Shown one piece after another: positions 1 through 64,000 of a stretch of DNA of 64,000 nt. Source of the DNA: Bacteroidota bacterium. Lineage in GTDB: Bacteria > Bacteroidota > Bacteroidia > Chitinophagales > Chitinophagaceae. The position numbers and the translations under genes are program-made. How positions within the stretch are numbered: the first letter of the stretch is position 1; each line of letters opens with the position of its first letter. The notes beneath the pieces are model-generated. The model was not told the DNA's origin. It saw only the letters and a program-made list of their open reading frames with translations, and did no database searches. The stretch is taken from positions 124,898 to 188,897 of the forward strand of contig VBAT01000013.1 in NCBI GenBank assembly GCA_005884665.1, written 5' to 3'.

Positions 1-86
1 CCTGTCTATGACCTCCAACCCAACATCTATTACATTTTATGGTGAGCAAATGATTTGTTTGCTTCGTATCCTCTGATCTAAAAAAT

Positions 87-1025
87 ATGAAACCTCGATA
101 CTCATTTTTAGCAGTAGCGCTGATTGTTACAGGATTTTTAGCGTACAGTTTTTTTTCTAAAGATCGAAATGAAACTTCCCTAAAACGGCGGCAACAAGAT
201 GGGCTTGCCTGGCCAGCGGTCGGTCAGGCTGCGATCGGTAGTGTAGAAGATGGGCTTCTTTCGCGTTCATCAGAAAGCGAAAAGGTGCGTCCGATAGCCA
301 GCATGGCAAAAGTCATCACTGCATTGGCTATTATGGAAAAACAGCCATTCAAACCAGGCCAGGAAGGTCAAACATACCCGATAGTTAAAAATGATATTGC
401 GGGCCTCAATGCTTATATCTCGGAAGGCGGTTCGGTTCTCCCGATATTCGTAGACATGAAATTGACTCAGTATCAAGCTATGCAAAGAATGTTGATTGCT
501 TCAGATAACATTACGGCTGATATATTGGTTGAAAAGATATTCGGTTCAACCGACGCGTATGTGTCGTATGCACGGACCATGCTGAAACGTATGGGTCTCA
601 TTCGAACACTTGTTGCCGATGCAAGCGGTTTCAACCCCGCTACGGTCAGTACACCGTCGGAACTTGTTGCGATCGGCATCGCCGCGATCAAAAACCCGGT
701 GATTGCCAGGATCGTTGCGCAGCAGCAGGCACGAGTACCAGTCGCAGGTATCATAAAAAATACAAACCAGTTGCTTGGCACCGACGGAGTCATTGGCATC
801 AAGACAGGCACCACTCATAAAGCAGGTAGTTGCCTATTGTTTGCGGCACGTTACATTATTACCAAAAGCGGACAAAAAAAGACAATTGTCGGGGTTATTA
901 TGGGCGACGAAAACCATAGCAGCCTCTACAACGACAGTAGAGATCTGCTTGCGTCGGCGAAGCAGTATTTTGGTTTGCTTGCAGTCCGATCGGCAGGCAA
1001 ATTTGTAGCACCTTCGCCGAAATAA
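87..1025 (+). CDS. D-alanyl-D-alanine carboxypeptidase-like serine peptidase (S11 family)
   Basis: Penicillin-binding-type peptidase of the DacA/S11 family, which trims D-Ala from peptidoglycan stem peptides in the periplasm. An N-terminal hydrophobic segment (about residues 7-23) is a signal peptide or anchor. All three active-site motifs are visible: SMAK at residues 72-75, SDN at 139-141 and KTG at 239-241. The protein has 312 residues and seems to lack the C-terminal beta domain of E. coli PBP5. It is followed by a VanZ-like gene on the same strand 37 bases later, so the two may be cotranscribed. Family assignment is firm from the motifs; the exact substrate (DD-carboxypeptidase or endopeptidase) is inference. 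Confidence 0.88.
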   Translation: MKPRYSFLAVALIVTGFLAYSFFSKDRNETSLKRRQQDGLAWPAVGQAAIGSVEDGLLSRSSESEKVRPIASMAKVITALAIMEKQPFKPGQEGQTYPIVKNDIAGLNAYISEGGSVLPIFVDMKLTQYQAMQRMLIASDNITADILVEKIFGSTDAYVSYARTMLKRMGLIRTLVADASGFNPATVSTPSELVAIGIAAIKNPVIARIVAQQQARVPVAGIIKNTNQLLGTDGVIGIKTGTTHKAGSCLLFAARYIITKSGQKKTIVGVIMGDENHSSLYNDSRDLLASAKQYFGLLAVRSAGKFVAPSPK

Positions 1026-1062
1026 GGGATGAGCCTGCCGCCTAAGCACTAAAGTAAGAACA

Positions 1063-1932
1063 ATGAAGAAGCGTTTAATATCGGCATTTATTCTCATAGC
1101 CTATAGCTTAATCCTGATCAAAGTAATGGTGTTGAAGGACGTGCCACTTATCAGGATAGGCATACTAATGATCAATTTTGGAGGAACACATGAAGGCAAG
1201 GCCAATTTATTGCCGTTCAAGACCATTTTGCCGTATCTACTCGGTGACAAGGGATTGATGATTGCTGCCATTAATCTTGTCGGAAACATTGTTTTACTTG
1301 TCCCGATAGGGTTTCTTCTTCCTTTCGTCTATCGGAACATGACATGGAAAAAATCGCTCATTCTCGCAGTTGCCGCTGGTTTTGCCATCGAGGGAATGCA
1401 GGTGGTGTTACGCGTAGGCATATTTGATATTGATGACGTAATACTGAATGGGCTTGGCGTTATGATAGGCTATTGGGCGTTTATGATTCTCGCAAAGTGG
1501 GCGCGTTTGGGAAAATATAAAACGATAATTATTGCAGCAATTATAATTATTGGAGCTGCGGCTGCTACCTTGTACGTTGTTTATCCGAAGGGCCATCGGC
1601 CGGTCAATTCAAGAGTTGATGCCAGCAGTGTCCAGCCTGATCGTGTTGATAATGCAGATGTAGAAATTACCAAAAGCAAAGATCCCTGCGGTGGCACCGG
1701 TGGTACCGGCCAGATCGTGAGTACGGGGAAAAACACAATTACTATTAAACGGAGACACGGTACCAATCAAATTATTACCCTCACCGATCAAACTATGATC
1801 AGAACCTCAGCAGGTAGCGCATCCCAATCCGATTTGAAAATAGGAGACTGGGTAACGTTGGTTATCGATGACAGTGAGACTGCAACACTTGTTTTGATCT
1901 GCAACGCGTCGAGCCTGCATCCTGCAAAGTAA
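1063..1932 (+). CDS. VanZ-like membrane protein with C-terminal DUF5666-like domain
   Basis: The N-terminal half (residues 1-170) has several hydrophobic helices and the VanZ-like pattern, with a short amphipathic loop containing DIDDVILNGLG near the third helix. VanZ of the vancomycin cluster gives low-level teicoplanin resistance; most VanZ-like proteins have no known function. The C-terminal 80 residues are soluble and beta-rich (GGTGQIVSTGKNTITI, then a DLKIGDWVTLVI segment), resembling the small beta-barrel DUF5666 fold. The fusion and the position after a peptidoglycan peptidase suggest an envelope role, but no function can be assigned. Confidence 0.7.
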   Translation: MKKRLISAFILIAYSLILIKVMVLKDVPLIRIGILMINFGGTHEGKANLLPFKTILPYLLGDKGLMIAAINLVGNIVLLVPIGFLLPFVYRNMTWKKSLILAVAAGFAIEGMQVVLRVGIFDIDDVILNGLGVMIGYWAFMILAKWARLGKYKTIIIAAIIIIGAAAATLYVVYPKGHRPVNSRVDASSVQPDRVDNADVEITKSKDPCGGTGGTGQIVSTGKNTITIKRRHGTNQIITLTDQTMIRTSAGSASQSDLKIGDWVTLVIDDSETATLVLICNASSLHPAK

Positions 1933-1990
1933 AAAATTGCCCGCATTTAGCATTTTACAATGATTGTCGTTTAAAGCGCTTCGCTTGTTC

Positions 1991-2037
1991 TTCGTCGGTG
2001 AAAATCGGCCACCTGACGGTTGTAATTTGCCACCCCC
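1991..2037. repeat. Possible leftover end of an IS21-like element
   Basis: Read on the minus strand this stretch holds two tandem, imperfect units of about 20 bases, each of the form GGTGGC-(A/T-rich)-ACCG-(T/A)C. Tandem units of this general look occur at the ends of IS21-family elements in Bacteroidota as I remember them. No transposase gene is present nearby. It sits in the 176-base gap between the VanZ-like gene and the histidine kinase gene; nothing else is recognisable in that gap. Confidence 0.3.
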
Positions 2038-2108
2038 TTCACGTTACGTAATATTGTACCGGTTTATTTCATTAATGTGAGCCAGACAACACAAATTAAT
2101 TTAGATAA

Positions 2109-3212
2109 GTGCAAGGACAGAGTTCATACAGCAAACTGAACAGTATAGCGATACATGCTATGGTTTGGGCAGTTCTCGGTTTGTATTTTTACCGTCAGCT
2201 CTTTTTTTCAGATGCTGATATCCCTTACCAATACTGGATAAAGCAAACCGTAACGCTAAGCTTGCTGGTAATAGTTTTTTATTTTAACTCATTCGTGCTT
2301 GTTCCCAGGTTCCTATTGAAGAATCATACAGTTTTTTATTTTGTAATAGTTATCGGTATTATAGCAGCAATTACAATAATTAACAGGTGGCTGGACAATG
2401 TGCTTTCCCCCTTTCAATTCACTGATGCTGAATTTTATAAGCGCAATCCCGCCCCAGGGCTATTGAGGCACCGGCCGCCACAGCGGGAAACCGGTTATCA
2501 CTTTAAAATGGGAGACCTGTTTACTATCATCATCAGCGCATTGGTAATCGGCATCAGCACTATCATGACTACCGTACAAAAATTTCAAAAGGACAACCAG
2601 GAGCGCAAAGAATTGGAAAAAGATAAGATAACGACAGAGCTTTCACTGCTCAAAGCACAGATCAACCCCCATTTCTTTTTTAACACGCTGAATAATATTT
2701 ATGCGCTCACCGAGGTAGATCCCAAAGTAGCTGGTGAAGCCATCCATCAGCTATCGAAAATGATGCGCTACCTGCTTTATGATACGCAGAGGGGTGATAC
2801 ACTGCTGAGCCAGGAGATTGCCTTCGTGAAAAATTATATCAGCCTGATGCAATTACGCCTGACCGACCTGGTAAAGGTAAATGTCGATATACCCGCCAAC
2901 CTGCAGGATATGCCGCTAGCGCCGATGATCTTTCTGCCCTTTGTAGAAAATGCATTCAAACATGGTGTAAGCACAACGGAGCAGAGCTTTATAAATGTTA
3001 TCATTTCCCAAAAAGACAAACTGCTCGATCTGACGGTAATTAATTCGATAAAAAAGGATAATAGCGTTAGCTTAGATATTAATAACGGCATTGGCCTGCT
3101 AAATACCCGTCGCCGGCTTGACCTACTTTATCCAGGAAAGTACAAACTGGATATCAGCGAGTCGAATGCCGCCAACAAGTATAGTGTTCACTTAGTACTA
3201 GACCTGTCATGA
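2109..3212 (+). CDS. LytS-type sensor histidine kinase
   Basis: Membrane sensor kinase of the LytS/YehU (His_kinase, PF06580) type. The N-terminal region has four predicted membrane helices (roughly residues 15-160), then a short coiled coil, then the phosphoacceptor region QINPHFFFNTLNNIY with the conserved His, and a C-terminal GHKL ATPase domain (N box FVENAFKHG; glycine box NNGIGLLNTRRRL). The GTG start at 2109 follows an in-frame stop directly; a later ATG at 2160 is an alternative. The gene overlaps the LytTR regulator by four bases (ATGA), so the pair is translationally coupled and forms a two-component system. Its signal is unknown. Confidence 0.9.
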   Translation: MQGQSSYSKLNSIAIHAMVWAVLGLYFYRQLFFSDADIPYQYWIKQTVTLSLLVIVFYFNSFVLVPRFLLKNHTVFYFVIVIGIIAAITIINRWLDNVLSPFQFTDAEFYKRNPAPGLLRHRPPQRETGYHFKMGDLFTIIISALVIGISTIMTTVQKFQKDNQERKELEKDKITTELSLLKAQINPHFFFNTLNNIYALTEVDPKVAGEAIHQLSKMMRYLLYDTQRGDTLLSQEIAFVKNYISLMQLRLTDLVKVNVDIPANLQDMPLAPMIFLPFVENAFKHGVSTTEQSFINVIISQKDKLLDLTVINSIKKDNSVSLDINNGIGLLNTRRRLDLLYPGKYKLDISESNAANKYSVHLVLDLS

Positions 3213-3949
3213 CACTCAATTGCATAGCTGTTGATGACGAGCCGCTCGCCCTCGGCCTCGTTTGCAAGTTTATCGAACAAACCCCATTTTTTAAACTTGT
3301 GGGTCGATACACGAGCGCAGTAGAAGCACTCAAGGCAATACATTCGCAAAAGATCCACCTGGTATATCTTGATATTCAAATGCCCGACCTGAACGGCATT
3401 GAACTGGCACGGGTTATCGGTAAAGCCACCGAAACACCACGTATCATTTTTACCACGGCATTCGAACAGTTCAGTCTTGAAGGTTATAAAGTAGATGCAC
3501 TGGATTACTTGCTAAAGCCCTTCAACTATGAGGAATTTTTGCGAACAGCAATCAAGGCACATTCCTATTATGAGCTCATCAACCGACCCGGACCTACTAC
3601 GGTTGTGGTTGAATCGGAGCATGCTGATGACCAGTATTTATTTCTGAAAGTGGAATACCAGTTAGTACGGATAGCGCTGGACGATATTTTGTATATCGAA
3701 GGATTGAAAGATTACGTTAAAGTACACCTGAAAAATACCGAGAAGACTGTATTATCTCTCACCAGCCTGAAAGCCCTGGAAGGAAAACTCTCACCCCGGA
3801 AGTTTATGAGAGTACATCGTTCATTTATCGTTGCATTGGATAAGATCAGCTCGATGACTAAAAATTCCCTGCAGATCGGTAAAAAGAGTATTGCTGTCGG
3901 CGATCAATATAAGGATGCCTTTAAACAGTTTGTGGGGAAGTGGATGTAA
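3209..3949 (+). CDS. LytTR-family response regulator
   Basis: Two-component response regulator partnered with the overlapping LytS-type kinase. Residues 1-120 form a receiver domain with acidic residues near the start (VDDEP) and the phosphoacceptor Asp55 in LVYLDIQMPD. Residues about 145-240 form a LytTR DNA-binding domain (ILYIEGLKDYVKVHL and FMRVHRSFIV are typical). The length of 246 residues is normal for the family. It should bind promoter DNA once phosphorylated; the regulon cannot be read from this window. The next gene downstream, a beta-propeller protein, is separated by 168 bases. Confidence 0.93.
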   Translation: MTLNCIAVDDEPLALGLVCKFIEQTPFFKLVGRYTSAVEALKAIHSQKIHLVYLDIQMPDLNGIELARVIGKATETPRIIFTTAFEQFSLEGYKVDALDYLLKPFNYEEFLRTAIKAHSYYELINRPGPTTVVVESEHADDQYLFLKVEYQLVRIALDDILYIEGLKDYVKVHLKNTEKTVLSLTSLKALEGKLSPRKFMRVHRSFIVALDKISSMTKNSLQIGKKSIAVGDQYKDAFKQFVGKWM

Positions 3950-4117
3950 AGATTGCGGCCCGGTATTGCCCGTACGAGTAAAGATACTTATAAGCGATTT
4001 GGCTCTTAACTTTAATATAAAAAGTAGCAAGTGGATCATTTACAAATTCCCCTGGAATAGCTCATAAAGCCTACCGTTTGATGAGGGAAATCAACTGTCA
4101 AAGTGTAAATTGTAAAC

Positions 4118-5128
4118 ATGCCTTTATTAAAAACAATATACCGCCCTTTCATTATTTTCGTTTTTGCAGGTCTTTGTCTCAGGTGTGCTTCTCAAGTCTC
4201 AAATATCAATACCGAAAGCGATAAGATTACATTGATTTCGAAAATTAGTATGCCTGGTATCAGGGGGAGAATAGATCATATCGCTTACGATCCCATCAAT
4301 CATCTCGTTTATATTGCAGCTTTAGGCAATAACACGATCGAAGTTGTCAACATAAACACAATGAAAGTCGTAAACAGCATCACAGGATTAAACGAACCGC
4401 AAGGTATTTTATACATCCCTTCATCACATACACTCGTTGTAGCAAATGGCGGTAACGGAAACTGTGCCTTTTTTGATGCAGTTTCTTATAAACAAACCGG
4501 TACTGTGAGTCTGAAAAATGATGCGGACAATATCAGATACGATACAAGTTCACACTTTATTTATGTAGGATATGGCAGGGGCAGCATTGCTGTTATTGAT
4601 CCCATCTCGAAAAGACAGGTAGCTGATATACGGTTAGACGATCATCCCGAATCGTTTCAAATTTCATCAAAACACAACCGACTGTACATCAATGTTCCTG
4701 AGGCAGGTCAAATTGAGGTCGCCGATCTTTCAACAAATAAAATAACAGCTAAATGGAAAAACAATAATGCTTCATCAAATTTCCCAATGGCGTTGGATGA
4801 AGATAACAATCGGCTGTTTGTTGCCTACCGAAATCCCGCTACTTTACGAATGATTAATTCGGAAACAGGTCTTGATATTTATTCTGCCAGCTGCTCCGGC
4901 GACGCAGATGACGTTTTTTATAAAGACAGCCTTGTTTTTGTTTCTACCGGAATTGGATATATTGACGTGTTTCGCACAACCCAAACGAGCTTAACCCAGG
5001 TGAATCACATCAAAACAAGCAAAGGTGCCCGAACATCGCTTTTATTAGCGGCAGAAAGGGAAATTCTGCTCGCTGTGCCAGCACGTGGCAATCAGCCCGC
5101 CGCTTTATGGGTTTACAGGATTAACTAG
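4118..5128 (+). CDS. Secreted YVTN/NHL-type beta-propeller protein
   Basis: A 336-residue protein with an N-terminal signal peptide (hydrophobic core about residues 10-22, then CLRCAS, possibly a lipobox). The rest shows repeated propeller blades with patterns such as HLVYIAALGNNTIEVVNI and KRQVADIRLDDHP, as in YVTN/cytochrome D1-like propellers. Such proteins are usually extracytoplasmic scaffolds or sensors; no catalytic residues are evident and the function is unknown. It is the last gene before the putative island boundary at 5193, so in an ancestor without the island it would lie downstream of mnmE. Confidence 0.75.
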   Translation: MPLLKTIYRPFIIFVFAGLCLRCASQVSNINTESDKITLISKISMPGIRGRIDHIAYDPINHLVYIAALGNNTIEVVNINTMKVVNSITGLNEPQGILYIPSSHTLVVANGGNGNCAFFDAVSYKQTGTVSLKNDADNIRYDTSSHFIYVGYGRGSIAVIDPISKRQVADIRLDDHPESFQISSKHNRLYINVPEAGQIEVADLSTNKITAKWKNNNASSNFPMALDEDNNRLFVAYRNPATLRMINSETGLDIYSASCSGDADDVFYKDSLVFVSTGIGYIDVFRTTQTSLTQVNHIKTSKGARTSLLLAAEREILLAVPARGNQPAALWVYRIN

Positions 5129-5192
5129 CTGCAAACAGCGATGAAATGCACCTTTTTAGTCTGGCAAAAACGGGTGTCCGGCAAGTCAGTGG

Positions 5193-5210
5193 TTATTTGC
5201 CTATACGGAA
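5193..5210 (-). other. Putative outer attachment site (attL-like copy 2) of mnmE-type island
   Basis: On the minus strand these 18 bases read TTC CGT ATA GGC AAA TAA, that is F-R-I-G-K-stop, close to the C-terminal end of MnmE (F-C-I-G-K-stop). Inside the island, GTACA repeats begin at 5251 and 5262, that is 58 and 69 bases from the core start. These are the same offsets as in the second left copy at 7578. The site lies 65 bases beyond the propeller gene. I read it as the leftmost end of the composite island, with lower certainty than the 7578 copy. Confidence 0.55.
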
Positions 5211-5250
5211 AGTATTTACCCTTATCCAGTAAGGCTTTCAGCGTTTCGAG

Positions 5251-5267
5251 GTACAAATAAGGTACAG
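5251..5267. promoter_or_regulatory. GTACA repeats next to outer att-like site (possible integrase arm sites)
   Basis: Two GTACA words, at 5251 and 5262, are spaced 11 bases apart, about one helical turn. They fall at the same distance from the 5193 core as the pair at 7636/7647 does from the 7578 core. This is the expected look of recombinase arm-binding sites, but binding is inference. Confidence 0.4.
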
Positions 5268-5501
5268 AGTTATCTTTTAGGCTTACCATGATTGATTTAC
5301 TAAAGATCACAGACATGAAAAGTCGCAGCGGCATGATACCAGATATTAAAAGCCGGTGTAGCCGGTACAGCAGGTTTTCCCAATGAGGCGTTAACAGGGA
5401 GTATTGGAAATGATCTCGATGAACCGAGCACTGTTGTGCGTGCGGTTCGTTGTTCAGCATTTGCGATGGTCACCACTATTTGTGAATTACTTTATATAAG
5501 G

Positions 5502-5522
5502 AACCCGGCTGTTAACCGGGCT
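5502..5522 (-). terminator. Hairpin downstream of the small Lys-rich gene
   Basis: A short GC-rich inverted repeat (CCCGG/CCGGG core, extended by A-T and G-T pairs, loop of 7) lies 15 bases past the stop codon of the minus-strand 31-residue gene and is followed on that strand by CCTTATATAAAG. Its position supports a terminator for that gene; there is no long U tract, so confidence is moderate. Confidence 0.5.
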
Positions 5523-5537
5523 CTCTGCGTTTTGACC

Positions 5538-5633
5538 TTAACGTGCTTTTTTCTTTGGATCCGCTTTCTTCTGTGCTGAGCTTTTCTTTTTTGTAGGCTT
5601 ATTCTTCCTGGGTTCAGCGTTCTTTTTCGGCAT
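5538..5633 (-). CDS. 31-residue Lys-rich basic peptide
   Basis: A very short reading frame starting at 5633 with MPKKNAEPRKNKPTKKK and ending KKKAR-stop. About 40 percent of residues are Lys, and there are no hydrophobic stretches. It is followed at once by a terminator-like hairpin, which supports a real short transcript. Such composition suggests nucleic-acid or polyanion binding, but that is inference. It lies inside the 5.2-7.6 kb segment between the two left att-like copies. The 300 bases after it on the plus strand (5634-5929) are A/T-rich and show nothing else recognisable. Confidence 0.55.
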   Translation of the reverse strand: MPKKNAEPRKNKPTKKKSSAQKKADPKKKAR

Positions 5634-5929
5634 ACAATTAAATTTTAGGTTAGTGAATTATTTACTTATGGCTGCAGGGTATTCTCTCCCGTTTTTTCTT
5701 GTTTTCCCATAAGTAAACAAAGATATGCCTATAATGGTACTGTTTAAAACTTGGCTTACAACTTATAAAAATTTGAAAATTTCTGAGCGTGAAATTAACC
5801 AATTTGAGAGTGACGGCCCATCTCAAGATAATACCGATTTGAAGTCAATTTCATAAAAGATTTTGAGATCAAAGATTATCTTGTGCTATCCTTAAGTCAA
5901 ATAGCCTAGAGTTTATAATAGGAAATATT

Positions 5930-6556
5930 GTGAGCAGCTATTTTCACATAAATAACCAACCTGATTGCTCTTGGAAAGCAGGAGATGAAGTTTATTTTGG
6001 TCACGAGTGCAATAATATGTGGCGTTCTTTTTTGGAAAAGGGAGCTAATATCAAGTTGAATGAAGACAAGCATCCTGCTGACAAAATCGTTAAAACCGCA
6101 CACAATGCATATTTAAGAAATGAACCAGTTCCTGTACAAATGAAAGGTTACCATTTTAATCCCGTCTTTACACTTAAAGAGGCAACAGATTGTTTAGGAG
6201 AATCATTGAGGATCATCCGTGAATTAACCTTCGAAACTATCAGAAAAGAATTCTACCTCGAATTACCCAGCAGGCATAACTGTATCTGGTTAACCCCTGA
6301 CAATAAACAATCCCTTCAATTCTGGAAGGACTTGGTACATGGCAGTAATAAAAGAATATTCAGGGTGGAAACGGAAGGAATCGTTCATAGGGCAGCAAAT
6401 AAATGGCTGATCACGGGCACGATACCGCTGAATGAAATAAACTCACTGGCACATAATTATTGGAAAGGAATTGACGCAGGCGGTTTTGAGGATGAAATCT
6501 TGTTTACAGGTAAATTGAAAATTATCGAGGAAGTAACTGATATGATCATTAGTTAG
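5930..6556 (+). CDS. DUF2441-like protein
   Basis: A 208-residue protein starting at a GTG codon. The N-terminus (YFHINNQPDCSWKAGDEVYFG) and a central PSRHNCIWL motif match the pattern I associate with the DUF2441 family, whose members are found in defence and polymorphic-toxin settings and have no established activity. It is cytoplasmic by appearance, with no signal peptide or membrane helix. Its stop codon overlaps by four bases the end of a convergent small gene. It lies in the integrase-less segment of the island. Confidence 0.65.
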   Translation: MSSYFHINNQPDCSWKAGDEVYFGHECNNMWRSFLEKGANIKLNEDKHPADKIVKTAHNAYLRNEPVPVQMKGYHFNPVFTLKEATDCLGESLRIIRELTFETIRKEFYLELPSRHNCIWLTPDNKQSLQFWKDLVHGSNKRIFRVETEGIVHRAANKWLITGTIPLNEINSLAHNYWKGIDAGGFEDEILFTGKLKIIEEVTDMIIS

Positions 6557-6759
6557 TTGTTTTTCTTCCATTTTAAATGGTACATGTGGCCCATATTAAT
6601 TTTCATTATGTATTCGTCTTCACCTATATAATCATTCAAGAGCCTTTCAGAGAATCCCCATCCTCCGGCTTCTTTCGCTTTTATTAAAACTGTAACAAGG
6701 GGATAAAATGTATGTTCATACTCACCAGGCTTATAAAATTTTTCTTCAAATTCTAGCAT
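6553..6759 (-). CDS. Small hypothetical protein, 68 residues
   Basis: Starts at 6759 (MLEFEEKFYKPGEYE) and ends overlapping the convergent DUF2441-like gene by four bases. The composition is that of a normal acidic soluble protein, with aromatic residues spread through it, which favours a real gene over chance. I do not recognise a family. The tail-to-tail placement with the DUF2441-like gene is compatible with a small accessory or immunity protein, but that is only a guess. Confidence 0.5.
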   Translation of the reverse strand: MLEFEEKFYKPGEYEHTFYPLVTVLIKAKEAGGWGFSERLLNDYIGEDEYIMKINMGHMYHLKWKKNN

Positions 6760-6855
6760 TTCTTTTTAAGATATGACCCCTCAGATAGCTTTGTTGTCAA
6801 TTTCCGAATTTTGGGTATCAACGAATAGTGCCGTGAAACAAGTCAAAGATTAGAT

Positions 6856-7519
6856 ATGGCTAAACGAATTGCAGTAGAAACACTAACACTCGGCGAAGTA
6901 TCCGAAATGTTCCAGGAATCGTTCGCTATTGCTGAACCAAAATTCAACAACTGGTTACAGTTTGAGAAGAAGAAAGATCACCCGCCGCAAATGGGTAAAA
7001 TCTTACGAAGAGTTCATCGGTGCAAAGATCGATTTCTATTGCGAGTTCAGGTCTGAACTGCCGGATGTAATTGTCAGTGTCGGCATGACGCACCGATCGC
7101 CAAAAGGGCTGATACTTGTTTGTTTCGATCCGTCTAATGGAGGCATTCCCGCTAACGGCAAACATAATATTGGTAAATGGGATAAATGGATACACGTATA
7201 TACGAAGCACTATTGCGAACGCTTTGCTGAGAGGATAATGAAGGCTTCGTCACCAACTTTTCAGACCGGTGCAGAAGGGATCATGTATGATGACAGTTTT
7301 GGCCCGGTACGATTTACAGACACGGTAGCTGAAGGCATTCATGAGATTGAATTCCAGTTCCAGGATGGTATGGCTTTTGGTTACCGAGATACGATAAGCA
7401 AAATAACCTATTACAAAACGGTTTATTCCCATGATATGCTCAAAAAAGATCGGCTTCAGTACCATGAAGAATGGAAAGAGCCACTCAGCCAAATAGGGGA
7501 ACTATTTAAATGGAAATAG
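6856..7519 (+). pseudogene. Frameshifted hypothetical gene
   Basis: The first frame starts at ATG 6856 (MAKRIAVETLTLGEVSEMF) and is protein-like up to about KKKDHPPQ near 6990, after which it degenerates and stops at 7056. From about 6990 a second frame becomes protein-like (KWVKSYEEFIGAKIDFY onward) and runs to 7519 without an ATG of its own near the switch. Joining them gives one protein of about 220 residues, so I call a one-base frameshift near 6985-6995. No domain is recognised. It could be a true pseudogene or a sequencing indel. It ends 58 bases before the att-like site at 7578. Confidence 0.55.
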
Positions 7520-7577
7520 TGGACGGTTCACAACCAGCCTACTTTTCTTTCAGGTCAAGCAGTCGCTGGTAACCCGC

Positions 7578-7595
7578 TTATTTGCCGATACAGAA
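7578..7595 (-). other. Putative left attachment site of the main island (mnmE-end copy)
   Basis: On the minus strand the 18 bases read TTC TGT ATC GGC AAA TAA, F-C-I-G-K-stop, exactly the last five residues of MnmE encoded at 36826-36843 (TTT TGT ATT GGA AAG TAG). The two copies differ at 5 of 18 bases, all at third codon positions. GTACA words follow inside the island at 7624, 7636 and 7647. SGI1-family islands are known to use an 18-bp core at the 3' end of trmE/mnmE, so this is a strong candidate for the distal end of an island inserted there. Confidence 0.7.
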
Positions 7596-7623
7596 AGTAA
7601 CAAAGGTTGGTTATCAAATGATA

Positions 7624-7652
7624 GTACAACACAAGGTACAAAATAGGTACAA
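7624..7652. promoter_or_regulatory. Three GTACA repeats, probable recombinase arm sites
   Basis: GTACA occurs at 7624, 7636 and 7647, spaced 12 and 11 bases. The last two match the offsets seen at the outer site near 5193. GTAC-containing words also flank the right end (36626-36704). Role as integrase or excisionase binding sites is inferred from position and spacing. Confidence 0.45.
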
Positions 7653-7772
7653 TTCACATCGTTCTAGGTTCATTGATTCAATAAAAAACACTATACCGTT
7701 GCGTTTGTTTTTCGCTTTTTCTGTCTGAAAGTTTTTCAATGTTCTGGAAATTTTTTTGCACAAAACTCCAAT

Positions 7773-9197
7773 TCACGAATAAGGGTTTAGAATCGGCGTA
7801 GTCGAAAACACGATTAATTTTTTTGACGCCCTGGTGAGCGCGACATATAGGTTCTTGGGACAATCAAAGGATTGGGCATTCAGTATGATCACATTGTCAA
7901 ACTCAAGCCCTTTTGTTAATAAGGTGGTTCCGATACATCGGCGGTAATTCTTTCGGCCAACCTTCCTTACCACATTTCTTAACCCTTCCATACTTTCCAG
8001 CACGGTTCTCTGGTTTTCATCCGCTGTGCGAAGTGCATTGCACAGTGTATAAAATAGCTCCTTCCGGTAACAGCGGACATCTTTTAAATTGGATATGAGG
8101 TTGAAAACTTCTGCTATCGCTGTCTTTGTTCCTGTTGTAGTTGCCACGGATAGTTGTGCGCGGATCGCTGAGGTAATTATTTTATCCTCGGCGCTTTTCT
8201 TTGACTTCAAACCATCGTCGTTAAACCACTGGTGAATTACCGTCTTGCTAAATAACTGAAGTGAAACTGTGGCAATGGCTTTCTCAAGATCATCCGGTTT
8301 GCTGTTATCAAACAGTCGGGCAAAGCGGTAAAAATCCTTGTCGTCAATGGATTCGATCAAGGAAATCGGAGTCTTGTACGCGCTTACGATCTTTTTTCGC
8401 GGGTTGATACTGGTCGATTCGGGATGAATGATCAAAAGATTCTCCATTTTAAGATAGGTGGCAAATAGCTTTCCGTATTCGGTACCGGGGTTGTAGATAT
8501 CTCCAGCAGAACTGATCGGAACATATCCCAACGAAGGATGCAACCGGAGATCGATCGGCTGCTTACGGATAATAGTATCTCTTATCTTGTTCAGCGTATC
8601 ACCGAGATTTTCATTTTTATTCTTCCATCGCCATGGAATACCTAGGATCTCTTTATTATGAACAAAGGAAGCCATCTGGTCTTCGTTCTCCAAGTCAACC
8701 ATGGGCTCCCCCTTAAAGTTGAATATGCCCTGCAACGGATCTCCTAACACATACGTAGGTAAAATCTTCGCAAGCGACATGATCATCACATGCTGAACAA
8801 CTGAGCAATCTTGGTATTCATCAACAAAAACACCGGTGTAGGAACTGGCGATCACCTTCTTTAAAATAGTCAAGGAAAATAATTGGGCTGCTTTTTGTAC
8901 GATGAAATGGTAATAGCGATCCGATTCGCTTGGATCGGGGATATCGTCTCCGCGGTAATATGCAAGGACATATTTTTGCGCATATCCCGTTATAGTTTCG
9001 ACGTTAAAATTGTTCAGATCAGGATTGACTTTCTTTATTTTCTCCCGGATGGAAGCTATTCCAGCATGGGTATGCGTTAGGATCAATTGATTTCCTTCTG
9101 CATGTACTAAGCATTCGACAATGGTATGAGTCTTCCCGTGGCCGGCAGGAGCCATCACAAAACCATTCACCACGGATATGAAAGTTTGCGCATTCAT
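7773..9197 (-). CDS. gajB: Gabija GajB-like UvrD-type helicase/NTPase
   Basis: Superfamily 1 helicase-like protein of 474 residues, close to the size of GajB. Walker A is APAGHGKT (residues 16-23), Walker B is FVDEYQD (124-130), the late motif is GTTLLTKGLEFDNVIIL, and the C-terminal motif is VALTRASKKL. It starts at 9197 and overlaps the end of the upstream OLD-type nuclease gene by four bases. The nuclease-then-helicase order and sizes match Gabija, an anti-phage system in which GajA is a DNA nuclease and GajB responds to DNA ends. It is the first cargo of the main island beyond the left att-like site. Confidence 0.88.
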   Translation of the reverse strand: MNAQTFISVVNGFVMAPAGHGKTHTIVECLVHAEGNQLILTHTHAGIASIREKIKKVNPDLNNFNVETITGYAQKYVLAYYRGDDIPDPSESDRYYHFIVQKAAQLFSLTILKKVIASSYTGVFVDEYQDCSVVQHVMIMSLAKILPTYVLGDPLQGIFNFKGEPMVDLENEDQMASFVHNKEILGIPWRWKNKNENLGDTLNKIRDTIIRKQPIDLRLHPSLGYVPISSAGDIYNPGTEYGKLFATYLKMENLLIIHPESTSINPRKKIVSAYKTPISLIESIDDKDFYRFARLFDNSKPDDLEKAIATVSLQLFSKTVIHQWFNDDGLKSKKSAEDKIITSAIRAQLSVATTTGTKTAIAEVFNLISNLKDVRCYRKELFYTLCNALRTADENQRTVLESMEGLRNVVRKVGRKNYRRCIGTTLLTKGLEFDNVIILNAQSFDCPKNLYVALTRASKKLIVFSTTPILNPYS

Positions 9198-10909
9198 TGT
9201 GCATCTATCCAGTTGTTGAGGGCTGTTAACTGCTTTTTGAGCGTACCATCTTTGAGCTGATCAAAATGATCGAAAATAACCTTGCCAAGTGCCTTTCCCT
9301 TTTCCTGGCTTTTGAACCATTTCTGTCTGACAGCTGCCCCTGCCACGGCCGTTCGCAATGCGGGAGCATCAACCGCCTGATAGAAATCGTCGGGACAAGC
9401 GGGAAACATGTGTTTGATTGCCGCAACAAAACTTTGGTTAACCTTATCGGTCGTGGAACCATTTTCCTCTACTTTGTACGCGACTGCAATACCGTAAAGG
9501 GACCGAATGGCCTCAAATGGAAGCGCTTTGATAATAGCTGTTTCAAGATTATCGCCCTGGTCCCAGTCAAAGATTGGAACGTTATCTGTTCTGAGCGCCG
9601 CTTTCCTTTTGGCAAAATCCTTTTTTTTGTCCTTGTTCTCTGCATCGGAGTCGCAAAAGAGGCAAACCGGAAATTTAGCGGCCTTAAAATGTTTGACATA
9701 CTCAATCATCTCAGATCCGGACCCGTCCGCAACTCTGACTCCGAGATAAGCCATGTTCGCTTTTTCATTGGCCAGACGAAAGTCCTGCAATGCACGGCAT
9801 ATCCCTATTTCAGTAGCTCCCTCTGCGACGATAATCTTCTTCGCAAAGAATGCCTCCGGGTTTTTCCTGCACACACCTTGCATGCTTGACGGAAACCGAT
9901 AAGGTGATTTCTCTTCTTTCCGGATAAGATAGAGCTTTTCACTGGTAACTTCCACCAGCACATCCCTGGAATGTGTTGTGATAAACACCTGTCCCTTGTT
10001 ATGCTTTGTCAGGATATTAATAAGGTTCTGCACCCTGTCGGGCTCCAGCCCTTGTTCTATTTCGTCGATAAGAACCAGACCTCCCGTACCCGCGATCAAA
10101 GCCTGGATCGTCATGGAGATAAGTCTTTTTGACCCCTTTCCTTTGAGCCGGAAAGGGATCGACTCATCATGCAGGCTTAGTTTCCCGTCTTTAAAAAGGA
10201 AGTCTTTGAAATCAATCGTTGTTAGTGATTTTGAAATATCGATACCGAAACTTTGCGCGCTAGATTTTACCTTGCTGATGACACTATCAAATTTTGAGAA
10301 CGAGCTCACATCAATTTTACCTTTTGCAGCCCGTAATATATCGATCAGCACATCTTCCTCTTCGTTGATTCTGAGTTCCTGTCTAAGCAATGAATAAAGT
10401 GGACTACCCTTTCCCCAGGAAAAATGACGGTCCATGAAATCAGATACAAGGAACGCATTGAATTTGGAACGATCAGCTGCACCAATAAACCTGTTCCCTG
10501 CTTCCCGGTTCGTGACGACATGCCATTTAGGTTCCAGGTCTTTTTCAACCGATAGCTGGATGGTGATTGCTATTCCATCAGCCATCTCCGGTTCATCATA
10601 AACACGATGCTGCGATGCATCATAGGCTTTTAGATGCATTCCGAATTTTGTCTCTGCCAGGAGTTCGCCCGGTACATCGATCAATGTCACTTCAATGAGA
10701 ATGGGATTGCCGGTATCGCAGTTGTGAAAATCGTTATCAAAAAAGCTAACGTTCCAGTTCGCGGATAAGGCGAGTGCAAGTGCCTCCAAAACGGTGGATT
10801 TGCCGGAATCGCCCCGGCCGATCAGGCAGACCAGGTCGGTATTGAACTCCCCATGGAAATCTTTGATTCCACGGAAGTTCTTGATTGATATTGAGTGCAC
10901 TCTGCTCAT
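9194..10909 (-). CDS. gajA: Gabija GajA-like OLD-family ATPase/TOPRIM nuclease
   Basis: A 571-residue OLD-family protein. The N-terminal ABC-type ATPase shows Walker A GRGDSGKST (31-39), Walker B LVLIDEIEQG (278-287) and the H-loop TTHSR (311-315). The C-terminal TOPRIM domain shows EGATE (363-367) and FCDSD (418-422), the acidic residues that bind metal in this family. GajA is about this length and forms a large complex with GajB that cleaves phage DNA when nucleotide levels fall (established for the Bacillus cereus system). Start at 10909 (MSRVHSISIKNFRGIKDF) is typical. The 260 bases upstream, to 11170, contain no gene I can support. Confidence 0.9.
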   Translation of the reverse strand: MSRVHSISIKNFRGIKDFHGEFNTDLVCLIGRGDSGKSTVLEALALALSANWNVSFFDNDFHNCDTGNPILIEVTLIDVPGELLAETKFGMHLKAYDASQHRVYDEPEMADGIAITIQLSVEKDLEPKWHVVTNREAGNRFIGAADRSKFNAFLVSDFMDRHFSWGKGSPLYSLLRQELRINEEEDVLIDILRAAKGKIDVSSFSKFDSVISKVKSSAQSFGIDISKSLTTIDFKDFLFKDGKLSLHDESIPFRLKGKGSKRLISMTIQALIAGTGGLVLIDEIEQGLEPDRVQNLINILTKHNKGQVFITTHSRDVLVEVTSEKLYLIRKEEKSPYRFPSSMQGVCRKNPEAFFAKKIIVAEGATEIGICRALQDFRLANEKANMAYLGVRVADGSGSEMIEYVKHFKAAKFPVCLFCDSDAENKDKKKDFAKRKAALRTDNVPIFDWDQGDNLETAIIKALPFEAIRSLYGIAVAYKVEENGSTTDKVNQSFVAAIKHMFPACPDDFYQAVDAPALRTAVAGAAVRQKWFKSQEKGKALGKVIFDHFDQLKDGTLKKQLTALNNWIDAQ

Positions 10910-11169
10910 AGGCGGTCGATGGTTTTGGGCGGAAATCCATCACCTAATTTAGTAAATTGTAGCTGATCAGCGCGTTGAAAAATTCAGGCTTGAACTAAAG
11001 GGTGTTACGATGGAGGTCATCAGCAGTGAGCGGGCTTCTCTGGTGCGGGCCGGACCAGAGATGCCGATAGAAAAAAATTCTTGACTTTGATATCGGAAGG
11101 CAGGCTAAAAGAAGCGGAGTAATTACCAAATCTGTTTGCTTCCGGTAACTTTATCACTAAACAGGAAGA

Positions 11170-11607
11170 ATGAACTCCAGGGATAGGCTACTTAATGAGC
11201 TCTGCAAGAATGGAAACCTGGAAGACCACCGGGTCCCACTTTCTTGCTTGCTTGATTTGATCATCGAATCAGGGGTGAAAGTATCTACCCGCTATGATAA
11301 GTCAAGCTCCAATTATGAGGCATATTTTGAATCGGACTTACGGATAAGGATAAGTCTATTAAATGTCGTTGATCCCCTCGATGTCATATGGAAGATAATG
11401 CATGAATTTGGTCATTATCTTTCAGGGAAAAGGGAACCGGAAGACAGTACAATGGATAGGGAAGAACAGGCATGGATTCATGCCGACAAAATTCTTCAGC
11501 AATTTCCTTATTTTCTCTCCTTCAAGGACAAGTATGAAGCCTGTAAACAAAACTGCCTTCATTCGTACCGCGAATATTTCAAGTTGAAAAATCAAGGTCA
11601 TAATTAA
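11170..11607 (+). CDS. ImmA/IrrE-like metallopeptidase
   Basis: A 145-residue protein with the zinc-peptidase motif HEFGH in IWKIMHEFGHYLSGK and a downstream acidic region (REEQAWIHADKIL) that could supply the third ligand, as in the ImmA/IrrE (COG2856) family. Family members cleave phage-type repressors or serve as antitoxin or regulator parts. No DNA-binding domain is fused here. The HEPN-like gene begins three bases after its stop, so the two form an operon, and the peptidase may act on or with that partner (inference). Confidence 0.78.
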   Translation: MNSRDRLLNELCKNGNLEDHRVPLSCLLDLIIESGVKVSTRYDKSSSNYEAYFESDLRIRISLLNVVDPLDVIWKIMHEFGHYLSGKREPEDSTMDREEQAWIHADKILQQFPYFLSFKDKYEACKQNCLHSYREYFKLKNQGHN

Positions 11608-11610
11608 AAT

Positions 11611-12684
11611 ATGTTTGTCCACAACAGATTTTTAATTGAACTGGATAACGCAATCAGACTATCAAAATCTGTCCTGCCGCAGGAAAAGCAGATTGCTGTG
11701 ATTCTTTTTGATCACATGATAGAGATCGTCCTTTTCAATGCAGTCAGGGCTTCCTTTGAATGGTCAGGCGTTTTATCAATACAGGAAATTCTCGATGCCA
11801 AATCGAAGAAGAATATTCTGCACAAGTATGATTCGGTTATTGCATTTTTAAAGAAACACGGTTATATCAATGATAATGATCAGGCATTGCTCTCATTTAC
11901 GCATGGAATCCGAAACGAAATCTATCACAGAGGCAGCTCAGAAATTGAAAAAACTATTCTGGCCCTGTCTATTTATTTTGATTTTGTAAAAAAGAACAAG
12001 GCAGCACTTACGAAGCGCAATGGTTTAATTGCAATTAGTAGGGAGCCTGGTCATCATCCCATTGAGTTTGGACAAGGATTACCGAAAGATCCCCTTGAGC
12101 AAATTACGGGTACGGAAGAATATGTAAGCAAAACGTTTGATTTTCTCATCAATAAGCTACCTGAACTCGGCAGGTTCCAAGATCTGGCCAATCAGTATTG
12201 TTCAAATCTTGTGACCGAAATTGAAAGCAATTTGGGCTATGTCGAACAAACCCGCAAGACATTGAGTTTTTATGATGCGATTGCATCATCGACCTTGGGA
12301 GACACAGCGCCCGTATTTCGTGAACTCTCCAGGAAAGGGAGTAAACCAAAATCAATTGACAGTATACTTTTGACTTCGGAATACTTTAGAAATTATGAGG
12401 AAATATTGGAGGATTATTCTTCTCCCCAAGAACGGATGAGCCGATCAAAAACAATACTAAAGCAATCAAGAGCCGGGAAAAGGGGTAAATATCCTTTTTG
12501 GGTAAAAATGCAAAGGATAAAAGAAAGAATCGTCAAATTAAGAAAGGACAGGATTGAAATAGCTATTCAAAATTTCGGAAGTATTACAAGTGAATTAAAC
12601 GCTCTTCACCAAGACTCGACGTTTGCTTCATGGATTTTTGACGGATATGAAATGGAGCTCTTTGATCGGTATCGAGGAAAATAG
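11611..12684 (+). CDS. HEPN-like protein, 357 residues
   Basis: The N-terminal 140 residues are helical and carry RNEIYH (R101 to H106), the R-x4-x6-H signature of HEPN ribonuclease domains, preceded by a long helix with LFDHMIEIVLFNAVR, a typical first HEPN helix. The C-terminal 200 residues are charged, helical and unassigned. The gene lies three bases behind the ImmA/IrrE-type peptidase gene. HEPN proteins in defence islands are commonly RNA-cutting toxins, so a toxin with a controlling peptidase is plausible; the activity is inferred, not shown. Confidence 0.6.
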   Translation: MFVHNRFLIELDNAIRLSKSVLPQEKQIAVILFDHMIEIVLFNAVRASFEWSGVLSIQEILDAKSKKNILHKYDSVIAFLKKHGYINDNDQALLSFTHGIRNEIYHRGSSEIEKTILALSIYFDFVKKNKAALTKRNGLIAISREPGHHPIEFGQGLPKDPLEQITGTEEYVSKTFDFLINKLPELGRFQDLANQYCSNLVTEIESNLGYVEQTRKTLSFYDAIASSTLGDTAPVFRELSRKGSKPKSIDSILLTSEYFRNYEEILEDYSSPQERMSRSKTILKQSRAGKRGKYPFWVKMQRIKERIVKLRKDRIEIAIQNFGSITSELNALHQDSTFASWIFDGYEMELFDRYRGK

Positions 12685-13182
12685 ACATCACTCAGGTTAA
12701 AACAATTGGAAATTTTTATTACCTTGAAATAGAATTTATCGAAAGCACACTGGCATTGCTGGATCAATATGATGTATTTAAGGAAGAGCTTCCTTTTGAA
12801 CAACAATATAATCATATACTGCTTACGAATTTTTTACTGGGTCTGGTCGTGCTGCCAAAGGAGAAAATCTTTGATTATATTGCTGATGAGCCCGTGGACA
12901 CGTTGAGGGAGTATGGCCTTGTTCATTTCTATATTAACCCCGGTTTAGAACCACAAAAGTGTTCTTCCGCCGCCTGTGAATGTAGTGGGGCATTTTGGCA
13001 TAGAGTTCTTATCGGACACACCTGATTATTTGATTGATAAAATAAAATTTACAGATGTCGGCGGTGATATGGTCATTTCGATTTTTACTGTCGAAGAATT
13101 CCCAGTGTTTATCAAATTTTTTGCTCAAACACTACTTGAGATGTGGCACAGGTTGGTTAGAATAGGAATCATCTTGGAATAG
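12681..13182 (+). pseudogene. Frameshifted hypothetical gene downstream of the HEPN gene
   Basis: A protein-like frame is open from 12666, overlaps the end of the HEPN gene and has no ATG near its beginning (text begins KIDITQVKTIGNFYYLEIEF). It runs to about 12955 (FYINPGLEPQK). The following sequence is protein-like only in another frame (VLPPPVNVVGHFGIEFLSD) to the stop at 13182. The join implies a one-base frameshift near 12950-12965 in a protein of about 165 residues. No family recognised. The 270 bases after it (13183-13451) hold nothing I can identify. Confidence 0.5.
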
Positions 13183-13451
13183 CCCTGCTGAGGTTATTTC
13201 TCTCCAAATCTTTTCTTTCAGTTATTGTAACCACTCTCATATCGACCACTCGCCCATTAACTTCTCATTCGCTTCAGTCAAGGTAAACTGCGCCTTTTCA
13301 AATATTCAAGACGATCAAAGCAAGGAGATGTCCGAACTGAATTACAAGAGGTTATGACCGAGGGATTACTGTTTGTTCCCCTGCACAGACAAATATTTAG
13401 ACCACCGATTATGTCCGTGCCTGGCAAAATTGTATTTTCATTCTACCTCAA

Positions 13452-16121
13452 ATGGCAAGGCCAAAACAACTAATGAGATTCTTTATTGTGATCATTGCAG
13501 CTATAGGCGGGTTGCTACTTTATTTTTTGGGCAAAGATGAAAAGAAAAAGAAAAAAGAATTGGAGGAACGCCTTGTCAGAGAAGATGAAGCCCGGAAGCA
13601 ACTACTAATATTTATAAGTGGCCATTTACCCAATATCAATATTGTTGTTTCAAGGTTTTTTTCTCATTTGAAGAGTCTTGCAAATTACGATGGGGGGTAC
13701 TTCACCAACTATGAACTTAGTACTTGGAAAATATCAGCGTCTAAACTATATGAAACCATCACGGATAAGGACTATGACAACATTGGTCTCGATGCAAAAG
13801 ACACTAACGCTATAAAACTATTTCAGGACTACTATAAAAATGGTCATATCCATAGAAACAAGTATAACAAAGAATTCATCATCCACGAACTAAAAATGTA
13901 CAGTTCATTTTTTGACAATATTGAAAACAGGAAGTTGGATGTCCAGCAACGTACTGCCATTGTCACCGACGAGGATAATAACATAATCATTGCCGGAGCA
14001 GGCTCCGGTAAAACCACTACCATTGTTGGAAAAGTGGAATACGTCATAAACCGCTATAAAGTGCCCGCCGACCAGATACTGCTAATTTCCTTTACTAATA
14101 AATCAGCATCAACCCTTGCAAGCCGAATTAATATTCCAGGAGTTGAAGCGAAAACATTCCACAAATTTGGAAAAGATGTTATAGCCGCCGTTGAACAAAA
14201 ACAGCCAACCTCATTTGAAAAAGATCAATACACGCAACTAATAACAGGCTTCTTTAAAGAACTATTACGTAATCCCGCATATCTAAATAAAGTAGCATCT
14301 CATTTTACAAACTTTCTTAAGCCTGTAAAATCACAAGATGAATTCAAGAATCAGGGAGAGTATTTTCAATATTTGAAAGACCAGAATTTCAGCACTTACA
14401 AAGCCAAATCAGTTCAATATAGAAACAGGATAACAGTTAAAAGAGAAGTTGTGAAAAGCATAGAAGAATGCAATATTGCCAACTTTCTACTGTTTAACAA
14501 TGTTGAATACGAATATGAATATCCATACATATATGAAACAGCCACGCAGGCACACCGGCAATACAAACCCGACTTTACCATAAACCCGAAGAGTACCCCT
14601 ATTTACCTGGAACATTTCGCCATTAATAAGAATGGTAAGGTTCCCCACTTTTTTGCCAGTAAGGAAAAAGGGCACACAATTGAACAAGCCACAAAAGAAT
14701 ATAATGAAGGAATAAAATGGAAAAGGGAACTTCACACCAAATACGCCACAACCCTAATTGAAACTTATAGCCATGAGATGTTTGACAATGTACTTTTTGA
14801 CAACCTGACCAGAAAGCTAACGAGTGCTGGCGTGCAGGTAAAATCTAAAACACCTGAAGAAATCTGGAAAATCATTTCCGAATCTGCAAAAGATGAAGTT
14901 GACAGCTTTATAAACCTATTTCAGACCTTCATCACTCTGATGAAATCCAATAACTATTCTATAGAAGATGTAAGAAATAAAAACAAACAGACCAAAGACA
15001 AATTTCATCGACAGCGCAATTCTTTGTTCATTGAAATCATTAGGCCTATTTATGAAAAGTACCAAAAGTTCCTGGCTGATAGAAAAGAGATTGATTTCAG
15101 TGATATGATAAACAAAGCGACCAACTACATATCCACCGGCCAATACAAAAAGGAGCTCCGCTATGTTATCATTGACGAATTTCAAGACATTTCCATTGGC
15201 AGGTATCAACTTGTGAAGGCAATCAAGGAAACCAATCCTGCCTGCAAACTATTTTGCGTGGGAGATGACTGGCAATCCATTTACCGTTTTAGCGGAAGTG
15301 ATATTGCTCTGTTTAAAGAATTTGAAAAATATTTTGGTTATACAGAAAAGGCAAAAATTGAAACTACGTACCGTTTCCACAATCCTTTAATAGATTTATC
15401 CAGCAATTTTATTCTAAAAAATCCAAATCAAAGCAAAAAACAACTGATGGGAACCAGCAATGAAAAATCTTCCACCTATAAAATTGTTTATTCGATTTCC
15501 GAAAACCAGGATGACACCTACGCTTTACAAAACATATTCAATGACCTCCTTGTTTCAAATAAGGCAAAGGGAAGAGAGATATTTATTTTAGGCCGCAACT
15601 CTTTTGATATTGATAGGCTAAAAAATGAGGAAGGCTTCTTTACAATTGATAAGGCTAAAGAAACGGTTAGCTATACCATTAGGACTAATGATGGTGAAAC
15701 CCGACGTCTTACAGCACAGTTTATGACTGTTCATAAAGCCAAAGGGCTGGAGGCTGATATTATCGTCGTTATTAACTGCAACTCCGGGAAGCATGGCTTT
15801 CCCTCCGGTATGTCTGATGACTATGTTTTGAATCTCTTATTAAGTGAAGCCGACCAATTTGAAAATGGGGAAGAAAGAAGGTTATTCTATGTTGCTTTGA
15901 CCAGGGCGAAGGAGCTAACATATTTCATTGCTGATAGCTCTTATAAATCAAAATTTATTATTGAACTGGAAGTGGAAAATGAAGATTCTGAGATCAAGAA
16001 ATGTCCGAAATGCATTACAGCTGACCTTGCCTTGAGAAGTGGGGTAACAAACGGAAGGGAGTGGGCTTTTTATGGGTGCACTAATTTTATGTATGGATGC
16101 GATTATCAGGAGTGGGTATAG
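13452..16121 (+). CDS. Membrane-anchored UvrD/HelD-like helicase with zinc-ribbon tail
   Basis: An 889-residue superfamily 1 helicase. A membrane helix (about residues 9-27) and a charged coiled stretch precede the motor. Motor motifs: IIAGAGSGKTTT (Walker A), VIIDEFQDIS (Walker B), VGDDWQSIYRFSGSD, TYRFHNP, TVHKAKGLEADIIVV and FYVALTRAKE. Between the first motifs lies a domain with YKPDFTI and IYLEHFAINKNG, resembling the inactive or altered PD-(D/E)XK insert seen in helicase IV-like proteins. The C-terminus has a Cys pattern (KCPKC, then C-x5-C) like a topoisomerase zinc finger. It converges on hsdR with 36 bases between stops. A role in defence is likely from context only. Confidence 0.85.
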   Translation: MARPKQLMRFFIVIIAAIGGLLLYFLGKDEKKKKKELEERLVREDEARKQLLIFISGHLPNINIVVSRFFSHLKSLANYDGGYFTNYELSTWKISASKLYETITDKDYDNIGLDAKDTNAIKLFQDYYKNGHIHRNKYNKEFIIHELKMYSSFFDNIENRKLDVQQRTAIVTDEDNNIIIAGAGSGKTTTIVGKVEYVINRYKVPADQILLISFTNKSASTLASRINIPGVEAKTFHKFGKDVIAAVEQKQPTSFEKDQYTQLITGFFKELLRNPAYLNKVASHFTNFLKPVKSQDEFKNQGEYFQYLKDQNFSTYKAKSVQYRNRITVKREVVKSIEECNIANFLLFNNVEYEYEYPYIYETATQAHRQYKPDFTINPKSTPIYLEHFAINKNGKVPHFFASKEKGHTIEQATKEYNEGIKWKRELHTKYATTLIETYSHEMFDNVLFDNLTRKLTSAGVQVKSKTPEEIWKIISESAKDEVDSFINLFQTFITLMKSNNYSIEDVRNKNKQTKDKFHRQRNSLFIEIIRPIYEKYQKFLADRKEIDFSDMINKATNYISTGQYKKELRYVIIDEFQDISIGRYQLVKAIKETNPACKLFCVGDDWQSIYRFSGSDIALFKEFEKYFGYTEKAKIETTYRFHNPLIDLSSNFILKNPNQSKKQLMGTSNEKSSTYKIVYSISENQDDTYALQNIFNDLLVSNKAKGREIFILGRNSFDIDRLKNEEGFFTIDKAKETVSYTIRTNDGETRRLTAQFMTVHKAKGLEADIIVVINCNSGKHGFPSGMSDDYVLNLLLSEADQFENGEERRLFYVALTRAKELTYFIADSSYKSKFIIELEVENEDSEIKKCPKCITADLALRSGVTNGREWAFYGCTNFMYGCDYQEWV

Positions 16122-16157
16122 AAGAAACCATCAGCCTTAGCGGGACAAAATAATTAG

Positions 16158-19100
16158 TTAGATATTTTTCAACTTCCTGTATGCCTGCGCCGCGAGCAAC
16201 GCTGTCACCAATTTTTGAAAAGGGATATCATTCATAAATCTGGCAAAGAGTTCTTCATTCTGATCAATTCGTTCCACAAACAGATTTTCAAGAACATTTT
16301 TAAATACCAGTTCAAATTTTTCCTCCGGATTTACTCCGGCGGCCTTCGCTAGATTTTCATCAAGTATAGCCGTTTCAACAATCTGGTCAAAGAAATACTG
16401 ATCGGCCTGGTTGAAATCTGTTCCGAATCTTTCATTGATAATGTCGACCAATCTGGAAAGCGGTACAGGATCTTCGTGAAGCACTCCTGTTCCTACTTCA
16501 GTTGGCCCATCCAATTTGTAACCCAAACCTTCACGAAGATTAATGGAGCCTTCACTGATCTTTTGCAAGCGATAGTATTCTAACCGGACAGTATCATCAA
16601 AATTGTAATCAGGCGTCGCTTTTCTTCTTGGAAGTTTCGATGAAAGGTGCCGGAAGAAAACAAACAGTTTTTCAAGGTCGCTATCCTGGTATGGAATAAC
16701 CTGACTCAGAAAAGCATACAGGTTTTTAAATGCATTAATCTTGCCTCTCCATAATTCCGCCTCCTCTTCATTTTCCTGCATAAGATTTGAAAACCGCGAT
16801 ACTGCCGGGTCTAATGCCGCATTCATGGCCTCATGATCGGCCGCACTTTGCTTCTGTTTAGGTTTAAAATAAATTTCACAAAAACGGTTAACATCTTCTT
16901 TCATATAGACGCCGGATAAATCAAGTCCTCCTTGTAAACGATACAAATGTGCAGGGTCAACCTCCTCGCCCATTTCTGCACCTTCATAATAAGTTTTAAA
17001 GGCAAGTCTGATCTCTTCCCGGTCGTTCACAAAATCGAGAATGAAAGTATCTTCCTTAAGTGGATGTGTACGGTTTAATCTTGAAAGAGTTTGCACAGCC
17101 TGAATACCTGCAAGTCGTTTATCAACATACATGGTATGGAGCAGTGGCTGATCAAATCCGGTTTGATATTTTTCTGCAACCAACAACACATGATACTCGG
17201 GAGTACCAAATTTCTCAGGCAATTCTTTTTCTTTAATGCCATTGTTCATCCCAACTTCCGTGTAGGCAACATTTTTAAACTCATCATCGTTCACAATCCC
17301 TGAAAAAGCTACCAGGGACTTAATCGGATAACCCTTACCCTTTATGTACTTGTCAAAACTCTGTTTGTATCTCACTGCTTCAAGTCTTGAACTTGTAACT
17401 ACCATTGCTTTGGCGTGACCGCCGATTTTATGTCTTGTTACTCCATTAAAATGCTCAACCATCACTTCTGTTTTCTGCGAAATATTGTGTGGGTGAAGCC
17501 TAAGAAATCTGTTCAAAGCCTTTGCTGCTTTTTTTCTTTCTACCTGCGGATCATCTTCTGACGCCTTCAGCAGTTTATAAAATGTAATATAAGTGCTATA
17601 GTTTTTTAGCACATCCAGGATAAAACCTTCTTCAATGGCCTGCCGCATCGTGTATTTATGAAACGGTTCGCCATTGCTGCCAAATACAGCCATTGTTTTA
17701 TGTTTCGGAGTAGCAGTGAAAGCAAAGAAACTAATATTGGATTGCTTTCCTCGCTTTGCCATATTCCGGTATAGCTCTTCCATATTGGCTAAACCATCTT
17801 CTGACGCTTTTCTCTTTGCCTCTTCAACCAATTTATCACCACCGAGCACCTCTTTCAAATCGGCAGCACTTTCTCCGCTTTGCGAACTGTGAGCTTCGTC
17901 AATAATCACTGCAAATTTTTTTGTCTGCAGCACTCCTGTTCCAGTATCTCCTCTTTCCTCGGCCAGCTTCATCAATTGCCTTGACACAAATGGAAATTTT
18001 TGAAGTGTGGTAATAACAATCGGCACAGAACTTTCCAAAGCGATTGCCAATTGCCGGCTGTCCTCATCAATTTTTTGAACAACTCCCCGCTTATGTTCAA
18101 ACTGGTAAATAGTATCCTGCAACTGTTTGTCTAAAACCACCCTATCCGTAATGACGATTACAGAATCAAAAACCTTTTCATTACTAATATCGTGAAGCGA
18201 TGCAAGGCGATGAGCCAGCCAGGCGATGGTATTGGTTTTACCACTACCTGCAGAATGTTCTATGAGATAATTATTGCCGGCTGCATCTTCGCCGGCTGCT
18301 TTTACCAGCGTACGCACAGCCTGCAACTGGTGATAACGAGGAAAAACCATCGTTTCTTTTCTAATCTTCCGGCCTTCATCGCTCAACTTTTCTTCTATCT
18401 GCAGATGAATAAAACGGGCAAGCAACTCGAAGAAATTGTCATTACGTAAAATCTCTTCCCATAGATATGCGGTCTTGTAGGTTCTTCCATTTGGATCCGG
18501 TGGATTGCCAGCACCTCCTTCAAAACCTTTATTTAACGGAAGAAAGTAACTGGCAGTGCCGGCCAATCTTGTAGTCATGTATACCTGTTCTGTATCTACT
18601 GCAAAGTGCACCAGGGTTCTTCGCTTGAATTCAAAAAGTATCTCTCTCGGATCTCTGTCATTCCTATATTGGCGTTTTGCGTTGTCAACATTTTGTCCCG
18701 TCATTGGATTCTTTAGCTCGACTGTAGCAATCGGAATACCATTGATGCTTAAAGTAACATCTAGTGAGTTATTGTTGCGTGTGGAATAACAAAGTTGCCT
18801 CGTAATGCCCAGAATGTTTTCAGAGTATTGCTTTTCTAATTCTGGGTTCATGGTATGTGATGCTTTGAAAAAAGCAATGAAGAAAGTGCGGCCATAGCAT
18901 TTGAATCCATGTCTCAATGTTGCCAGAGAACCATTGCTATCCATCCATTTGCATAGATCATTCAGTACCTGTTCCTGAGTATTAGCACCAAGTAATGCTT
19001 CCAACTTAATCCACTCTTTTTCTTGGGTTGTCTTGATGAATTCAATAACTGTTTGAGGAAAGATAGCTTTTTCCTTATCGTAACTTTCTCTGGCAATATG

Positions 19101-19175
19101 ATCATATCCGTTATTGCACAAATACTCCTCAATAACAGTCTCGAAAGCAGTTTCAAGTGTAGCGTAATTTTTCAT
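16158..19175 (-). CDS. hsdR: Type I restriction enzyme, R (endonuclease/translocase) subunit
   Basis: HsdR of 1005 residues, a full length for the family. The N-terminal nuclease shows SLDVTLSINGIPIATVELKN, the Asp and ExK of the PD-(D/E)XK site. The translocase has LIEHSAGSGKTNT (Walker A), VIIDEAHSSQSGE (DEAH), FFAFTATPKHKTM and QTLSRLNRTHP. It cuts unmodified DNA after ATP-driven translocation in complex with HsdM and HsdS. It starts at 19175, overlapping by four bases the stop of the HNH gene upstream, so it is the last gene of a five-gene minus-strand operon. No damage to the frame is seen. Confidence 0.95.
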   Translation of the reverse strand: MKNYATLETAFETVIEEYLCNNGYDHIARESYDKEKAIFPQTVIEFIKTTQEKEWIKLEALLGANTQEQVLNDLCKWMDSNGSLATLRHGFKCYGRTFFIAFFKASHTMNPELEKQYSENILGITRQLCYSTRNNNSLDVTLSINGIPIATVELKNPMTGQNVDNAKRQYRNDRDPREILFEFKRRTLVHFAVDTEQVYMTTRLAGTASYFLPLNKGFEGGAGNPPDPNGRTYKTAYLWEEILRNDNFFELLARFIHLQIEEKLSDEGRKIRKETMVFPRYHQLQAVRTLVKAAGEDAAGNNYLIEHSAGSGKTNTIAWLAHRLASLHDISNEKVFDSVIVITDRVVLDKQLQDTIYQFEHKRGVVQKIDEDSRQLAIALESSVPIVITTLQKFPFVSRQLMKLAEERGDTGTGVLQTKKFAVIIDEAHSSQSGESAADLKEVLGGDKLVEEAKRKASEDGLANMEELYRNMAKRGKQSNISFFAFTATPKHKTMAVFGSNGEPFHKYTMRQAIEEGFILDVLKNYSTYITFYKLLKASEDDPQVERKKAAKALNRFLRLHPHNISQKTEVMVEHFNGVTRHKIGGHAKAMVVTSSRLEAVRYKQSFDKYIKGKGYPIKSLVAFSGIVNDDEFKNVAYTEVGMNNGIKEKELPEKFGTPEYHVLLVAEKYQTGFDQPLLHTMYVDKRLAGIQAVQTLSRLNRTHPLKEDTFILDFVNDREEIRLAFKTYYEGAEMGEEVDPAHLYRLQGGLDLSGVYMKEDVNRFCEIYFKPKQKQSAADHEAMNAALDPAVSRFSNLMQENEEEAELWRGKINAFKNLYAFLSQVIPYQDSDLEKLFVFFRHLSSKLPRRKATPDYNFDDTVRLEYYRLQKISEGSINLREGLGYKLDGPTEVGTGVLHEDPVPLSRLVDIINERFGTDFNQADQYFFDQIVETAILDENLAKAAGVNPEEKFELVFKNVLENLFVERIDQNEELFARFMNDIPFQKLVTALLAAQAYRKLKNI

Positions 19176-19816
19176 GCCCGAAGACGGTTAAGTTTCTTTT
19201 GTAACCAAAATACAACTACCTGGCAATATGGTTGTAGATCATCATTATGAGAATCCCCATTCCAATCATTAATCATTTTTCTTATCGTTTCTATTTTCAG
19301 TTGACCCTTAAATTTACTTAATCCGGCTTGAAACGCAGTAAGCGCGGCTGCGCGATTATTTATTAATTTAGGAATATTTAGATTCAAACCGCTGTTCAAC
19401 TCCTCGCTTAAGCTGTGATTTTCAGAGCCTATGGTTCCATCACTGCTATACCAAATCATATTCTGGATACTTCTTCTTCTGTCAGCTGGATTAAAACTTA
19501 ATTCCCCATCACCTTTAAAGGTATCGCAGTGCTGAACTTTTTTAGGTTGCCTTTCATTTCCCATACAAGCCCCTAAAATATTATGGTACTTAAGTTGAAA
19601 ATCAGGATACTCAGCTTGGCTCTTGAAGTGCTCAATCTTCATATACCCTGTGATAGGGGCAATGTATCCCAAACAATAGCAACAAATTCCACGTTGCTCT
19701 GTATGTGTAGATACTCGCAAATCGTCTTTATCAGCATAGTTATCATAGTTTGAATGCCTCTGCTTTCTATGCTGAGTAAGGCTATTTGGTTCGTTTCCTT
19801 TTATAATTCTTCTCAT
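19172..19816 (-). CDS. ptuB: Septu-like HNH nuclease (PtuB family, TIGR02646-like)
   Basis: I chose the start at 19816 (MRRIIKGNEPNSL), since this MRxIxKxxEP beginning is typical of the family; an in-frame ATG at 19834 lies further into ptuA. The protein has about 214 residues. An HNH-type zinc nuclease core is visible: CCYCLGYI, then IEHFKSQAEYPDFQLKYHN, then CDTFKGD. PtuB is the nuclease partner of the PtuA ATPase in Septu and in retron Ec78. The gene overlaps ptuA by 35 bases and hsdR by four, so it is part of the type I operon. Function as an anti-phage nuclease is inference from family. Confidence 0.8.
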   Translation of the reverse strand: MRRIIKGNEPNSLTQHRKQRHSNYDNYADKDDLRVSTHTEQRGICCYCLGYIAPITGYMKIEHFKSQAEYPDFQLKYHNILGACMGNERQPKKVQHCDTFKGDGELSFNPADRRRSIQNMIWYSSDGTIGSENHSLSEELNSGLNLNIPKLINNRAAALTAFQAGLSKFKGQLKIETIRKMINDWNGDSHNDDLQPYCQVVVFWLQKKLNRLRA

Positions 19817-21071
19817 CTTTAATATTTCCTTCAAGAAAATGAATCAGGGTTGATGCTCTTATAATTTCAGCATCGTCTTTTCCTAAAATCTTAGAGATAT
19901 TTGCCAGCTGCTTTTTCGCAGTGCTCAATTCTTCTCTATCTATGCTCTTATACATTTTAGAGAGTAGTGATTTCACTTTCCTATTACGAGGTAAAGTGTC
20001 CAGGACTTCTTCTAGTATTCGGCTGGAATCAACACCATATGAACTTATGGGCTTAAAAGTACCGTTATCGATAACAGTAATTCTTTCAGGTTCTACTTCA
20101 CCAATTATCTGGGGTGAATGCGTAGTAGCTATAAATTGACAATTAGGAAATGTTTTTATTAGATTTTCCACGATGACTCTTTGCCACCTAGGATGACAAT
20201 GCAAATCCAATTCATCAATCAAGACAATAGCGACACCTTGCCTTAAAGGATCATCCAACTCTGGATTGGCCTGAGAAAGTCTTCTTGCAAGATCTAAAAC
20301 CATTGCTATAACTCCTCTTTCGCCATCTGATAATTGAAAAAGACTTAATGGAATCCCATTTTTTTCAATCATAAAATGAACACTCCGGTCCAATTCCCTA
20401 ATATGGAGGTTGCTGAATGCCGGCAGAAATAATTCAATTGCCTCCCGCAAAACGGAAATGTGTTTTAACATTTTTGATTTTTCCTCTGCGAGTTTCTCCT
20501 GTACCTTGTACCATTGCGCAATTAGCCGGAGATTGACTTCCCGATTAAAGGATAATGATTCAGCGAAGGCCACAGTTTGTCCTCCGGCAATTGTCGAACT
20601 ACTAGGCTTCTGGTCTACTAATAGTGACCGGCGAGTTGAAAAATAAATTCCGAGTGGTTGTGTTTTAGATTCTTTTGACTTCGGAAAAAATTCCTTAAGT
20701 GAAGGATTAATTTGCTCTATATCTGGTGTTTCGATGACTTGGTCTCTTGGCTTTCCTGTCTTCTTTGGAATAGACGATATTTTTTGTTTATGAAACAAAT
20801 ATTTGAATTCTTTTCCTTGTAAATCCAAATCGCATTCTACCTGCAACGAATCCATTCCGATGCTGATATCATTTATTTCAAAAGCCTGCTTAGGGCTACG
20901 AGAAGAAGTAATTTCGGGTAGAATTCTCGATAAACAAATCCTTATAGCGTCTAACACCGTTGTTTTGCCGACGCCGTTTATACCAACCAATAAGTTCATT
21001 CCTGGCAGAAATGTAAACTCAGCATGGGAAAAGGCTCTTAGTCCTGAAACGGTTAATTTTTTTATTCTCAT
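19782..21071 (-). CDS. ptuA: Septu-like ABC-type ATPase (PtuA family)
   Basis: A 429-residue OLD/RecF-like ATPase without a TOPRIM domain. Walker A is GINGVGKTT (about residue 30), the signature motif is LSDGERGV, Walker B is VLIDELDLHCHP, and the H-loop is TTHSPQ. The size and the following HNH partner match PtuA of Septu. The start at 21071 shares one base with the hsdS stop, and its end overlaps ptuB, so translation of all five genes appears coupled. R-linked ATPases have been described inside type I loci (rlo genes in Campylobacter), which is a useful parallel. Control by the restriction enzyme is a hypothesis. Confidence 0.82.
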   Translation of the reverse strand: MRIKKLTVSGLRAFSHAEFTFLPGMNLLVGINGVGKTTVLDAIRICLSRILPEITSSRSPKQAFEINDISIGMDSLQVECDLDLQGKEFKYLFHKQKISSIPKKTGKPRDQVIETPDIEQINPSLKEFFPKSKESKTQPLGIYFSTRRSLLVDQKPSSSTIAGGQTVAFAESLSFNREVNLRLIAQWYKVQEKLAEEKSKMLKHISVLREAIELFLPAFSNLHIRELDRSVHFMIEKNGIPLSLFQLSDGERGVIAMVLDLARRLSQANPELDDPLRQGVAIVLIDELDLHCHPRWQRVIVENLIKTFPNCQFIATTHSPQIIGEVEPERITVIDNGTFKPISSYGVDSSRILEEVLDTLPRNRKVKSLLSKMYKSIDREELSTAKKQLANISKILGKDDAEIIRASTLIHFLEGNIKDEKNYKRKRTK

Positions 21072-22267
21072 TAGTCAGTTGGTATTTCTATTTGTCCGGT
21101 TACCGCAGCAGTAATTAGCGCCGACCTTCTTTCTTTCAATAAATTAATGCTATGATCGGTATGCTTTTGAAGTTCGCTTAATTTAATATTTGAAATTTCA
21201 ACAGATGCAACTATTTCTTTTTGCTCTTCATAAGAAGGCAGAGGCATAATAAATGATTTCAGATTTTCAAAGTTCAACCCTTCTCTTCCACCCCCAACCT
21301 GGCTAATTGCAATTTGGCTTTGGCCGAAATCGGAAGCCAATAAAAGATATAAGTATTTTGTTATTACTTTCTTATTTGGCCTAAGTATGCAAACATGCTG
21401 ATTAACATTAGCTTCTTCAAATTGTCCCTCAAAATAATAACACCTTCCGATAGAAGCTCCCGTAATATTAAGTAGAACATCCCCATTTTCAACTTTACTA
21501 TTTGACATTGAATTATGAATCTCATTAGAAATATATGCCACATCATCCAGTTTTAAGCCATCGAAATGAATGTTCTGGCTGCGCAATAATGGTATTCCCA
21601 CTTGTTGATAGACTTCTGCTCCTCCTTTTGGTGTTACGCCACTTCCAATTTTACTCGTCACATACTTTATTTTTTCTATTTTCCAATGCTCCGGTACTTC
21701 TCCTAACCATTCAATACCCGAACTCGTCATTTTGACTTCTGGATTCAGACCTTTTGTTACAGCTTGTGTAATCAGGGATTGACGTTTTTCAGACAGAATT
21801 GTTAAAAGATTTTCTTTGGATTTAATTAAACTATCAATACTAGATAATTCGCTATCAAGATAAGATGCGATTCGAGCCTCATATTCATGATTGAAAACTA
21901 AAATCCTTTGATTATAAGCTGTCTCCCTATTTAATCCCGGAACGGCAGCTTCACTCGAACCCTCATCAAGTTTTAGGGTCTGCAATGCATAATACAGCCA
22001 ACGTAGCGTATGTTTTGTAGTCTGTTGATCAATAAAAAAGGTCGTGTCGGAAGCAAAGCAAGGCTCAGGACTCCAATTTATTTTTCCATATGATCCTTTG
22101 CGACCTACAATAATTGCAGGAGCTCCAGTATTTGAATAATTTATTAAAGCATACGGGCCATTTGAACCAAAAACTTTAATGTCGCCATCAAGTATTTCTT
22201 CTGTGGGTAATGAGTCTCCATAACTAAAGCGGGCAACATACTTAATCCTGGTAAGATTTCCTTTCAT
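21071..22267 (-). CDS. hsdS: Type I restriction-modification specificity subunit S
   Basis: HsdS of 398 residues. Two target-recognition domains are visible, the second beginning IEWLGEVPEHWKIEKIKYV, each followed by a conserved helical spacer (the first ends LLTILSEKRQSLITQAVTKG, the second LLKERRSALITAAVTGQI). It directs methylation and cleavage to a two-part DNA site. The N-terminal TRD starts abruptly at MKGNLTRIKYVARF, slightly shorter than usual but with no sign of damage. It overlaps hsdM by four bases. The recognition sequence cannot be deduced by eye. Confidence 0.92.
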   Translation of the reverse strand: MKGNLTRIKYVARFSYGDSLPTEEILDGDIKVFGSNGPYALINYSNTGAPAIIVGRKGSYGKINWSPEPCFASDTTFFIDQQTTKHTLRWLYYALQTLKLDEGSSEAAVPGLNRETAYNQRILVFNHEYEARIASYLDSELSSIDSLIKSKENLLTILSEKRQSLITQAVTKGLNPEVKMTSSGIEWLGEVPEHWKIEKIKYVTSKIGSGVTPKGGAEVYQQVGIPLLRSQNIHFDGLKLDDVAYISNEIHNSMSNSKVENGDVLLNITGASIGRCYYFEGQFEEANVNQHVCILRPNKKVITKYLYLLLASDFGQSQIAISQVGGGREGLNFENLKSFIMPLPSYEEQKEIVASVEISNIKLSELQKHTDHSINLLKERRSALITAAVTGQIEIPTD

Positions 22268-24255
22268 ATCGTGACTTCCTTTAGCAACCTAAAAATTTCG
22301 TTTTCTATCTGCTTAAGCTCATTGTCAATCTCTTTTAAATCCCTGAGAGGAATATGATTAAAGAAATAACGATTAAAATTAATTTCATAGCCGACTTTAT
22401 CCTTGGTTCTGTCCATCCAAGCGTCGGGAACATGAGGTAAAACTTCCATTTTAAAGTATTCATCAATATCCCGTTCCAGCGGTATGTTTTCAAAATCCCT
22501 TAATTCCGTATCTGCTTCAAATTCATCTTTATTCTTTCTTACTTCTTTTGCATCCGGATCTCTTTTCGTAAATACATCCCGGAAAAGTTTATGTTCACCA
22601 GCTTTCCATTTACTTTCATTGTCGTTTAGTATCTTTCTTATTTGTTTCTCTACTTTATTCCAATCCGTATAAGACTCTCGCCCCATTTCCTTATCTATTG
22701 ACTGCACATCATCCAGCAAATGTGGGCAAGCTTCCAGGAAACGGGCTTTATCTTCCAATTTCATCTGATAACGCAGCCGCAGTGGTCGCTCGACTGTAAC
22801 ACGGGTAAAACCAAAATCGCTATTATTAAATGTTTTGGTTTGTTTTGTCTCCTGAAAGCGGCCGTACATTCTTACTATATCGCCAATCTGGTCGGGCTCC
22901 ATAGGTTCCACATCTTTTCCTTCGCCAATCTTTCTCCGTTTATCCCCCAGGCTGCGTCGCATGGATACATGATATTCACGGGCATCTACTAATTGTATTT
23001 TGCCTCTACGACGCATTTCCTTGCGGTTGGTAACAATCCACACATAGGTTGTAATACCCGTGTTATAAAACATTTGCTCAGGCAACGCAACGATTGCTTC
23101 CAGCCAGTCATTTTCAATAATCCAGCGACGGATGTTGCTTTCACCTGAACCTGCGCCGCCACTGAACATCGGCGAGCCACTAAAAACAATCGCCAATCTT
23201 GAACCATACTTTTGGTTTTTTTCATCCACCCGTTCAAACTTGCTCATCATGTGTTGCAGAAAAAGAAGCGCCCCGTCATTTACCCTCGGAAGACCGGCTC
23301 CAAAACGACCAGAATATCCCAGCTTTTCATGCTCTCTTGTTATTTCATTTTGTTGCTTTTTCCAGTCAACACCAAAGGGAGGATTTGATATCAGGTAATC
23401 AAAAGTTTTACCTTCAAACTTATCTTCTGTCAGGCTGTCTCCATACTGAATATTCTCACCTGCGCCATTATGGGCAACTTCTTTTATCAACATATCTGAC
23501 GCTGCAGTGGCAAATGCCCTTTTGTTATAATCTTGTCCATAGGCAAATAACTGAGCTTCGGAATGGTGTTTTTGAAGATATGATTGAGCCTCGGCCAACA
23601 TTCCGCCGGTTCCGCAGGCAGGGTCCAACATTTTACGGATAGTTCCGGCTTTGGAAAGTAAATCATCATCATTAATGAATAATAGGTTTACCATGAGCTT
23701 AATAACTTCCCGAGGAGTAAAGTGATCACCGGCTGTTTCGTTGGCCAATTCATTAAACCTGCGGATGAGATTTTCAAAGATCAGACCCATTTCAATATTT
23801 CTAACATTCTTAGGGTGCAAATCAACTGTGCTGAAACGTGAAACGACGAGGTAAAGAATATTAGCCTCGTTCATTCTTTCTATTTCCTTTTCAAACTCAA
23901 AATAGTTGAAGATCCTACGGACGTTTTCTGAAAATCCATTGATATAACTTGCCAAGTCCTTTGAAATGGAATCGGGAGCGCCTTTTAGCTTTTCAAAAGT
24001 AAATTTTGAATGGTTGTGAAATTTTTGCATCGATACTTTATTCAGCCGGGCATCGAGTGCTTTTCCATCCAGCTTCCCTTTGTATTTTTCATACTCATTC
24101 AGCACTTTTTGTTTTGTAGGTTCCAATACACAATCAAAACGGCGAAGAACTGTCATGGGTAGCATTACCCTTTCATATTGCGGAGGACGGTAGGGGCCGC
24201 GAAGTAAATCAGCTATTTGCCAGATGAGATTACTGTGATCCTGATGGTTGGCCAT
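22264..24255 (-). CDS. hsdM: Type I restriction-modification methyltransferase subunit M
   Basis: HsdM, an N6-adenine methyltransferase. I place the start at 24255 (MANHQDHSNLIWQIADLLRG), the usual N-terminus; the frame stays open to 24327 but the extra residues are not family-like. The protein then has 663 residues. The SAM-binding motif DPACGTGGML and catalytic motif NPPFG are clear, and an N-terminal helical HsdM domain precedes them. It is the first gene of the operon hsdM-hsdS-ptuA-ptuB-hsdR. The 144-base gap to the divergent 24400 gene should hold the promoters of both units. Confidence 0.95.
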   Translation of the reverse strand: MANHQDHSNLIWQIADLLRGPYRPPQYERVMLPMTVLRRFDCVLEPTKQKVLNEYEKYKGKLDGKALDARLNKVSMQKFHNHSKFTFEKLKGAPDSISKDLASYINGFSENVRRIFNYFEFEKEIERMNEANILYLVVSRFSTVDLHPKNVRNIEMGLIFENLIRRFNELANETAGDHFTPREVIKLMVNLLFINDDDLLSKAGTIRKMLDPACGTGGMLAEAQSYLQKHHSEAQLFAYGQDYNKRAFATAASDMLIKEVAHNGAGENIQYGDSLTEDKFEGKTFDYLISNPPFGVDWKKQQNEITREHEKLGYSGRFGAGLPRVNDGALLFLQHMMSKFERVDEKNQKYGSRLAIVFSGSPMFSGGAGSGESNIRRWIIENDWLEAIVALPEQMFYNTGITTYVWIVTNRKEMRRRGKIQLVDAREYHVSMRRSLGDKRRKIGEGKDVEPMEPDQIGDIVRMYGRFQETKQTKTFNNSDFGFTRVTVERPLRLRYQMKLEDKARFLEACPHLLDDVQSIDKEMGRESYTDWNKVEKQIRKILNDNESKWKAGEHKLFRDVFTKRDPDAKEVRKNKDEFEADTELRDFENIPLERDIDEYFKMEVLPHVPDAWMDRTKDKVGYEINFNRYFFNHIPLRDLKEIDNELKQIENEIFRLLKEVTI

Positions 24256-24399
24256 GGTTAGTCTATTATAAGGCTCTCTGATTAAGCAATTTAAGCCGAA
24301 AATAGGAAATATAAGCATACATTTCATCCCGCCATTATCGTGAATTCCTTTTACTTGTAAACTGAAGTTTTGATTACATTAGTAAATCAAATGAGATAA
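24256..24399. promoter_or_regulatory. Divergent intergenic region with presumed promoters
   Basis: The only noncoding gap between the leftward type I/Septu operon and the rightward three-gene operon. It is A/T-rich, as expected for Bacteroidota promoters, but I cannot place a clear -33/-7 pair with confidence. Shared placement would let both defence units be coregulated. Confidence 0.35.
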
Positions 24400-24822
24400 A
24401 TGAAAGAAATAATTCTTCTGAAAGGTTATCCAAATACTGGAAAAAGTCTGACACTTAAAAATGAACTGCCTCCCCTCATGGGAGAAGACGCTGGGAAACG
24501 CACTTTCCGGTATAAGGGTAAATTGATTTGGATAATCAGGCGGTCATTGCATGAAAGCTATGATTGGAAAGAGGTATTAAAGAAAATAAATAAGTCCAAT
24601 CACGATATAATTGTACTGCCGGCATGGGCAGATGATTGGATTAACTATTCAAAATATATAAATCGAACTGTAGAATCGCTGATACGCACATACATTCCCT
24701 CCCGTACTATTGCCGGAACAGTATTTACAATATCAGAAACGAATGAGCCCCGGCAAAGAAGAGATCAGCGAAGGTGTGCAAGAGAAATTCTTGATTTAAT
24801 TGAAACACTTGTAACCATATGA
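24400..24822 (+). CDS. Small P-loop NTPase-like protein
   Basis: A 140-residue protein with an N-terminal Walker A motif, LKGYPNTGKSLTLKNE. A possible Walker B-type strand follows in HDIIVLPAWADDW. The C-terminus is basic (EPRQRRDQRRCAREIL). It is too small for a helicase or ABC ATPase and may be a kinase-like or regulatory NTPase. It overlaps the next gene by four bases (ATGA) and so belongs to a three-gene operon with a HARE-HTH nuclease and a DNA glycosylase. No family name can be given. Confidence 0.65.
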   Translation: MKEIILLKGYPNTGKSLTLKNELPPLMGEDAGKRTFRYKGKLIWIIRRSLHESYDWKEVLKKINKSNHDIIVLPAWADDWINYSKYINRTVESLIRTYIPSRTIAGTVFTISETNEPRQRRDQRRCAREILDLIETLVTI

Positions 24823-25562
24823 ATAAATTCCGGACGGCTGCAATTCAAATGCTCTTAGAGGCAAAGCAACCTCTGCATTACAAGGAAATAACCCGGCTAG
24901 CTCTTGATAGAGGTATTTTAGAAACAGATGGGGCAACTCCTGATGCAAGCATGTATGCACAAATTATCACCGATATAAAACAAAAAGGCGAATCATCCGA
25001 CTTTATTAAAATCGACAAAGCCACCTTTGCTTTAAACACTAGCAAAAAACCTATTGAAGCTAAAAAGCAAAAGGAAGTATTGGAAGAGGAAGAAGTTGAA
25101 GAGGAAAAAATTAAAATCGACAGTGGATTTATCGCAAAAGGCGGTGAGTACCTGGTTTGTTCTGAATTGCTTTTCCGTGAATATAACGCAAGTATCATGG
25201 GGGTTGATAAAGGAATTGATATCATCGCAACAAAAAACAACAAGCTCTATTCAATACAGGTAAAAACTGCCAATGCAAATGACTACAAGACATATAACTT
25301 TGATGTTCGTAAGGTGTCATTTGAACGAGAATATGCGGGAAATACATTTTACATATTTGTACTTAAAGACAAGAGCATAAACAAATTCTTGATCTTGCCT
25401 TTTAGTGAAATGGAAAAGAAGGTAAAACAAAAGGCAATACATGATGTAAAGAGTTACGAGAAGTATCGTGTTAAAATTGATATAAGAGACGATAAAATCT
25501 ATTTAGGCAATAGGGAACACGAAATGAGCTATTATTTGAATAATTGGGATATTATCAAATAA
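24819..25562 (+). CDS. HARE-HTH domain fused to a restriction-endonuclease-like domain
   Basis: A 247-residue two-domain protein. Residues 1-75 match a HARE-HTH winged helix (AIQMLLEAKQPLHYKEITRLA, then a DASMYAQIITDI helix), a domain found in ASXL proteins and in bacterial restriction-type proteins, where it is predicted to sense modified DNA. An acidic linker (residues 85-98) leads to a PD-(D/E)XK-like nuclease: Glu110 in KGGEYLVCSELL, Asp134 in DKGIDIIAT and QVK at 147-149. All catalytic positions look intact. It overlaps the P-loop gene by four bases and precedes the glycosylase gene by 13 bases. Substrate preference is inferred. Confidence 0.75.
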   Translation: MNKFRTAAIQMLLEAKQPLHYKEITRLALDRGILETDGATPDASMYAQIITDIKQKGESSDFIKIDKATFALNTSKKPIEAKKQKEVLEEEEVEEEKIKIDSGFIAKGGEYLVCSELLFREYNASIMGVDKGIDIIATKNNKLYSIQVKTANANDYKTYNFDVRKVSFEREYAGNTFYIFVLKDKSINKFLILPFSEMEKKVKQKAIHDVKSYEKYRVKIDIRDDKIYLGNREHEMSYYLNNWDIIK

Positions 25563-25575
25563 ATAATGTGAATCA

Positions 25576-26067
25576 ATGCTGAAGGATGTCCTTACATATG
25601 ATCTTGATGTAGTATTCTGTGGTACCGCTAAAGGGAAAAAATCAGCTGATTCAGGCTTCTATTATGCACATGCGGGAAATAAATTCTATAAAATACTATT
25701 TGATGCAGGATTCACACCGCACAGGTTAGTTCCAGAAACTTGCTATCAGATCAACCAACACAAAATTGGCCTTACCGACCTCGTTCATAAGCAATCCGGA
25801 AACGATAGACAGATAAACAAATCAAGCTATGAGGTTGATCTTTTTTCCAAAAAAATGATAGAATTCCAACCGAAGTTCATTGCGTTTACAAGTAAAACAG
25901 CTGCGTCTTTTGCCCTTGGATTTAATGGGAAGACCCGACATATCAATTATGGTCTAGCTGATAAGGTCATCGGCAAATCAAAAATATTCATACTTCCATC
26001 CACTTCTGGAGCTGCCGCAAGATTTTGGGCTCCGGAATATTGGCGTGACTTAAGAAAAATGATTTAA
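25576..26067 (+). CDS. MUG-like (G/U mismatch) DNA glycosylase
   Basis: A 163-residue protein of the uracil-DNA glycosylase superfamily, closest by eye to the Mug/TDG branch. The first motif is FCGTAKGKKSADSGFYYAH, in the place of the GxNPG loop, followed by NKFYKILFDAGF and IGLTDLVHK. The second motif is LPSTSGAAARFW, in the place of the NPSG-type loop. The first loop differs from canonical Mug, so the base excised may differ. It is the third gene of the operon after the P-loop and HARE-HTH nuclease genes. A damage-repair role is the default; in this setting excision of modified phage bases is a reasonable alternative. Confidence 0.75.
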   Translation: MLKDVLTYDLDVVFCGTAKGKKSADSGFYYAHAGNKFYKILFDAGFTPHRLVPETCYQINQHKIGLTDLVHKQSGNDRQINKSSYEVDLFSKKMIEFQPKFIAFTSKTAASFALGFNGKTRHINYGLADKVIGKSKIFILPSTSGAAARFWAPEYWRDLRKMI

Positions 26068-26185
26068 GTAACCTAATGCCTACTTTTCTTCCTTCTGTTT
26101 TGCATAACTACCTGTTCGACAATCCAGCTGGCCTTGTAGACCTAACAGATCCCTATTCCAAAATTTTAAATAGTTTGCGTAATCT

Positions 26186-28912
26186 ATGCATTTGCTTCTT
26201 GACACGAACATTCTGATAAACCTTATCAGCGACCCCCGCCAGGAATACGTTATTAAGGTACTTCAGCAGCTAATTGATTCTGGACAAATCAAATTGCTTG
26301 TGCCGGACGTTTTGTTAAAGGAATGGACTAAGAAAAAGCTCCAGACCTTAGACTATATCACAAGACGATTTTCTTCATCAAAGGCCCATTCTCATAACCG
26401 GTCGCTGAACTTTGAAGACGATATTTCAATCATAAAAGAAAAGATACAGAAAGTTGATACCTTACTATCCACTGGTATTTCCATACCGCTCATCCGTTTA
26501 GTAAAAGTCATGGCAGTAGACCGTGGCCTTAATAATCAGGCGCCTTTTCATGGTGATAAGAAAAAAAGTACTAATGATGCCTTATTTTACTTCTCCGCAA
26601 TTTATTACATAGAAAAAAAGAATTTCAAAGAGTTCGCATTCGCCACAAATGACACTGATTTTGTAAATCCGACGAATAGAAACGAGCTACACCCCGACCT
26701 GTTACCACCTTCCGCCAAGATTTACTTTTCTCCGGCAGTGGAAAAGTTGCTCCTTGATCTTCAAGATTCCGGTAGAATCAATTTTGAAAGAAAATTTGTG
26801 GAAACCGGCAATAAATATATCATCTATGTCGCTTCTCACGAAAAAAAAACAGTGTTGGATTATCTATATGAAGTTCTCACACTGTGTTATGAAAAGATGA
26901 GATTTATTCCTCCGGATATTTTTTGCAAAATACATCCATTCCGCACGCAGAATGTAAGGTACAACTATAGTTATTATTCTAACTATGTACTCTACACCAA
27001 CAATGAAGAGCTCATAAATTTTCTGGCAAAAATTGATATTGATCGAAATAAGTTTAAGAAAGGATCAGGTTACAGAAACACGAAACTTAATATTTCAAAA
27101 ATTTCAAAAATTCTGGACCTGCTTAATCGCCAACTTGTTTTTACAATTAGCAACATCGACGGTAATCACGAGGTCAAGATACGTCCTAAAATAATAATTG
27201 ATTGCAATTGTGTACGTTGCCTTTACACTAAGCTCAAATTTATCGATAGCCTAAATAGTGAAGATACTTCGGACATTCTGAAAACTGCATTTGTGCAATT
27301 TCAGTTTGGATTCTATACAAAGTCACTCCAAAGCTACTATGAGTGCTATCTAAGAGCAAAAGAAAATGGTAATAAAGTATTGGCATATCAACTGCAATTT
27401 ATCCTTAAATGGGTAAACAATCATGTAAACTTAAATACTGAGGATACCAAAACCGACGCATCACAACAAATTGACCGACTTGATAACGAAACGGAGTATT
27501 TCTCGTTTGCCAATTCACCGGCCTTGGACCGTGAAATCGCCAGCTTTTTTCATAGCGGAAATATCATCCGCGCGTTTGCGGGCGACATCAAAGAATCCCG
27601 GGACAAAATACGGGAACATTACACGTCGCAACTTCGAGCCAGTTACAGTAACAATAGTAATTGTTGGAATTTAATTTGTGGCTTTTCTATTTTCGAGGAG
27701 TTTACATTAGCCAATGGTATGGCTTATACGCAATATTCAGATTTTTCAAACATTTGCGATGACTATGTTGAGGGAATAATGTTAGGTCTTGCGTTAAATG
27801 AGTATCAGCCATCGCGATTACTATTTTTCAACGATTATATCTTGCGAACCCTATTGAATTATGGGAACCCGGATAAAATGATTGTATTGTATAAACGCTA
27901 TGTGAAAAAAGAAATCCCCTACGTACAAGAAGACGGATCTTTTATGCAACGTGTCACTAATCTATTGAATAACGACAAGGATTTTATTAACTACCTGGAA
28001 CAAACCAATGCCTGGCATGGCAGCCAGCATTTCTATAATCGTTACTGGAATCTACTTCTCCTGCTTTCCATAGTTGACATCGATACTTCTTTCATAATGA
28101 ATTGCTTTGATAAAATAGTTCAATTCTTGGATGTGATACCCAAAAGGGAAACAACTCGGCTCAATCATCTTGCCACTTTCATACATTCTAAGGGGAAGCA
28201 TATAGATCAGAAACAGATCAAGCAATTGTTTAACCAATGTCTTGAAAATCCATTACTACACAGCCAGGAAGTATTTGAAGCCTTTGCGGGCCTTTCTCGT
28301 AAATCCGGCCCTTCTTTTATTGATGACCGAAACGAGTTTGACAAATTTTGTCAATTGTTTTTGAACAAGACTGAAAGAACGGTCTGGTATAGTAACGATA
28401 TTTTACTAACCATCCATTCCTCGTTGACAGAAGAATTCAAAACAGAACTTACAGTCCTAATACACAAAAAACTCCAAGATAAATTCGATCACGAAGTCTA
28501 TTATTTGGCATCTTTATATGAGGTAATCGACTATCGGGCAAATTTCGACCAGTATCTCGCATTGTTTAAACATCCAGTGCAAGGCAGAAGACATCCATTT
28601 GGGCACCTAGATGGTGAACTTAGTTATCGGGAATTAAACAATCTTATGAACCTGGTTTTTAAGAATAAAATCAGCCTTCCTATCTCATTTATTGAGAACC
28701 TAAAAGGTATATCTGACTATTATGACTGGTTACTGGACATGGACAACTTCGACTATAGGAGGTTTAAGCCATTATGGATAATACAATATGCGACGCTACA
28801 TTATTTAGAGAAGATTTTCGCGTATGATAGTGTCAGACAGAAAGTTCGGCACTATTTGAAAAAAAATCATCAGCCGACTCTGGCCGCTTATTACTCTCAA
28901 TATGTTAAATAA
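26186..28912 (+). CDS. Large PIN-domain protein, 908 residues
   Basis: Residues 1-195 form a PIN nuclease domain with its acidic residues intact: Asp6 (LLDTNILI), Glu in LLKEWTKKK, Asp in KKSTNDALFYF, and Asp in FATNDTDFV. The remaining 700 residues are helix-rich, with no signal peptide or membrane segment, and look like an alpha-repeat or sensor region; two Cys in DCNCVRCLY could bind metal. PIN domains usually cut RNA. Genes with a short PIN nuclease joined to a long unassigned region occur among candidate phage-defence effectors. It lies 118 bases after the glycosylase gene on the same strand and could be cotranscribed. Confidence 0.7.
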   Translation: MHLLLDTNILINLISDPRQEYVIKVLQQLIDSGQIKLLVPDVLLKEWTKKKLQTLDYITRRFSSSKAHSHNRSLNFEDDISIIKEKIQKVDTLLSTGISIPLIRLVKVMAVDRGLNNQAPFHGDKKKSTNDALFYFSAIYYIEKKNFKEFAFATNDTDFVNPTNRNELHPDLLPPSAKIYFSPAVEKLLLDLQDSGRINFERKFVETGNKYIIYVASHEKKTVLDYLYEVLTLCYEKMRFIPPDIFCKIHPFRTQNVRYNYSYYSNYVLYTNNEELINFLAKIDIDRNKFKKGSGYRNTKLNISKISKILDLLNRQLVFTISNIDGNHEVKIRPKIIIDCNCVRCLYTKLKFIDSLNSEDTSDILKTAFVQFQFGFYTKSLQSYYECYLRAKENGNKVLAYQLQFILKWVNNHVNLNTEDTKTDASQQIDRLDNETEYFSFANSPALDREIASFFHSGNIIRAFAGDIKESRDKIREHYTSQLRASYSNNSNCWNLICGFSIFEEFTLANGMAYTQYSDFSNICDDYVEGIMLGLALNEYQPSRLLFFNDYILRTLLNYGNPDKMIVLYKRYVKKEIPYVQEDGSFMQRVTNLLNNDKDFINYLEQTNAWHGSQHFYNRYWNLLLLLSIVDIDTSFIMNCFDKIVQFLDVIPKRETTRLNHLATFIHSKGKHIDQKQIKQLFNQCLENPLLHSQEVFEAFAGLSRKSGPSFIDDRNEFDKFCQLFLNKTERTVWYSNDILLTIHSSLTEEFKTELTVLIHKKLQDKFDHEVYYLASLYEVIDYRANFDQYLALFKHPVQGRRHPFGHLDGELSYRELNNLMNLVFKNKISLPISFIENLKGISDYYDWLLDMDNFDYRRFKPLWIIQYATLHYLEKIFAYDSVRQKVRHYLKKNHQPTLAAYYSQYVK

Positions 28913-29070
28913 CAAATCAAATCATGGCGACAATATGCCGCCAGATTATAACCGTGATGAACTTTCCAGCATGAGTGTTTGTGAAAAAAGAGGCAGCTAA
29001 GATTGCTGACATCTGGTGAGTAAAGGCGGTCTTACACTGACATCTTTGAATGTCAACTAATTTGAATTTT

Positions 29071-30201
29071 ATGGAACATAAAACATTTACCAGGAAAGAA
29101 TTATATGATTTGGTTTGGACAGAACCCTTAATTAAGCTCGCGAGTATATACCACATTTCTGATAATGGCTTAAGAAAGATTTGCATAAGGATGAATATTC
29201 CCCTACCCAGAGCGGGTCATTGGCAAAAGCTCCTGTTCGGCAAGAGAATATTTAAACCAGCCTTAAACGAAAAATATTCCGGAGTTGACACTGTTACTCT
29301 TGATCTTCGGACGGAGTCAGAAATGCTATCAAGGAGCGAAATATCCCCGATAAAAAAGCTACAAAATGAAATAGAATATAATTTGAATCAATATTTGCAG
29401 GTTCCGGAAAAACTCACAAAACCGGATAAATTGGTCATTGCTGCCCGCGAAAGCATAGCAAAAAACAAGTGGCATCAATCAAATGGGGTAATATCATGTT
29501 GGAGAGGTGAACTGCATATAAGAGCTGCGAAATCAAATATCCCGAGAGTTTTGCGGTTTGTCGACACCCTAATAAAGCTATTGCGGGCTCGTGGCCACGA
29601 AGTCGGGGTCGATGACAATTCCACTTATGCTCTGGTCAAAAATCAAAAATTCGACATTAGCCTTCGTGAAAAAACTAAAAGGGTGCAGCGACAGGATCAC
29701 CCAACGCTATATGATTATGAGCCTACGGGATTGCTGGTCTTCAAAACTGACCGGATCTTTCATACCAAAGAATGGATTGACGGCAAAAATAAATTGGAAG
29801 ATCAACTTTCTTCAATCCTCGCCACCCTGGAAATAGCTAGCGACCAACTAAATGCTGAACAAATAATCAGAAATAAGGAGCGGGAAGAGCGCGAAAGGCA
29901 GGAAACGTTGCGAAAAGAACTCGAGAAGAGACAGGAACAAGAACTGGCTGTATTTAAACAAATCCTGCAAAAAGCTACCCGCTGGCACAAAGCGGTCAAC
30001 CTCCGCAATTACATCAACGAGGTCGAGCAAAATGCGACTTCCTCGAACCAAGTTTCCCAGGAACTCAGCACATGGCTGGAATGGGCCCGAAAAAAAGCAG
30101 ACTGGTACGACCCCTTTACCGATAGCCCGGACGAGTTATTTCAAAATATCGACAAGGAAACCCTAACAGTGCCCCAGAAGCATACCCATTCTCTTTGGTA
30201 A
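29071..30201 (+). CDS. Hypothetical protein with N-terminal HTH-like region and coiled coil
   Basis: I place the start at ATG 29071 (MEHKTFTRKELYDLVW), which matches the beginning of a recurrent family of bacterial hypothetical proteins; an upstream ATG at 29050 is in frame. The first 45 residues (ELYDLVWTEPLIKLASIYHI, then SDNGLRKICIRMNIP) look like a helix-turn-helix. The C-terminal third has a strongly charged coiled coil (RNKEREERERQETLRKELEK). The function is unknown. A DNA-binding role in the island is plausible. It is the last rightward gene before the leftward maintenance module. Confidence 0.6.
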   Translation: MEHKTFTRKELYDLVWTEPLIKLASIYHISDNGLRKICIRMNIPLPRAGHWQKLLFGKRIFKPALNEKYSGVDTVTLDLRTESEMLSRSEISPIKKLQNEIEYNLNQYLQVPEKLTKPDKLVIAARESIAKNKWHQSNGVISCWRGELHIRAAKSNIPRVLRFVDTLIKLLRARGHEVGVDDNSTYALVKNQKFDISLREKTKRVQRQDHPTLYDYEPTGLLVFKTDRIFHTKEWIDGKNKLEDQLSSILATLEIASDQLNAEQIIRNKEREERERQETLRKELEKRQEQELAVFKQILQKATRWHKAVNLRNYINEVEQNATSSNQVSQELSTWLEWARKKADWYDPFTDSPDELFQNIDKETLTVPQKHTHSLW

Positions 30202-30374
30202 GCATCACATGCGTACCTGCAGATCATGTTCATGTGTTTAGCGGTGAGGAAAAATCTTTAAAACCTCGAGCTGTGGGAGAAAAAATCCTGAATATTTAGA
30301 GCCCCGCCAATTCTGAAACCACGTAAATACCAATTTTTATCGGTTTTGAGGGTTCCATAAGATCCAAAATCGTC

Positions 30375-30578
30375 TCATGAATTTCGTTCTTTTGTTTTTT
30401 CATTGTTTCTGCTTTTTTGTATAAACACGACCACCGTAAGAAATCCCACTACGACCGCGGCACCAATGAGCCAATTCCTCAAATTCCCATTCTTTGTCAT
30501 CAATTTCACATTGAGTTCATGTAGCTCAGCCAACGAATGATCCACCTGATATGTCCTTATGGTTGTTAAGTCTATCAT
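30375..30578 (-). CDS. Small single-pass membrane protein
   Basis: A 67-residue protein with one membrane helix near its C-terminus (WLIGAAVVVGFLTVVVFI) flanked by positive charges (QKSRNNEKTKER). It overlaps the upstream 115-residue gene by four bases, so the two are coupled. No family recognised. The 173 bases between its stop and the convergent 30201 gene end hold no identifiable element. Confidence 0.55.
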   Translation of the reverse strand: MIDLTTIRTYQVDHSLAELHELNVKLMTKNGNLRNWLIGAAVVVGFLTVVVFIQKSRNNEKTKERNS

Positions 30579-30922
30579 TTCTTTATTAATTTAATTTGCT
30601 CATTCTCTAGCGGAATTATGAGATACTGGTAAATGGCTATGTGCGTATTTTTGTTATGTTCGACATAATGTGTATGAACGCCAAATGAAAACCCTTTTCC
30701 CATTAAAAACTGTTTATGAAATATGGCTTCATTTTTTCCAGTAAGCAAGTCGTTTAAAATACGCACATTTACATGAAGAGGCTTGTTTATATAAGACACA
30801 CTCTGCCGAAATTGATTTGCCTTCTGATTATAGAATTTAATTCGATTCTGAGGAGTAACAAATTTCTGATTAATACGTAACGCTTCAAACTTCTGGCCGG
30901 TAAGCAGATCCATTTTTACCAT
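30575..30922 (-). CDS. Hypothetical protein, 115 residues
   Basis: Starts MVKMDLLTGQKFEALRINQK and contains HKQFLMGKGFSFGVHTHYVE, with several His that could bind metal or act in catalysis. It has no signal peptide. It sits where relaxase or mobilisation genes often lie in Bacteroidota islands but shows none of their motifs. It is cotranscribed with the downstream small membrane protein. The 190 bases upstream (30923-31112) contain short repeats built on ATTAATACG/CGTATTAA near 31005-31105 (see separate entry). Confidence 0.5.
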   Translation of the reverse strand: MVKMDLLTGQKFEALRINQKFVTPQNRIKFYNQKANQFRQSVSYINKPLHVNVRILNDLLTGKNEAIFHKQFLMGKGFSFGVHTHYVEHNKNTHIAIYQYLIIPLENEQIKLIKK

Positions 30923-31004
30923 AATTTTTCTTGTAAAAGTAATGCGGGTTAACCGTCAAATCAACAGACCATATATAGACAGATTAAAAAATGCAAGTTG
31001 AAGT

Positions 31005-31130
31005 GAATTAATACGAATAAAATGCAACTACAAGTTATTAACATTCGCCTTCAATACGCATTAATACGTATTGAAGCGTTTACGCAAGTGGTTAATGTAA
31101 ATGAAATACGCATTAATGCACATTAAAATC
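31005..31130. repeat. Short ATTAATACG/ATACGCATTAAT repeats
   Basis: The word ATTAATACG or ATACGCATTAAT occurs several times in both orientations (31008, 31057, 31062, 31106), with ATACGCATTAATGCACATTAA next to the end of the DUF6371 gene. Repeats of this kind are typical of operator or replication-protein binding sites, but the role here is unknown. Confidence 0.4.
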
Positions 31131-32021
31131 CTTCCAATTATATTTCATTAAAAAATCTGCAATATCCAAACCCTCCTTCTTGTCTTTATCTGAGGCATTA
31201 ATTTCGAGATAGTCAAAAATAGAAATGTTCATTGAATTAGACAGCTGCTCCTTCTTTTCTTCCCACCGGTCATATGCATTTAAATCAGGAAACAAGACTA
31301 CATTTCTATCTTCAAGAACCAAACATTTTTCGGTTGTAAGATTAGATATACTACCCGCCGCTAACCAGATATATTGGGGAAGATAAACACTTGAAATAAT
31401 AGCTGTTTTCTCACTTTCCGTTATTGCAACCGGTCGTTCCAAATCATGTGACAATAAGTGTTCGCCAAATAAACATTGTTTCAATCGATAATCATTTATT
31501 TTTAAAACATGATGTGCCCAGGTTATATAGTTGAATGGTTCTTTAATTCTTTTACCTGATTCCTGGTTATACAACATTATTTTTCCAGTTCTTATATAGC
31601 CTTTCTTATCAATTTGCCAGAATACAGTTGCCCCACTCCAATGTCTCGAAGTTCCAATGTAATAAGTTTCAATTAATTCTTGCGTTATTTCATCTCCAAA
31701 TAAGGTCAATAAATATTTAATAAAGTTATTGTCTGCATAGGATTTTAATGATTGTCTGAATAATTCAAATGGGATGAGTGATTCTGGTTTGTCTTTGGCG
31801 GCAGTTACCGCTCTTTGTTGTATCTGACGTGGGGGTTCGGCTAGAGTATTATTCTTGCTTAGTGGAGGTAAAAATAATTCGCCGCAGGCGTGACAATACC
31901 CTTTATCTTCATAACCAACATACGGTACAAATTTTCCGTCCTTATTACTTTTTCCGCAGGGGCACACCTTTACCCTTCTCCTGTTCTTATCTAATTCAAA
32001 TTTGGGAAACTGGTTTTGCAT
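31113..32021 (-). CDS. DUF6371-like zinc-ribbon protein of mobile elements
   Basis: A 302-residue protein. The N-terminus has a zinc-ribbon pattern, VCPCGKSNKDGKF then KGYCHACGE, as in DnaG-type primase zinc fingers. The rest (for example FEDEITQELIETYYIG-like and AITESEKTAIISS segments) resembles a TOPRIM-like fold, as in the DUF6371 family of Bacteroidota mobile elements. It lies 81 bases downstream of the DUF3987 gene on the same strand. A role in element replication or priming is inferred from the zinc finger and neighbours. Confidence 0.7.
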   Translation of the reverse strand: MQNQFPKFELDKNRRRVKVCPCGKSNKDGKFVPYVGYEDKGYCHACGELFLPPLSKNNTLAEPPRQIQQRAVTAAKDKPESLIPFELFRQSLKSYADNNFIKYLLTLFGDEITQELIETYYIGTSRHWSGATVFWQIDKKGYIRTGKIMLYNQESGKRIKEPFNYITWAHHVLKINDYRLKQCLFGEHLLSHDLERPVAITESEKTAIISSVYLPQYIWLAAGSISNLTTEKCLVLEDRNVVLFPDLNAYDRWEEKKEQLSNSMNISIFDYLEINASDKDKKEGLDIADFLMKYNWKDFNVH

Positions 32022-32102
32022 TTTCTAAGAATATTACGTGACACTTGTGGCATTAATGGCATTTATTACTTCCTTTTGTGCCGCAAATGCCACAAATGCC
32101 AA

Positions 32103-33545
32103 TCATTTATTCTTTTTTTCATATTCTCCCCTACCGGACTTGGAAAAGAACTCCTTATCCGTCAGAAACCTTTTGAATGTTCGCTCGGCTGTTCCGGCGG
32201 CTGTAGCAATCCGAACGCCTTCCTCGGTGGTAAATGTGTCTGGCAAGGTTTCATAGAGCCGACGTCTGTCGCCAGACAACCTGTCTAACGGATTGGCATT
32301 TGCAATTATTGAATGAACTTTTACGGCTGCTTTTTTGAAATACTCCACCAACTGTATTGATCCTTCCACCGCGCCAACTGAAATCGAATTACTTACCAGG
32401 TTTGTACATGCAGAGTCAAGGAGTTCGAGTATTAAAGCCAGCCGGACGACATACATATCCATTTTGCTATAAACGGCGCTAATGGTCTCGCTTTCCTCAT
32501 TGCATTGATCGGTGTTATATTGTTGCCAGCGAAATAATACTTTTTTTGCCTCCTGGCTAAAATTTAGAATTTTGGGGGCAGCGGTAAACGTGTCATCTAA
32601 ATTAAAGGTCATATTCAATAGCTTAGAGGTAATGTTCTGCCAACTGTCAATAATACTCTGATCAACCTCGCTTTCAGTCCAATAAGGTTTCTTTATATTA
32701 TCTGGGCAGGCAAAGAGGATCCTATCCATAAATCCATTTAGCATTCTTCCATCCTTAGCAAGTTCAATCAACAATGCATTTTGAATAGTTCCTCCTACAG
32801 GAATATGAGGCTTGGAAATTAAAATTGGCTCGCCAGTCTTCCTGTCAATAGTTATCGGTTTGCTGTTCCATGCGCTCAACCAAAATTCCATTTCGCTGCC
32901 GCTGTTATATCGATTGAAGTTCTTAAACCATCCTGCCAACTCATCAACGTAAACTGCAATTCCTTTTTTGTTGAATTTATGAACTTCTGCAAGTGCTTCA
33001 GGGGTATAATCTGACAGAAGAACTTTTTGCCAGACTGGTTTCAATGGATCTTCAATTCCCTCTTGTTCTCTTTCCTTTTTTGATAAATTCATGACCCTAT
33101 TGTACTCCTTAAGTTGCTGCTCATATTGATTGAAGGTTGTTTTATCCGCCTCAATGATGGGCAACAAAGCAAAATGTAACGGGTGGGTTTTATTGGTTCC
33201 AGGTCGCGCCACCATAGCAACGTATAAGACCGCACTTTCCTGAAACCCCTTTTTAACTTCGGCCCTGTGGGTGTTACCGATAGCGACCGAAGCGGCAAAA
33301 AGAACCGAAGCACTAATGAAATCAGCTGGAAAACCAAGGTCCTTTACCGTGGCAAAAATAATTTCTTGCACCAGCAACGGAAATACTTCAACAGGAAATC
33401 GATTTTGCTCTGTTGTTTTACAGTTGGTGTTTTTTGCCAAGCGACCAGCTTCGTCAATAATTCCTTGTTCAGTAACGCGACTTTCCTGGCCATTATGACC
33501 AGCATTCGTTACTTTTTCGGGTGTGAGATTAATGGGCGCCTCCAT
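32103..33545 (-). CDS. DUF3987 family protein (primase/helicase-like, mobile element)
   Basis: A 480-residue DUF3987 protein, a family widespread in Bacteroidota genomic islands and phages and thought to be a primase- or helicase-like ATPase. Visible markers: FPADFISASVLFAASVAIGN, a Walker A-like ARPGTNKTHPL, and VYVDELAGWFKNFNRY as the Walker B-like segment. It shares one base with the HTH gene upstream and is followed by the DUF6371 gene, the common module order. The lysine of the Walker A loop is present though the loop is not canonical. Confidence 0.82.
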   Translation of the reverse strand: MEAPINLTPEKVTNAGHNGQESRVTEQGIIDEAGRLAKNTNCKTTEQNRFPVEVFPLLVQEIIFATVKDLGFPADFISASVLFAASVAIGNTHRAEVKKGFQESAVLYVAMVARPGTNKTHPLHFALLPIIEADKTTFNQYEQQLKEYNRVMNLSKKEREQEGIEDPLKPVWQKVLLSDYTPEALAEVHKFNKKGIAVYVDELAGWFKNFNRYNSGSEMEFWLSAWNSKPITIDRKTGEPILISKPHIPVGGTIQNALLIELAKDGRMLNGFMDRILFACPDNIKKPYWTESEVDQSIIDSWQNITSKLLNMTFNLDDTFTAAPKILNFSQEAKKVLFRWQQYNTDQCNEESETISAVYSKMDMYVVRLALILELLDSACTNLVSNSISVGAVEGSIQLVEYFKKAAVKVHSIIANANPLDRLSGDRRRLYETLPDTFTTEEGVRIATAAGTAERTFKRFLTDKEFFSKSGRGEYEKKNK

Positions 33546-33916
33546 TACTTGTTGATTATGTAATTATCGGCGGCGTTTGAAATGTCCCGGCTGGTTTTCC
33601 CCCGGCGGCTCACCACGTATTCAATCAATTCTTGTTTTGAAAATAATAGTTTACGCTTACCACTGCGGAAATGTGGTAACTCACCTTTCTCGACCTTAGA
33701 ATACAGGGTACTGAGTTTAATTTTTAAAAACAGTGCAGCCTGCTCAGCATCCAAAAACTCATCGTCGCTTCCCGGCGAACTCACTATACCGCCACCATTT
33801 CTTGGTGGACCAATAGTATTTCCTGCTCCATGTTGAATAGTTGATTCTTTCTCTGAAGACTTGACTGCATTTGTTGTATGGTCAAGCCCGTGTTGTTGCG
33901 TTTTTTGTGTGTTCAT
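33545..33916 (-). CDS. HTH_17/MerR-like DNA-binding protein
   Basis: I place the start at 33916 (MNTQKTQQHGLDHT); the frame is open further upstream but over repeat sequence. Residues 60-110 form a small winged helix (FLDAEQAALFLKIKLSTLYSKVEKGELPHFRSGKRKLLF), the excisionase-type helix-turn-helix found in Bacteroidota islands. The N-terminal half is polar and probably disordered. It is directly upstream of DUF3987 and may control the module or act as a recombination directionality factor. Confidence 0.78.
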   Translation of the reverse strand: MNTQKTQQHGLDHTTNAVKSSEKESTIQHGAGNTIGPPRNGGGIVSSPGSDDEFLDAEQAALFLKIKLSTLYSKVEKGELPHFRSGKRKLLFSKQELIEYVVSRRGKTSRDISNAADNYIINK

Positions 33917-33949
33917 AGTAATTAATTTGATTATGATAGACACAAAGTT

Positions 33950-34123
33950 TCTAAATATGAAATCACTTTTACAATAGCCTTTCACGCTGGGGATAGCGTT
34001 GGGATAGAACTTTTATCTTCAAGTTCCCTAATCGTTTGTAAATATGAGATGACTTTTTACAATTGGCTTTTGCCTGGGGGTAGTGCTGGGGTAGAACTTT
34101 TATCCTCAGGTTCCTTAACCGTT
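33950..34123. repeat. Imperfect tandem duplication of a gene 3' end
   Basis: Two adjacent copies of about 87 bases (33950-34036 and 34037-34123), roughly 80 percent alike by eye. The second copy includes the last codons of the 34057-35121 gene ([12 protein letters not shown]); the first copy still reads EDKSSIPTLSPA-stop on the minus strand. The C-terminal tail of that gene has therefore been duplicated downstream and is decaying. Confidence 0.7.
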
Positions 34124-35121
34124 CTCTTTTCTGGCAAGATATAGCCAGCCAAATTTTCCAATATCCGTTTTCCTTTCGACGGCTCGTTCTGAGTTTTTTT
34201 AAGAACGTTTAACACCGTCTCTGGATTTAGGTTAGTTAAAATTCCTTTTTTACTCCTTACACAAAAAACGCCTGTTATCCATTGCGACAGAATATCATTT
34301 GTTTTCACTTCTATTTTTTCATTATATCGAAGTCTTTTAAAAAATTCTGCCAAGGCGTTGACATTGCCATTAAAACATAAACCATTAACATTCTCTCCTT
34401 TCACAATTGCCTTGAATAATATGTCGTGTTGTTGCTCGGAAAAATAACGTTGTAAGTTTTCATATAAAATAGTTGAAAACTGTGCATTCATTGTAATTAT
34501 TCTAACCTCTGGTGCTGTCTTTTTTTCCTCACCAGAATACGCCTTATCAATCATGAATTGCCTATTCCGTTCTACCCAATTCATTATTTTTTCCAGCCGA
34601 ACATGTTCATTTGCGCTTACCATTCGCTCTACGTGGTCATAAACCACATATTCAATCAGCTCATTAAAGTGATCTTTGTCAGCAACGTCATTTCCCAAAT
34701 AACGCACGCATTGATACGATAATAGGGCTTCTATTTTATAGACATCAATCAAAAGCAATTTCCACGCTAAGTACTCAGCATATATGTTTTCAGATGAAGG
34801 AAGAATGTACTTGCGATTTTTTCTATTTTCTGTCAAATCAATTCCCTTTTTTGCCATATCGTTGACAAAAGACTCTTCCTTCTCTTTGATCGAACGAAGC
34901 ATCATAAAATATATGCTTGCTACTTCCATTTCCTCTTCTTCATTGTGCTGACGAAGTGTAGTATATTTTGCCTCCTCTTCTTCATTTTGCCGATGAAGTA
35001 TCTTATGTCCTGCCTCATCTATGATGTGAAAAACATCGATATCATAAACATGTCTACTTGGCGGGAGTTTCCAGATTTTTCTTTTTAATTTTCCACGATC
35101 AAATTCCTCATCTGTACTCAT
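34057..35121 (-). CDS. Island-associated hypothetical protein (RteC-like C-terminal region)
   Basis: A 354-residue protein coupled by a four-base overlap to the integrase gene upstream. The N-terminus is charged and helical, with acidic clusters NEEEEA and NEEEEM. The C-terminal part ([17 protein letters not shown], then [12 protein letters not shown] and [13 protein letters not shown]) resembles the C-terminal domain of RteC-type and similar proteins of Bacteroidota conjugative elements, which regulate excision. That likeness is by pattern only. The last residues belong to a tandemly duplicated stretch. Confidence 0.5.
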
Positions 35122-36239
35122 AGGTTAATGTTAATTAGGTTAGCAGCATTAATTTTCTTTTCATTTAAAGTTTTAGCGTAAATCATAGTCGTTTTGATAT
35201 GTTTATGTCCCAGCATTGTTTGCACAGTACTAATATCAGCGCCGTTATTCAACAAAACGGTAGCATATGTATGGCGAAAATTGTGCAACGTGATTCTTTT
35301 GTTTATCCCTGCTTTTAAAATCCATCTTTTTAACTTGCCGTTATTGCCATCAGAGTATTTTAGACCACGGAATACTTCTTCTTGGGGGCTGCCTGATTCG
35401 CCAAGTACCTGTACTGCCGTATTGCTTATCGGATGAAGAATTACCTGTTTTGTTTTTTGTTGAATAATATGCAAAAAATAACCTTGGTCATTAGTATGTT
35501 GGATGTCATTCCACCGCAACCCTTTCATATCCGACCAGCGTAATCCGGTTAACGCGGAAAATAATGAAGCAGTTTTCAATAATTCAAGTTCGCAGGCTGT
35601 ATCTGATAATTTTTGTAACTCCTCTGTTGTTAAGAATTCTCTTTTTGTCTCTTTTTGATGAATTCCTTTTACATGCTTTAGCGGATCCTCTTTGATATAC
35701 TTTGAATCGAAAGCGGTCGAAACTCCTGTACAGAATTTATTAAAATAACTTAACGCTGAATTCTGAGACAGTTTTAATCCTTTGCTTTTTTTCAGCATAT
35801 CTGCGGTTAACAGATAATTCTTAAACCTGTTACAAAAATCTTCTGTTATATCACCCATCTTACATATGCCACCTGTAAATGCAGTCAGATAATTTAACGC
35901 ACTAATCCAATTATTGAAGTTTCCCTTGCTTTGGATACGATATTGGGCGAGTTGTTTGAAATATTCGAGAAAATCTCTTTTCTCATTCACCGGATTAAAC
36001 GTACCCTCTATCTCGTACAAAATCTCTTTTTCCCTTTTCAAAAGGACCTCTTTAGCAAAATGAAGGATTTCTTTATTACTTCTCTTTTCATCATCATCCT
36101 TTGGCTTCGCATAGAGGTACTTTTTAAGAAATTCCCGGCGCGTAAATGATCCATCCCCTTTATTGATCGGCGGATAGTAATCGAGATACAAACTTATTTT
36201 CCCATTGTTTAGTGTTTTTTTTCTTAAATGAACTCCCAT
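35118..36239 (-). CDS. int: Tyrosine site-specific recombinase (island integrase)
   Basis: A 373-residue phage-type integrase. A SAM-like core-binding domain (residues about 100-190) precedes the catalytic domain with the Arg in [24 protein letters not shown] (His-x-x-Arg), LGHKHIKTT (second His) and the Tyr nucleophile in [12 protein letters not shown]. All catalytic residues are present. The gene is 587 bases from the mnmE stop, next to the right attachment site, and is transcribed away from it, as expected for an island that targets the mnmE 3' end. It overlaps the next gene by four bases. Confidence 0.93.
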
Positions 36240-36244
36240 AAAAT

Positions 36245-36598
36245 TTATTTTAAAAGGTTATCAATTATTTTTCGTTGAATAATTATTCTGCCACCAAGAT
36301 TTGAAGGCTTGATCAGTTTTTTCTTAATATACCTATGCAGGCTCATCCTGCTAATGCCAAGGAGGATGCACGTTTCTTTAATGCTCAGGTATTCCTTAGC
36401 CTGAATAATGTTTAGATCGATTCCCGAAGACTTTTGATACTCGTTCTCTTGTGCGGCTATGATCTTACTGTGGCGTTTATTGGCTTTATATGCTTTCCTG
36501 GCGCAGTGGAGCGAACAGAATTTAGTAACCGTTGTCTTTGCAATAAAGCCCTCATTGCAGTGCTGGCAAATTTTAGGTATTTGAATATTACTACTCAT
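36245..36598 (-). CDS. Excisionase-like HTH protein with N-terminal zinc finger
   Basis: A 117-residue protein immediately upstream of the integrase gene (five-base gap). Residues 10-40 form a Cys-rich zinc finger (CQHCNEGF, then KFCSLHC). Residues 65-115 form a MerR/HTH_17-type winged helix ([22 protein letters not shown] and a short wing). Such proteins commonly act as excisionases or as regulators of the neighbouring integrase. The inverted repeat at 36669-36692, just upstream, is a natural binding-site candidate. Confidence 0.72.
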
Positions 36599-36625
36599 AA
36601 CTGCATGTAACTTTTTGTAACTTAT

Positions 36626-36704
36626 TGTACCAACTTGTATAAGAGGTTAGCCACAAAATAGAATTATTTGTACCTCGACCGCACGAGGTACACTAAAAGT
36701 ACAA
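36626..36704. promoter_or_regulatory. GTAC-type repeats and 9-bp inverted repeat near the right att site
   Basis: TGTACC occurs at 36626 and 36669, GGTACA at 36687 and GTACAA at 36699. TGTACCTCG (36669-36677) and CGAGGTACA (36684-36692) form a perfect 9-bp inverted repeat with a six-base centre. The GTACA words match those at the left ends (7624-7652, 5251-5267). I read them as arm sites for the integrase or operators for the excisionase-like protein; the integrase promoter probably lies here too. Confidence 0.5.
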
Positions 36705-36825
36705 TTATAATTAGATTATATAGGAAAAGATGAGAATAAAAATTATTAAAATAATAGTGTAAATTATTGATTTATAACATTTAGTGAGATTAAGTCCGAT
36801 TGACTGAGATTTTGTCGTATGGGGG

Positions 36826-36843
36826 CTACTTTCCAATACAAAA
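36826..36843 (-). other. Right attachment site within the mnmE 3' end
   Basis: The last six codons of mnmE, TTT TGT ATT GGA AAG TAG (F-C-I-G-K-stop), are the partner of the 7578 and 5193 copies. The 228 bases between the excisionase-like gene and this site are island sequence, A/T-rich, with arm-like repeats. Insertion here leaves the mnmE coding sequence intact, as in SGI1-type integration. Confidence 0.7.
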
Positions 36844-38205
36844 CTTACTAAAAATATAATCCAACGTATCATCATTCGTCACTTCACCCGTGATCTCTCC
36901 GAGGTAATAAAGACAGCGGCGGATATCTAATGCAAGAAGGTCGCCGGGAAGCTTGTTGTCCATTCCTGTTTTTATATCGGCAAGGGATTTCTCCACTTCT
37001 TTTAAAGCGTGATAATGTCTTGCGTTAGTGATGATCGTGTTTTCGGTTTGTACCTGGCCTCGAAGCACAGTATCGGCCATTCGTACTTTTAATAGTTCCG
37101 TATGCAATCCCAGTTTAGCTGAAATGAAAACGATCTTGTCCTCCTCGCCAAATTTGTGTTGGGCCTCCTGCTCACCCATTTGATCTATCTTATTGCCCAC
37201 CAGCAAAAAATTGACATTTTGTTTTTGGATATCCGACCTCATACTTCTTACTTCATCCTTCTTATCATTCACATCAAATAAGAAGAGCACCAGGTCCGCG
37301 TTCTTCATTTTATCCAGGCTCCGGGACATGCCGGCGGTTTCGATTACATCACCTGAATGCTGGCGGATGCCGGCCGTATCGATGAGACGGAATAAAATCC
37401 CATCGATATTGATGACTTCTTCAATGGTGTCGCGGGTCGTGCCGGGGATCTCGCTAACGATCGCCCTGTCTTCGTTTAGTAAGACATTCAGCAAAGTTGA
37501 TTTACCTGCATTGGGCTTGCCGATGATGGCTACGCTGACTCCATTCTTTATCACGTTACCCAACCCAAACGAAGTGATCAGTTGTGACACCGTCAACTGG
37601 ATCTCGTTGATCAATTCATAAAACTGAGTACGGTCGGCAAACTCAACATCTTCCTGCGAGAAATCAAGTTCCAGTTCTATCAAAGCGGAAAAACGGATCA
37701 ACCTTTCGCGGAGTTCCTTCAACCGTGCTGAAAAACCGCCACGGATGGTGTGTAGCGCTGTTTTGTGAGAGGCCGCGGTATTGCTGGCTATCAGGTCCGC
37801 GACGGCTTCGGCCTGCGCAAGGTCGAGCTTGCCATTCAAAAAAGCACGTTGTGTAAACTCACCGGGTTTCGCCAACCGGGCTCCTCTTTTGATACAGGCT
37901 TCAATGATACGCTGGTGAATAAAAGGAGATCCATGGCAACTGATCTCGATCACATCTTCTCCTGTGTATGACTTCGGTCCTTTAAATATTGAAACAACTG
38001 CTTCATCCAGTACGGTCGTCCTATCCTTTAAAAAGCCGACATGGAGGGTGTGCGAGAGTTGTTGCGATAGATCTTTTGAAGGAAATAAATCATCGGCAAT
38101 GGTGATCGCTTTTTTACCGCTCAGCCGTATCACACCGATGGCTCCGATGCCCGGAGGTGTGGCCAGCGCCACGATCGTATCATCCCAGTCTGCGAGCTTG
38201 CTCAT
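36826..38205 (-). CDS. mnmE: tRNA uridine-5-carboxymethylaminomethyl GTPase MnmE (TrmE)
   Basis: MnmE of 459 residues, normal length. With MnmG it modifies the wobble uridine of certain tRNAs. The N-terminal tetrahydrofolate-binding domain starts DTIVALATPPGIGAIGVIRLSG; the G domain has GKPNAGKST (G1), DTAG (G3) and NKID (G4); the C-terminal helical domain ends with the conserved FCIGK, whose Cys is typical. Its 3' end is the presumed island insertion site. It starts at 38205 and lies downstream of the tonB gene's terminator, so it has its own promoter in the 41-base gap or upstream. Confidence 0.97.
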   Translation of the reverse strand: MSKLADWDDTIVALATPPGIGAIGVIRLSGKKAITIADDLFPSKDLSQQLSHTLHVGFLKDRTTVLDEAVVSIFKGPKSYTGEDVIEISCHGSPFIHQRIIEACIKRGARLAKPGEFTQRAFLNGKLDLAQAEAVADLIASNTAASHKTALHTIRGGFSARLKELRERLIRFSALIELELDFSQEDVEFADRTQFYELINEIQLTVSQLITSFGLGNVIKNGVSVAIIGKPNAGKSTLLNVLLNEDRAIVSEIPGTTRDTIEEVINIDGILFRLIDTAGIRQHSGDVIETAGMSRSLDKMKNADLVLFLFDVNDKKDEVRSMRSDIQKQNVNFLLVGNKIDQMGEQEAQHKFGEEDKIVFISAKLGLHTELLKVRMADTVLRGQVQTENTIITNARHYHALKEVEKSLADIKTGMDNKLPGDLLALDIRRCLYYLGEITGEVTNDDTLDYIFSKFCIGK

Positions 38206-38246
38206 TACCGGTCAAAAATAGATTGATTGGCCAATTGAAAATAAAA

Positions 38247-38266
38247 AATCCCGCATGTGCGGGATT
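38247..38266 (-). terminator. Intrinsic terminator after tonB
   Basis: A perfect 20-base palindrome (nine-base stem AATCCCGCA with a two-base centre) begins 25 bases past the tonB stop on the minus strand and is followed there by TTTTTTATTTTC. This is a standard intrinsic terminator closing the exbB-exbD-exbD-tonB unit. Confidence 0.85.
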
Positions 38267-38291
38267 GAATATGTTACTGAGATTTTGATAA

Positions 38292-39113
38292 TTATTCAGC
38301 CTGTACCTGGAAAGTAATCGGCTGCTTGCGATAGGCATTTACCTGGCGGCCATTTTGTACTGCCGGAACCCAGGCTGGTCCTTTCTTAATTACACGGATC
38401 GCTTCTGCTTCCATGCCATAACCGTGATTGGTCAGGGCCTTTACATCACTAATGCTACCGTCCTTGCTTACCACGAATTGCACATATACAGTATAGGTAC
38501 CTTCGGGAGCTCCGTTATCAACCGGTGTGTTGGGGTTCAGATTCCTTTCGAGATATTTTTTCCAGGCGCCCTCACCGCCTTTGAAAGAAGCTTCAATCTC
38601 CACTTTTTCAAAGATCTTGTTCTCGTCTTCTTTCTTTTCTTCGATGATTTGCTTGCCCTCGTCTATGGCGACCGGGGTTACAATCCCTTCATCTTTTACA
38701 CCTTCCTGGTTAGTCACGTCGATCTTGGTCTCTTTTAATTCCTTCTGTTCCGGAGGCGGTTCCTGCACCTGTTTGTCTTCTACGATCTTGGGAGGCGTGA
38801 ACTTAGCCATTTCGATCTTTGGAGGATCTGGTGGCTTTGGCGGAGGCGGCGGTGGCGGCTCAGGCTTTTCTTCATCCTGTTTGATATCCTGGATTGTCAC
38901 CTCCTTAATATTTATTTTGTCGCTGCTGGATTCTACCTTGCTGACAATAAACGAGGCCAGCAGGGCCAGCACAGCAACGGAGGCTGCGATAATAAGCGCC
39001 TTGATAACCCGCTTGTTATAGGTTTTCCGCAGCTCATAGGCCCCATATTCCTTATTCCGATCCTCGAAGATCAGGTCCAGGACATCGGCCGATAATATTT
39101 TGTTGGCTTCCAT
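38292..39113 (-). CDS. tonB: TonB-family energy transducer
   Basis: A 273-residue TonB-type protein. A cytoplasmic N-terminus with NKEYGAYELRKTYNK (common in Bacteroidota TonB) leads to one membrane helix (about residues 36-56), then a periplasmic Pro-rich spacer (EKPEPPPPPPPKPPDPP) and an acidic, Lys-rich stretch, and a C-terminal TonB domain (YTVYVQFVVSKDGSISDVKAL). It couples the ExbB/ExbD proton motor to outer-membrane transporters. It is the last gene of the leftward exb-ton group, 59 bases after the nearer exbD. Confidence 0.93.
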   Translation of the reverse strand: MEANKILSADVLDLIFEDRNKEYGAYELRKTYNKRVIKALIIAASVAVLALLASFIVSKVESSSDKINIKEVTIQDIKQDEEKPEPPPPPPPKPPDPPKIEMAKFTPPKIVEDKQVQEPPPEQKELKETKIDVTNQEGVKDEGIVTPVAIDEGKQIIEEKKEDENKIFEKVEIEASFKGGEGAWKKYLERNLNPNTPVDNGAPEGTYTVYVQFVVSKDGSISDVKALTNHGYGMEAEAIRVIKKGPAWVPAVQNGRQVNAYRKQPITFQVQAE

Positions 39114-39172
39114 TAGTTTAATTATTTAAAATTAGATGCTTTCCGGCATTTATTCCATACCCGTCGGCCAGA

Positions 39173-39799
39173 TTATTTTCCCCCTTCGGTCTTTTTGATC
39201 AGGCCGTCCTCGGTTTCAGAAATCTTGACCATTGCGAACCGCTTTACGGCGTTGATTGTCATTTCGTCCAGGATATCCACCGTGTTTTTATAAGTGGCTT
39301 CCGCGTCGGGCTTGATAACTACCACGAAGTCCCTGTCCAGGTCCGCAGTCTGCCAGTTTGGATCCGGTGGTACTCTGTTTTTAGCTTTTAGCTTTATATC
39401 TTCACATTTATCATCATGAACGTGATTCTTTATCACTTCTTTCTTTTTGTCCTGGATCACCTTGCGGATGTCTTTGAAATTAGATCTTTTAAAGTTTGAT
39501 CCATCTGGAGCCAGCTCACCTTCGTAATAATAAACATTATTGTCTTTACTCAGCATGATGGTCAGCGCCCCTGATTGCTTGATCTTCGTTTCATCTTTCT
39601 TGTCGGTCTCCTTAGGCATGTTGAGGTCCATGGTCGTAGGACTCTTCATGGTAGCCGTAAAGATGAAAAATGTGATAAGCAAAAAACCGAGGTCCACCAT
39701 TGGCGTCATATCCACGCGGGTAGAAAGCTTTTTGGCTTTTTTTACGCCTGGTCCTTTTTTATGACCACTATCACCACCACCACTGTCTATACTTGCCAT
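39173..39799 (-). CDS. exbD: ExbD/TolR-type biopolymer transport protein (copy 1)
   Basis: A 208-residue ExbD. The N-terminal Lys-rich tail is followed by STRVDMTPMVDLGFLLITFF, where the Asp in the membrane helix carries protons. The periplasmic domain contains a long insert (roughly residues 110-145, with VHDDKCEDIK) not usual in short ExbD proteins. It sits between tonB and a second exbD; Bacteroidota often have two ExbD paralogues, whose roles are not clear. Confidence 0.92.
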   Translation of the reverse strand: MASIDSGGGDSGHKKGPGVKKAKKLSTRVDMTPMVDLGFLLITFFIFTATMKSPTTMDLNMPKETDKKDETKIKQSGALTIMLSKDNNVYYYEGELAPDGSNFKRSNFKDIRKVIQDKKKEVIKNHVHDDKCEDIKLKAKNRVPPDPNWQTADLDRDFVVVIKPDAEATYKNTVDILDEMTINAVKRFAMVKISETEDGLIKKTEGGK

Positions 39800-39826
39800 G
39801 TTGATTTGTTTGTCAGTTAAAAAAAC

Positions 39827-40486
39827 TTATTTAATACCCCTGCGCTCTTTGTAAAGATCTGTACCCTCGGGAGCTCCTTCCTGGGATGTTACCAGGTTGT
39901 ACTTAAACTCTTCATTCTTTCTCAAAGCATTGATGATTGCTTCGAAAGTCGGGTATTTAGACTTGTTATCACCCTTTACAAGGTAGAGCAGTTTTTGTCC
40001 CGCGAAAGCCTTCTTTACAGAGGCAATCCACCATACCAGTTCGTTATTCAAAGTGTCCAACACAGGGATACCGGGTTGGGGCTGTTTCTCCTGCTGGTCA
40101 TGGGGCAGATCCAGGAAGCCTCTTAGTTGGTTAAACGGAACGCCAATTATCGGGGCTTTTGTGAAACTTGTCATTTCTGCCGGGGTCAGGTTCAGTGTCC
40201 TGCTCTGGCTAATGTCCGAGATGACATCATTGAGTTTTCCTGTATTTCCCCCCTTCTTCTCGTTGATATTTATAAATACTTTATTGTCTTTATCTACGGT
40301 GATCAACATTGAATTCTCTTCTTTCAGGATATCCGAAGAAACAGAGTTTGGCGTTTCCACCGGAACGGGTTCTGGTGGTTTGAACTGTGTGGCCATGATA
40401 AAAAAGGACAGGATCAGGAATGCCACATCCACGAAGGGTGTCATATCCGTATCCGTACTTTTCTTGGCTACTTTTACATGTGGCAT
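39827..40486 (-). CDS. exbD: ExbD/TolR-type biopolymer transport protein (copy 2)
   Basis: A 219-residue paralogue of the neighbouring ExbD, with the proton-carrying Asp in TDMTPFVDVAFLILSFF. The periplasmic domain is different in sequence (WWIASVKKAF, then KYPTFEAIINALRK). The two exbD genes are 27 bases apart and transcribed with exbB upstream and tonB downstream. Both copies keep the membrane Asp, so both could join the motor. Confidence 0.92.
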   Translation of the reverse strand: MPHVKVAKKSTDTDMTPFVDVAFLILSFFIMATQFKPPEPVPVETPNSVSSDILKEENSMLITVDKDNKVFININEKKGGNTGKLNDVISDISQSRTLNLTPAEMTSFTKAPIIGVPFNQLRGFLDLPHDQQEKQPQPGIPVLDTLNNELVWWIASVKKAFAGQKLLYLVKGDNKSKYPTFEAIINALRKNEEFKYNLVTSQEGAPEGTDLYKERRGIK

Positions 40487-40550
40487 ATCTTACTTCTGTT
40501 TAATTGATTAGATGAATAATCGGCCAAAATCCATACCGCTATTCATTAAA

Positions 40551-41414
40551 TTATTTGTATTGTGAAGCAAAACTTTGAGTCAGGGTAAAACCTGATTCAT
40601 CAATACCATATGTAATGGAATCGATCTTAGTCGTAAACACATTATACATGATCAATGCTACGGCTGAAGTACCGATACCTAATGCTGTGTTATACAAGGC
40701 TTCAGATATACCAACAGCCAGTGAGCTGGAGTCGCCCCCGCTGCCCGATGAACCCAGCGCGGAGAACGATCGGATCATACCCATTACCGTACCGAGAAGG
40801 GCGATCAATGTACCTACTGAAGTGATGGTAGAGAGGAATACGAGATTCTTCTGCAGCATAGGCACTTCCAGCGCAGTCGCTTCTTCCACCTCTTTTTGAA
40901 TGGCAATAACCTTTTGTTCTGTGGACATACCGCCTTCAGTGATCATTTCTTTGTAACGGCGGAGACCTGCTTTCATCACATTGGCTACTGAACCGCGCTG
41001 CCTGTCGCATTCTGATAAAGCAGCGTCTACATTGCGGTTAGCCAGGTGATATTGCACTTTGCGAATAAAATCGGCGATAGAGCCGTTACCCAACGCTTTG
41101 CGGATGGTCAGGAACCTTTCAATCGAAAATACAACCACCATCAGAAACATACCAATCAGGATAGGAACGATGATACCTCCCTGGTAGATACGATGCAACT
41201 GGTCCTGTTCATTCTTTAATCCCTGTTTGTACTCGGGCCAGAACCAGCCTTCTCCCGTCCCTTTATAAGCACTTGGATCTCCCAGTATAAAACGCCAGAT
41301 CAAATAGCCTGCGATGATACAAACAATGGGAGCAATCCACGAAATGGCATTACTGCTTTTTTTAGGTTGAACAGATGTAGCCTTAACTGTTGCAGTTGGT
41401 TTAGTCTCTGCCAT
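40551..41414 (-). CDS. exbB: ExbB/TolQ/MotA-type proton channel protein
   Basis: A 287-residue ExbB. A Bacteroidota-type N-terminal extension with a membrane helix (residues 21-45) precedes the MotA/ExbB domain: a helix near residue 85-105, a cytoplasmic stretch (YHLANRNVDAALSECDRQRG), and two C-terminal helices with LVFLSTITSVGTLIALLGTV and the Thr-rich channel segment. It forms the proton channel with the two ExbD proteins and drives TonB. It is the first gene of the operon. The 200 bases upstream (41415-41616) should hold its promoter; I see no clear terminator of the permease gene beyond. Confidence 0.94.
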   Translation of the reverse strand: MAETKPTATVKATSVQPKKSSNAISWIAPIVCIIAGYLIWRFILGDPSAYKGTGEGWFWPEYKQGLKNEQDQLHRIYQGGIIVPILIGMFLMVVVFSIERFLTIRKALGNGSIADFIRKVQYHLANRNVDAALSECDRQRGSVANVMKAGLRRYKEMITEGGMSTEQKVIAIQKEVEEATALEVPMLQKNLVFLSTITSVGTLIALLGTVMGMIRSFSALGSSGSGGDSSSLAVGISEALYNTALGIGTSAVALIMYNVFTTKIDSITYGIDESGFTLTQSFASQYK

Positions 41415-41616
41415 GATTGAAATTTTTAGTGTTTTTAATTTTTAAATGTTTCTGACAAGTCAATAAAAGCGATGCAATTCTAAGGAAAAAAACATAGAAA
41501 AAAACCGCCTATTTAAGTTTTTTTGCGACAAGGGCTTCAAGTTAAGGATTTTTTCATATGCAGAAGCCGCTGGTAAGAAAATGATGATAAAAATGAAGGT
41601 GCGGAAATGTGGACAC

Positions 41617-42894
41617 TTATTCGTACCGGAGCGCTTCAATCGGGTTTAATCGCCCTGCTTTCCACGCGGGATACAATCCTGCACACAAGCCTACAAGAAA
41701 ACAGAGCAGGATCGCTCCGATCACCCAGTTCCATGGCACAACAAAACCGGTGCCGAATAACAGGGAAGCGACATTGCCAAATGGAACGCCAATCATAATT
41801 CCGAATAATGCGCCAAAAAGACTAATGATGATCGATTCAAGCAAAAATTGCCGGCGCACAAGTTTGCTTTTGCCGCCAATCGCCTTGATGAGTCCCACTT
41901 CTTTTGTTCTTTCCGACACAGACACCAGCATAATATTCATAAGCCCAATAGCGGCCCCGATCAACGTAATAAGCCCGATAACCGTCGCTGAGATCGTTAG
42001 AAATCCCAGGCTGTTCATTGCCTTTTCCGCGATGCTGTCACTCCGGTCAAGGATAAAATTATTCTCTTCGGTAACAGCCAGTTTGCGAATAGCGCGGAAA
42101 GAACCTTCCGCCTCCCCCATTGCCTGGTTCACTTCCCGCATATCCGGTGTCATAATTGCTACGACATATGATCTTTTGCCGGGAAAATTTTTTGCGACAT
42201 TTTTATAACTCGTAATAATGATATTGTCGCGGCTGAACCCAAATGTAGATCCGCGGCTTGCCAGCACTCCCAGGACCCGGAACGGAATATTGTTAACTCT
42301 CACCGTTGAATTTACTGCCCTCTCAATTCCTTCCCTGAATAATTTCTTTGCCACATCGTAGCCCAGCAGGCAGATATTTGCTTCAGTCTCTACATCCATC
42401 CGGTTCATGTTGCGGCCTGCTGCCAGCGAAAAACCATTTAGCAACAGGTAATTTTCATCACCGCCCGACAACATAATGTTAGGACTCGTTTTTCGCTGCT
42501 CATATGCTACGATGCTGTTGCGACCACCAGAAATATAAATTCCCTTAATCGACGGGTACTGGTACATTCTTACGAACAGCTCGGCTTCATCCTTTGTGAT
42601 CATCCTTCCGAGGCTCGATTTTTTTTCCTTACGCTTACCTTTTTTTGAAACCTTGATATCGCTGTTGTCGTTGCCTCCGAAATGAAAATTCCTTTCTTTG
42701 TACCGGACTGTAAATGCATTGGCCCCCATCGTAGAAAAGCTTTCCGAAAATTTCTGGTTCATCGCTTCAATCGCAGTAATGATCCCAATCAGGGCCATGA
42801 TGCCAAAAGCAATGATAGAAATAGTAAGACCTGTGCGAAGCTTGTTGCTTCGAACCGTGCGATAAGCTAACGAAAACACATCAAGGAAGCTCAT
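41617..42894 (-). CDS. MacB/FtsX-type ABC transporter permease
   Basis: A 425-residue permease with one N-terminal membrane helix (about residues 20-43), a large MacB-type periplasmic domain (residues 45-270), and three C-terminal helices forming the FtsX fold (ATVIGLITLIGAAIGLMNIMLVSVSERTKEVGLIKAIG is typical). The family moves lipoproteins, peptides or signals rather than classic substrates. The ATP-binding partner is not adjacent. It lies beyond the nuo terminator, so it is a separate transcription unit from nuo despite the shared strand. Confidence 0.88.
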   Translation of the reverse strand: MSFLDVFSLAYRTVRSNKLRTGLTISIIAFGIMALIGIITAIEAMNQKFSESFSTMGANAFTVRYKERNFHFGGNDNSDIKVSKKGKRKEKKSSLGRMITKDEAELFVRMYQYPSIKGIYISGGRNSIVAYEQRKTSPNIMLSGGDENYLLLNGFSLAAGRNMNRMDVETEANICLLGYDVAKKLFREGIERAVNSTVRVNNIPFRVLGVLASRGSTFGFSRDNIIITSYKNVAKNFPGKRSYVVAIMTPDMREVNQAMGEAEGSFRAIRKLAVTEENNFILDRSDSIAEKAMNSLGFLTISATVIGLITLIGAAIGLMNIMLVSVSERTKEVGLIKAIGGKSKLVRRQFLLESIIISLFGALFGIMIGVPFGNVASLLFGTGFVVPWNWVIGAILLCFLVGLCAGLYPAWKAGRLNPIEALRYE

Positions 42895-42942
42895 GGTAAT
42901 AACCGGGTCTTCTCAAAATTAAAGAAAGAAAACAGCAAGTGT

Positions 42943-42982
42943 GTTACCTGGTCAGGCCACTTGAGTGGCCTGACCAGGTAAC
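42943..42982 (-). terminator. Strong terminator hairpin at the end of the nuo operon
   Basis: A perfect 40-base palindrome (19-base arms starting GTTACCTGG, two-base centre) begins four bases after the nuoN stop on the minus strand and is followed there by a T-rich stretch (CTTGCTGTTTTCTTTC). It should end nuo transcription before the permease gene. The length and perfection of the stem are unusual. Confidence 0.88.
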
Positions 42983-42986
42983 AAAG

Positions 42987-44357
42987 TCAGAAATAAAACC
43001 AGTTTAACAAAAGTTCAGGAAAAATTCCAAGTAAAATGATCAATACAGCCAACGCGACCAGCGTCCCTTTAAACACAGGACTTATCGGTATCACTCTTGC
43101 CGGCCCATCTTTAAAATACATGGCCTGGATAACCCGGAAATAATAATAGACGCTTACGGCCGCCATTAAGACAGCAAAGATGACCAGCCAGAAGTTCTTG
43201 CCTGTGGCAATAACGGATTCCAGCATCTTGAATTTCGCAATAAACCCTCCTGTGAGAGGAATACCGGCAAGCGACAATAAAAAGATAGCCGTTGTGGCAG
43301 CTAATAACGGTTCCTGCTTTGCCAGGCCATTGAATCCATCAAATGTGTAATCGTTCATTTTGATCAACACTGCGAATATTCCGATCGTCGCCAGGCTATA
43401 GGCTGCGGAATAAATGAGCAATCCTTCTTTCCCATCCATATTCATTGCATAGATCGCCATGAGCATAAAACCGGCCTGCGCAATACTGGAATAAGCCAAC
43501 ATTCGTTTTACACTCTGCTGGAATACCGCGGTGATATTTCCGATAAGCAGAGTAGCAGCCGTGATAAGTGCAATCCATATCTGCCATTGCTGCTGCAACC
43601 GCCCAAATGCTTCATAGAACAACCGGATGAATGCAACAAATACAGCCACTTTGACAATCGTAGCCATAAACGATGTGAACACCGTAGGTGCGCCATCATA
43701 TACATCAGGTGTCCAGAAATGAAAAGGCGCGGCCGATACTTTAAAAGCCATGGAAAAGAGAAGCAGTATCATCCCCGCGATCATCAAGGTCCCGGGCTTC
43801 GCGGCCACATTTATCTGCGCCGTGTCAAACGAACCCGCGGAACCATAGATCAACGCTATACCCATCAGCATTAAACCTGTTGAAAACGCACCCAGTAGAA
43901 AATATTTCAAGGAAGCCTCATTGCTCCTGAGATTCTTTTTATCGCTTCCAGTAAGGATATAAAGCGGAATCGAAATGATCTCGATACCAAGGAAAAGTAT
44001 CAGCAATGAAGTAAACGAAGTAGCAAGTACCACCCCGCAAAGAATGAAGAATATAAGGGCAAAATACTCCGCGTAATAACTGCCCGTTCTTTCAATGTCT
44101 CGTGCCGACAAAAGAAAATAGACGAACGTGGAAAAGAAAATGACGCTGTTGAACAAAAGCGCGAACCTGTCAAAATGCATCATGCTGCCGACATTGATAC
44201 TGAAAAAAGTTATCCCGGACATTTCGAGCAGGTTGGCCACAAACAACAAGAACAGACCTGCTGTCGCCAGGTGACGCAGATTACTCTTCTGTTTTAGCAA
44301 CAGACCGCTAAACATCATAATAACTCCTAAAACTGCCGACAATATTAACGCGTTCAT
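42987..44357 (-). CDS. nuoN: NADH-quinone oxidoreductase subunit N
   Basis: Antiporter-like membrane subunit of complex I, 456 residues with about 14 helices. Family segments include SLKYFLLGAFSTGLMLMGIALIYG, PFHFWTPDVYDGAPT and SVKRMLAYSSIAQAGFM, with the conserved Glu and Lys residues used in proton transfer. It is the last gene of the nuo operon, seven bases after nuoM, and is directly followed by the terminator at 42943-42982. Confidence 0.96.
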   Translation of the reverse strand: MNALILSAVLGVIMMFSGLLLKQKSNLRHLATAGLFLLFVANLLEMSGITFFSINVGSMMHFDRFALLFNSVIFFSTFVYFLLSARDIERTGSYYAEYFALIFFILCGVVLATSFTSLLILFLGIEIISIPLYILTGSDKKNLRSNEASLKYFLLGAFSTGLMLMGIALIYGSAGSFDTAQINVAAKPGTLMIAGMILLLFSMAFKVSAAPFHFWTPDVYDGAPTVFTSFMATIVKVAVFVAFIRLFYEAFGRLQQQWQIWIALITAATLLIGNITAVFQQSVKRMLAYSSIAQAGFMLMAIYAMNMDGKEGLLIYSAAYSLATIGIFAVLIKMNDYTFDGFNGLAKQEPLLAATTAIFLLSLAGIPLTGGFIAKFKMLESVIATGKNFWLVIFAVLMAAVSVYYYFRVIQAMYFKDGPARVIPISPVFKGTLVALAVLIILLGIFPELLLNWFYF

Positions 44358-44364
44358 ATTTTTA

Positions 44365-45852
44365 TTACCTCGTTAAATACCGGGCTATTTCCGGCCTGTT
44401 GATAATACCATTGGTTATGTCTGCTGAAATATCTTCGGTGATCCTTAAAAACGGTTGCGAATAAATCCCGATCCACACGATAAGTATTACAATTACGCCC
44501 AATGCCAATTTTTCACTGAGCCTGATATCGCCTGCCGCTGAAACGGCTGCCGATACATTGCCATAAAATATCTTGCGGATCAGGTTGAGAGTGTAAACAG
44601 CCGCCAGGATGATACAGACCCCTGCCAGCACCGTAAACCATAAGCTGTAATGCGTTGCGATTGAACTGAAGATACCTGTGAACATAAGAAACTCTCCAAC
44701 AAATGCATTGGTAAGCGGCAAAGCAATATTGGCGAGCGCTATGACGACAAAGAAAATGGCGAGCGCCGGTGCTTTTTGCGCAAGGCCTCCAAGTTCCGAA
44801 AGCTTTCTTGTTCCCATTTGTCTTTCTATCCATTCAGCGCCGATCCACAACCCGATAATATTGATGCCGTGATTGAACAACTGTATCATGACACCCTGCA
44901 TCCCAATGTTATTCAAAGAAAAGATCGTGACGCACATAAGCCCAATATGTGCAATAGAAGAATAGGCTACCAGTCTTTTGATATCATCCTGCTGTATCGC
45001 GATCAATGAAGCATAGATCATCCCGACCACGGCCAATGTGGAAGTAGTGTCGCCCCATCTCCAGGATGCAAGCGGTAAAACCGGAAGCAACCAGCGCAAC
45101 AGGCCAAAAACTCCCATTTTAACCATCACACCGCTCAATGCCATAGTGACTGCGGTAGGCGATTGCTCATATGTATCCGGCTGCCAGGTATGAAAGGGAA
45201 AGATTGGCATTTTGATCGCAAAAGCGATGAACAATAACCAAAAAAGCCAATCCTGTTCCTTCGAGGTGAGTGCTGCGTTATAAAAAGCAGTGATATCGAA
45301 ACTACGCCCGGGCGTATGAAAATAAATGTATAATAGGCCGACCAGCATCAACAGTGAACCGACAAAAGTATAAATGAAGAATTTGAAAGTAACCTGTATC
45401 CTTCTCGGACCTCCCCATTGTGAACAAAGAAAATAAGCGGGTATCAATGCCAGTTCCCAGAAGAAGTAAAACAATAAAGCATCCGCGGCTACAAATACTC
45501 CCATCATGCCAGCCTGCATCAATAACATCAGGGCAAAAAAGTTATTGGCCTTTGCATAAACTGTTTTCCAGGTTGCGATAAAAATGAGGGGAAAAGCTAC
45601 AGCGTTTAAAAGGCAAAGGATCTGGCTCAACCCATCCAGTTTTACTGAAAAGCTACTGTTGAGCGATCCCATCCATTCATATCGCTGGGCAAAATATTCC
45701 GGGTCCTTTAAGACAGTCAGCCCGATCAGTGAGACGGCCAGTGTTATTACAGAGGAAGCCAGGGCCCAGCCTTTTACCGATTTCTCGTTTTTTACAAAGA
45801 AGGCGACCAGGCCTGTCAGCAAAGGGATCAATATCAATAAAACAGGAATCAT
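44365..45852 (-). CDS. nuoM: NADH-quinone oxidoreductase subunit M
   Basis: Antiporter-like membrane subunit of complex I, 495 residues. Characteristic pieces: FFWELALIPAYFL (conserved Glu), FPFHTWQPDTYEQSPTAVTM, and DIKRLVAYSSIAHIGLM (conserved Lys). It lies 18 bases downstream of nuoL and seven bases before nuoN. Length and motifs are normal. Confidence 0.96.
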   Translation of the reverse strand: MIPVLLILIPLLTGLVAFFVKNEKSVKGWALASSVITLAVSLIGLTVLKDPEYFAQRYEWMGSLNSSFSVKLDGLSQILCLLNAVAFPLIFIATWKTVYAKANNFFALMLLMQAGMMGVFVAADALLFYFFWELALIPAYFLCSQWGGPRRIQVTFKFFIYTFVGSLLMLVGLLYIYFHTPGRSFDITAFYNAALTSKEQDWLFWLLFIAFAIKMPIFPFHTWQPDTYEQSPTAVTMALSGVMVKMGVFGLLRWLLPVLPLASWRWGDTTSTLAVVGMIYASLIAIQQDDIKRLVAYSSIAHIGLMCVTIFSLNNIGMQGVMIQLFNHGINIIGLWIGAEWIERQMGTRKLSELGGLAQKAPALAIFFVVIALANIALPLTNAFVGEFLMFTGIFSSIATHYSLWFTVLAGVCIILAAVYTLNLIRKIFYGNVSAAVSAAGDIRLSEKLALGVIVILIVWIGIYSQPFLRITEDISADITNGIINRPEIARYLTR

Positions 45853-45870
45853 ATAAGATCTGTCAACTCA

Positions 45871-47802
45871 TTATTTTCTTAAAAAAAACTGCAGCACAAA
45901 TACAACCAGCATGCTCAGCACCATTAATAATACATAATTGGCAACCTGCCCGCTTTGTAACAATCGTAGCTGGCGGCTGCCATAATTGACGGCTCTTCCA
46001 ACACCGTTTACCAATCCATCGATCACATCCTTTTCGACAACGGAATTTAGAACTCCTCCGAGCCAGTTAAGCGGCTTTACAATAATGGTATCATACAGTT
46101 CATCCACGTACCATTTGTTTTCCAAAACTCTTCCCAATCCTTTTGTTTCCGCTAACTCGGGTTTCCGGCTGAATTTATTCCAGGCAAATACCACTACAAG
46201 TATTATCAACAAAGAGGATAAGCCTGTCAACATCCATTCTGTATTATGATCTATTTCATGCAAGCGGCCCCGCGATTCAAGGAATTGATTTGAACTGGCG
46301 AACACAGGCGCGAGAAATTCATTCAGCTTATTGGCCCCACTCGCCATGAATTCAGGAATGCCGATCCAGCCACCCACAACGGAAAGAATAGCGAGGATGA
46401 TCAGTGGAACGGTCATCGCCGAAGGGCTTTCATGCAGGTGATGTTCCTGATCATGCGTGCCCCTGAATGTGCCACGAAATACGGTAGCATATAAGCGAAA
46501 CATATAAAATGCTGTGAGCAATGCTGCACCTAATGCGATAGCATAGATCACCGGTGATCTTCCAAATGCACCGGCCAGTATCGCATCCTTGGAGAAGAAC
46601 CCCGAAAAACCGGGTATGCCTGCGATTGCCAAACAACCCAACAAGAAGGTCATGCTGGTAATCTTCATGCGTTTGTTCAAACCACCCATCTTGCGGATAT
46701 CCTGCTCACCGCCCATCGCATGAATCACACTACCGCTTCCAAGGAAGAGCAGTGCTTTGAAAAATGCGTGGGTCATCACATGAAATACAGCTGCTACATA
46801 GGCCCCTGTTCCCAATGCGAGGAACATAAATCCCAATTGGCTCACCGTCGAATAGGCCAGTACTTTTTTAATATCATTTTGCTTGAGTGCGATCGTCGCG
46901 GCAAGTATTGCAGTAGCAAGTCCAATTACCCAGACGACATTCATGACCAGGTGGGACATCGAATAAAGAATATTACTTCTCGCGACCATGTAAATACCTG
47001 CAGTCACCATCGTGGCTGCATGGATAAGGGCTGAGACTGGGGTTGGACCCGCCATTGCATCGGGTAACCATGTATAAAGAGGTATCTGTGCACTCTTGCC
47101 GGTAGCACCCACAAATAAAAGCAGGGTAATGCACGTAATATCAGTTGTGGTAAATTCTTTTCCGTTGAACTTGCCCGTAGCTGCAGCAAATACATCGGGA
47201 AAGTTTACGCTTCCCGCTTTTGAAATGATCCAGAAAATGGCGATGAGAAAACCCAGATCGCCGATGCGGTTCATGATAAAGGCCTTGTTGGCTGCTTTGT
47301 TGTACTCGTCCTTTTTGAACCAGAAACCTATCAACAAATAAGAACAAAGCCCCACTCCTTCCCAGCCTATGAACATTATCACGTAGTTAGCGCCCAGTAC
47401 CAGAAGGAGCATGGAAAAAACAAACAGGTTCAGGTAAGAGAAATACCTGCCGAAATGCTCCGTTTTCTCTTCATGCATATAAGCCACTGAATAAACGTGG
47501 ATCAGGAAACCGACGCCAGTAATGATCAAAAGGAATAAGGAAGAAAGCTGATCGATCTGAAAAGCGAACGAGATCTTCAGTTTACCCGCGTTGATAAAAT
47601 CGAAATAAGTAGCAACATGCGTATTTCCGTCCTTTACCTGCAGGAATACCCAGATGCTCATGACAAATGAAGCCAGGATAACCCCGCTGCCGATCACGCC
47701 GATCATTGATTTCGACAATTGCTTTCTTCCCAGCCCATTGATCAAAAAACCGATCAATGGGAACAAGGGAATTAGCCAGGCTATTTGTAAAGAATTCTGC
47801 AT
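45871..47802 (-). CDS. nuoL: NADH-quinone oxidoreductase subunit L
   Basis: The largest membrane subunit of complex I, 643 residues. It shows the antiporter core (FIGWEGVGLCSYLLIGFWF, PLYTWLPDAMAGPTPVSALI, DIKKVLAYSTVSQLGFM) and the C-terminal part with the long lateral helix and last anchor. Its start at 47802 follows a 49-base gap that contains a small hairpin. Together with NuoM and NuoN it carries proton-pumping channels. Confidence 0.96.
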   Translation of the reverse strand: MQNSLQIAWLIPLFPLIGFLINGLGRKQLSKSMIGVIGSGVILASFVMSIWVFLQVKDGNTHVATYFDFINAGKLKISFAFQIDQLSSLFLLIITGVGFLIHVYSVAYMHEEKTEHFGRYFSYLNLFVFSMLLLVLGANYVIMFIGWEGVGLCSYLLIGFWFKKDEYNKAANKAFIMNRIGDLGFLIAIFWIISKAGSVNFPDVFAAATGKFNGKEFTTTDITCITLLLFVGATGKSAQIPLYTWLPDAMAGPTPVSALIHAATMVTAGIYMVARSNILYSMSHLVMNVVWVIGLATAILAATIALKQNDIKKVLAYSTVSQLGFMFLALGTGAYVAAVFHVMTHAFFKALLFLGSGSVIHAMGGEQDIRKMGGLNKRMKITSMTFLLGCLAIAGIPGFSGFFSKDAILAGAFGRSPVIYAIALGAALLTAFYMFRLYATVFRGTFRGTHDQEHHLHESPSAMTVPLIILAILSVVGGWIGIPEFMASGANKLNEFLAPVFASSNQFLESRGRLHEIDHNTEWMLTGLSSLLIILVVVFAWNKFSRKPELAETKGLGRVLENKWYVDELYDTIIVKPLNWLGGVLNSVVEKDVIDGLVNGVGRAVNYGSRQLRLLQSGQVANYVLLMVLSMLVVFVLQFFLRK

Positions 47803-47810
47803 ATATCAGG

Positions 47811-47852
47811 TGTGGGTTGTCAGATGCCTGGTGTCAGGCACAGACCCGGCCT
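47811..47852. repeat. Small hairpin in the nuoK-nuoL gap
   Basis: A six-base stem TGCCTG/CAGGCA with a four-base loop (47825-47840), extended imperfectly by GGGT/ACCC further out. It has no U tract and lies inside an operon, so it more likely affects RNA stability or is a small repeat than a terminator. Confidence 0.4.
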
Positions 47853-48187
47853 TAATGTTTTAGTCTGTTTAAAAAGTTTACGTCTACCGAATGAATGTTC
47901 CGATACATCATTACGATGATCGCCAGTCCAACACTTACTTCAGCTGCGGCCACAACCATAATGAAAAAAACGAATATCTGTCCGTCGGTACCTGCAACAG
48001 CCGCCAATTCTTTTTTTGGGGGCGTAAGATGATGCATTTTTGAAAAAGCCACCAGTAATAGGTTCACGGCATTCAGCATCAGCTCTACGCACATAAATAT
48101 GATGATCGCGTTGCGGCGTGTTAATACGCCCACTATTCCAATACAGAACAGCGCAACTGACAGAATTATATAATAATCTATAAACAT
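47852..48187 (-). CDS. nuoK: NADH-quinone oxidoreductase subunit K
   Basis: Small three-helix membrane subunit of complex I, 111 residues. The helices carry the conserved Glu residues, in [15 protein letters not shown] and [16 protein letters not shown]. It lies five bases downstream of nuoJ. A short soluble loop with [15 protein letters not shown] between helices two and three is a Bacteroidota-type feature. Confidence 0.95.
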
Positions 48188-48192
48188 GATCT

Positions 48193-48693
48193 TTATTCTT
48201 TTTTTCCGATCACTACCGCGCCTACCATAGCACTCAAAAACAAAATGCTGCTTATTTCAAACGGTACGACGTAGGTGCTGAACAATTCCTTTCCAAGGTT
48301 TTTTATTAATCCAATATCACCTGTCTTTACTTCTGTGAATTGTCGTTTGACCTCGCTGTCTTTTAAAGCAGCTACCAGTACCAGAAACAAACATCCACCG
48401 GCAATGCCGCCCACAAGTTTAAGCCAGCGGTTCTTTTTAGGTTCAGCTGTGTTATTGAGATTCATCAGCATGATCACGAATAGAAACAGGACCATGATAG
48501 CACCCGCATACACGATTATGTTGACGACCGCCAGGAACTGTGCGTTTAATAAAATATAATGACCGGAGATAGAGAAGAAAGTGACGATCAGCCATAATAC
48601 GCTATGAACAGGGTTTTTGCTGGTGATCATCAACAACGCGCTGAATAACGCCATCACCGTAAGAATCCCAAAAAGTATTTCAGTAACGTTCAT
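48193..48693 (-). CDS. nuoJ: NADH-quinone oxidoreductase subunit J
   Basis: Membrane subunit of complex I, 166 residues and five helices, with the conserved helix-three segment [21 protein letters not shown], which contains the pi-bulge region involved in coupling. It lies 56 bases downstream of nuoI and five bases before nuoK. Confidence 0.95.
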
Positions 48694-48749
48694 TCTGTTT
48701 AAGCTGTTAGCTTTTAGCTTTCGACCAGATGTTTAGTCAAAATTTGTTT

Positions 48750-49301
48750 TCATTTTTTTGCCTGAGCTTCTCTCCGCTCACCCAGTGCCTGTTGATAGGC
48801 TTCAGGATTTTCTTTCGGATTCGGGATCAGCAGGTCTTCTTTTTTATAAATAAATCCTTTGCGCTGGTAATTGGACGGGGCAAATGTTTCCGACAAATAG
48901 ATCGCATCTTTGGGACAGGCCTCCTCGCAATAACCGCAAAAGATGCAGCGCAACATGTTGATCTCGTACTTGGCGGCGTATTTCTCTTCTTTGTACAGAT
49001 GTTCTTCCCCTGGTTGCCGCTCAGCAGCTTCCATCGTTATGGCTTCAGCCGGACAGGCAACGGCACAGAGCCCGCAAGCTGTGCAACGTTCACGCCCTTC
49101 TTCGTCGCGGTTGAGGACCTGGAGTCCCCTGAAAACCTTTGAAAATGTTCTTTTTTGTTCAGGGTATTGTATCGTCACTTTTCTTTTGAACAAATGCGAC
49201 AACGTAATCCACATTCCCTTCACGATATTCCACAGGTAGATCTTTTCCAGCCATGTCATTGGCCGCCTGTCTACCTGTTTTGCTCTTTGTGTTAACTGCA
49301 T
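48750..49301 (-). CDS. nuoI: NADH-quinone oxidoreductase subunit I (2x[4Fe-4S])
   Basis: Iron-sulphur subunit of complex I, 183 residues, with two [4Fe-4S] motifs, CTACGLCAVACP and CIFCGYCEEACP, binding clusters N6a and N6b. An amphipathic N-terminal region binds the membrane arm. A 185-base gap separates it from nuoH, which is long for this operon and holds a hairpin repeat (49380-49440). Confidence 0.96.
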   Translation of the reverse strand: MQLTQRAKQVDRRPMTWLEKIYLWNIVKGMWITLSHLFKRKVTIQYPEQKRTFSKVFRGLQVLNRDEEGRERCTACGLCAVACPAEAITMEAAERQPGEEHLYKEEKYAAKYEINMLRCIFCGYCEEACPKDAIYLSETFAPSNYQRKGFIYKKEDLLIPNPKENPEAYQQALGERREAQAKK

Positions 49302-49379
49302 AAATCGCTTATAGCTTTCAAAAATTTTCGCAAATATATATTCTTATACGCTCAATTGCGTCTCAATGATGCTATCGAT

Positions 49380-49440
49380 ATATTCTTGCCAACCATTAAT
49401 TAATGGTCGCTACCGACATGTTGCTCTTCTGGAGCAAGTC
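49380..49440. repeat. Hairpin repeat in the nuoH-nuoI gap
   Basis: On the minus strand: a stem TTGCTC/GAGCAA with five-base loop, then CATGTCGGTAGCG, then a perfect 16-base palindrome ACCATTAATTAATGGT (49392-49407). The hairpin followed by A/T-rich GGTAG text resembles a short intergenic repeat I have seen in other Bacteroidota genomes. It is not placed as a terminator of any gene end, since nuoH ends at 49487 and nuoI begins at 49301. Confidence 0.45.
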
Positions 49441-49486
49441 CGATGCCATCGTTCAATTCGAAAGTTCCGGCCTATCGACTAGCAGT

Positions 49487-50557
49487 TCATTTCTTCAGCC
49501 ATAATACAACAACGGCAGTAGCCACCATATTCAAAAGCGCCAATGGTATCAAGCTTTTCCATCCCAGGTTCATTAGCTGGTCATAGCGGAAGCGCGGAAT
49601 GGTCCAGCGTATCCACATAAAAATGAAAATAAATATCCAGGCTTTGGTCATCAACACCACAAACCCGAGCACTGACAGGACCCAGGGATCCCAGCCGAGC
49701 CCGGCTTCATTTACAAAGGGAATATCATAGCCGCCGAAATAAAGGGTAGACATCACCACGCCGCTAATGAACATATTGATATACTCAGCAAATAAATAAA
49801 AGCCAAGCTTCATGGACGAATATTCCTGGTGGTACCCGAAATTCAATTCATTTTCCGCTTCGGGAAGATCAAATGGCGTCCTGTTACATTCTGCAAGCGC
49901 ACATATAAAGAATATGATAAACCCGAGTGGCTGGTACCATATATGCCAGTTAAAAAACCCTTTACCGATCTGGTCCTGCACAATGGTGCTCATACGCAAA
50001 TCGCCCACCAGCATCAACAATGCTATTAGCGCGAGTCCCATAGGTAATTCGTAAGAGACCATTTGAGAAGCCCCACGGATCGCAGCCAGCAAGGAAAATT
50101 TATTGTTGGAAGCCCATCCACCGATCATGATGCCATATACACCCAGGCTCACCACGCCAAAAATGTAAAGGATGCCAATGTTGATATCAGCAATCTGCAG
50201 GGAAACATTCCTTCCAGCTATCGGCAAACCCGGCCCCCACGGGATAACAGCACTGGTAAGAAGCGCAGTGATCATGGCCAGCATAGGGCCAATCACAAAA
50301 AGCGTTTTCGAAGAAGCGAGCGGGATGATCTCCTCTTTAAAAAATAATTTACCTCCGTCTGCCAGAGGCTGAAGAATACCAAATATCCCTGCACGGTTCG
50401 GTCCTATCCTGTCCTGCAGGAAGGCGGCTACCTTTCTTTCCGCATACGTGGCATACATGGCCACCAGCATGGATAAACTGATGATGAAACCCACCAGCAG
50501 GAATTTTTCTAAAATAAAAAACTTATCTATCTGCAGTAAATACATATTACCCCTCAT
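49487..50557 (-). CDS. nuoH: NADH-quinone oxidoreductase subunit H
   Basis: Membrane subunit of complex I, 356 residues, at the quinone site. Typical segments: TYAERKVAAFLQDRIGPNRAG, LAECNRTPFDLPEAENELNFGYHQEYSS and FRYDQLMNLGWK. The start at 50557 overlaps the nuoG stop by four bases; an ATG 12 bases later (MYLLQIDKF) is an alternative start. Confidence 0.95.
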   Translation of the reverse strand: MRGNMYLLQIDKFFILEKFLLVGFIISLSMLVAMYATYAERKVAAFLQDRIGPNRAGIFGILQPLADGGKLFFKEEIIPLASSKTLFVIGPMLAMITALLTSAVIPWGPGLPIAGRNVSLQIADINIGILYIFGVVSLGVYGIMIGGWASNNKFSLLAAIRGASQMVSYELPMGLALIALLMLVGDLRMSTIVQDQIGKGFFNWHIWYQPLGFIIFFICALAECNRTPFDLPEAENELNFGYHQEYSSMKLGFYLFAEYINMFISGVVMSTLYFGGYDIPFVNEAGLGWDPWVLSVLGFVVLMTKAWIFIFIFMWIRWTIPRFRYDQLMNLGWKSLIPLALLNMVATAVVVLWLKK

Positions 50558-51747
50558 GGTGTATTTGGATTAGTTGAATCTGTTCCTTCTTCATTTGAAG
50601 GACTACCGATCTTTCCGTCAGTTATATTCGTGCTATATTCCAGTTTTTGACCGTTAAAAGTATCTCCTGTCGCCGGGCCTGGCAATTCACTCAACATTAC
50701 TTCCGGCTGGTTGACATCACTCACCTTATGAATATCCATCAATACCCTGGGATGCCTGCCGCCCATCACTTCGGATATTGTTTCCAATGGCCGCTTTGCA
50801 TTTATATAATGGTTCGCGCCCATTACTGAATGCCTGGCTATTTTGGTAGGACCCTCGATTACCCAGTCGCTTAATTTCTTTTTATCAAAACGGCAGGTAT
50901 TGCATATCCATCCCGGTTTACCATCATAGCTCTGAACTTCTCCCCAGGGATCTTTTCTTACTGTAACTCTCAATACCTCGTCGCCCCGGTTCCAAAGTGT
51001 GACCTTACCGCAACAGGTCGGGCAATCACGATGCGCATCAACAGGTTTAGTAAACCACACGCGGTTCTTGAAACGGAATGTCCTGTCAGTTAACGCGCCT
51101 ACAGGGCATACATCGATCATATTTCCGCTGAAATCATTCTCGATTGCCTTTGAGATATAAGTGGATATTTCCGCATGATCTCCCCTGTCGAGTATACCAT
51201 GTACACGGTTATCGGTCAATTGATCGGCTACATAGGTGCAACGATAGCAAAGGATGCATCGTGTCATATGCAACTGTATATAAGGCCCTATATCTTCCCG
51301 ATCAAAGGTCCTCCTGGAAAATTCATAGCGCGTCGATTCTTTTCCGTGATCGTATCCCAGGTCCTGCAGGTGACATTCACCGGCCTGGTCGCAGATCGGG
51401 CAATCCAGTGGGTGATTTATTAATAAAAATTCAACGACTCCATTTCTTGCATCCGTCACTCTTTCGCTGGTAATGTTCTTTACCACCATTCCATCCATGA
51501 CATTGGTGCGGCAGCTGGCTACCAGTTTCGGCATTGGTCGCGGATCAGCTGTTGAACCCGCAGCCACTTCTACCAGGCAAGTGCGGCATTTGCCCCCACT
51601 ACCCTGCAATTTGCTGTAGTAGCACATCGCGGGCGGCGTCACATCACCACCGATCATGCGTGCGGCATTTAATATCGATGTACCCGGCGGAACCTCGATG
51701 GTAATGTTGTCGATAGTTACTTTAAATAATTTCGGTGCTTCAGCCAT
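50554..51747 (-). CDS. nuoG: NADH-quinone oxidoreductase subunit G, short form
   Basis: I place the start at 51747 (MAEAPKLFKVTIDNITIEV), which avoids overlap with the gene upstream. The protein has 397 residues. Order: plant-type [2Fe-2S] domain (PAMCYYSKLQGSGGKCRTC), His-Cys [4Fe-4S] domain (DCPICDQAGECHLQDLGYDH), a CILCYRC cluster motif, and a further Cys set (DCPTCCGKV, WICNTC). The molybdopterin-like domain that makes E. coli NuoG about 900 residues is missing, as in several other Bacteroidota. The tail after residue 330 is polar and ends TDSTNPNTP. Confidence 0.9.
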   Translation of the reverse strand: MAEAPKLFKVTIDNITIEVPPGTSILNAARMIGGDVTPPAMCYYSKLQGSGGKCRTCLVEVAAGSTADPRPMPKLVASCRTNVMDGMVVKNITSERVTDARNGVVEFLLINHPLDCPICDQAGECHLQDLGYDHGKESTRYEFSRRTFDREDIGPYIQLHMTRCILCYRCTYVADQLTDNRVHGILDRGDHAEISTYISKAIENDFSGNMIDVCPVGALTDRTFRFKNRVWFTKPVDAHRDCPTCCGKVTLWNRGDEVLRVTVRKDPWGEVQSYDGKPGWICNTCRFDKKKLSDWVIEGPTKIARHSVMGANHYINAKRPLETISEVMGGRHPRVLMDIHKVSDVNQPEVMLSELPGPATGDTFNGQKLEYSTNITDGKIGSPSNEEGTDSTNPNTP

Positions 51748-51764
51748 TTTATTTCTGCTTATAG

Positions 51765-52634
51765 CTATTGATTCTTTTTTGGTTTTCTTTTGTGACACAG
51801 GGTAAACGACACACCTGCCGTAAAATAGGCCTCAGTAAAGAAAAATTGCTGCTTTGCTCTTCCCGCAATTCCTTTTTTATGCAGGATGATGTTCGGCATA
51901 TTGATATAGCCGTATTTATCTTCAGCCCTTACGATAAAATGCTTAAAAAACGTTCCCTGTATACCAATTTTGACGGATGTACCAAAGCCGGAGATATGAA
52001 ACCGGTCATTCCGGGCATAGTCCAGCAATTTTACGTTTGTCTTGGGGAATAAAACACCCGCCCCGACGCCAGCCATTGAAGAAATGATACACCAATCGGA
52101 CTTTGAATGGTACCAGGTAAAATATTTTTCGAGTTCAAAATTTAAATAGTTCAACCCGTCTGTATGTTCAAAGCTTAAAAAATCTGTTGTCATTTTCATG
52201 TCGCCATCATAAGTGCCTTCATAATTACCGCTTCTGGTAATATTTCCCTTCATTCTTACTGTCTGATCCTGTGTCATTACGTACTTCATATGATCGTCCC
52301 CAAAAGAAATGGCCAGATTATCTTTTATGAAATAACTAACCCTAAGATTGGTTTGAGGGAGTGTTAGCATGTCTACCTTCAGGTATTTATAAAGCGAGCC
52401 CATAGAGGTAGGCACATCATGTGCCTTTACGTGGTATAATTTAAAATCATAATCGTTTCCTTTAAAGCTGATATCACTTTTGGTATAGGCCCCCCTGTTC
52501 CAGCCCCATGAAATGGCTAGTTGCCCTTTTTTCTTATCGTTATAAGAAAAGTTGTCCTGGCAAAAAGAGGTAACCGTTATAAACAAAATAACAATAGTTT
52601 TAAAAATCTTGAGTCGGTGGTTTTGTTTCATCAT
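51765..52634 (-). CDS. Secreted, outer-membrane-like beta-rich protein inserted in the nuo operon
   Basis: Start at 52634 (MMKQNHRLKIFKTIVILFI): this gives a signal peptide ending near TSFCQDN and avoids overlap with nuoF, which ends at 52640. The mature protein is rich in alternating aromatic and polar strands (for example FTAGVSFTL at the end), like Bacteroidota outer-membrane beta-barrels. No family is recognised. It is between nuoF and nuoG, on the same strand with five-base and 17-base gaps, and is not a known complex I part. Confidence 0.65.
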   Translation of the reverse strand: MMKQNHRLKIFKTIVILFITVTSFCQDNFSYNDKKKGQLAISWGWNRGAYTKSDISFKGNDYDFKLYHVKAHDVPTSMGSLYKYLKVDMLTLPQTNLRVSYFIKDNLAISFGDDHMKYVMTQDQTVRMKGNITRSGNYEGTYDGDMKMTTDFLSFEHTDGLNYLNFELEKYFTWYHSKSDWCIISSMAGVGAGVLFPKTNVKLLDYARNDRFHISGFGTSVKIGIQGTFFKHFIVRAEDKYGYINMPNIILHKKGIAGRAKQQFFFTEAYFTAGVSFTLCHKRKPKKNQ

Positions 52635-52639
52635 AATTC

Positions 52640-53989
52640 CTAGACTTTCGCCGGTACCGATCCATAGTTCGCCAGCCCGTAATTTCTTCTCAAACATTCT
52701 TCCGGGTTCAAAATATGCCATTCAAACTCGTCCCTGAAATGCCTTATGGCTGCAGCTACCGGCCAGGCTGCCGCATCACCCAGGGGACAAATCGTGTTTC
52801 CTTCTATCTTTCTTTGAATATCCCATAACAGGTCCACATCAGTCATCTTACCTTTCCCGTTTTCGATATTCAACAATATTTTTTCCATCCAGCCGGTTCC
52901 TTCACGACAGGGTGAGCATTGCCCGCAACTTTCATGACGATAAAATCTCGCAAGCGTATAGGTATGCCTGACCACGCATTGTGTTTCATCCAGCACAATA
53001 AATCCACCAGAACCCATCATTGAGCCCGTAGCGAACCCGCCATCGGCAAGACTTTCGTAGGTCATCATCCGTGTTTCCCCTTTTGCCGTCTTTAATAAAA
53101 GGTTGGCCGGCAGGATCGGCACCGATGAACCACCGGGAATGCACGCTTTTAATCTTTTTCCTTTGGGAATTCCGCCACAATATTCATCGCTATAAATAAA
53201 TTCTTCTACCGAGATGGTCATATCTATTTCATACACACCAGGCTTCTTAATATTGCCACATGAGCTGATCAGCTTAGTACCGGTGGATTTACCAATCCCG
53301 ATCTTCGCATATTCTTCTCCTCCCTCGTTGACGATTGGCACCACGGCAGCGATCGTTTCCACATTATTGACAACGGTCGGGCAATCCCATAAACCTTTTA
53401 CTGCAGGGAATGGAGGTTTGATCCTTGGGTTACCACGTTTACCTTCCAATGATTCCAGCAATGCAGTTTCTTCGCCACAGATATAAGCACCGGCCCCCGG
53501 GTGAACATATATCTCGCAATCAAATCCACTGCCTAAAATATTTTTGCCCAACCAGCCGTTATTCTTTGCTTCGGCAATGGCCTGTTCCAGGATGTCCACG
53601 ATCCATGCATATTCTCCGCGGATATAGATATAGGAGCGGCTACTTCCCAACGCATAAGACGAAGTGATCATTCCTTCGATCAGCAAATGGGGAATGAACT
53701 CCATCAAATACCTGTCCTTGAAAGTTCCGGGTTCTGATTCATCTGCATTGACCACCAGGTAGCGGGGAACACCTTCGGGTTTAGCGAGGAAACTCCATTT
53801 CATACCAGTTGGAAAACCTGCGCCACCGCGGCCACGTAAACCACTTTTCTTTACTTCTTCTGTTACCTGGTCGGGACTCATTGATTTCAATGCTTTCTCT
53901 ACGCTGCGATAACCACCTTCGCGGCGATACACATCATAGAGCCTGATGTTTTCGATATGCGCTTTGTCTAATAGTAGTTTCCTTCCCAT
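52640..53989 (-). CDS. nuoF: NADH-quinone oxidoreductase subunit F (NADH/FMN binding)
   Basis: NADH-oxidising subunit of complex I, 449 residues. FMN/NADH-binding Gly-rich segments (GLRGRGGAGFPTGMKW, ADESEPGTFKDRYLME, GAGAYICGEETALLESLEG) and the [4Fe-4S] N3 motif SCGQCSPCREGTGW with the later Cys in NTICPLGDAAAW are all present. Upstream (53990-54096) there is a low-complexity repeat and then the SnoaL-like pair; downstream is the secreted beta-rich protein. Confidence 0.97.
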   Translation of the reverse strand: MGRKLLLDKAHIENIRLYDVYRREGGYRSVEKALKSMSPDQVTEEVKKSGLRGRGGAGFPTGMKWSFLAKPEGVPRYLVVNADESEPGTFKDRYLMEFIPHLLIEGMITSSYALGSSRSYIYIRGEYAWIVDILEQAIAEAKNNGWLGKNILGSGFDCEIYVHPGAGAYICGEETALLESLEGKRGNPRIKPPFPAVKGLWDCPTVVNNVETIAAVVPIVNEGGEEYAKIGIGKSTGTKLISSCGNIKKPGVYEIDMTISVEEFIYSDEYCGGIPKGKRLKACIPGGSSVPILPANLLLKTAKGETRMMTYESLADGGFATGSMMGSGGFIVLDETQCVVRHTYTLARFYRHESCGQCSPCREGTGWMEKILLNIENGKGKMTDVDLLWDIQRKIEGNTICPLGDAAAWPVAAAIRHFRDEFEWHILNPEECLRRNYGLANYGSVPAKV

Positions 53990-54050
53990 TATATTAATTC
54001 AAAAGTCAAAACTTAAACACCCTAGAATCGAGCCGATCCAATTTTTCGCA

Positions 54051-54096
54051 TCACGTCTCACTTTTCACGTTCACTTTTCACGTCTCACGTTTCACT
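54051..54096. repeat. TTTCACG/TCACGTC phrase repeat upstream of nuoF
   Basis: About five tandem variations of CACGT-(C/T)-TCAC(TTT) in 46 bases between nuoF and the first SnoaL-like gene. It codes for nothing and is a low-complexity spacer of a type common in Chitinophagaceae-like genomes. Confidence 0.55.
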
Positions 54097-54513
54097 TTAT
54101 CTCACCGCTTGCCTTGCAAACAATATCCATCTATTTCCCTTGTTCACCCATACTTCGAGCACTTTCAGGTGAAAATTGGTCGTATTGCCATGCAAGGTCG
54201 CGCTGATATTCGCTACAAATCTTGCATTCGCCATTTTGCCGTTCACCGTTATGCTCAAACTATCCTCTTTGTAGTTATGATAAACGATATATCCCGTCTC
54301 GAGGTCCTTTATCATGTCCGTTTTTGTCTCCACCCAGCCATTGCTGTGTCCATAACTCAATGCTTTATCCGTGTGCTGGTCGATGGAAGTCATATTCTTA
54401 TTCACCAGCGACTGATGAAACTCCTTTATCGTCATCGTTAGCTTTGCTTCTTCTCCCTGGCCAAACAAACCAGTAGTTACAAATGCCAATGCTATTAAAA
54501 AGAATAAACGCAT
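54097..54513 (-). CDS. Secreted SnoaL/DUF4440-like protein
   Basis: A 138-residue protein with a signal peptide (MRLFFLIALAFVTTGLFGQG) and a small NTF2-like fold ending VWVNKGNRWILFARQAVR, typical of DUF4440/SnoaL-like proteins, which bind small ligands or catalyse varied reactions. It begins one base after the end of a frameshifted paralogue, so the two arose by duplication. Its presence between nuoE and nuoF is not explained by complex I function. Confidence 0.75.
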   Translation of the reverse strand: MRLFFLIALAFVTTGLFGQGEEAKLTMTIKEFHQSLVNKNMTSIDQHTDKALSYGHSNGWVETKTDMIKDLETGYIVYHNYKEDSLSITVNGKMANARFVANISATLHGNTTNFHLKVLEVWVNKGNRWILFARQAVR

Positions 54514-54514
54514 A

Positions 54515-54918
54515 TCAATGATTTTTCACCGCCTGACGCCTGTATAGTTTCCATTTCCCTTTTTCCTTTGCCCATACCAATGTTAGCGTAAGGTCCAGCG
54601 GAGTTTCAGTTCCATCTGTTTTCTTTTCCGTTGCTTTATTGACTGTACTTCATATCCCAATGGTTCATTCGATATGACATACGTCGATTTATTATTTGAA
54701 ATGCCATGAATGGCTTGTTGTCTTGTTTGTGCCGAACCGCTTGAATGAACATAGACCAGCGGCGTTGCAAAAAGGGTTTCCAGCGTTACGCTGTCTTTGG
54801 TACCAAACACAGTTGACTCCAGCAACCGGCTATTGGCTAATACCTGGATAGTGTTTTTGTTTTGCGCATTCATTGACGCCGATGCAATCAATGATACTAT
54901 AAGGAGAAAGTTTCTCAT
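54515..54918 (-). pseudogene. Frameshifted SnoaL/DUF4440-like paralogue
   Basis: Starts at 54918 (MRNFLLIVSLIASASMNAQ, a signal peptide) and is in frame to LGYEVQSIK. The original frame then stops at 54583. One base over, the text continues as a SnoaL end (LTLVWAKEKGKWKLYRRQAVKNH) to a stop at 54515-54517, matching the end of the next gene. A one-base loss in the ATAAAGC run near 54640 explains it. It could be a real pseudogene or a sequencing error in an A run. Confidence 0.7.
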
Positions 54919-54919
54919 A

Positions 54920-55423
54920 TTAGTTCTGGCGGACAGCATTTTCCCTGCATTCATTGATGATCGAATCTATTTTTTCTTTGGTCAGGTGTTCCCGGTAATT
55001 TTTTCCCATTTGCATCATAGGGGCATAGCCGCAGGCGCCCAAACACTCCACTGCTTTTAGAGAAAACATGCCATCGTTAGTCGTCTCTCCCGGCCGTATT
55101 CCCAGCTTTTCGAAAATGTATTTGATGATATCATCGCTACCATTCAGCATGCACGGACCAGTCTGGCAAACTTCAAACATATATCTTCCAACTGGCTTTA
55201 GGTTGTACATGCTGTAAAACGTAGCCACTTCATACACTTCAATTGGCAATATATTGAGCAATGATGCCACATAGTCCATTACTGGCACGTCGAGCCAGCC
55301 GCCAAATTCTTTTTGCGCCAGGTGTAAAACAGGTATCACCGCGCTTTTCTGCTTTCCTTCGGGATAAGCAGCAACAAGCCGTTTGAATTCCTGCATTGAT
55401 GTTTCTGAAAACTGAACGCTCAT
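54920..55423 (-). CDS. nuoE: NADH-quinone oxidoreductase subunit E ([2Fe-2S])
   Basis: The 24-kDa-type subunit of complex I, 167 residues. The thioredoxin-like domain binds cluster N1a with CQTGPCMLNG and CLGACGYAPMMQ. The start at 55423 (MSVQFSETSMQEFKRL) is normal. The 172-base gap to nuoD is filled with low-complexity A/T text. Confidence 0.95.
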   Translation of the reverse strand: MSVQFSETSMQEFKRLVAAYPEGKQKSAVIPVLHLAQKEFGGWLDVPVMDYVASLLNILPIEVYEVATFYSMYNLKPVGRYMFEVCQTGPCMLNGSDDIIKYIFEKLGIRPGETTNDGMFSLKAVECLGACGYAPMMQMGKNYREHLTKEKIDSIINECRENAVRQN

Positions 55424-55426
55424 GTT

Positions 55427-55595
55427 AATTTGAAAATTTATTAATTTGAAAATTATCTGAGCCGCCTAAAACTTCAAATTCTCAAATTACTTTACACATC
55501 TATCCTTGTTATTGTTACGCTTTATCATTTTGAATACCCGAAAATTTTGAGTCACCCTCATTATCAAATTATCACATTTTCAAATTTTCAAATTG
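55427..55595. repeat. TTTGAAAATT phrase repeats in the nuoD-nuoE gap
   Basis: Near both ends of the gap, variations of AATTTGAAAATT (55430-55460) and TCAAATTTTCAAATT (55570-55592, opposite orientation) recur, so the gap is partly an inverted low-complexity repeat. No gene is seen in it. The middle, 55490-55555, shows nothing recognisable. Confidence 0.5.
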
Positions 55596-56819
55596 TCACG
55601 CGTCCATCTCACCCGCTATCAAATTCAACGATGACATGACAATGATCGCGTCACTCAGCATAGCCCCTTTTGTCAGCTCTTCATAAGCCTGGTAATAAAT
55701 AAAACAGGGCCGCCGGAAATGCAAACGATAGGGGGTCCTGCCTCCATCACTGATAAAATAAAAACCCAGCTCGCCATTGCCGCCCTCTACAGACTGGTAT
55801 ACTTCGCCTGCCGGCATGTTGATCTCGCCCATGATGATCTTAAAATGCCAGATCAACGCTTCCATCTTGGTGTACACATCACTCTTGGGAGGCAAATAAT
55901 ATTCGGGAACATCGGCATGATATACTTCTGCTTCCGTTCCTTTGAACTCCTGTACCTTTCTGTATGCCTGTTCGATAATGCTAAGGCTTTGCCACATCTC
56001 CTGGTTACGCACCAGGAAACGATCGTAGCAATCGCCGGTTGTACCTACCGGGATATCGAATTGAAAATCTTCATAACTGCTATAGGGCGAATGCACCCGA
56101 ACATCATAATCTACTCCTGCTGCGCGAAGATTAGGTCCCGTGAATCCATAATTCAATGCCCGTTCGGCGCTGATAGGCCCCGCACCGATTGTGCGCTCCA
56201 TAAAAATGCGGTTACGGGTAAACAGGTTCTCGAACTCCTGCTGCACTCTTGGGTATTCCTTCAAAAACTTTTCAATCTTCTGGAAAGCGATATCATTGAA
56301 ATTTCTTTCGAAACCGCCGATACGACCCATATTCGTGGTTAACCGGGAACCACAGATCTCTTCATAAATTTCATAGATCAGTTCGCGGTATTGCATTACG
56401 TACAAAAAACCTGTATAAGCACCAGCGTCGACACCGACTATGGAATTGCAGATAAGATGATCCGAGATCCTTGCCAATTCCATTATAATAATGCGGAGAT
56501 AGTCCACCCGCTTCGGTGTTTTTACACCTAACAACTTCTCGCAGGTCAGGTGCCAGCCCATATTGTTGATCGGGGATGAACAATAATTCAACCGGTCGGT
56601 CAGCGGCGTGATCTGGTATAAAGGCCGGCGTTCCGCTATCTTTTCAAATGCCCGATGAATATATCCCACTGTTTGATCTGCGGACACAATTCGTTCACCG
56701 TCCAGTTCCAGTATGTTCTGAAAAACGCCATGAGTAGCAGGGTGTGTCGGGCCAAGATTTAACGTAGTCGTCGTCTTCTCAATACTTCCCTCCGGTAGCT
56801 TTATGTGTTGCTCATGCAT
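55596..56819 (-). CDS. nuoD: NADH-quinone oxidoreductase subunit D
   Basis: The 49-kDa-type subunit of complex I, 407 residues, forming the quinone site with NuoB and NuoH. Characteristic segments: NLGPTHPATHGVFQNILELDGE, YCSSPINNMGWHLTCEKLLGV, GERTIGAGP-like and SVEGGNGELGFYFISDGG. Length and motifs are normal. It lies 40 bases downstream of nuoC. Confidence 0.96.
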   Translation of the reverse strand: MHEQHIKLPEGSIEKTTTTLNLGPTHPATHGVFQNILELDGERIVSADQTVGYIHRAFEKIAERRPLYQITPLTDRLNYCSSPINNMGWHLTCEKLLGVKTPKRVDYLRIIIMELARISDHLICNSIVGVDAGAYTGFLYVMQYRELIYEIYEEICGSRLTTNMGRIGGFERNFNDIAFQKIEKFLKEYPRVQQEFENLFTRNRIFMERTIGAGPISAERALNYGFTGPNLRAAGVDYDVRVHSPYSSYEDFQFDIPVGTTGDCYDRFLVRNQEMWQSLSIIEQAYRKVQEFKGTEAEVYHADVPEYYLPPKSDVYTKMEALIWHFKIIMGEINMPAGEVYQSVEGGNGELGFYFISDGGRTPYRLHFRRPCFIYYQAYEELTKGAMLSDAIIVMSSLNLIAGEMDA

Positions 56820-56859
56820 TGTAGTTTCAATTTATTAAATAACAGGCCGGGCCCATTGT

Positions 56860-57450
56860 TTATATGATATTTTCTCCTTCACCTTTTTTATCGGCTTCGA
56901 TTAGTGTGCCGTGATCAGTCCTCTCGTTGCCAAAACCTTCAAACCCTCCCCTTCCAAACATTTCATCATCTTTATCGGTCCTGGTCTGATCCTCCAGTGG
57001 ATATTCTTTCCGTAGCGGGAAATAATCCATTTCATCCACATTCAATATTCGCTTAAGGTTCGGATGACCAACAAAATTGATCCCATAAAAATCATAGGTT
57101 TCTCTTTCCATCCAGTTGGCAGCGGAGAACAAACCTGTAGCAGTATATACATCGGGCTGGTCAACCCCGGTAAATATTTTGAACCGGATCCGGACATTAT
57201 CTTCCAGGTTGTGAAGATGGTAAACAACAGCCAGCTCGCTTCCTTTTTGATCGGGATAGTGCACAGCGCAGAGATCGGTAAGAAACCGGAATTTAAGATC
57301 CGGGTTATCGTATAAAAAATTTAGCACTTTCAGGTTGAGCTCTTTGGGCGCTGAAAAAGTGAGCATGCCATAGGGCTCTGTAAAGTCCGCTATCTGTTCT
57401 CCGAATTTTTCAACAAGCTTGTGCTTTATCTGTTCGTTTGACAAAGGCAT
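56860..57450 (-). CDS. nuoC: NADH-quinone oxidoreductase subunit C
   Basis: The 30-kDa-type subunit of complex I, 196 residues, separate from NuoD (fused in E. coli). It shows ERETYDFYGINFVGHPNLKRIL and PLRKEYPLED, the family signature. It starts at 57450 and is 15 bases downstream of the RDD gene. The C-terminal tail (residues 165-196) is polar and variable. Confidence 0.95.
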   Translation of the reverse strand: MPLSNEQIKHKLVEKFGEQIADFTEPYGMLTFSAPKELNLKVLNFLYDNPDLKFRFLTDLCAVHYPDQKGSELAVVYHLHNLEDNVRIRFKIFTGVDQPDVYTATGLFSAANWMERETYDFYGINFVGHPNLKRILNVDEMDYFPLRKEYPLEDQTRTDKDDEMFGRGGFEGFGNERTDHGTLIEADKKGEGENII

Positions 57451-57465
57451 CAGAATTCTTTTAAA

Positions 57466-57873
57466 TCATTTTTCGACCATCACTGAACCCGCTACGAAAT
57501 CATGGATAGCTCTTCGCTGCCCATTAAAATGCATCGTCAGGAATGACAACCATCCAAGAGAAAATTTAAAAATAAAACGTATAAAAGCCTGGATGATGTT
57601 TATTTTTTTTTCGAGAGATCCCGCTTTCCTTACCCTGATCTTCATCAGGTAATTTCCCAGCGTGGCACCTAATGTTGTAGACAGCGGCTCATATATCCCC
57701 CAGATACCTACAAAAATGATCCCTTTTATAAGACCAGTCTCCTCTTCGTCTCCAATACCTGCTTTATCCAATATCCACGCCGTTGCAAACATTAACAGGA
57801 TCATCAATATACCGTCAACAAATGCCGACTGAATTCTGGTCTTTAGGTCAGGGTATTGAGGTTCTATATCCAT
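57466..57873 (-). CDS. RDD-family membrane protein
   Basis: I place the start at 57873 (MDIEPQYPDLKTRIQSAF), which avoids overlap with nuoB. The protein has 135 residues and three membrane helices. The family's Arg and Asp pairs are present: KTRIQSAFVDGILM at the start and LGATLGNYLMKIRVRK in the middle. RDD proteins are transport-like or of unknown role; some are cation exchangers. Its place between nuoB and nuoC is unusual for a complex I operon. Confidence 0.8.
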   Translation of the reverse strand: MDIEPQYPDLKTRIQSAFVDGILMILLMFATAWILDKAGIGDEEETGLIKGIIFVGIWGIYEPLSTTLGATLGNYLMKIRVRKAGSLEKKINIIQAFIRFIFKFSLGWLSFLTMHFNGQRRAIHDFVAGSVMVEK

Positions 57874-57874
57874 A

Positions 57875-58459
57875 TTATTGAATACCGTAGCTTTCCAACA
57901 GCGCTTTATACTGCTCGCCATTCCTTCTTCTCAGGCTTTCTTTTCCTACCAGATCCTGTATACGCATTACTCCGTCGATGATCGCCTCAGGCCTGGGAGG
58001 ACACCCGGGCACATACACATCCACAGGTACTACCTGGTCAATGCCCTGCAACACGCTGTAAGTATCGAAAATACCACCACTGGAGGCACAGGCGCCGACG
58101 GCAATTACCCATCTTGGTTCGGCCATTTGCAAATAAACCTGTTTTACAACCGGTCCCATTTTCTTGGCAATGGTTCCTATCACCATCAGCAGGTCGCACT
58201 GGCGCGGGGAAAAACCCACTCGTTCAGACCCGAACCTTGCCAAATCATAATGCGAGCCCATGGTTGCCATAAATTCAATCCCGCAACAGGAAGTAGCGAA
58301 GGGCAAAGGCCAGATGGAATTCTTCCTGGCGAGACCGATGATCTTACCGAAAGAAGTAGCAAAAAATCCTTCGCCCTGGTGACCTTCCGGCATTTCTGCC
58401 ATACTGATATCAGTCTCAAGCTTTTTAGGATTTATGTTATATGATACTGGACGAGGCAT
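57875..58459 (-). CDS. nuoB: NADH-quinone oxidoreductase subunit B
   Basis: The PSST-type subunit of complex I, 194 residues, binding cluster N2. The Cys residues appear in FATSCCGIEFMA, in VIAVGACASSGG and in VPGCPPRPEAIIDGVM. It starts at 58459 (MPRPVSYNINPKKLE), 79 bases downstream of nuoA. The gap (58460-58538) holds A/T text with AATTTGAAAATT-type repeats. Confidence 0.96.
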   Translation of the reverse strand: MPRPVSYNINPKKLETDISMAEMPEGHQGEGFFATSFGKIIGLARKNSIWPLPFATSCCGIEFMATMGSHYDLARFGSERVGFSPRQCDLLMVIGTIAKKMGPVVKQVYLQMAEPRWVIAVGACASSGGIFDTYSVLQGIDQVVPVDVYVPGCPPRPEAIIDGVMRIQDLVGKESLRRRNGEQYKALLESYGIQ

Positions 58460-58538
58460 ATATCTAATTATTTAATTTGAAAATTGTTCATAGATATTAA
58501 ACAACTACCGTTCCTATAAGGTTCCCTTCATTTTCAAA
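58460..58538. repeat. AATTTGAAAATT-type text in the nuoA-nuoB gap
   Basis: Contains AATTTGAAAATTG near 58471 and CATTTTCAAATTAA near 58529, again in opposite orientations, the same phrases as in the nuoD-nuoE gap. No gene or terminator is seen. Confidence 0.45.
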
Positions 58539-58931
58539 TTAATCCTCCCATTTCAGTGCACCTTTTTTGATAATATATATAAACCCGCAAAGGAAGAATC
58601 CGACAAACATCAGTACTGCCCACAGCCCATTCCATCCAAGCTCTTTAAAATTGACAGCGTAAGGATAAAAAAAGATCACTTCAACATCAAATAAGACAAA
58701 CAAGATAGCAGTCAGGAAGTATTTAATTGCCATGGGCTGACGTGCATCACCATGCGTTTCTATTCCACTGGCAAAAGTTTGTAGCTTATCCGATGTCTTT
58801 CTTGTAGGTCCGAGTAAATGAGTAACACCGATCAGGAGTACAATAAGTCCAACAGCAAAAATGACCTGGATACCCACTGGGAGATAAGAACCTGCATCAT
58901 TGGCAGTAGAAACCTGCAGTAAATGGATCAT
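58539..58931 (-). CDS. nuoA: NADH-quinone oxidoreductase subunit A
   Basis: Three-helix membrane subunit of complex I, 130 residues, the first gene of the operon. The loop between helices one and two has ASGIETHGDARQPMAIKYFL, where E. coli and mitochondria have a Cys that is absent here; the second helix includes ILFVLFDVEVIFFYPYAV. The operon promoter should lie in 58932-59016, upstream of the start at 58931. Confidence 0.94.
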   Translation of the reverse strand: MIHLLQVSTANDAGSYLPVGIQVIFAVGLIVLLIGVTHLLGPTRKTSDKLQTFASGIETHGDARQPMAIKYFLTAILFVLFDVEVIFFYPYAVNFKELGWNGLWAVLMFVGFFLCGFIYIIKKGALKWED

Positions 58932-59016
58932 AGTTTTTTATCCTGGCCGCAAAAATAAGACAGCCTCAGCAAATTACCTTATAAAATATAGGTTGTAAAC
59001 GTGCCGGAATGCAAAC

Positions 59017-59052
59017 AAAAAGTCCTCTTGCTTTTAAACAAGAGGACTTTTT
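59017..59052 (-). terminator. Bidirectional terminator between the TPR gene and nuoA
   Basis: A 14-base perfect stem (AAAAAGTCCTCTTG with its complement) and an eight-base loop lie 26 bases past the stop of the minus-strand TPR gene. The stem ends in A/T runs on both sides, so it could end transcription in either direction. Confidence 0.85.
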
Positions 59053-59077
59053 CTAAAGGAAAAATACTTTTCTATTA

Positions 59078-60865
59078 TCATCCACCCGAATTGGATGTGG
59101 AAGATCGCTTGTTATTGTTACTCGAAGAAGAATTACCGCTTCTCGGAGGCGTGTTCCTTTTTGGAGGTGTAGTCTGTTGTCTCGGCGGATTTTCGATCTG
59201 CTGCCTGATTTTTGGAAGGCTTGTGTTTGTTGGGTCCATTTCTATCATCCTGTCTACATAAAATAGCGCTTTTTCTTTGTCGCGGGCCTCGTTTGCATAG
59301 TAGTTAAGCAGAATACCGGCTGCACTCATCATGTATTTCTTGTATTTAGCAGTATCCGTTTTTGCAAATTCGAACTCCGCCGTGGCTGCAGGGATCAATT
59401 TATTATTCGCGTAGGTTGAATCCAGTATCCGGTAGTTGTTTACTCTCCAGTCGTATCCATATATCTCGTTTGGAAAAGTTTCAACCAGCTTGTCAGCCAT
59501 TGCAACCGATTTGTCATAGGCCTGGCCAAAGTAATAAGCCCTCGTAGCATCGTACATATCATTAATGCTGGGCTTTGGTTTCATCGGTATCATCATTGCA
59601 GTCAGATCGCCTTCCTTTTCACGCATGCCTCTTGCTTTGAAAAGAGCCGCGCCTTCTTTGAGCAGTGAAATTTTATTATCGAGGACAGTGTCTTCCTTTA
59701 CACCTTCAAGATAGGTGGCATAAAGGACTTCTTCCTGGCCGGGAATGGCTGAATAAATCTTAGCCTTTAATCCATAGTCAAGGGCAGTAACCTCGTCGGG
59801 ATCAGCTTTAGCGAAATACTGGTCGATCTCAGCCTTGGCAGAGGCTGTATCACCCATTTGAACTTTTGAATCGGCAATCAATTTATAGACGCGGGCCTTC
59901 GTATCATTACCCGCTTTGCTTATAATATCATTTGCAATAGCGATAGCTGTCGTGAAATGTGGCCTTGCACTTGCTTTATCGCCCTTTTTCATATCACTGC
60001 TTCCCTGTGCCCATTCGATACTGGCTTCGAGATATGCATTTTGAGGATCGGGATCGGCATTTTGTTTAAACAACTGGGCATATTTACGTGCCGCTGCCAT
60101 ATCCTGGTCTTTTCTAAGCAGGTTGTAGTAAGAGAGTTCATAATAAGCAGGCGCGAACTTCGGATCTTTTGTTATCGCATCCATCAGGTATTTTTCATAC
60201 AGTTCCCAGTTCCTCTGCGATTCAAACAATTTAGCTAAACGATAGTATGCTATTGCGAAATTCGGGTTGACAGATGTTGCTTTATTATAGCTGGTAAATG
60301 CATTACCCCCACCTTCACCTGGTTTGGCTTTAAGGTAAGCATTACCAAGGTTAAGATAAATATCCGCGCTATTCGGATCCTTTTGGGCAGCAGTTTCCAG
60401 CTTTTCTACCGCATAGTTGATATCCGCATTTTTTTCCTTGGTGTTATAAGTATTCGTTATTCCACGCCCAATAGCATCCAGGATCACCGGGTCATCGCCC
60501 TTTTTATTACGAGTAAGTGTGATAGCTGTTTCGAAACGCTGAGTGGCAGCACTTTGATTTTTTTCCAATAATTCCACCTGTCCCATTCCTACCAATAACA
60601 AGGGTGCATTAGCGCTTGTCATCAATGCCTTTGAGTAAATATCCCTCGCTCCCTTGACATCGTTCATGCCGATATAGGCTTGTCCCAGCCAGTAACTGGC
60701 TTCAATATTACTGGGATTTGCCGCTATTAATTTTTCAAATGTTGCTTTTGCGCCTTTGTACCTTTCTGCGTACAGATCATTTACCCCATCTGCTACTGTT
60801 TGGGCCCCAACGCCGGTTATCAACAGCAGGGAACTTACTAAACATGTTATGGATATTTTCTTCAT
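59078..60865 (-). CDS. Secreted TPR-repeat protein
   Basis: A 595-residue protein with a signal peptide (SITCLVSSLLLITGVGAQ). Most of it is tetratricopeptide repeats, visible as YLNLGNAYLKAKPGEGGG, FAIAYYRLAKLFESQRNWE and similar units of 34 residues, suited to protein binding. The C-terminus is a Ser/Asn/Thr-rich low-complexity tail (residues 555-595) after a short PPRQQTTPPKRNTPPR stretch. The family is common in Bacteroidota envelopes and has no fixed function. The next gene upstream encodes a PstS-like lipoprotein. Confidence 0.85.
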   Translation of the reverse strand: MKKISITCLVSSLLLITGVGAQTVADGVNDLYAERYKGAKATFEKLIAANPSNIEASYWLGQAYIGMNDVKGARDIYSKALMTSANAPLLLVGMGQVELLEKNQSAATQRFETAITLTRNKKGDDPVILDAIGRGITNTYNTKEKNADINYAVEKLETAAQKDPNSADIYLNLGNAYLKAKPGEGGGNAFTSYNKATSVNPNFAIAYYRLAKLFESQRNWELYEKYLMDAITKDPKFAPAYYELSYYNLLRKDQDMAAARKYAQLFKQNADPDPQNAYLEASIEWAQGSSDMKKGDKASARPHFTTAIAIANDIISKAGNDTKARVYKLIADSKVQMGDTASAKAEIDQYFAKADPDEVTALDYGLKAKIYSAIPGQEEVLYATYLEGVKEDTVLDNKISLLKEGAALFKARGMREKEGDLTAMMIPMKPKPSINDMYDATRAYYFGQAYDKSVAMADKLVETFPNEIYGYDWRVNNYRILDSTYANNKLIPAATAEFEFAKTDTAKYKKYMMSAAGILLNYYANEARDKEKALFYVDRMIEMDPTNTSLPKIRQQIENPPRQQTTPPKRNTPPRSGNSSSSNNNKRSSTSNSGG

Positions 60866-60905
60866 TTTATTATCACGTTTACAGTGTGTAAATATAGCTA
60901 CTTTG

Positions 60906-61832
60906 TCAATTTGTAACCCTGACTTTCCTTATATAAAAACTTCTTTGCGCCGGGGCCAGGTAGGCTCTTTTAAAAATCAACTGCCCTATTTCTCCTGCCA
61001 TGAATTCACCAAATGCTGTTCCTAATCCCTTGTAATCTTTTTCCTTCAGGGTATATACCAAATCACGTACCATCGGGTAAGTTTTCGTGGAAATATTGAT
61101 CTGGTACGGTAAAACAAAACCCCCGGGCTTATTTGTGCTTTCGAGGCGTACAATTTTAACTTTTCTCAAAAAATTCATCTGGGCCGTATCATCCTTATTT
61201 CCAATCCAGCTGACTCCTATAAACCCAATAGCATCGGGATTTTCCGCTACATAATCTATGACTCCCTCACTAGTTCTGGCCGCCACGGAATTCGGTGAAA
61301 GCGAGTCGCTTTTCAATATAGAATCGACGATAAAACGTACCGTGCTGGTTGCCTTTACCCCGTCAAATACAGGGATTAATTTTTTACTAAATTTTCCCAT
61401 CAAAATCTGCTTCAATTCCGGCATCGTAAAAAAGGAGTCAGCCGACTGGGGACTGACAATTACGGCAATCGCATCCCTGGCAACTGTCATTTTTGAAGGC
61501 GATACTTTCATTGAATCGATCATGTAGTATTCTTCCCCTGTACTATATCCCCTGGTTGCTATTATCATGCGGATACTGTCGTTGGCAAAATCCTTCAGGC
61601 ATTCTGCTTCCGGTTTGTAATGAACGACAATATGCGCATCGGGTTGCTGTGATTCATACACTTCGACTTCAGCATCGATCACAGGCTTGAACGATTCATC
61701 GGCGCTTATGTGGATAGTGCCCCGGTCGCGGGCATCCGGGTATTGTTTTCCTCCTTTATCTGAGTGACAAGCGCCAAGCAATACCATTAATCCCGAAAGT
61801 AAAAGCGCAACCGGCCTGCAAACTGATCTCAT
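60906..61832 (-). CDS. PstS-like phosphate-binding lipoprotein
   Basis: A 308-residue periplasmic-binding-type lipoprotein: signal peptide with lipobox LLGAC at about residue 21. The fold matches the PstS/PBP-like family (GTIHISADESFKPVIDAEVEVYE, then IIATRGYSTGEE and AIAVIVSPQSADSFFTM). It could bind phosphate or another oxyanion. No pst transport genes are adjacent. It overlaps the upstream small membrane gene by four bases and precedes the TPR gene by 40 bases; these three may form one unit. Confidence 0.82.
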   Translation of the reverse strand: MRSVCRPVALLLSGLMVLLGACHSDKGGKQYPDARDRGTIHISADESFKPVIDAEVEVYESQQPDAHIVVHYKPEAECLKDFANDSIRMIIATRGYSTGEEYYMIDSMKVSPSKMTVARDAIAVIVSPQSADSFFTMPELKQILMGKFSKKLIPVFDGVKATSTVRFIVDSILKSDSLSPNSVAARTSEGVIDYVAENPDAIGFIGVSWIGNKDDTAQMNFLRKVKIVRLESTNKPGGFVLPYQINISTKTYPMVRDLVYTLKEKDYKGLGTAFGEFMAGEIGQLIFKRAYLAPAQRSFYIRKVRVTN

Positions 61833-62068
61833 TGAAAATAATTTTTCTTAACCCCACGATAGATCCGCCAGGCGCCATATACTACAAAAATCACCCCCAG
61901 GATTTTCACCGCGTTGGGAGAAAATTGTTCGCTGATCCGGATATTGAGCTTGTCATGAAAAAAGAGTGCAATCCCCAATAGCAGGATGATCGTCCCCATC
62001 GCAAAATCCATTAGTGTGCGCATAAAGGAAACCTGCTTTTGTCTTTTCTTTTCGTATTCTTCGAGCAT
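61829..62068 (-). CDS. Small two-helix membrane protein
   Basis: I place the start at 62068 (MLEEYEKKRQKQVSFMRTL); the frame extends to 62092. About 79 residues with two membrane helices (MGTIILLLGIALFF and AVKILGVIFVVYGAWRIY). It overlaps the PstS-like gene by four bases and so is coupled to it. No function known; such proteins are often found next to secreted-protein genes in Bacteroidota. Confidence 0.7.
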   Translation of the reverse strand: MLEEYEKKRQKQVSFMRTLMDFAMGTIILLLGIALFFHDKLNIRISEQFSPNAVKILGVIFVVYGAWRIYRGVKKNYFQ

Positions 62069-62099
62069 GGGCTCTGTTTTCAAGGCAGGCAAATTATTG

Positions 62100-62345
62100 A
62101 ATTTTGTGATTAGTTTATTAGTTGATCAATTAATTGGTTGATTGGGACGTCGACCTTAGAGTCAATTCTAATCACCGATCAACTGATTATTGGATTAAGA
62201 TGCGAGCAGTGCAAAGTTTCCATATTAGTTGACTGACTGATTAGTTGATTAGTTTACTGGTTGATTTGTTAATTAGTTGATTGGTATTGTCCCCTAAACT
62301 GACTCCCGATTAACTAATTAACCGATTAACCGATTAACCAATTAA
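62100..62345. repeat. Low-complexity TTAGTTGATT / AATTAACCGATT spacer
   Basis: The gap between the divergent small membrane gene and the phosphatase gene is built from variations of TTAGTTGATTAG in its first two thirds and AATTAACCGATTAACC near its end, so it can fold back on itself. A short unrelated stretch (62150-62215) breaks it. No gene is present; promoters for both neighbours must lie here or at its edges. Confidence 0.6.
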
Positions 62346-62370
62346 CTTATCAACTCCTACCTTTGCGCCT

Positions 62371-62896
62371 ATGAAAATTCTGATGGTTTGTCTTGGTAAC
62401 ATTTGCCGCAGCCCCCTGGCTGAAGGCATTTTGCAGGATAAGGCTTTCAAGGCAGGACTTAACTGGAGTGTGGAGAGTGCAGGCACCAACCGCTATCATA
62501 CCGGGGATTCACCGCATCATTTATCGCAAAAAGTAGCGAAGATGCACGGGATTGACATTAGCCGCCATTGATATTAGCCATCAACGGGCAAGGACATTTG
62601 TTCCCGAGGATTTTGAAAGGTATGACCGGATCTATGCGCTTGCAGGAGATGTGATAACTGACATCAGTGATATCGCAAAAAACAAATTTGATGGAGCTAA
62701 GATTGACCTTCTGATGAATGAGCTTTACCCAGGCAAAAACCTGGATGTACCCGACCCCTATTATGATGGGGAACCCGCCTATCATGAAGTGTATAAGATG
62801 CTGGACAAAGTTTGCGACCGGATCATCGAAAAATACAGTGCCTCCCCCAACCCCTCCAAAGAAGGGGCTTTCCAAACCTCACTAAAGTTGAAATAA
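62371..62896 (+). pseudogene. Low-molecular-weight protein tyrosine phosphatase, disrupted
   Basis: The first frame starts at 62371 (MKILMVCLGNICRSPLAEG, containing the phosphate loop CLGNICRS) and ends with a stop at 62571. The second frame, from about 62567, continues the family sequence (AIDISHQRARTFVPEDFERYDRIYALA, then the DPYYDG acid loop) to 62896. A 16-base tandem duplication (62551-62566 and 62567-62582, 13 of 16 alike) puts the halves out of frame; removing one copy restores HGIDISHQRAR. The two catalytic parts are thus intact but separated. A sequencing error is unlikely to add 16 bases with three mismatches. Confidence 0.8.
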
Positions 62897-62906
62897 CTTA
62901 TCTACA

Positions 62907-64000
62907 ATGGCAAAAGTCAATGTAAGCCTGCCGCAAGGCACCAGGGATTTCGGACCGGATACTGTTCGCAAGCGCAATTATATTTTCAATACCATCCGGT
63001 CTGTTTTTGAACTATACGGGTTTGAACCTTTGGAGACGCCTGCGATGGAGAACCTGGATACATTGATGGGGAAATACGGAGATGAGGGGGATAAGCTAAT
63101 TTTCAAAATACTCAACAATGGCCTGGATAGACCAGAAAAGGAAAAACAGGCACGTGATGATTTTGAAAAGATCCTGGCGGGAAAAAACGTAGCCGGCATT
63201 ACAGAAAGGGCACTGAAATACGATCTCACCATTCCATTTGCCCGTTACGTGGCAATGAATTACAATAAACTTAGCTTCCCCTTTAAACGTTACCAGGTGC
63301 AACCCGTGTGGAGGGCAGATAAACCACAGCGCGGCCGTTACCGGGAATTTTATCAATGCGATGCTGATATTGTCGGAAGCAATGCCCTCCTAAACGAAGT
63401 GGAACTGGCCAGTATTTATGCCACCGTTTTTGAAAAATTAAAGATCAATGTTGAAATAAAAATCAACAGCCGCAAACTGCTATCGGCACTGGCTGAGATC
63501 TCCGGCGGCCTGGATAAGATGATGGATATTACCATTGCTATCGACAAGCTGGATAAGGTCGGCCTGGAAAAAGTAAAACTGGAATTGAATGGCCGGGGCC
63601 TGAACAACAAACAGGTTGTCATCATCGACAAATACCTGGCGATCGCGGAATATTCAGGCGACAATAAAATGGTGATGGATGAATTGAAAAAATTATTTGT
63701 GGAAAATGCCAGCGGCAACGAAGGTTTAAAAGACCTGCAGTTCATACTTGATAACACGGGTCAGCTTGCCTTTACTAGTAAGATACTTGTTGATCCTACC
63801 CTGGCAAGAGGATTGAATTATTATACAGGTACCATTTTTGAGGTGAAAGCCGCGGATGTAAAAATGGGGAGCATTGGTGGCGGGGGACGTTACGATGACC
63901 TGACCGGTTTATTCGGGGTGCCCGGTGTTCCGGGCGTCGGAATTTCGTTTGGCGTTGACCGTATTTATGACGTGATGGAAGAGCTGGATCTTTTTCCGGA
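62907..64000 (+). CDS. hisS: Histidyl-tRNA synthetase (partial, runs off the window)
   Basis: Starts at ATG 62907 (MAKVNVSLPQGTRDFGP) and stays open to the window end, so the 3' part is missing. Class II synthetase motifs are clear: motif 2 region with PFKRYQVQPVWRADKPQRGR and YREFYQCDADI, the His-specific LARGLNYYTGTIFEV, and GGGGRYDDLTGLFG. It attaches histidine to tRNA-His. It begins ten bases after the disrupted phosphatase gene on the same strand, suggesting cotranscription. Confidence 0.96.
   Translation, partial: MAKVNVSLPQGTRDFGPDTVRKRNYIFNTIRSVFELYGFEPLETPAMENLDTLMGKYGDEGDKLIFKILNNGLDRPEKEKQARDDFEKILAGKNVAGITERALKYDLTIPFARYVAMNYNKLSFPFKRYQVQPVWRADKPQRGRYREFYQCDADIVGSNALLNEVELASIYATVFEKLKINVEIKINSRKLLSALAEISGGLDKMMDITIAIDKLDKVGLEKVKLELNGRGLNNKQVVIIDKYLAIAEYSGDNKMVMDELKKLFVENASGNEGLKDLQFILDNTGQLAFTSKILVDPTLARGLNYYTGTIFEVKAADVKMGSIGGGGRYDDLTGLFGVPGVPGVGISFGVDRIYDVMEELDLFP

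Follow-up and report, generated by a model that had tools for sequence, protein, structure and literature searches.

The operon described here, carried by the forward strand of the window (the whole 64,000-nucleotide stretch of DNA that was analysed), may be understood as an anti-phage module directed by DNA modification, in which a predicted HARE-HTH PD-(D/E)XK nuclease would cut phage DNA and a predicted glycosylase of the Deinococcus Mug type would remove phage bases, a reading to which we give an even chance of being right. Its basis in the sequence consists of the domains of the encoded proteins, their conserved catalytic residues, the tight coupling of the genes and the repeated occurrence of relatives of both in defence loci. 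In the mechanism that we envisage, the HARE-HTH domain of ORF2 would sense a modification of the DNA, and the glycosylase ORF3 would strip modified or unusual, probably pyrimidine, bases from the phage DNA, with Asp77 activating water for hydrolysis of the glycosidic bond. The resulting abasic sites could block phage replication or become breaks, and the nuclease of ORF2, acting in cooperation, would cut the same phage DNA.

The three forward-strand ORFs are coupled exactly as the original prediction had it, ORF1 (24400-24822, 140 aa) overlapping ORF2 (24819-25562, 247 aa) by the 4 nt of ATGA and ORF2 being followed by ORF3 (25576-26067, 163 aa) after a gap of 13 nt, and they probably form one operon within a cluster of predicted anti-phage genes. 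At a distance of 72 bp and divergent from the operon, the reverse strand carries the hsdM of a type I RM locus (22264-24327, given as the longest ORF, whose true start may be further inside), together with hsdS (21071-22267) and hsdR (16158-19175), and PtuB-like and PtuA-like (Septu) genes are nested between the latter two on the same strand (19172-21071). GajB-like and GajA-like (Gabija) genes occupy the same region, also in reverse orientation (7773-10909), and a UvrD-like helicase is encoded in the window's defence region as well. An inverted repeat in the divergent intergenic region, TTTGATT-9 nt-AATCAAA (24369-24391), is a possible operator. The defence setting originally claimed for the operon is borne out both by these Gabija, Septu and type I RM genes and by the relatives of the two enzymes, which lie in restriction or other defence loci. 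An integrase-like ORF (35118-36239) near mnmE, both named by reading of the ORFs, suggests a mobile element; a search for attachment repeats of the island gave no convincing pair, and in 6 other genomes of the genus no relatives of ORF2 or ORF3 were found. A gene for a 908-aa PIN_12-domain protein (26186-28912) lies on the same strand 118 nt downstream of the glycosylase and may share the operon transcript.

ORF2 joins a HARE-HTH domain (residues 4-73; Pfam PF05066, E 2e-15, above cut-off) to a C-terminal PD-(D/E)XK nuclease domain with intact residues, in agreement with what had been proposed for it. The nuclease half scores under the Pfam cut-off (PDDEXK_5, E 0.0012, 19.3 bits vs 26.1), and its profile found no match in a PDB sequence search. 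Glu110, Asp134, Gln147 and Lys149 are nonetheless invariant in 24/24 aligned sequences, these being ORF2 of the window and 23 chosen from the best 120 of 789 matches, and the best PDB matches of the predicted model in Foldseek, at modest TM-scores, are I-Ssp6803I (E 8.8e-5) and archaeal Hjc, both of which we take to be PD-(D/E)XK enzymes. With the HARE-HTH domain and the catalytic residues both in place, ORF2 is predicted to be a modification-dependent (type IV) restriction enzyme of the HARE-HTH/PD-(D/E)XK kind. The nuclease was detected in 14/298 genomes of the order (E 1e-3) and in 3/395 of the phylum (E 1e-15), in both cases at full length in its own genome only, and in 6/394 genomes of the family, its own included and one as a broken ORF. 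Neither the phage nor the plasmid collection gave a match, and 7 viral loci did, one of them over the full length. A full-length HARE nuclease relative (51%) lies on a viral contig that also encodes primase and terminase (L022:3835-4563).

ORF3 is assigned to Pfam UDG (E 1.8e-14), the UDG-fold match spanning its full length, and has the Mug/TDG fold. It is devoid of the motifs of E. coli-type Mug (UDG family 2), having GTAKG (25621-25635, forward strand) at the position of GxNPG with its catalytic Asn, and PSTSG instead of NPSGL. The original prediction had singled out this loop as a changed active site. The change itself stands, but it is, judged from the alignment, a family trait of the Deinococcus Mug type and not unique to ORF3, GTAKG being invariant in 19/19 aligned sequences (ORF3 of the window and 18 chosen from the best 120 of 373 matches). 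Invariant in the same 19/19 sequences is Asp77 (codon at 25804-25806, forward strand), which the alignment puts on Asp93 of the Deinococcus radiodurans enzyme, DrMug; the title of PDB entry 2c2q describes an inactive Asp93-to-Ala mutant of DrMug. From that title and from the title of a paper in a reference list, we take Asp93 to be the catalytic residue of DrMug. In a set of 14 sequences, Asp occupies this position in all eight that have a GTA[K/A/V]G loop and is absent from all five with GINPG or GLNPA, as well as from the single GLAAG sequence. Because Asp77 is conserved and aligned with Asp93 of DrMug, ORF3 is likely to be an active, Asp-dependent enzyme, with Asp77 as its likely catalytic residue. 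Since the asparagine of E. coli Mug is lost in GTAKG, and since PSTSG replaces NPSGL, one might alternatively suppose an inactive or binding-only ORF3 that reads damaged or modified bases without excising them and recruits the nuclease; given an aspartate that is invariant throughout the alignment and coincides with the residue whose Ala mutant is titled inactive, we regard such a reader as very unlikely.

The glycosylase was found in 6/298 genomes of the order at E 1e-3, two of which (its own and G193) carry the ORF3 subfamily, and further in 3/395 genomes of the phylum, in 2/92 (the same two non-own genomes) and in 1/101 of the family (its own); the genome draws used for the two enzymes overlap and are not independent. 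In viral contigs none was found, and phage records gave 6 matches of at most 35% identity.

ORF1, the first gene of the operon, is a weaker case. The original prediction saw a small P-loop NTPase in it, and a Walker A motif is indeed present (GYPNTGKS, 24424-24447), fitting a pattern that recurs in 50/20000 shuffles of equal composition. Since no canonical Walker B is seen and no above-cut-off match was obtained against Pfam, NCBIfam, PADLOC or PHROGs, 'NTPase' is a likely reading only. The codon usage of ORF1 is coding-like but weak (z 2.4, compared with 6.0 for ORF2 and 4.4 for ORF3). A shadow ORF scores z 2.9, yet its absolute score is lower (-0.013 vs 0.112 bits per codon). Among 5.8 billion proteins ORF1 retrieved itself only, in a search that scored just 12 candidates with common short words and could miss a remote homologue, and against the ORFs of the relatives' loci its matches were its own copies only. 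ORF1 probably plays a local accessory role and does not belong to the core.

The placement of the ORF3 subfamily elsewhere could suggest that the glycosylase works with more than one kind of partner. In all four subfamily loci that were reachable, a set from which four weak order-genome matches of another UDG branch are excluded, the glycosylase adjoins a nuclease-like or restriction gene at a spacing of at most 13 nt. Each of the four is a defence locus. In these four loci the glycosylase is not mostly found beside DNA repair genes, an arrangement that the original prediction had named as grounds for refutation. The partners differ, being the HARE nuclease in the window, a NucS-like protein in G432, a CoiA-like protein in G579 and McrB-McrC in G193. 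In G432 the glycosylase shares a 4-nt overlap with the gene of a NucS_C-domain protein, and a complete Shango set (SngA, SngB, SngC) is nearby. In G579 it lies beside a CoiA_N-domain protein, followed by hsdM, with a 14-nt overlap or a 7-nt gap depending on a TTG or ATG start; this neighbour matches the N-terminal CoiA domain only, and CoiA does not count among the restriction families. The order in G193 is hsdM, hsdS-like ORFs (by reading), a gene for a 515-aa protein, the glycosylase, a McrB-like AAA_5 ATPase, McrC and the HsdR gene, so that the glycosylase stands 1 nt before the ATPase, inside a type I RM locus. With four different predicted nuclease or restriction neighbours, the glycosylase looks like an exchangeable effector. 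The proposal may be extended to a modular strategy in which an Asp-dependent glycosylase of the Mug/TDG branch, recruited to anti-phage defence, strips modified phage bases and is combined, from operon to operon, with interchangeable nucleases that cut the same DNA, here the HARE-HTH nuclease; we offer this extension tentatively and consider it somewhat improbable. Two further observations concern these loci. The 515-aa protein directly before the G193 glycosylase (L036:8299-9846) is without a family match, and a PfkB/deoxyribosyltransferase protein, a QueC-like protein and unknown proteins lie beside the glycosylase locus of G579 (L034:9215-11918).

The relatives of the nuclease are likewise located among restriction genes, in this case of changing type. 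In G737 the HARE nuclease follows a type I RM set at a distance of 207 nt, and in G822 a type III Res gene at 34 nt; in G713 it belongs to a cluster that has hsdM at 5 kb, in G971 type IIG and HKD-Snf2 genes are nearby, and in G909 its ORF is broken at a contig end (L045:5073-5831). The G713 cluster also encodes, two genes away from the HARE nuclease, a 690-aa Piwi-domain protein (L042:10035-12107). A CoiA-like reading of another G713 neighbour, of 226 aa, was given up, as it rested on a cysteine motif only, Pfam yielding nothing and the similarity to the G579 protein being weak (E 0.13). RM genes, scored with HsdM, HsdR, McrC and type III Res queries from which each region's own proteins were left out, occur in 5/9 focal regions and in 0/60 control regions (Fisher p 1e-5), the focal sample being small, three of its regions shorter (5.9, 8 and 16 kb) than the 17-kb controls, and the controls drawn over 6 of the 9 focal contigs. 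Taken separately, and with the window included in both, 3/4 glycosylase loci (Fisher p 1e-4) and 3/6 nuclease loci (Fisher p 4e-4) score. Of the four focal regions without an RM hit, one is a contig end, and the remaining three contain defence genes of other kinds (Shango, type IIG, type III). A query with the SngC helicase, not counted as RM, matched 2/60 controls at E about 1e-9.

The main rival explanation starts from the same loci. Defence islands stack genes, and the HARE nuclease could be a type IV enzyme that works alone and the glycosylase a defence gene in its own right, the two having been inserted side by side in a defence hotspot with only a promoter in common. In favour of such stacking, the nuclease lies near differing RM genes in G713, G737, G822 and G971, and the two genes are apart in other genomes that carry one of them: the glycosylase was found in 0/5 nuclease-positive relatives of the same family (one of these nucleases being the broken ORF at a contig end), and the nuclease in 0/3 other glycosylase-positive genomes, with profile models that did find targets in other searches. 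One candidate for a second joint occurrence came from the protein searches, where P0026 (nuclease, 73%) and P0143 (glycosylase, 65%), each labelled as coming from a Chitinophagaceae MAG whose longest contig has 7511 bases, may be neighbours on one metagenome contig, although one matching length among the best 120 of each list could be chance. As ORF2 and ORF3 are together only here, and possibly on that metagenome contig, they need not cooperate. The absence of conserved co-occurrence of the three genes, which the original prediction had set in advance as grounds for refutation, is largely what we found, and a conserved three-gene system is rejected, ORF1 being without relatives as far as the search reached and ORF2 and ORF3 being apart in other genomes. 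Of the defence operon of three, it is the defence setting and the nuclease-like or restriction partner beside the glycosylase that hold. Against stacking, the abutment or overlap seen in 4/4 glycosylase loci, at 13 nt or less, is tighter than loose stacking needs. We assign the stacking explanation an appreciable probability, short of an even one.

A further point of relevance to cooperation between the operon's enzymes is the existence of HARE-HTH domains fused to a UDG-superfamily domain in one polypeptide, in G088 and G144 (L113:8263-9036 and L114:8236-9000; 84% identity over 254 residues). Both halves exceed their Pfam cut-offs, HARE-HTH with 29.6 and 31.7 bits vs 25.9 and the UDG domain with 39.2 and 38.0 bits vs 24.3. 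The fusions resemble the window operon in joining HARE-HTH with UDG-superfamily base excision; they differ from it in being one polypeptide, in having no nuclease and in their GTMPG-type loop, which belongs to a different UDG branch. The fusions are two of the four weak order-genome matches to the glycosylase, all of which are of this other branch, with GTMPG, GNMPG or GSLPG loops, and plasmid relatives of the fusion's UDG half are annotated as DNA-deoxyinosine glycosylase. HARE-HTH is combined with predicted base excision independently of the window operon, too. In the RM test, 0/4 regions around the other-branch glycosylases (17-18.5 kb) score, the two around the fusions (0/2) included; at L114 a possible type II methylase and nuclease were noted by reading about 4 kb away, type II being a class at which the test is not aimed. 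Because the fusions are outside RM loci by this test, the link between HARE and glycosylase may concern unusual bases generally and not defence alone. The fusion supports that link, not a defence role. It also speaks against mere stacking, and because the glycosylase recurrently abuts changing partners and the HARE-UDG fusion exists, some cooperation of the kind assumed for the anti-phage module is favoured. Another HARE arrangement was seen in a Desulfuromonadales MAG (L021:2222-4029), where a HARE-HARE-Mrr protein is followed by a 227-aa protein with FLGIDANY, whose relatives occur on Acinetobacter and Variovorax plasmids; a UDG reading of the 227-aa protein, made by eye from FLGIDANY, obtained no support from Pfam, hhalign or the PDB and was dropped.

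The fusions could also be taken as a sign of repair. The glycosylase might guard the island or its RM system by mending deaminated bases (U or T opposite G), in analogy to Vsr beside Dcm. The closest solved relatives of ORF3 are repair enzymes (DrMug, E. coli Mug and human TDG), and the surroundings of four distant Mug relatives on plasmids consist of metabolic, replication and other ordinary genes (neighbours being judged in the annotated records, 2 of the 6 plasmid records around mug-like genes being without annotation). The fusions, too, located as they are outside RM loci by the RM test, may serve repair. Contrary to what a guard of this type would suggest, a regular-expression scan of ORFs of at least 100 aa in 10 stretches (the window and 9 loci) gave no C5-methyltransferase motif pair and N6/N4-type motifs only; the neighbouring methylase is HsdM, an N-6 methylase; and the sparse distribution of the subfamily in the phylum and family genomes, own genome included, is unlike that of housekeeping repair. 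We consider the repair guard unlikely, and return to the anti-phage module for comparison with known systems.

The enzyme most directly comparable to ORF3 is DrMug (PDB 2c2p, 2c2q), which has a GTAPS loop in place of GTAKG and LPSTSP in place of LPSTSG; ORF3 lies within a defence operon. The defence glycosylases encountered in the literature consulted are Brig1, Brig3 and the PabI group. For Brig1 and Brig3, defence by glycosylase base excision is described (PMC11078745, PMC13160076). ORF3 is, like Brig1, a UDG superfamily protein and, like both, is located in a defence island, and it shares with Brig3, which is accompanied by BapA, the presence of an operon partner (PMC13160076); compared by description, its fold belongs to another branch than family 4, which is the match reported for Brig1. 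The PabI restriction glycosylases, characterised in PMC10273834 by a HALFPIPE fold and protection by methylation, use base excision as restriction, as is proposed for ORF3. ORF3 differs from them in its UDG fold and in having no methylase in its own operon, and the matches listed for ORF3 include no PabI entry. A UDG domain is also named in the figure legend of a predicted, unvalidated system, which could be related (PMC13092281).

On the nuclease side, the two-domain plan of ORF2 is that of HARE-HTH + REase fusions of Dnd and BREX loci, for which discrimination of modified DNA is proposed in PMC10853773 and PMC12839542. The first of these sources already predicts a HARE-HTH fusion with a restriction nuclease to be a modified-DNA restriction enzyme (PMC10853773), and a further study regards the sensing of cytosine modification as the more likely role of HARE-HTH domains (PMC11037411). 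What sets ORF2 apart from the Dnd and BREX fusions is that a type I RM locus lies next to it and that its operon includes a glycosylase, a word absent from the main texts of PMC10853773 and PMC12839542. The operon offers a concrete case for the prediction that HARE-HTH reads modified DNA. Among the open-licence literature matches listed, as far as titles and the starts of abstracts go, neither a defence glycosylase of the Mug/TDG branch nor its pairing with restriction nucleases was recognised. Each half of the operon has a known counterpart, and what would be new, within the literature searched, is the proposed Mug/TDG-branch defence glycosylase together with its pairing with a restriction nuclease. 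Base excision and cutting are suggested as a combined route past phage base modification, and a Mug/TDG-branch glycosylase recurrently found beside nuclease or restriction genes would, next to Brig1, Brig3 and PabI, bring one more branch of repair enzymes into immunity.
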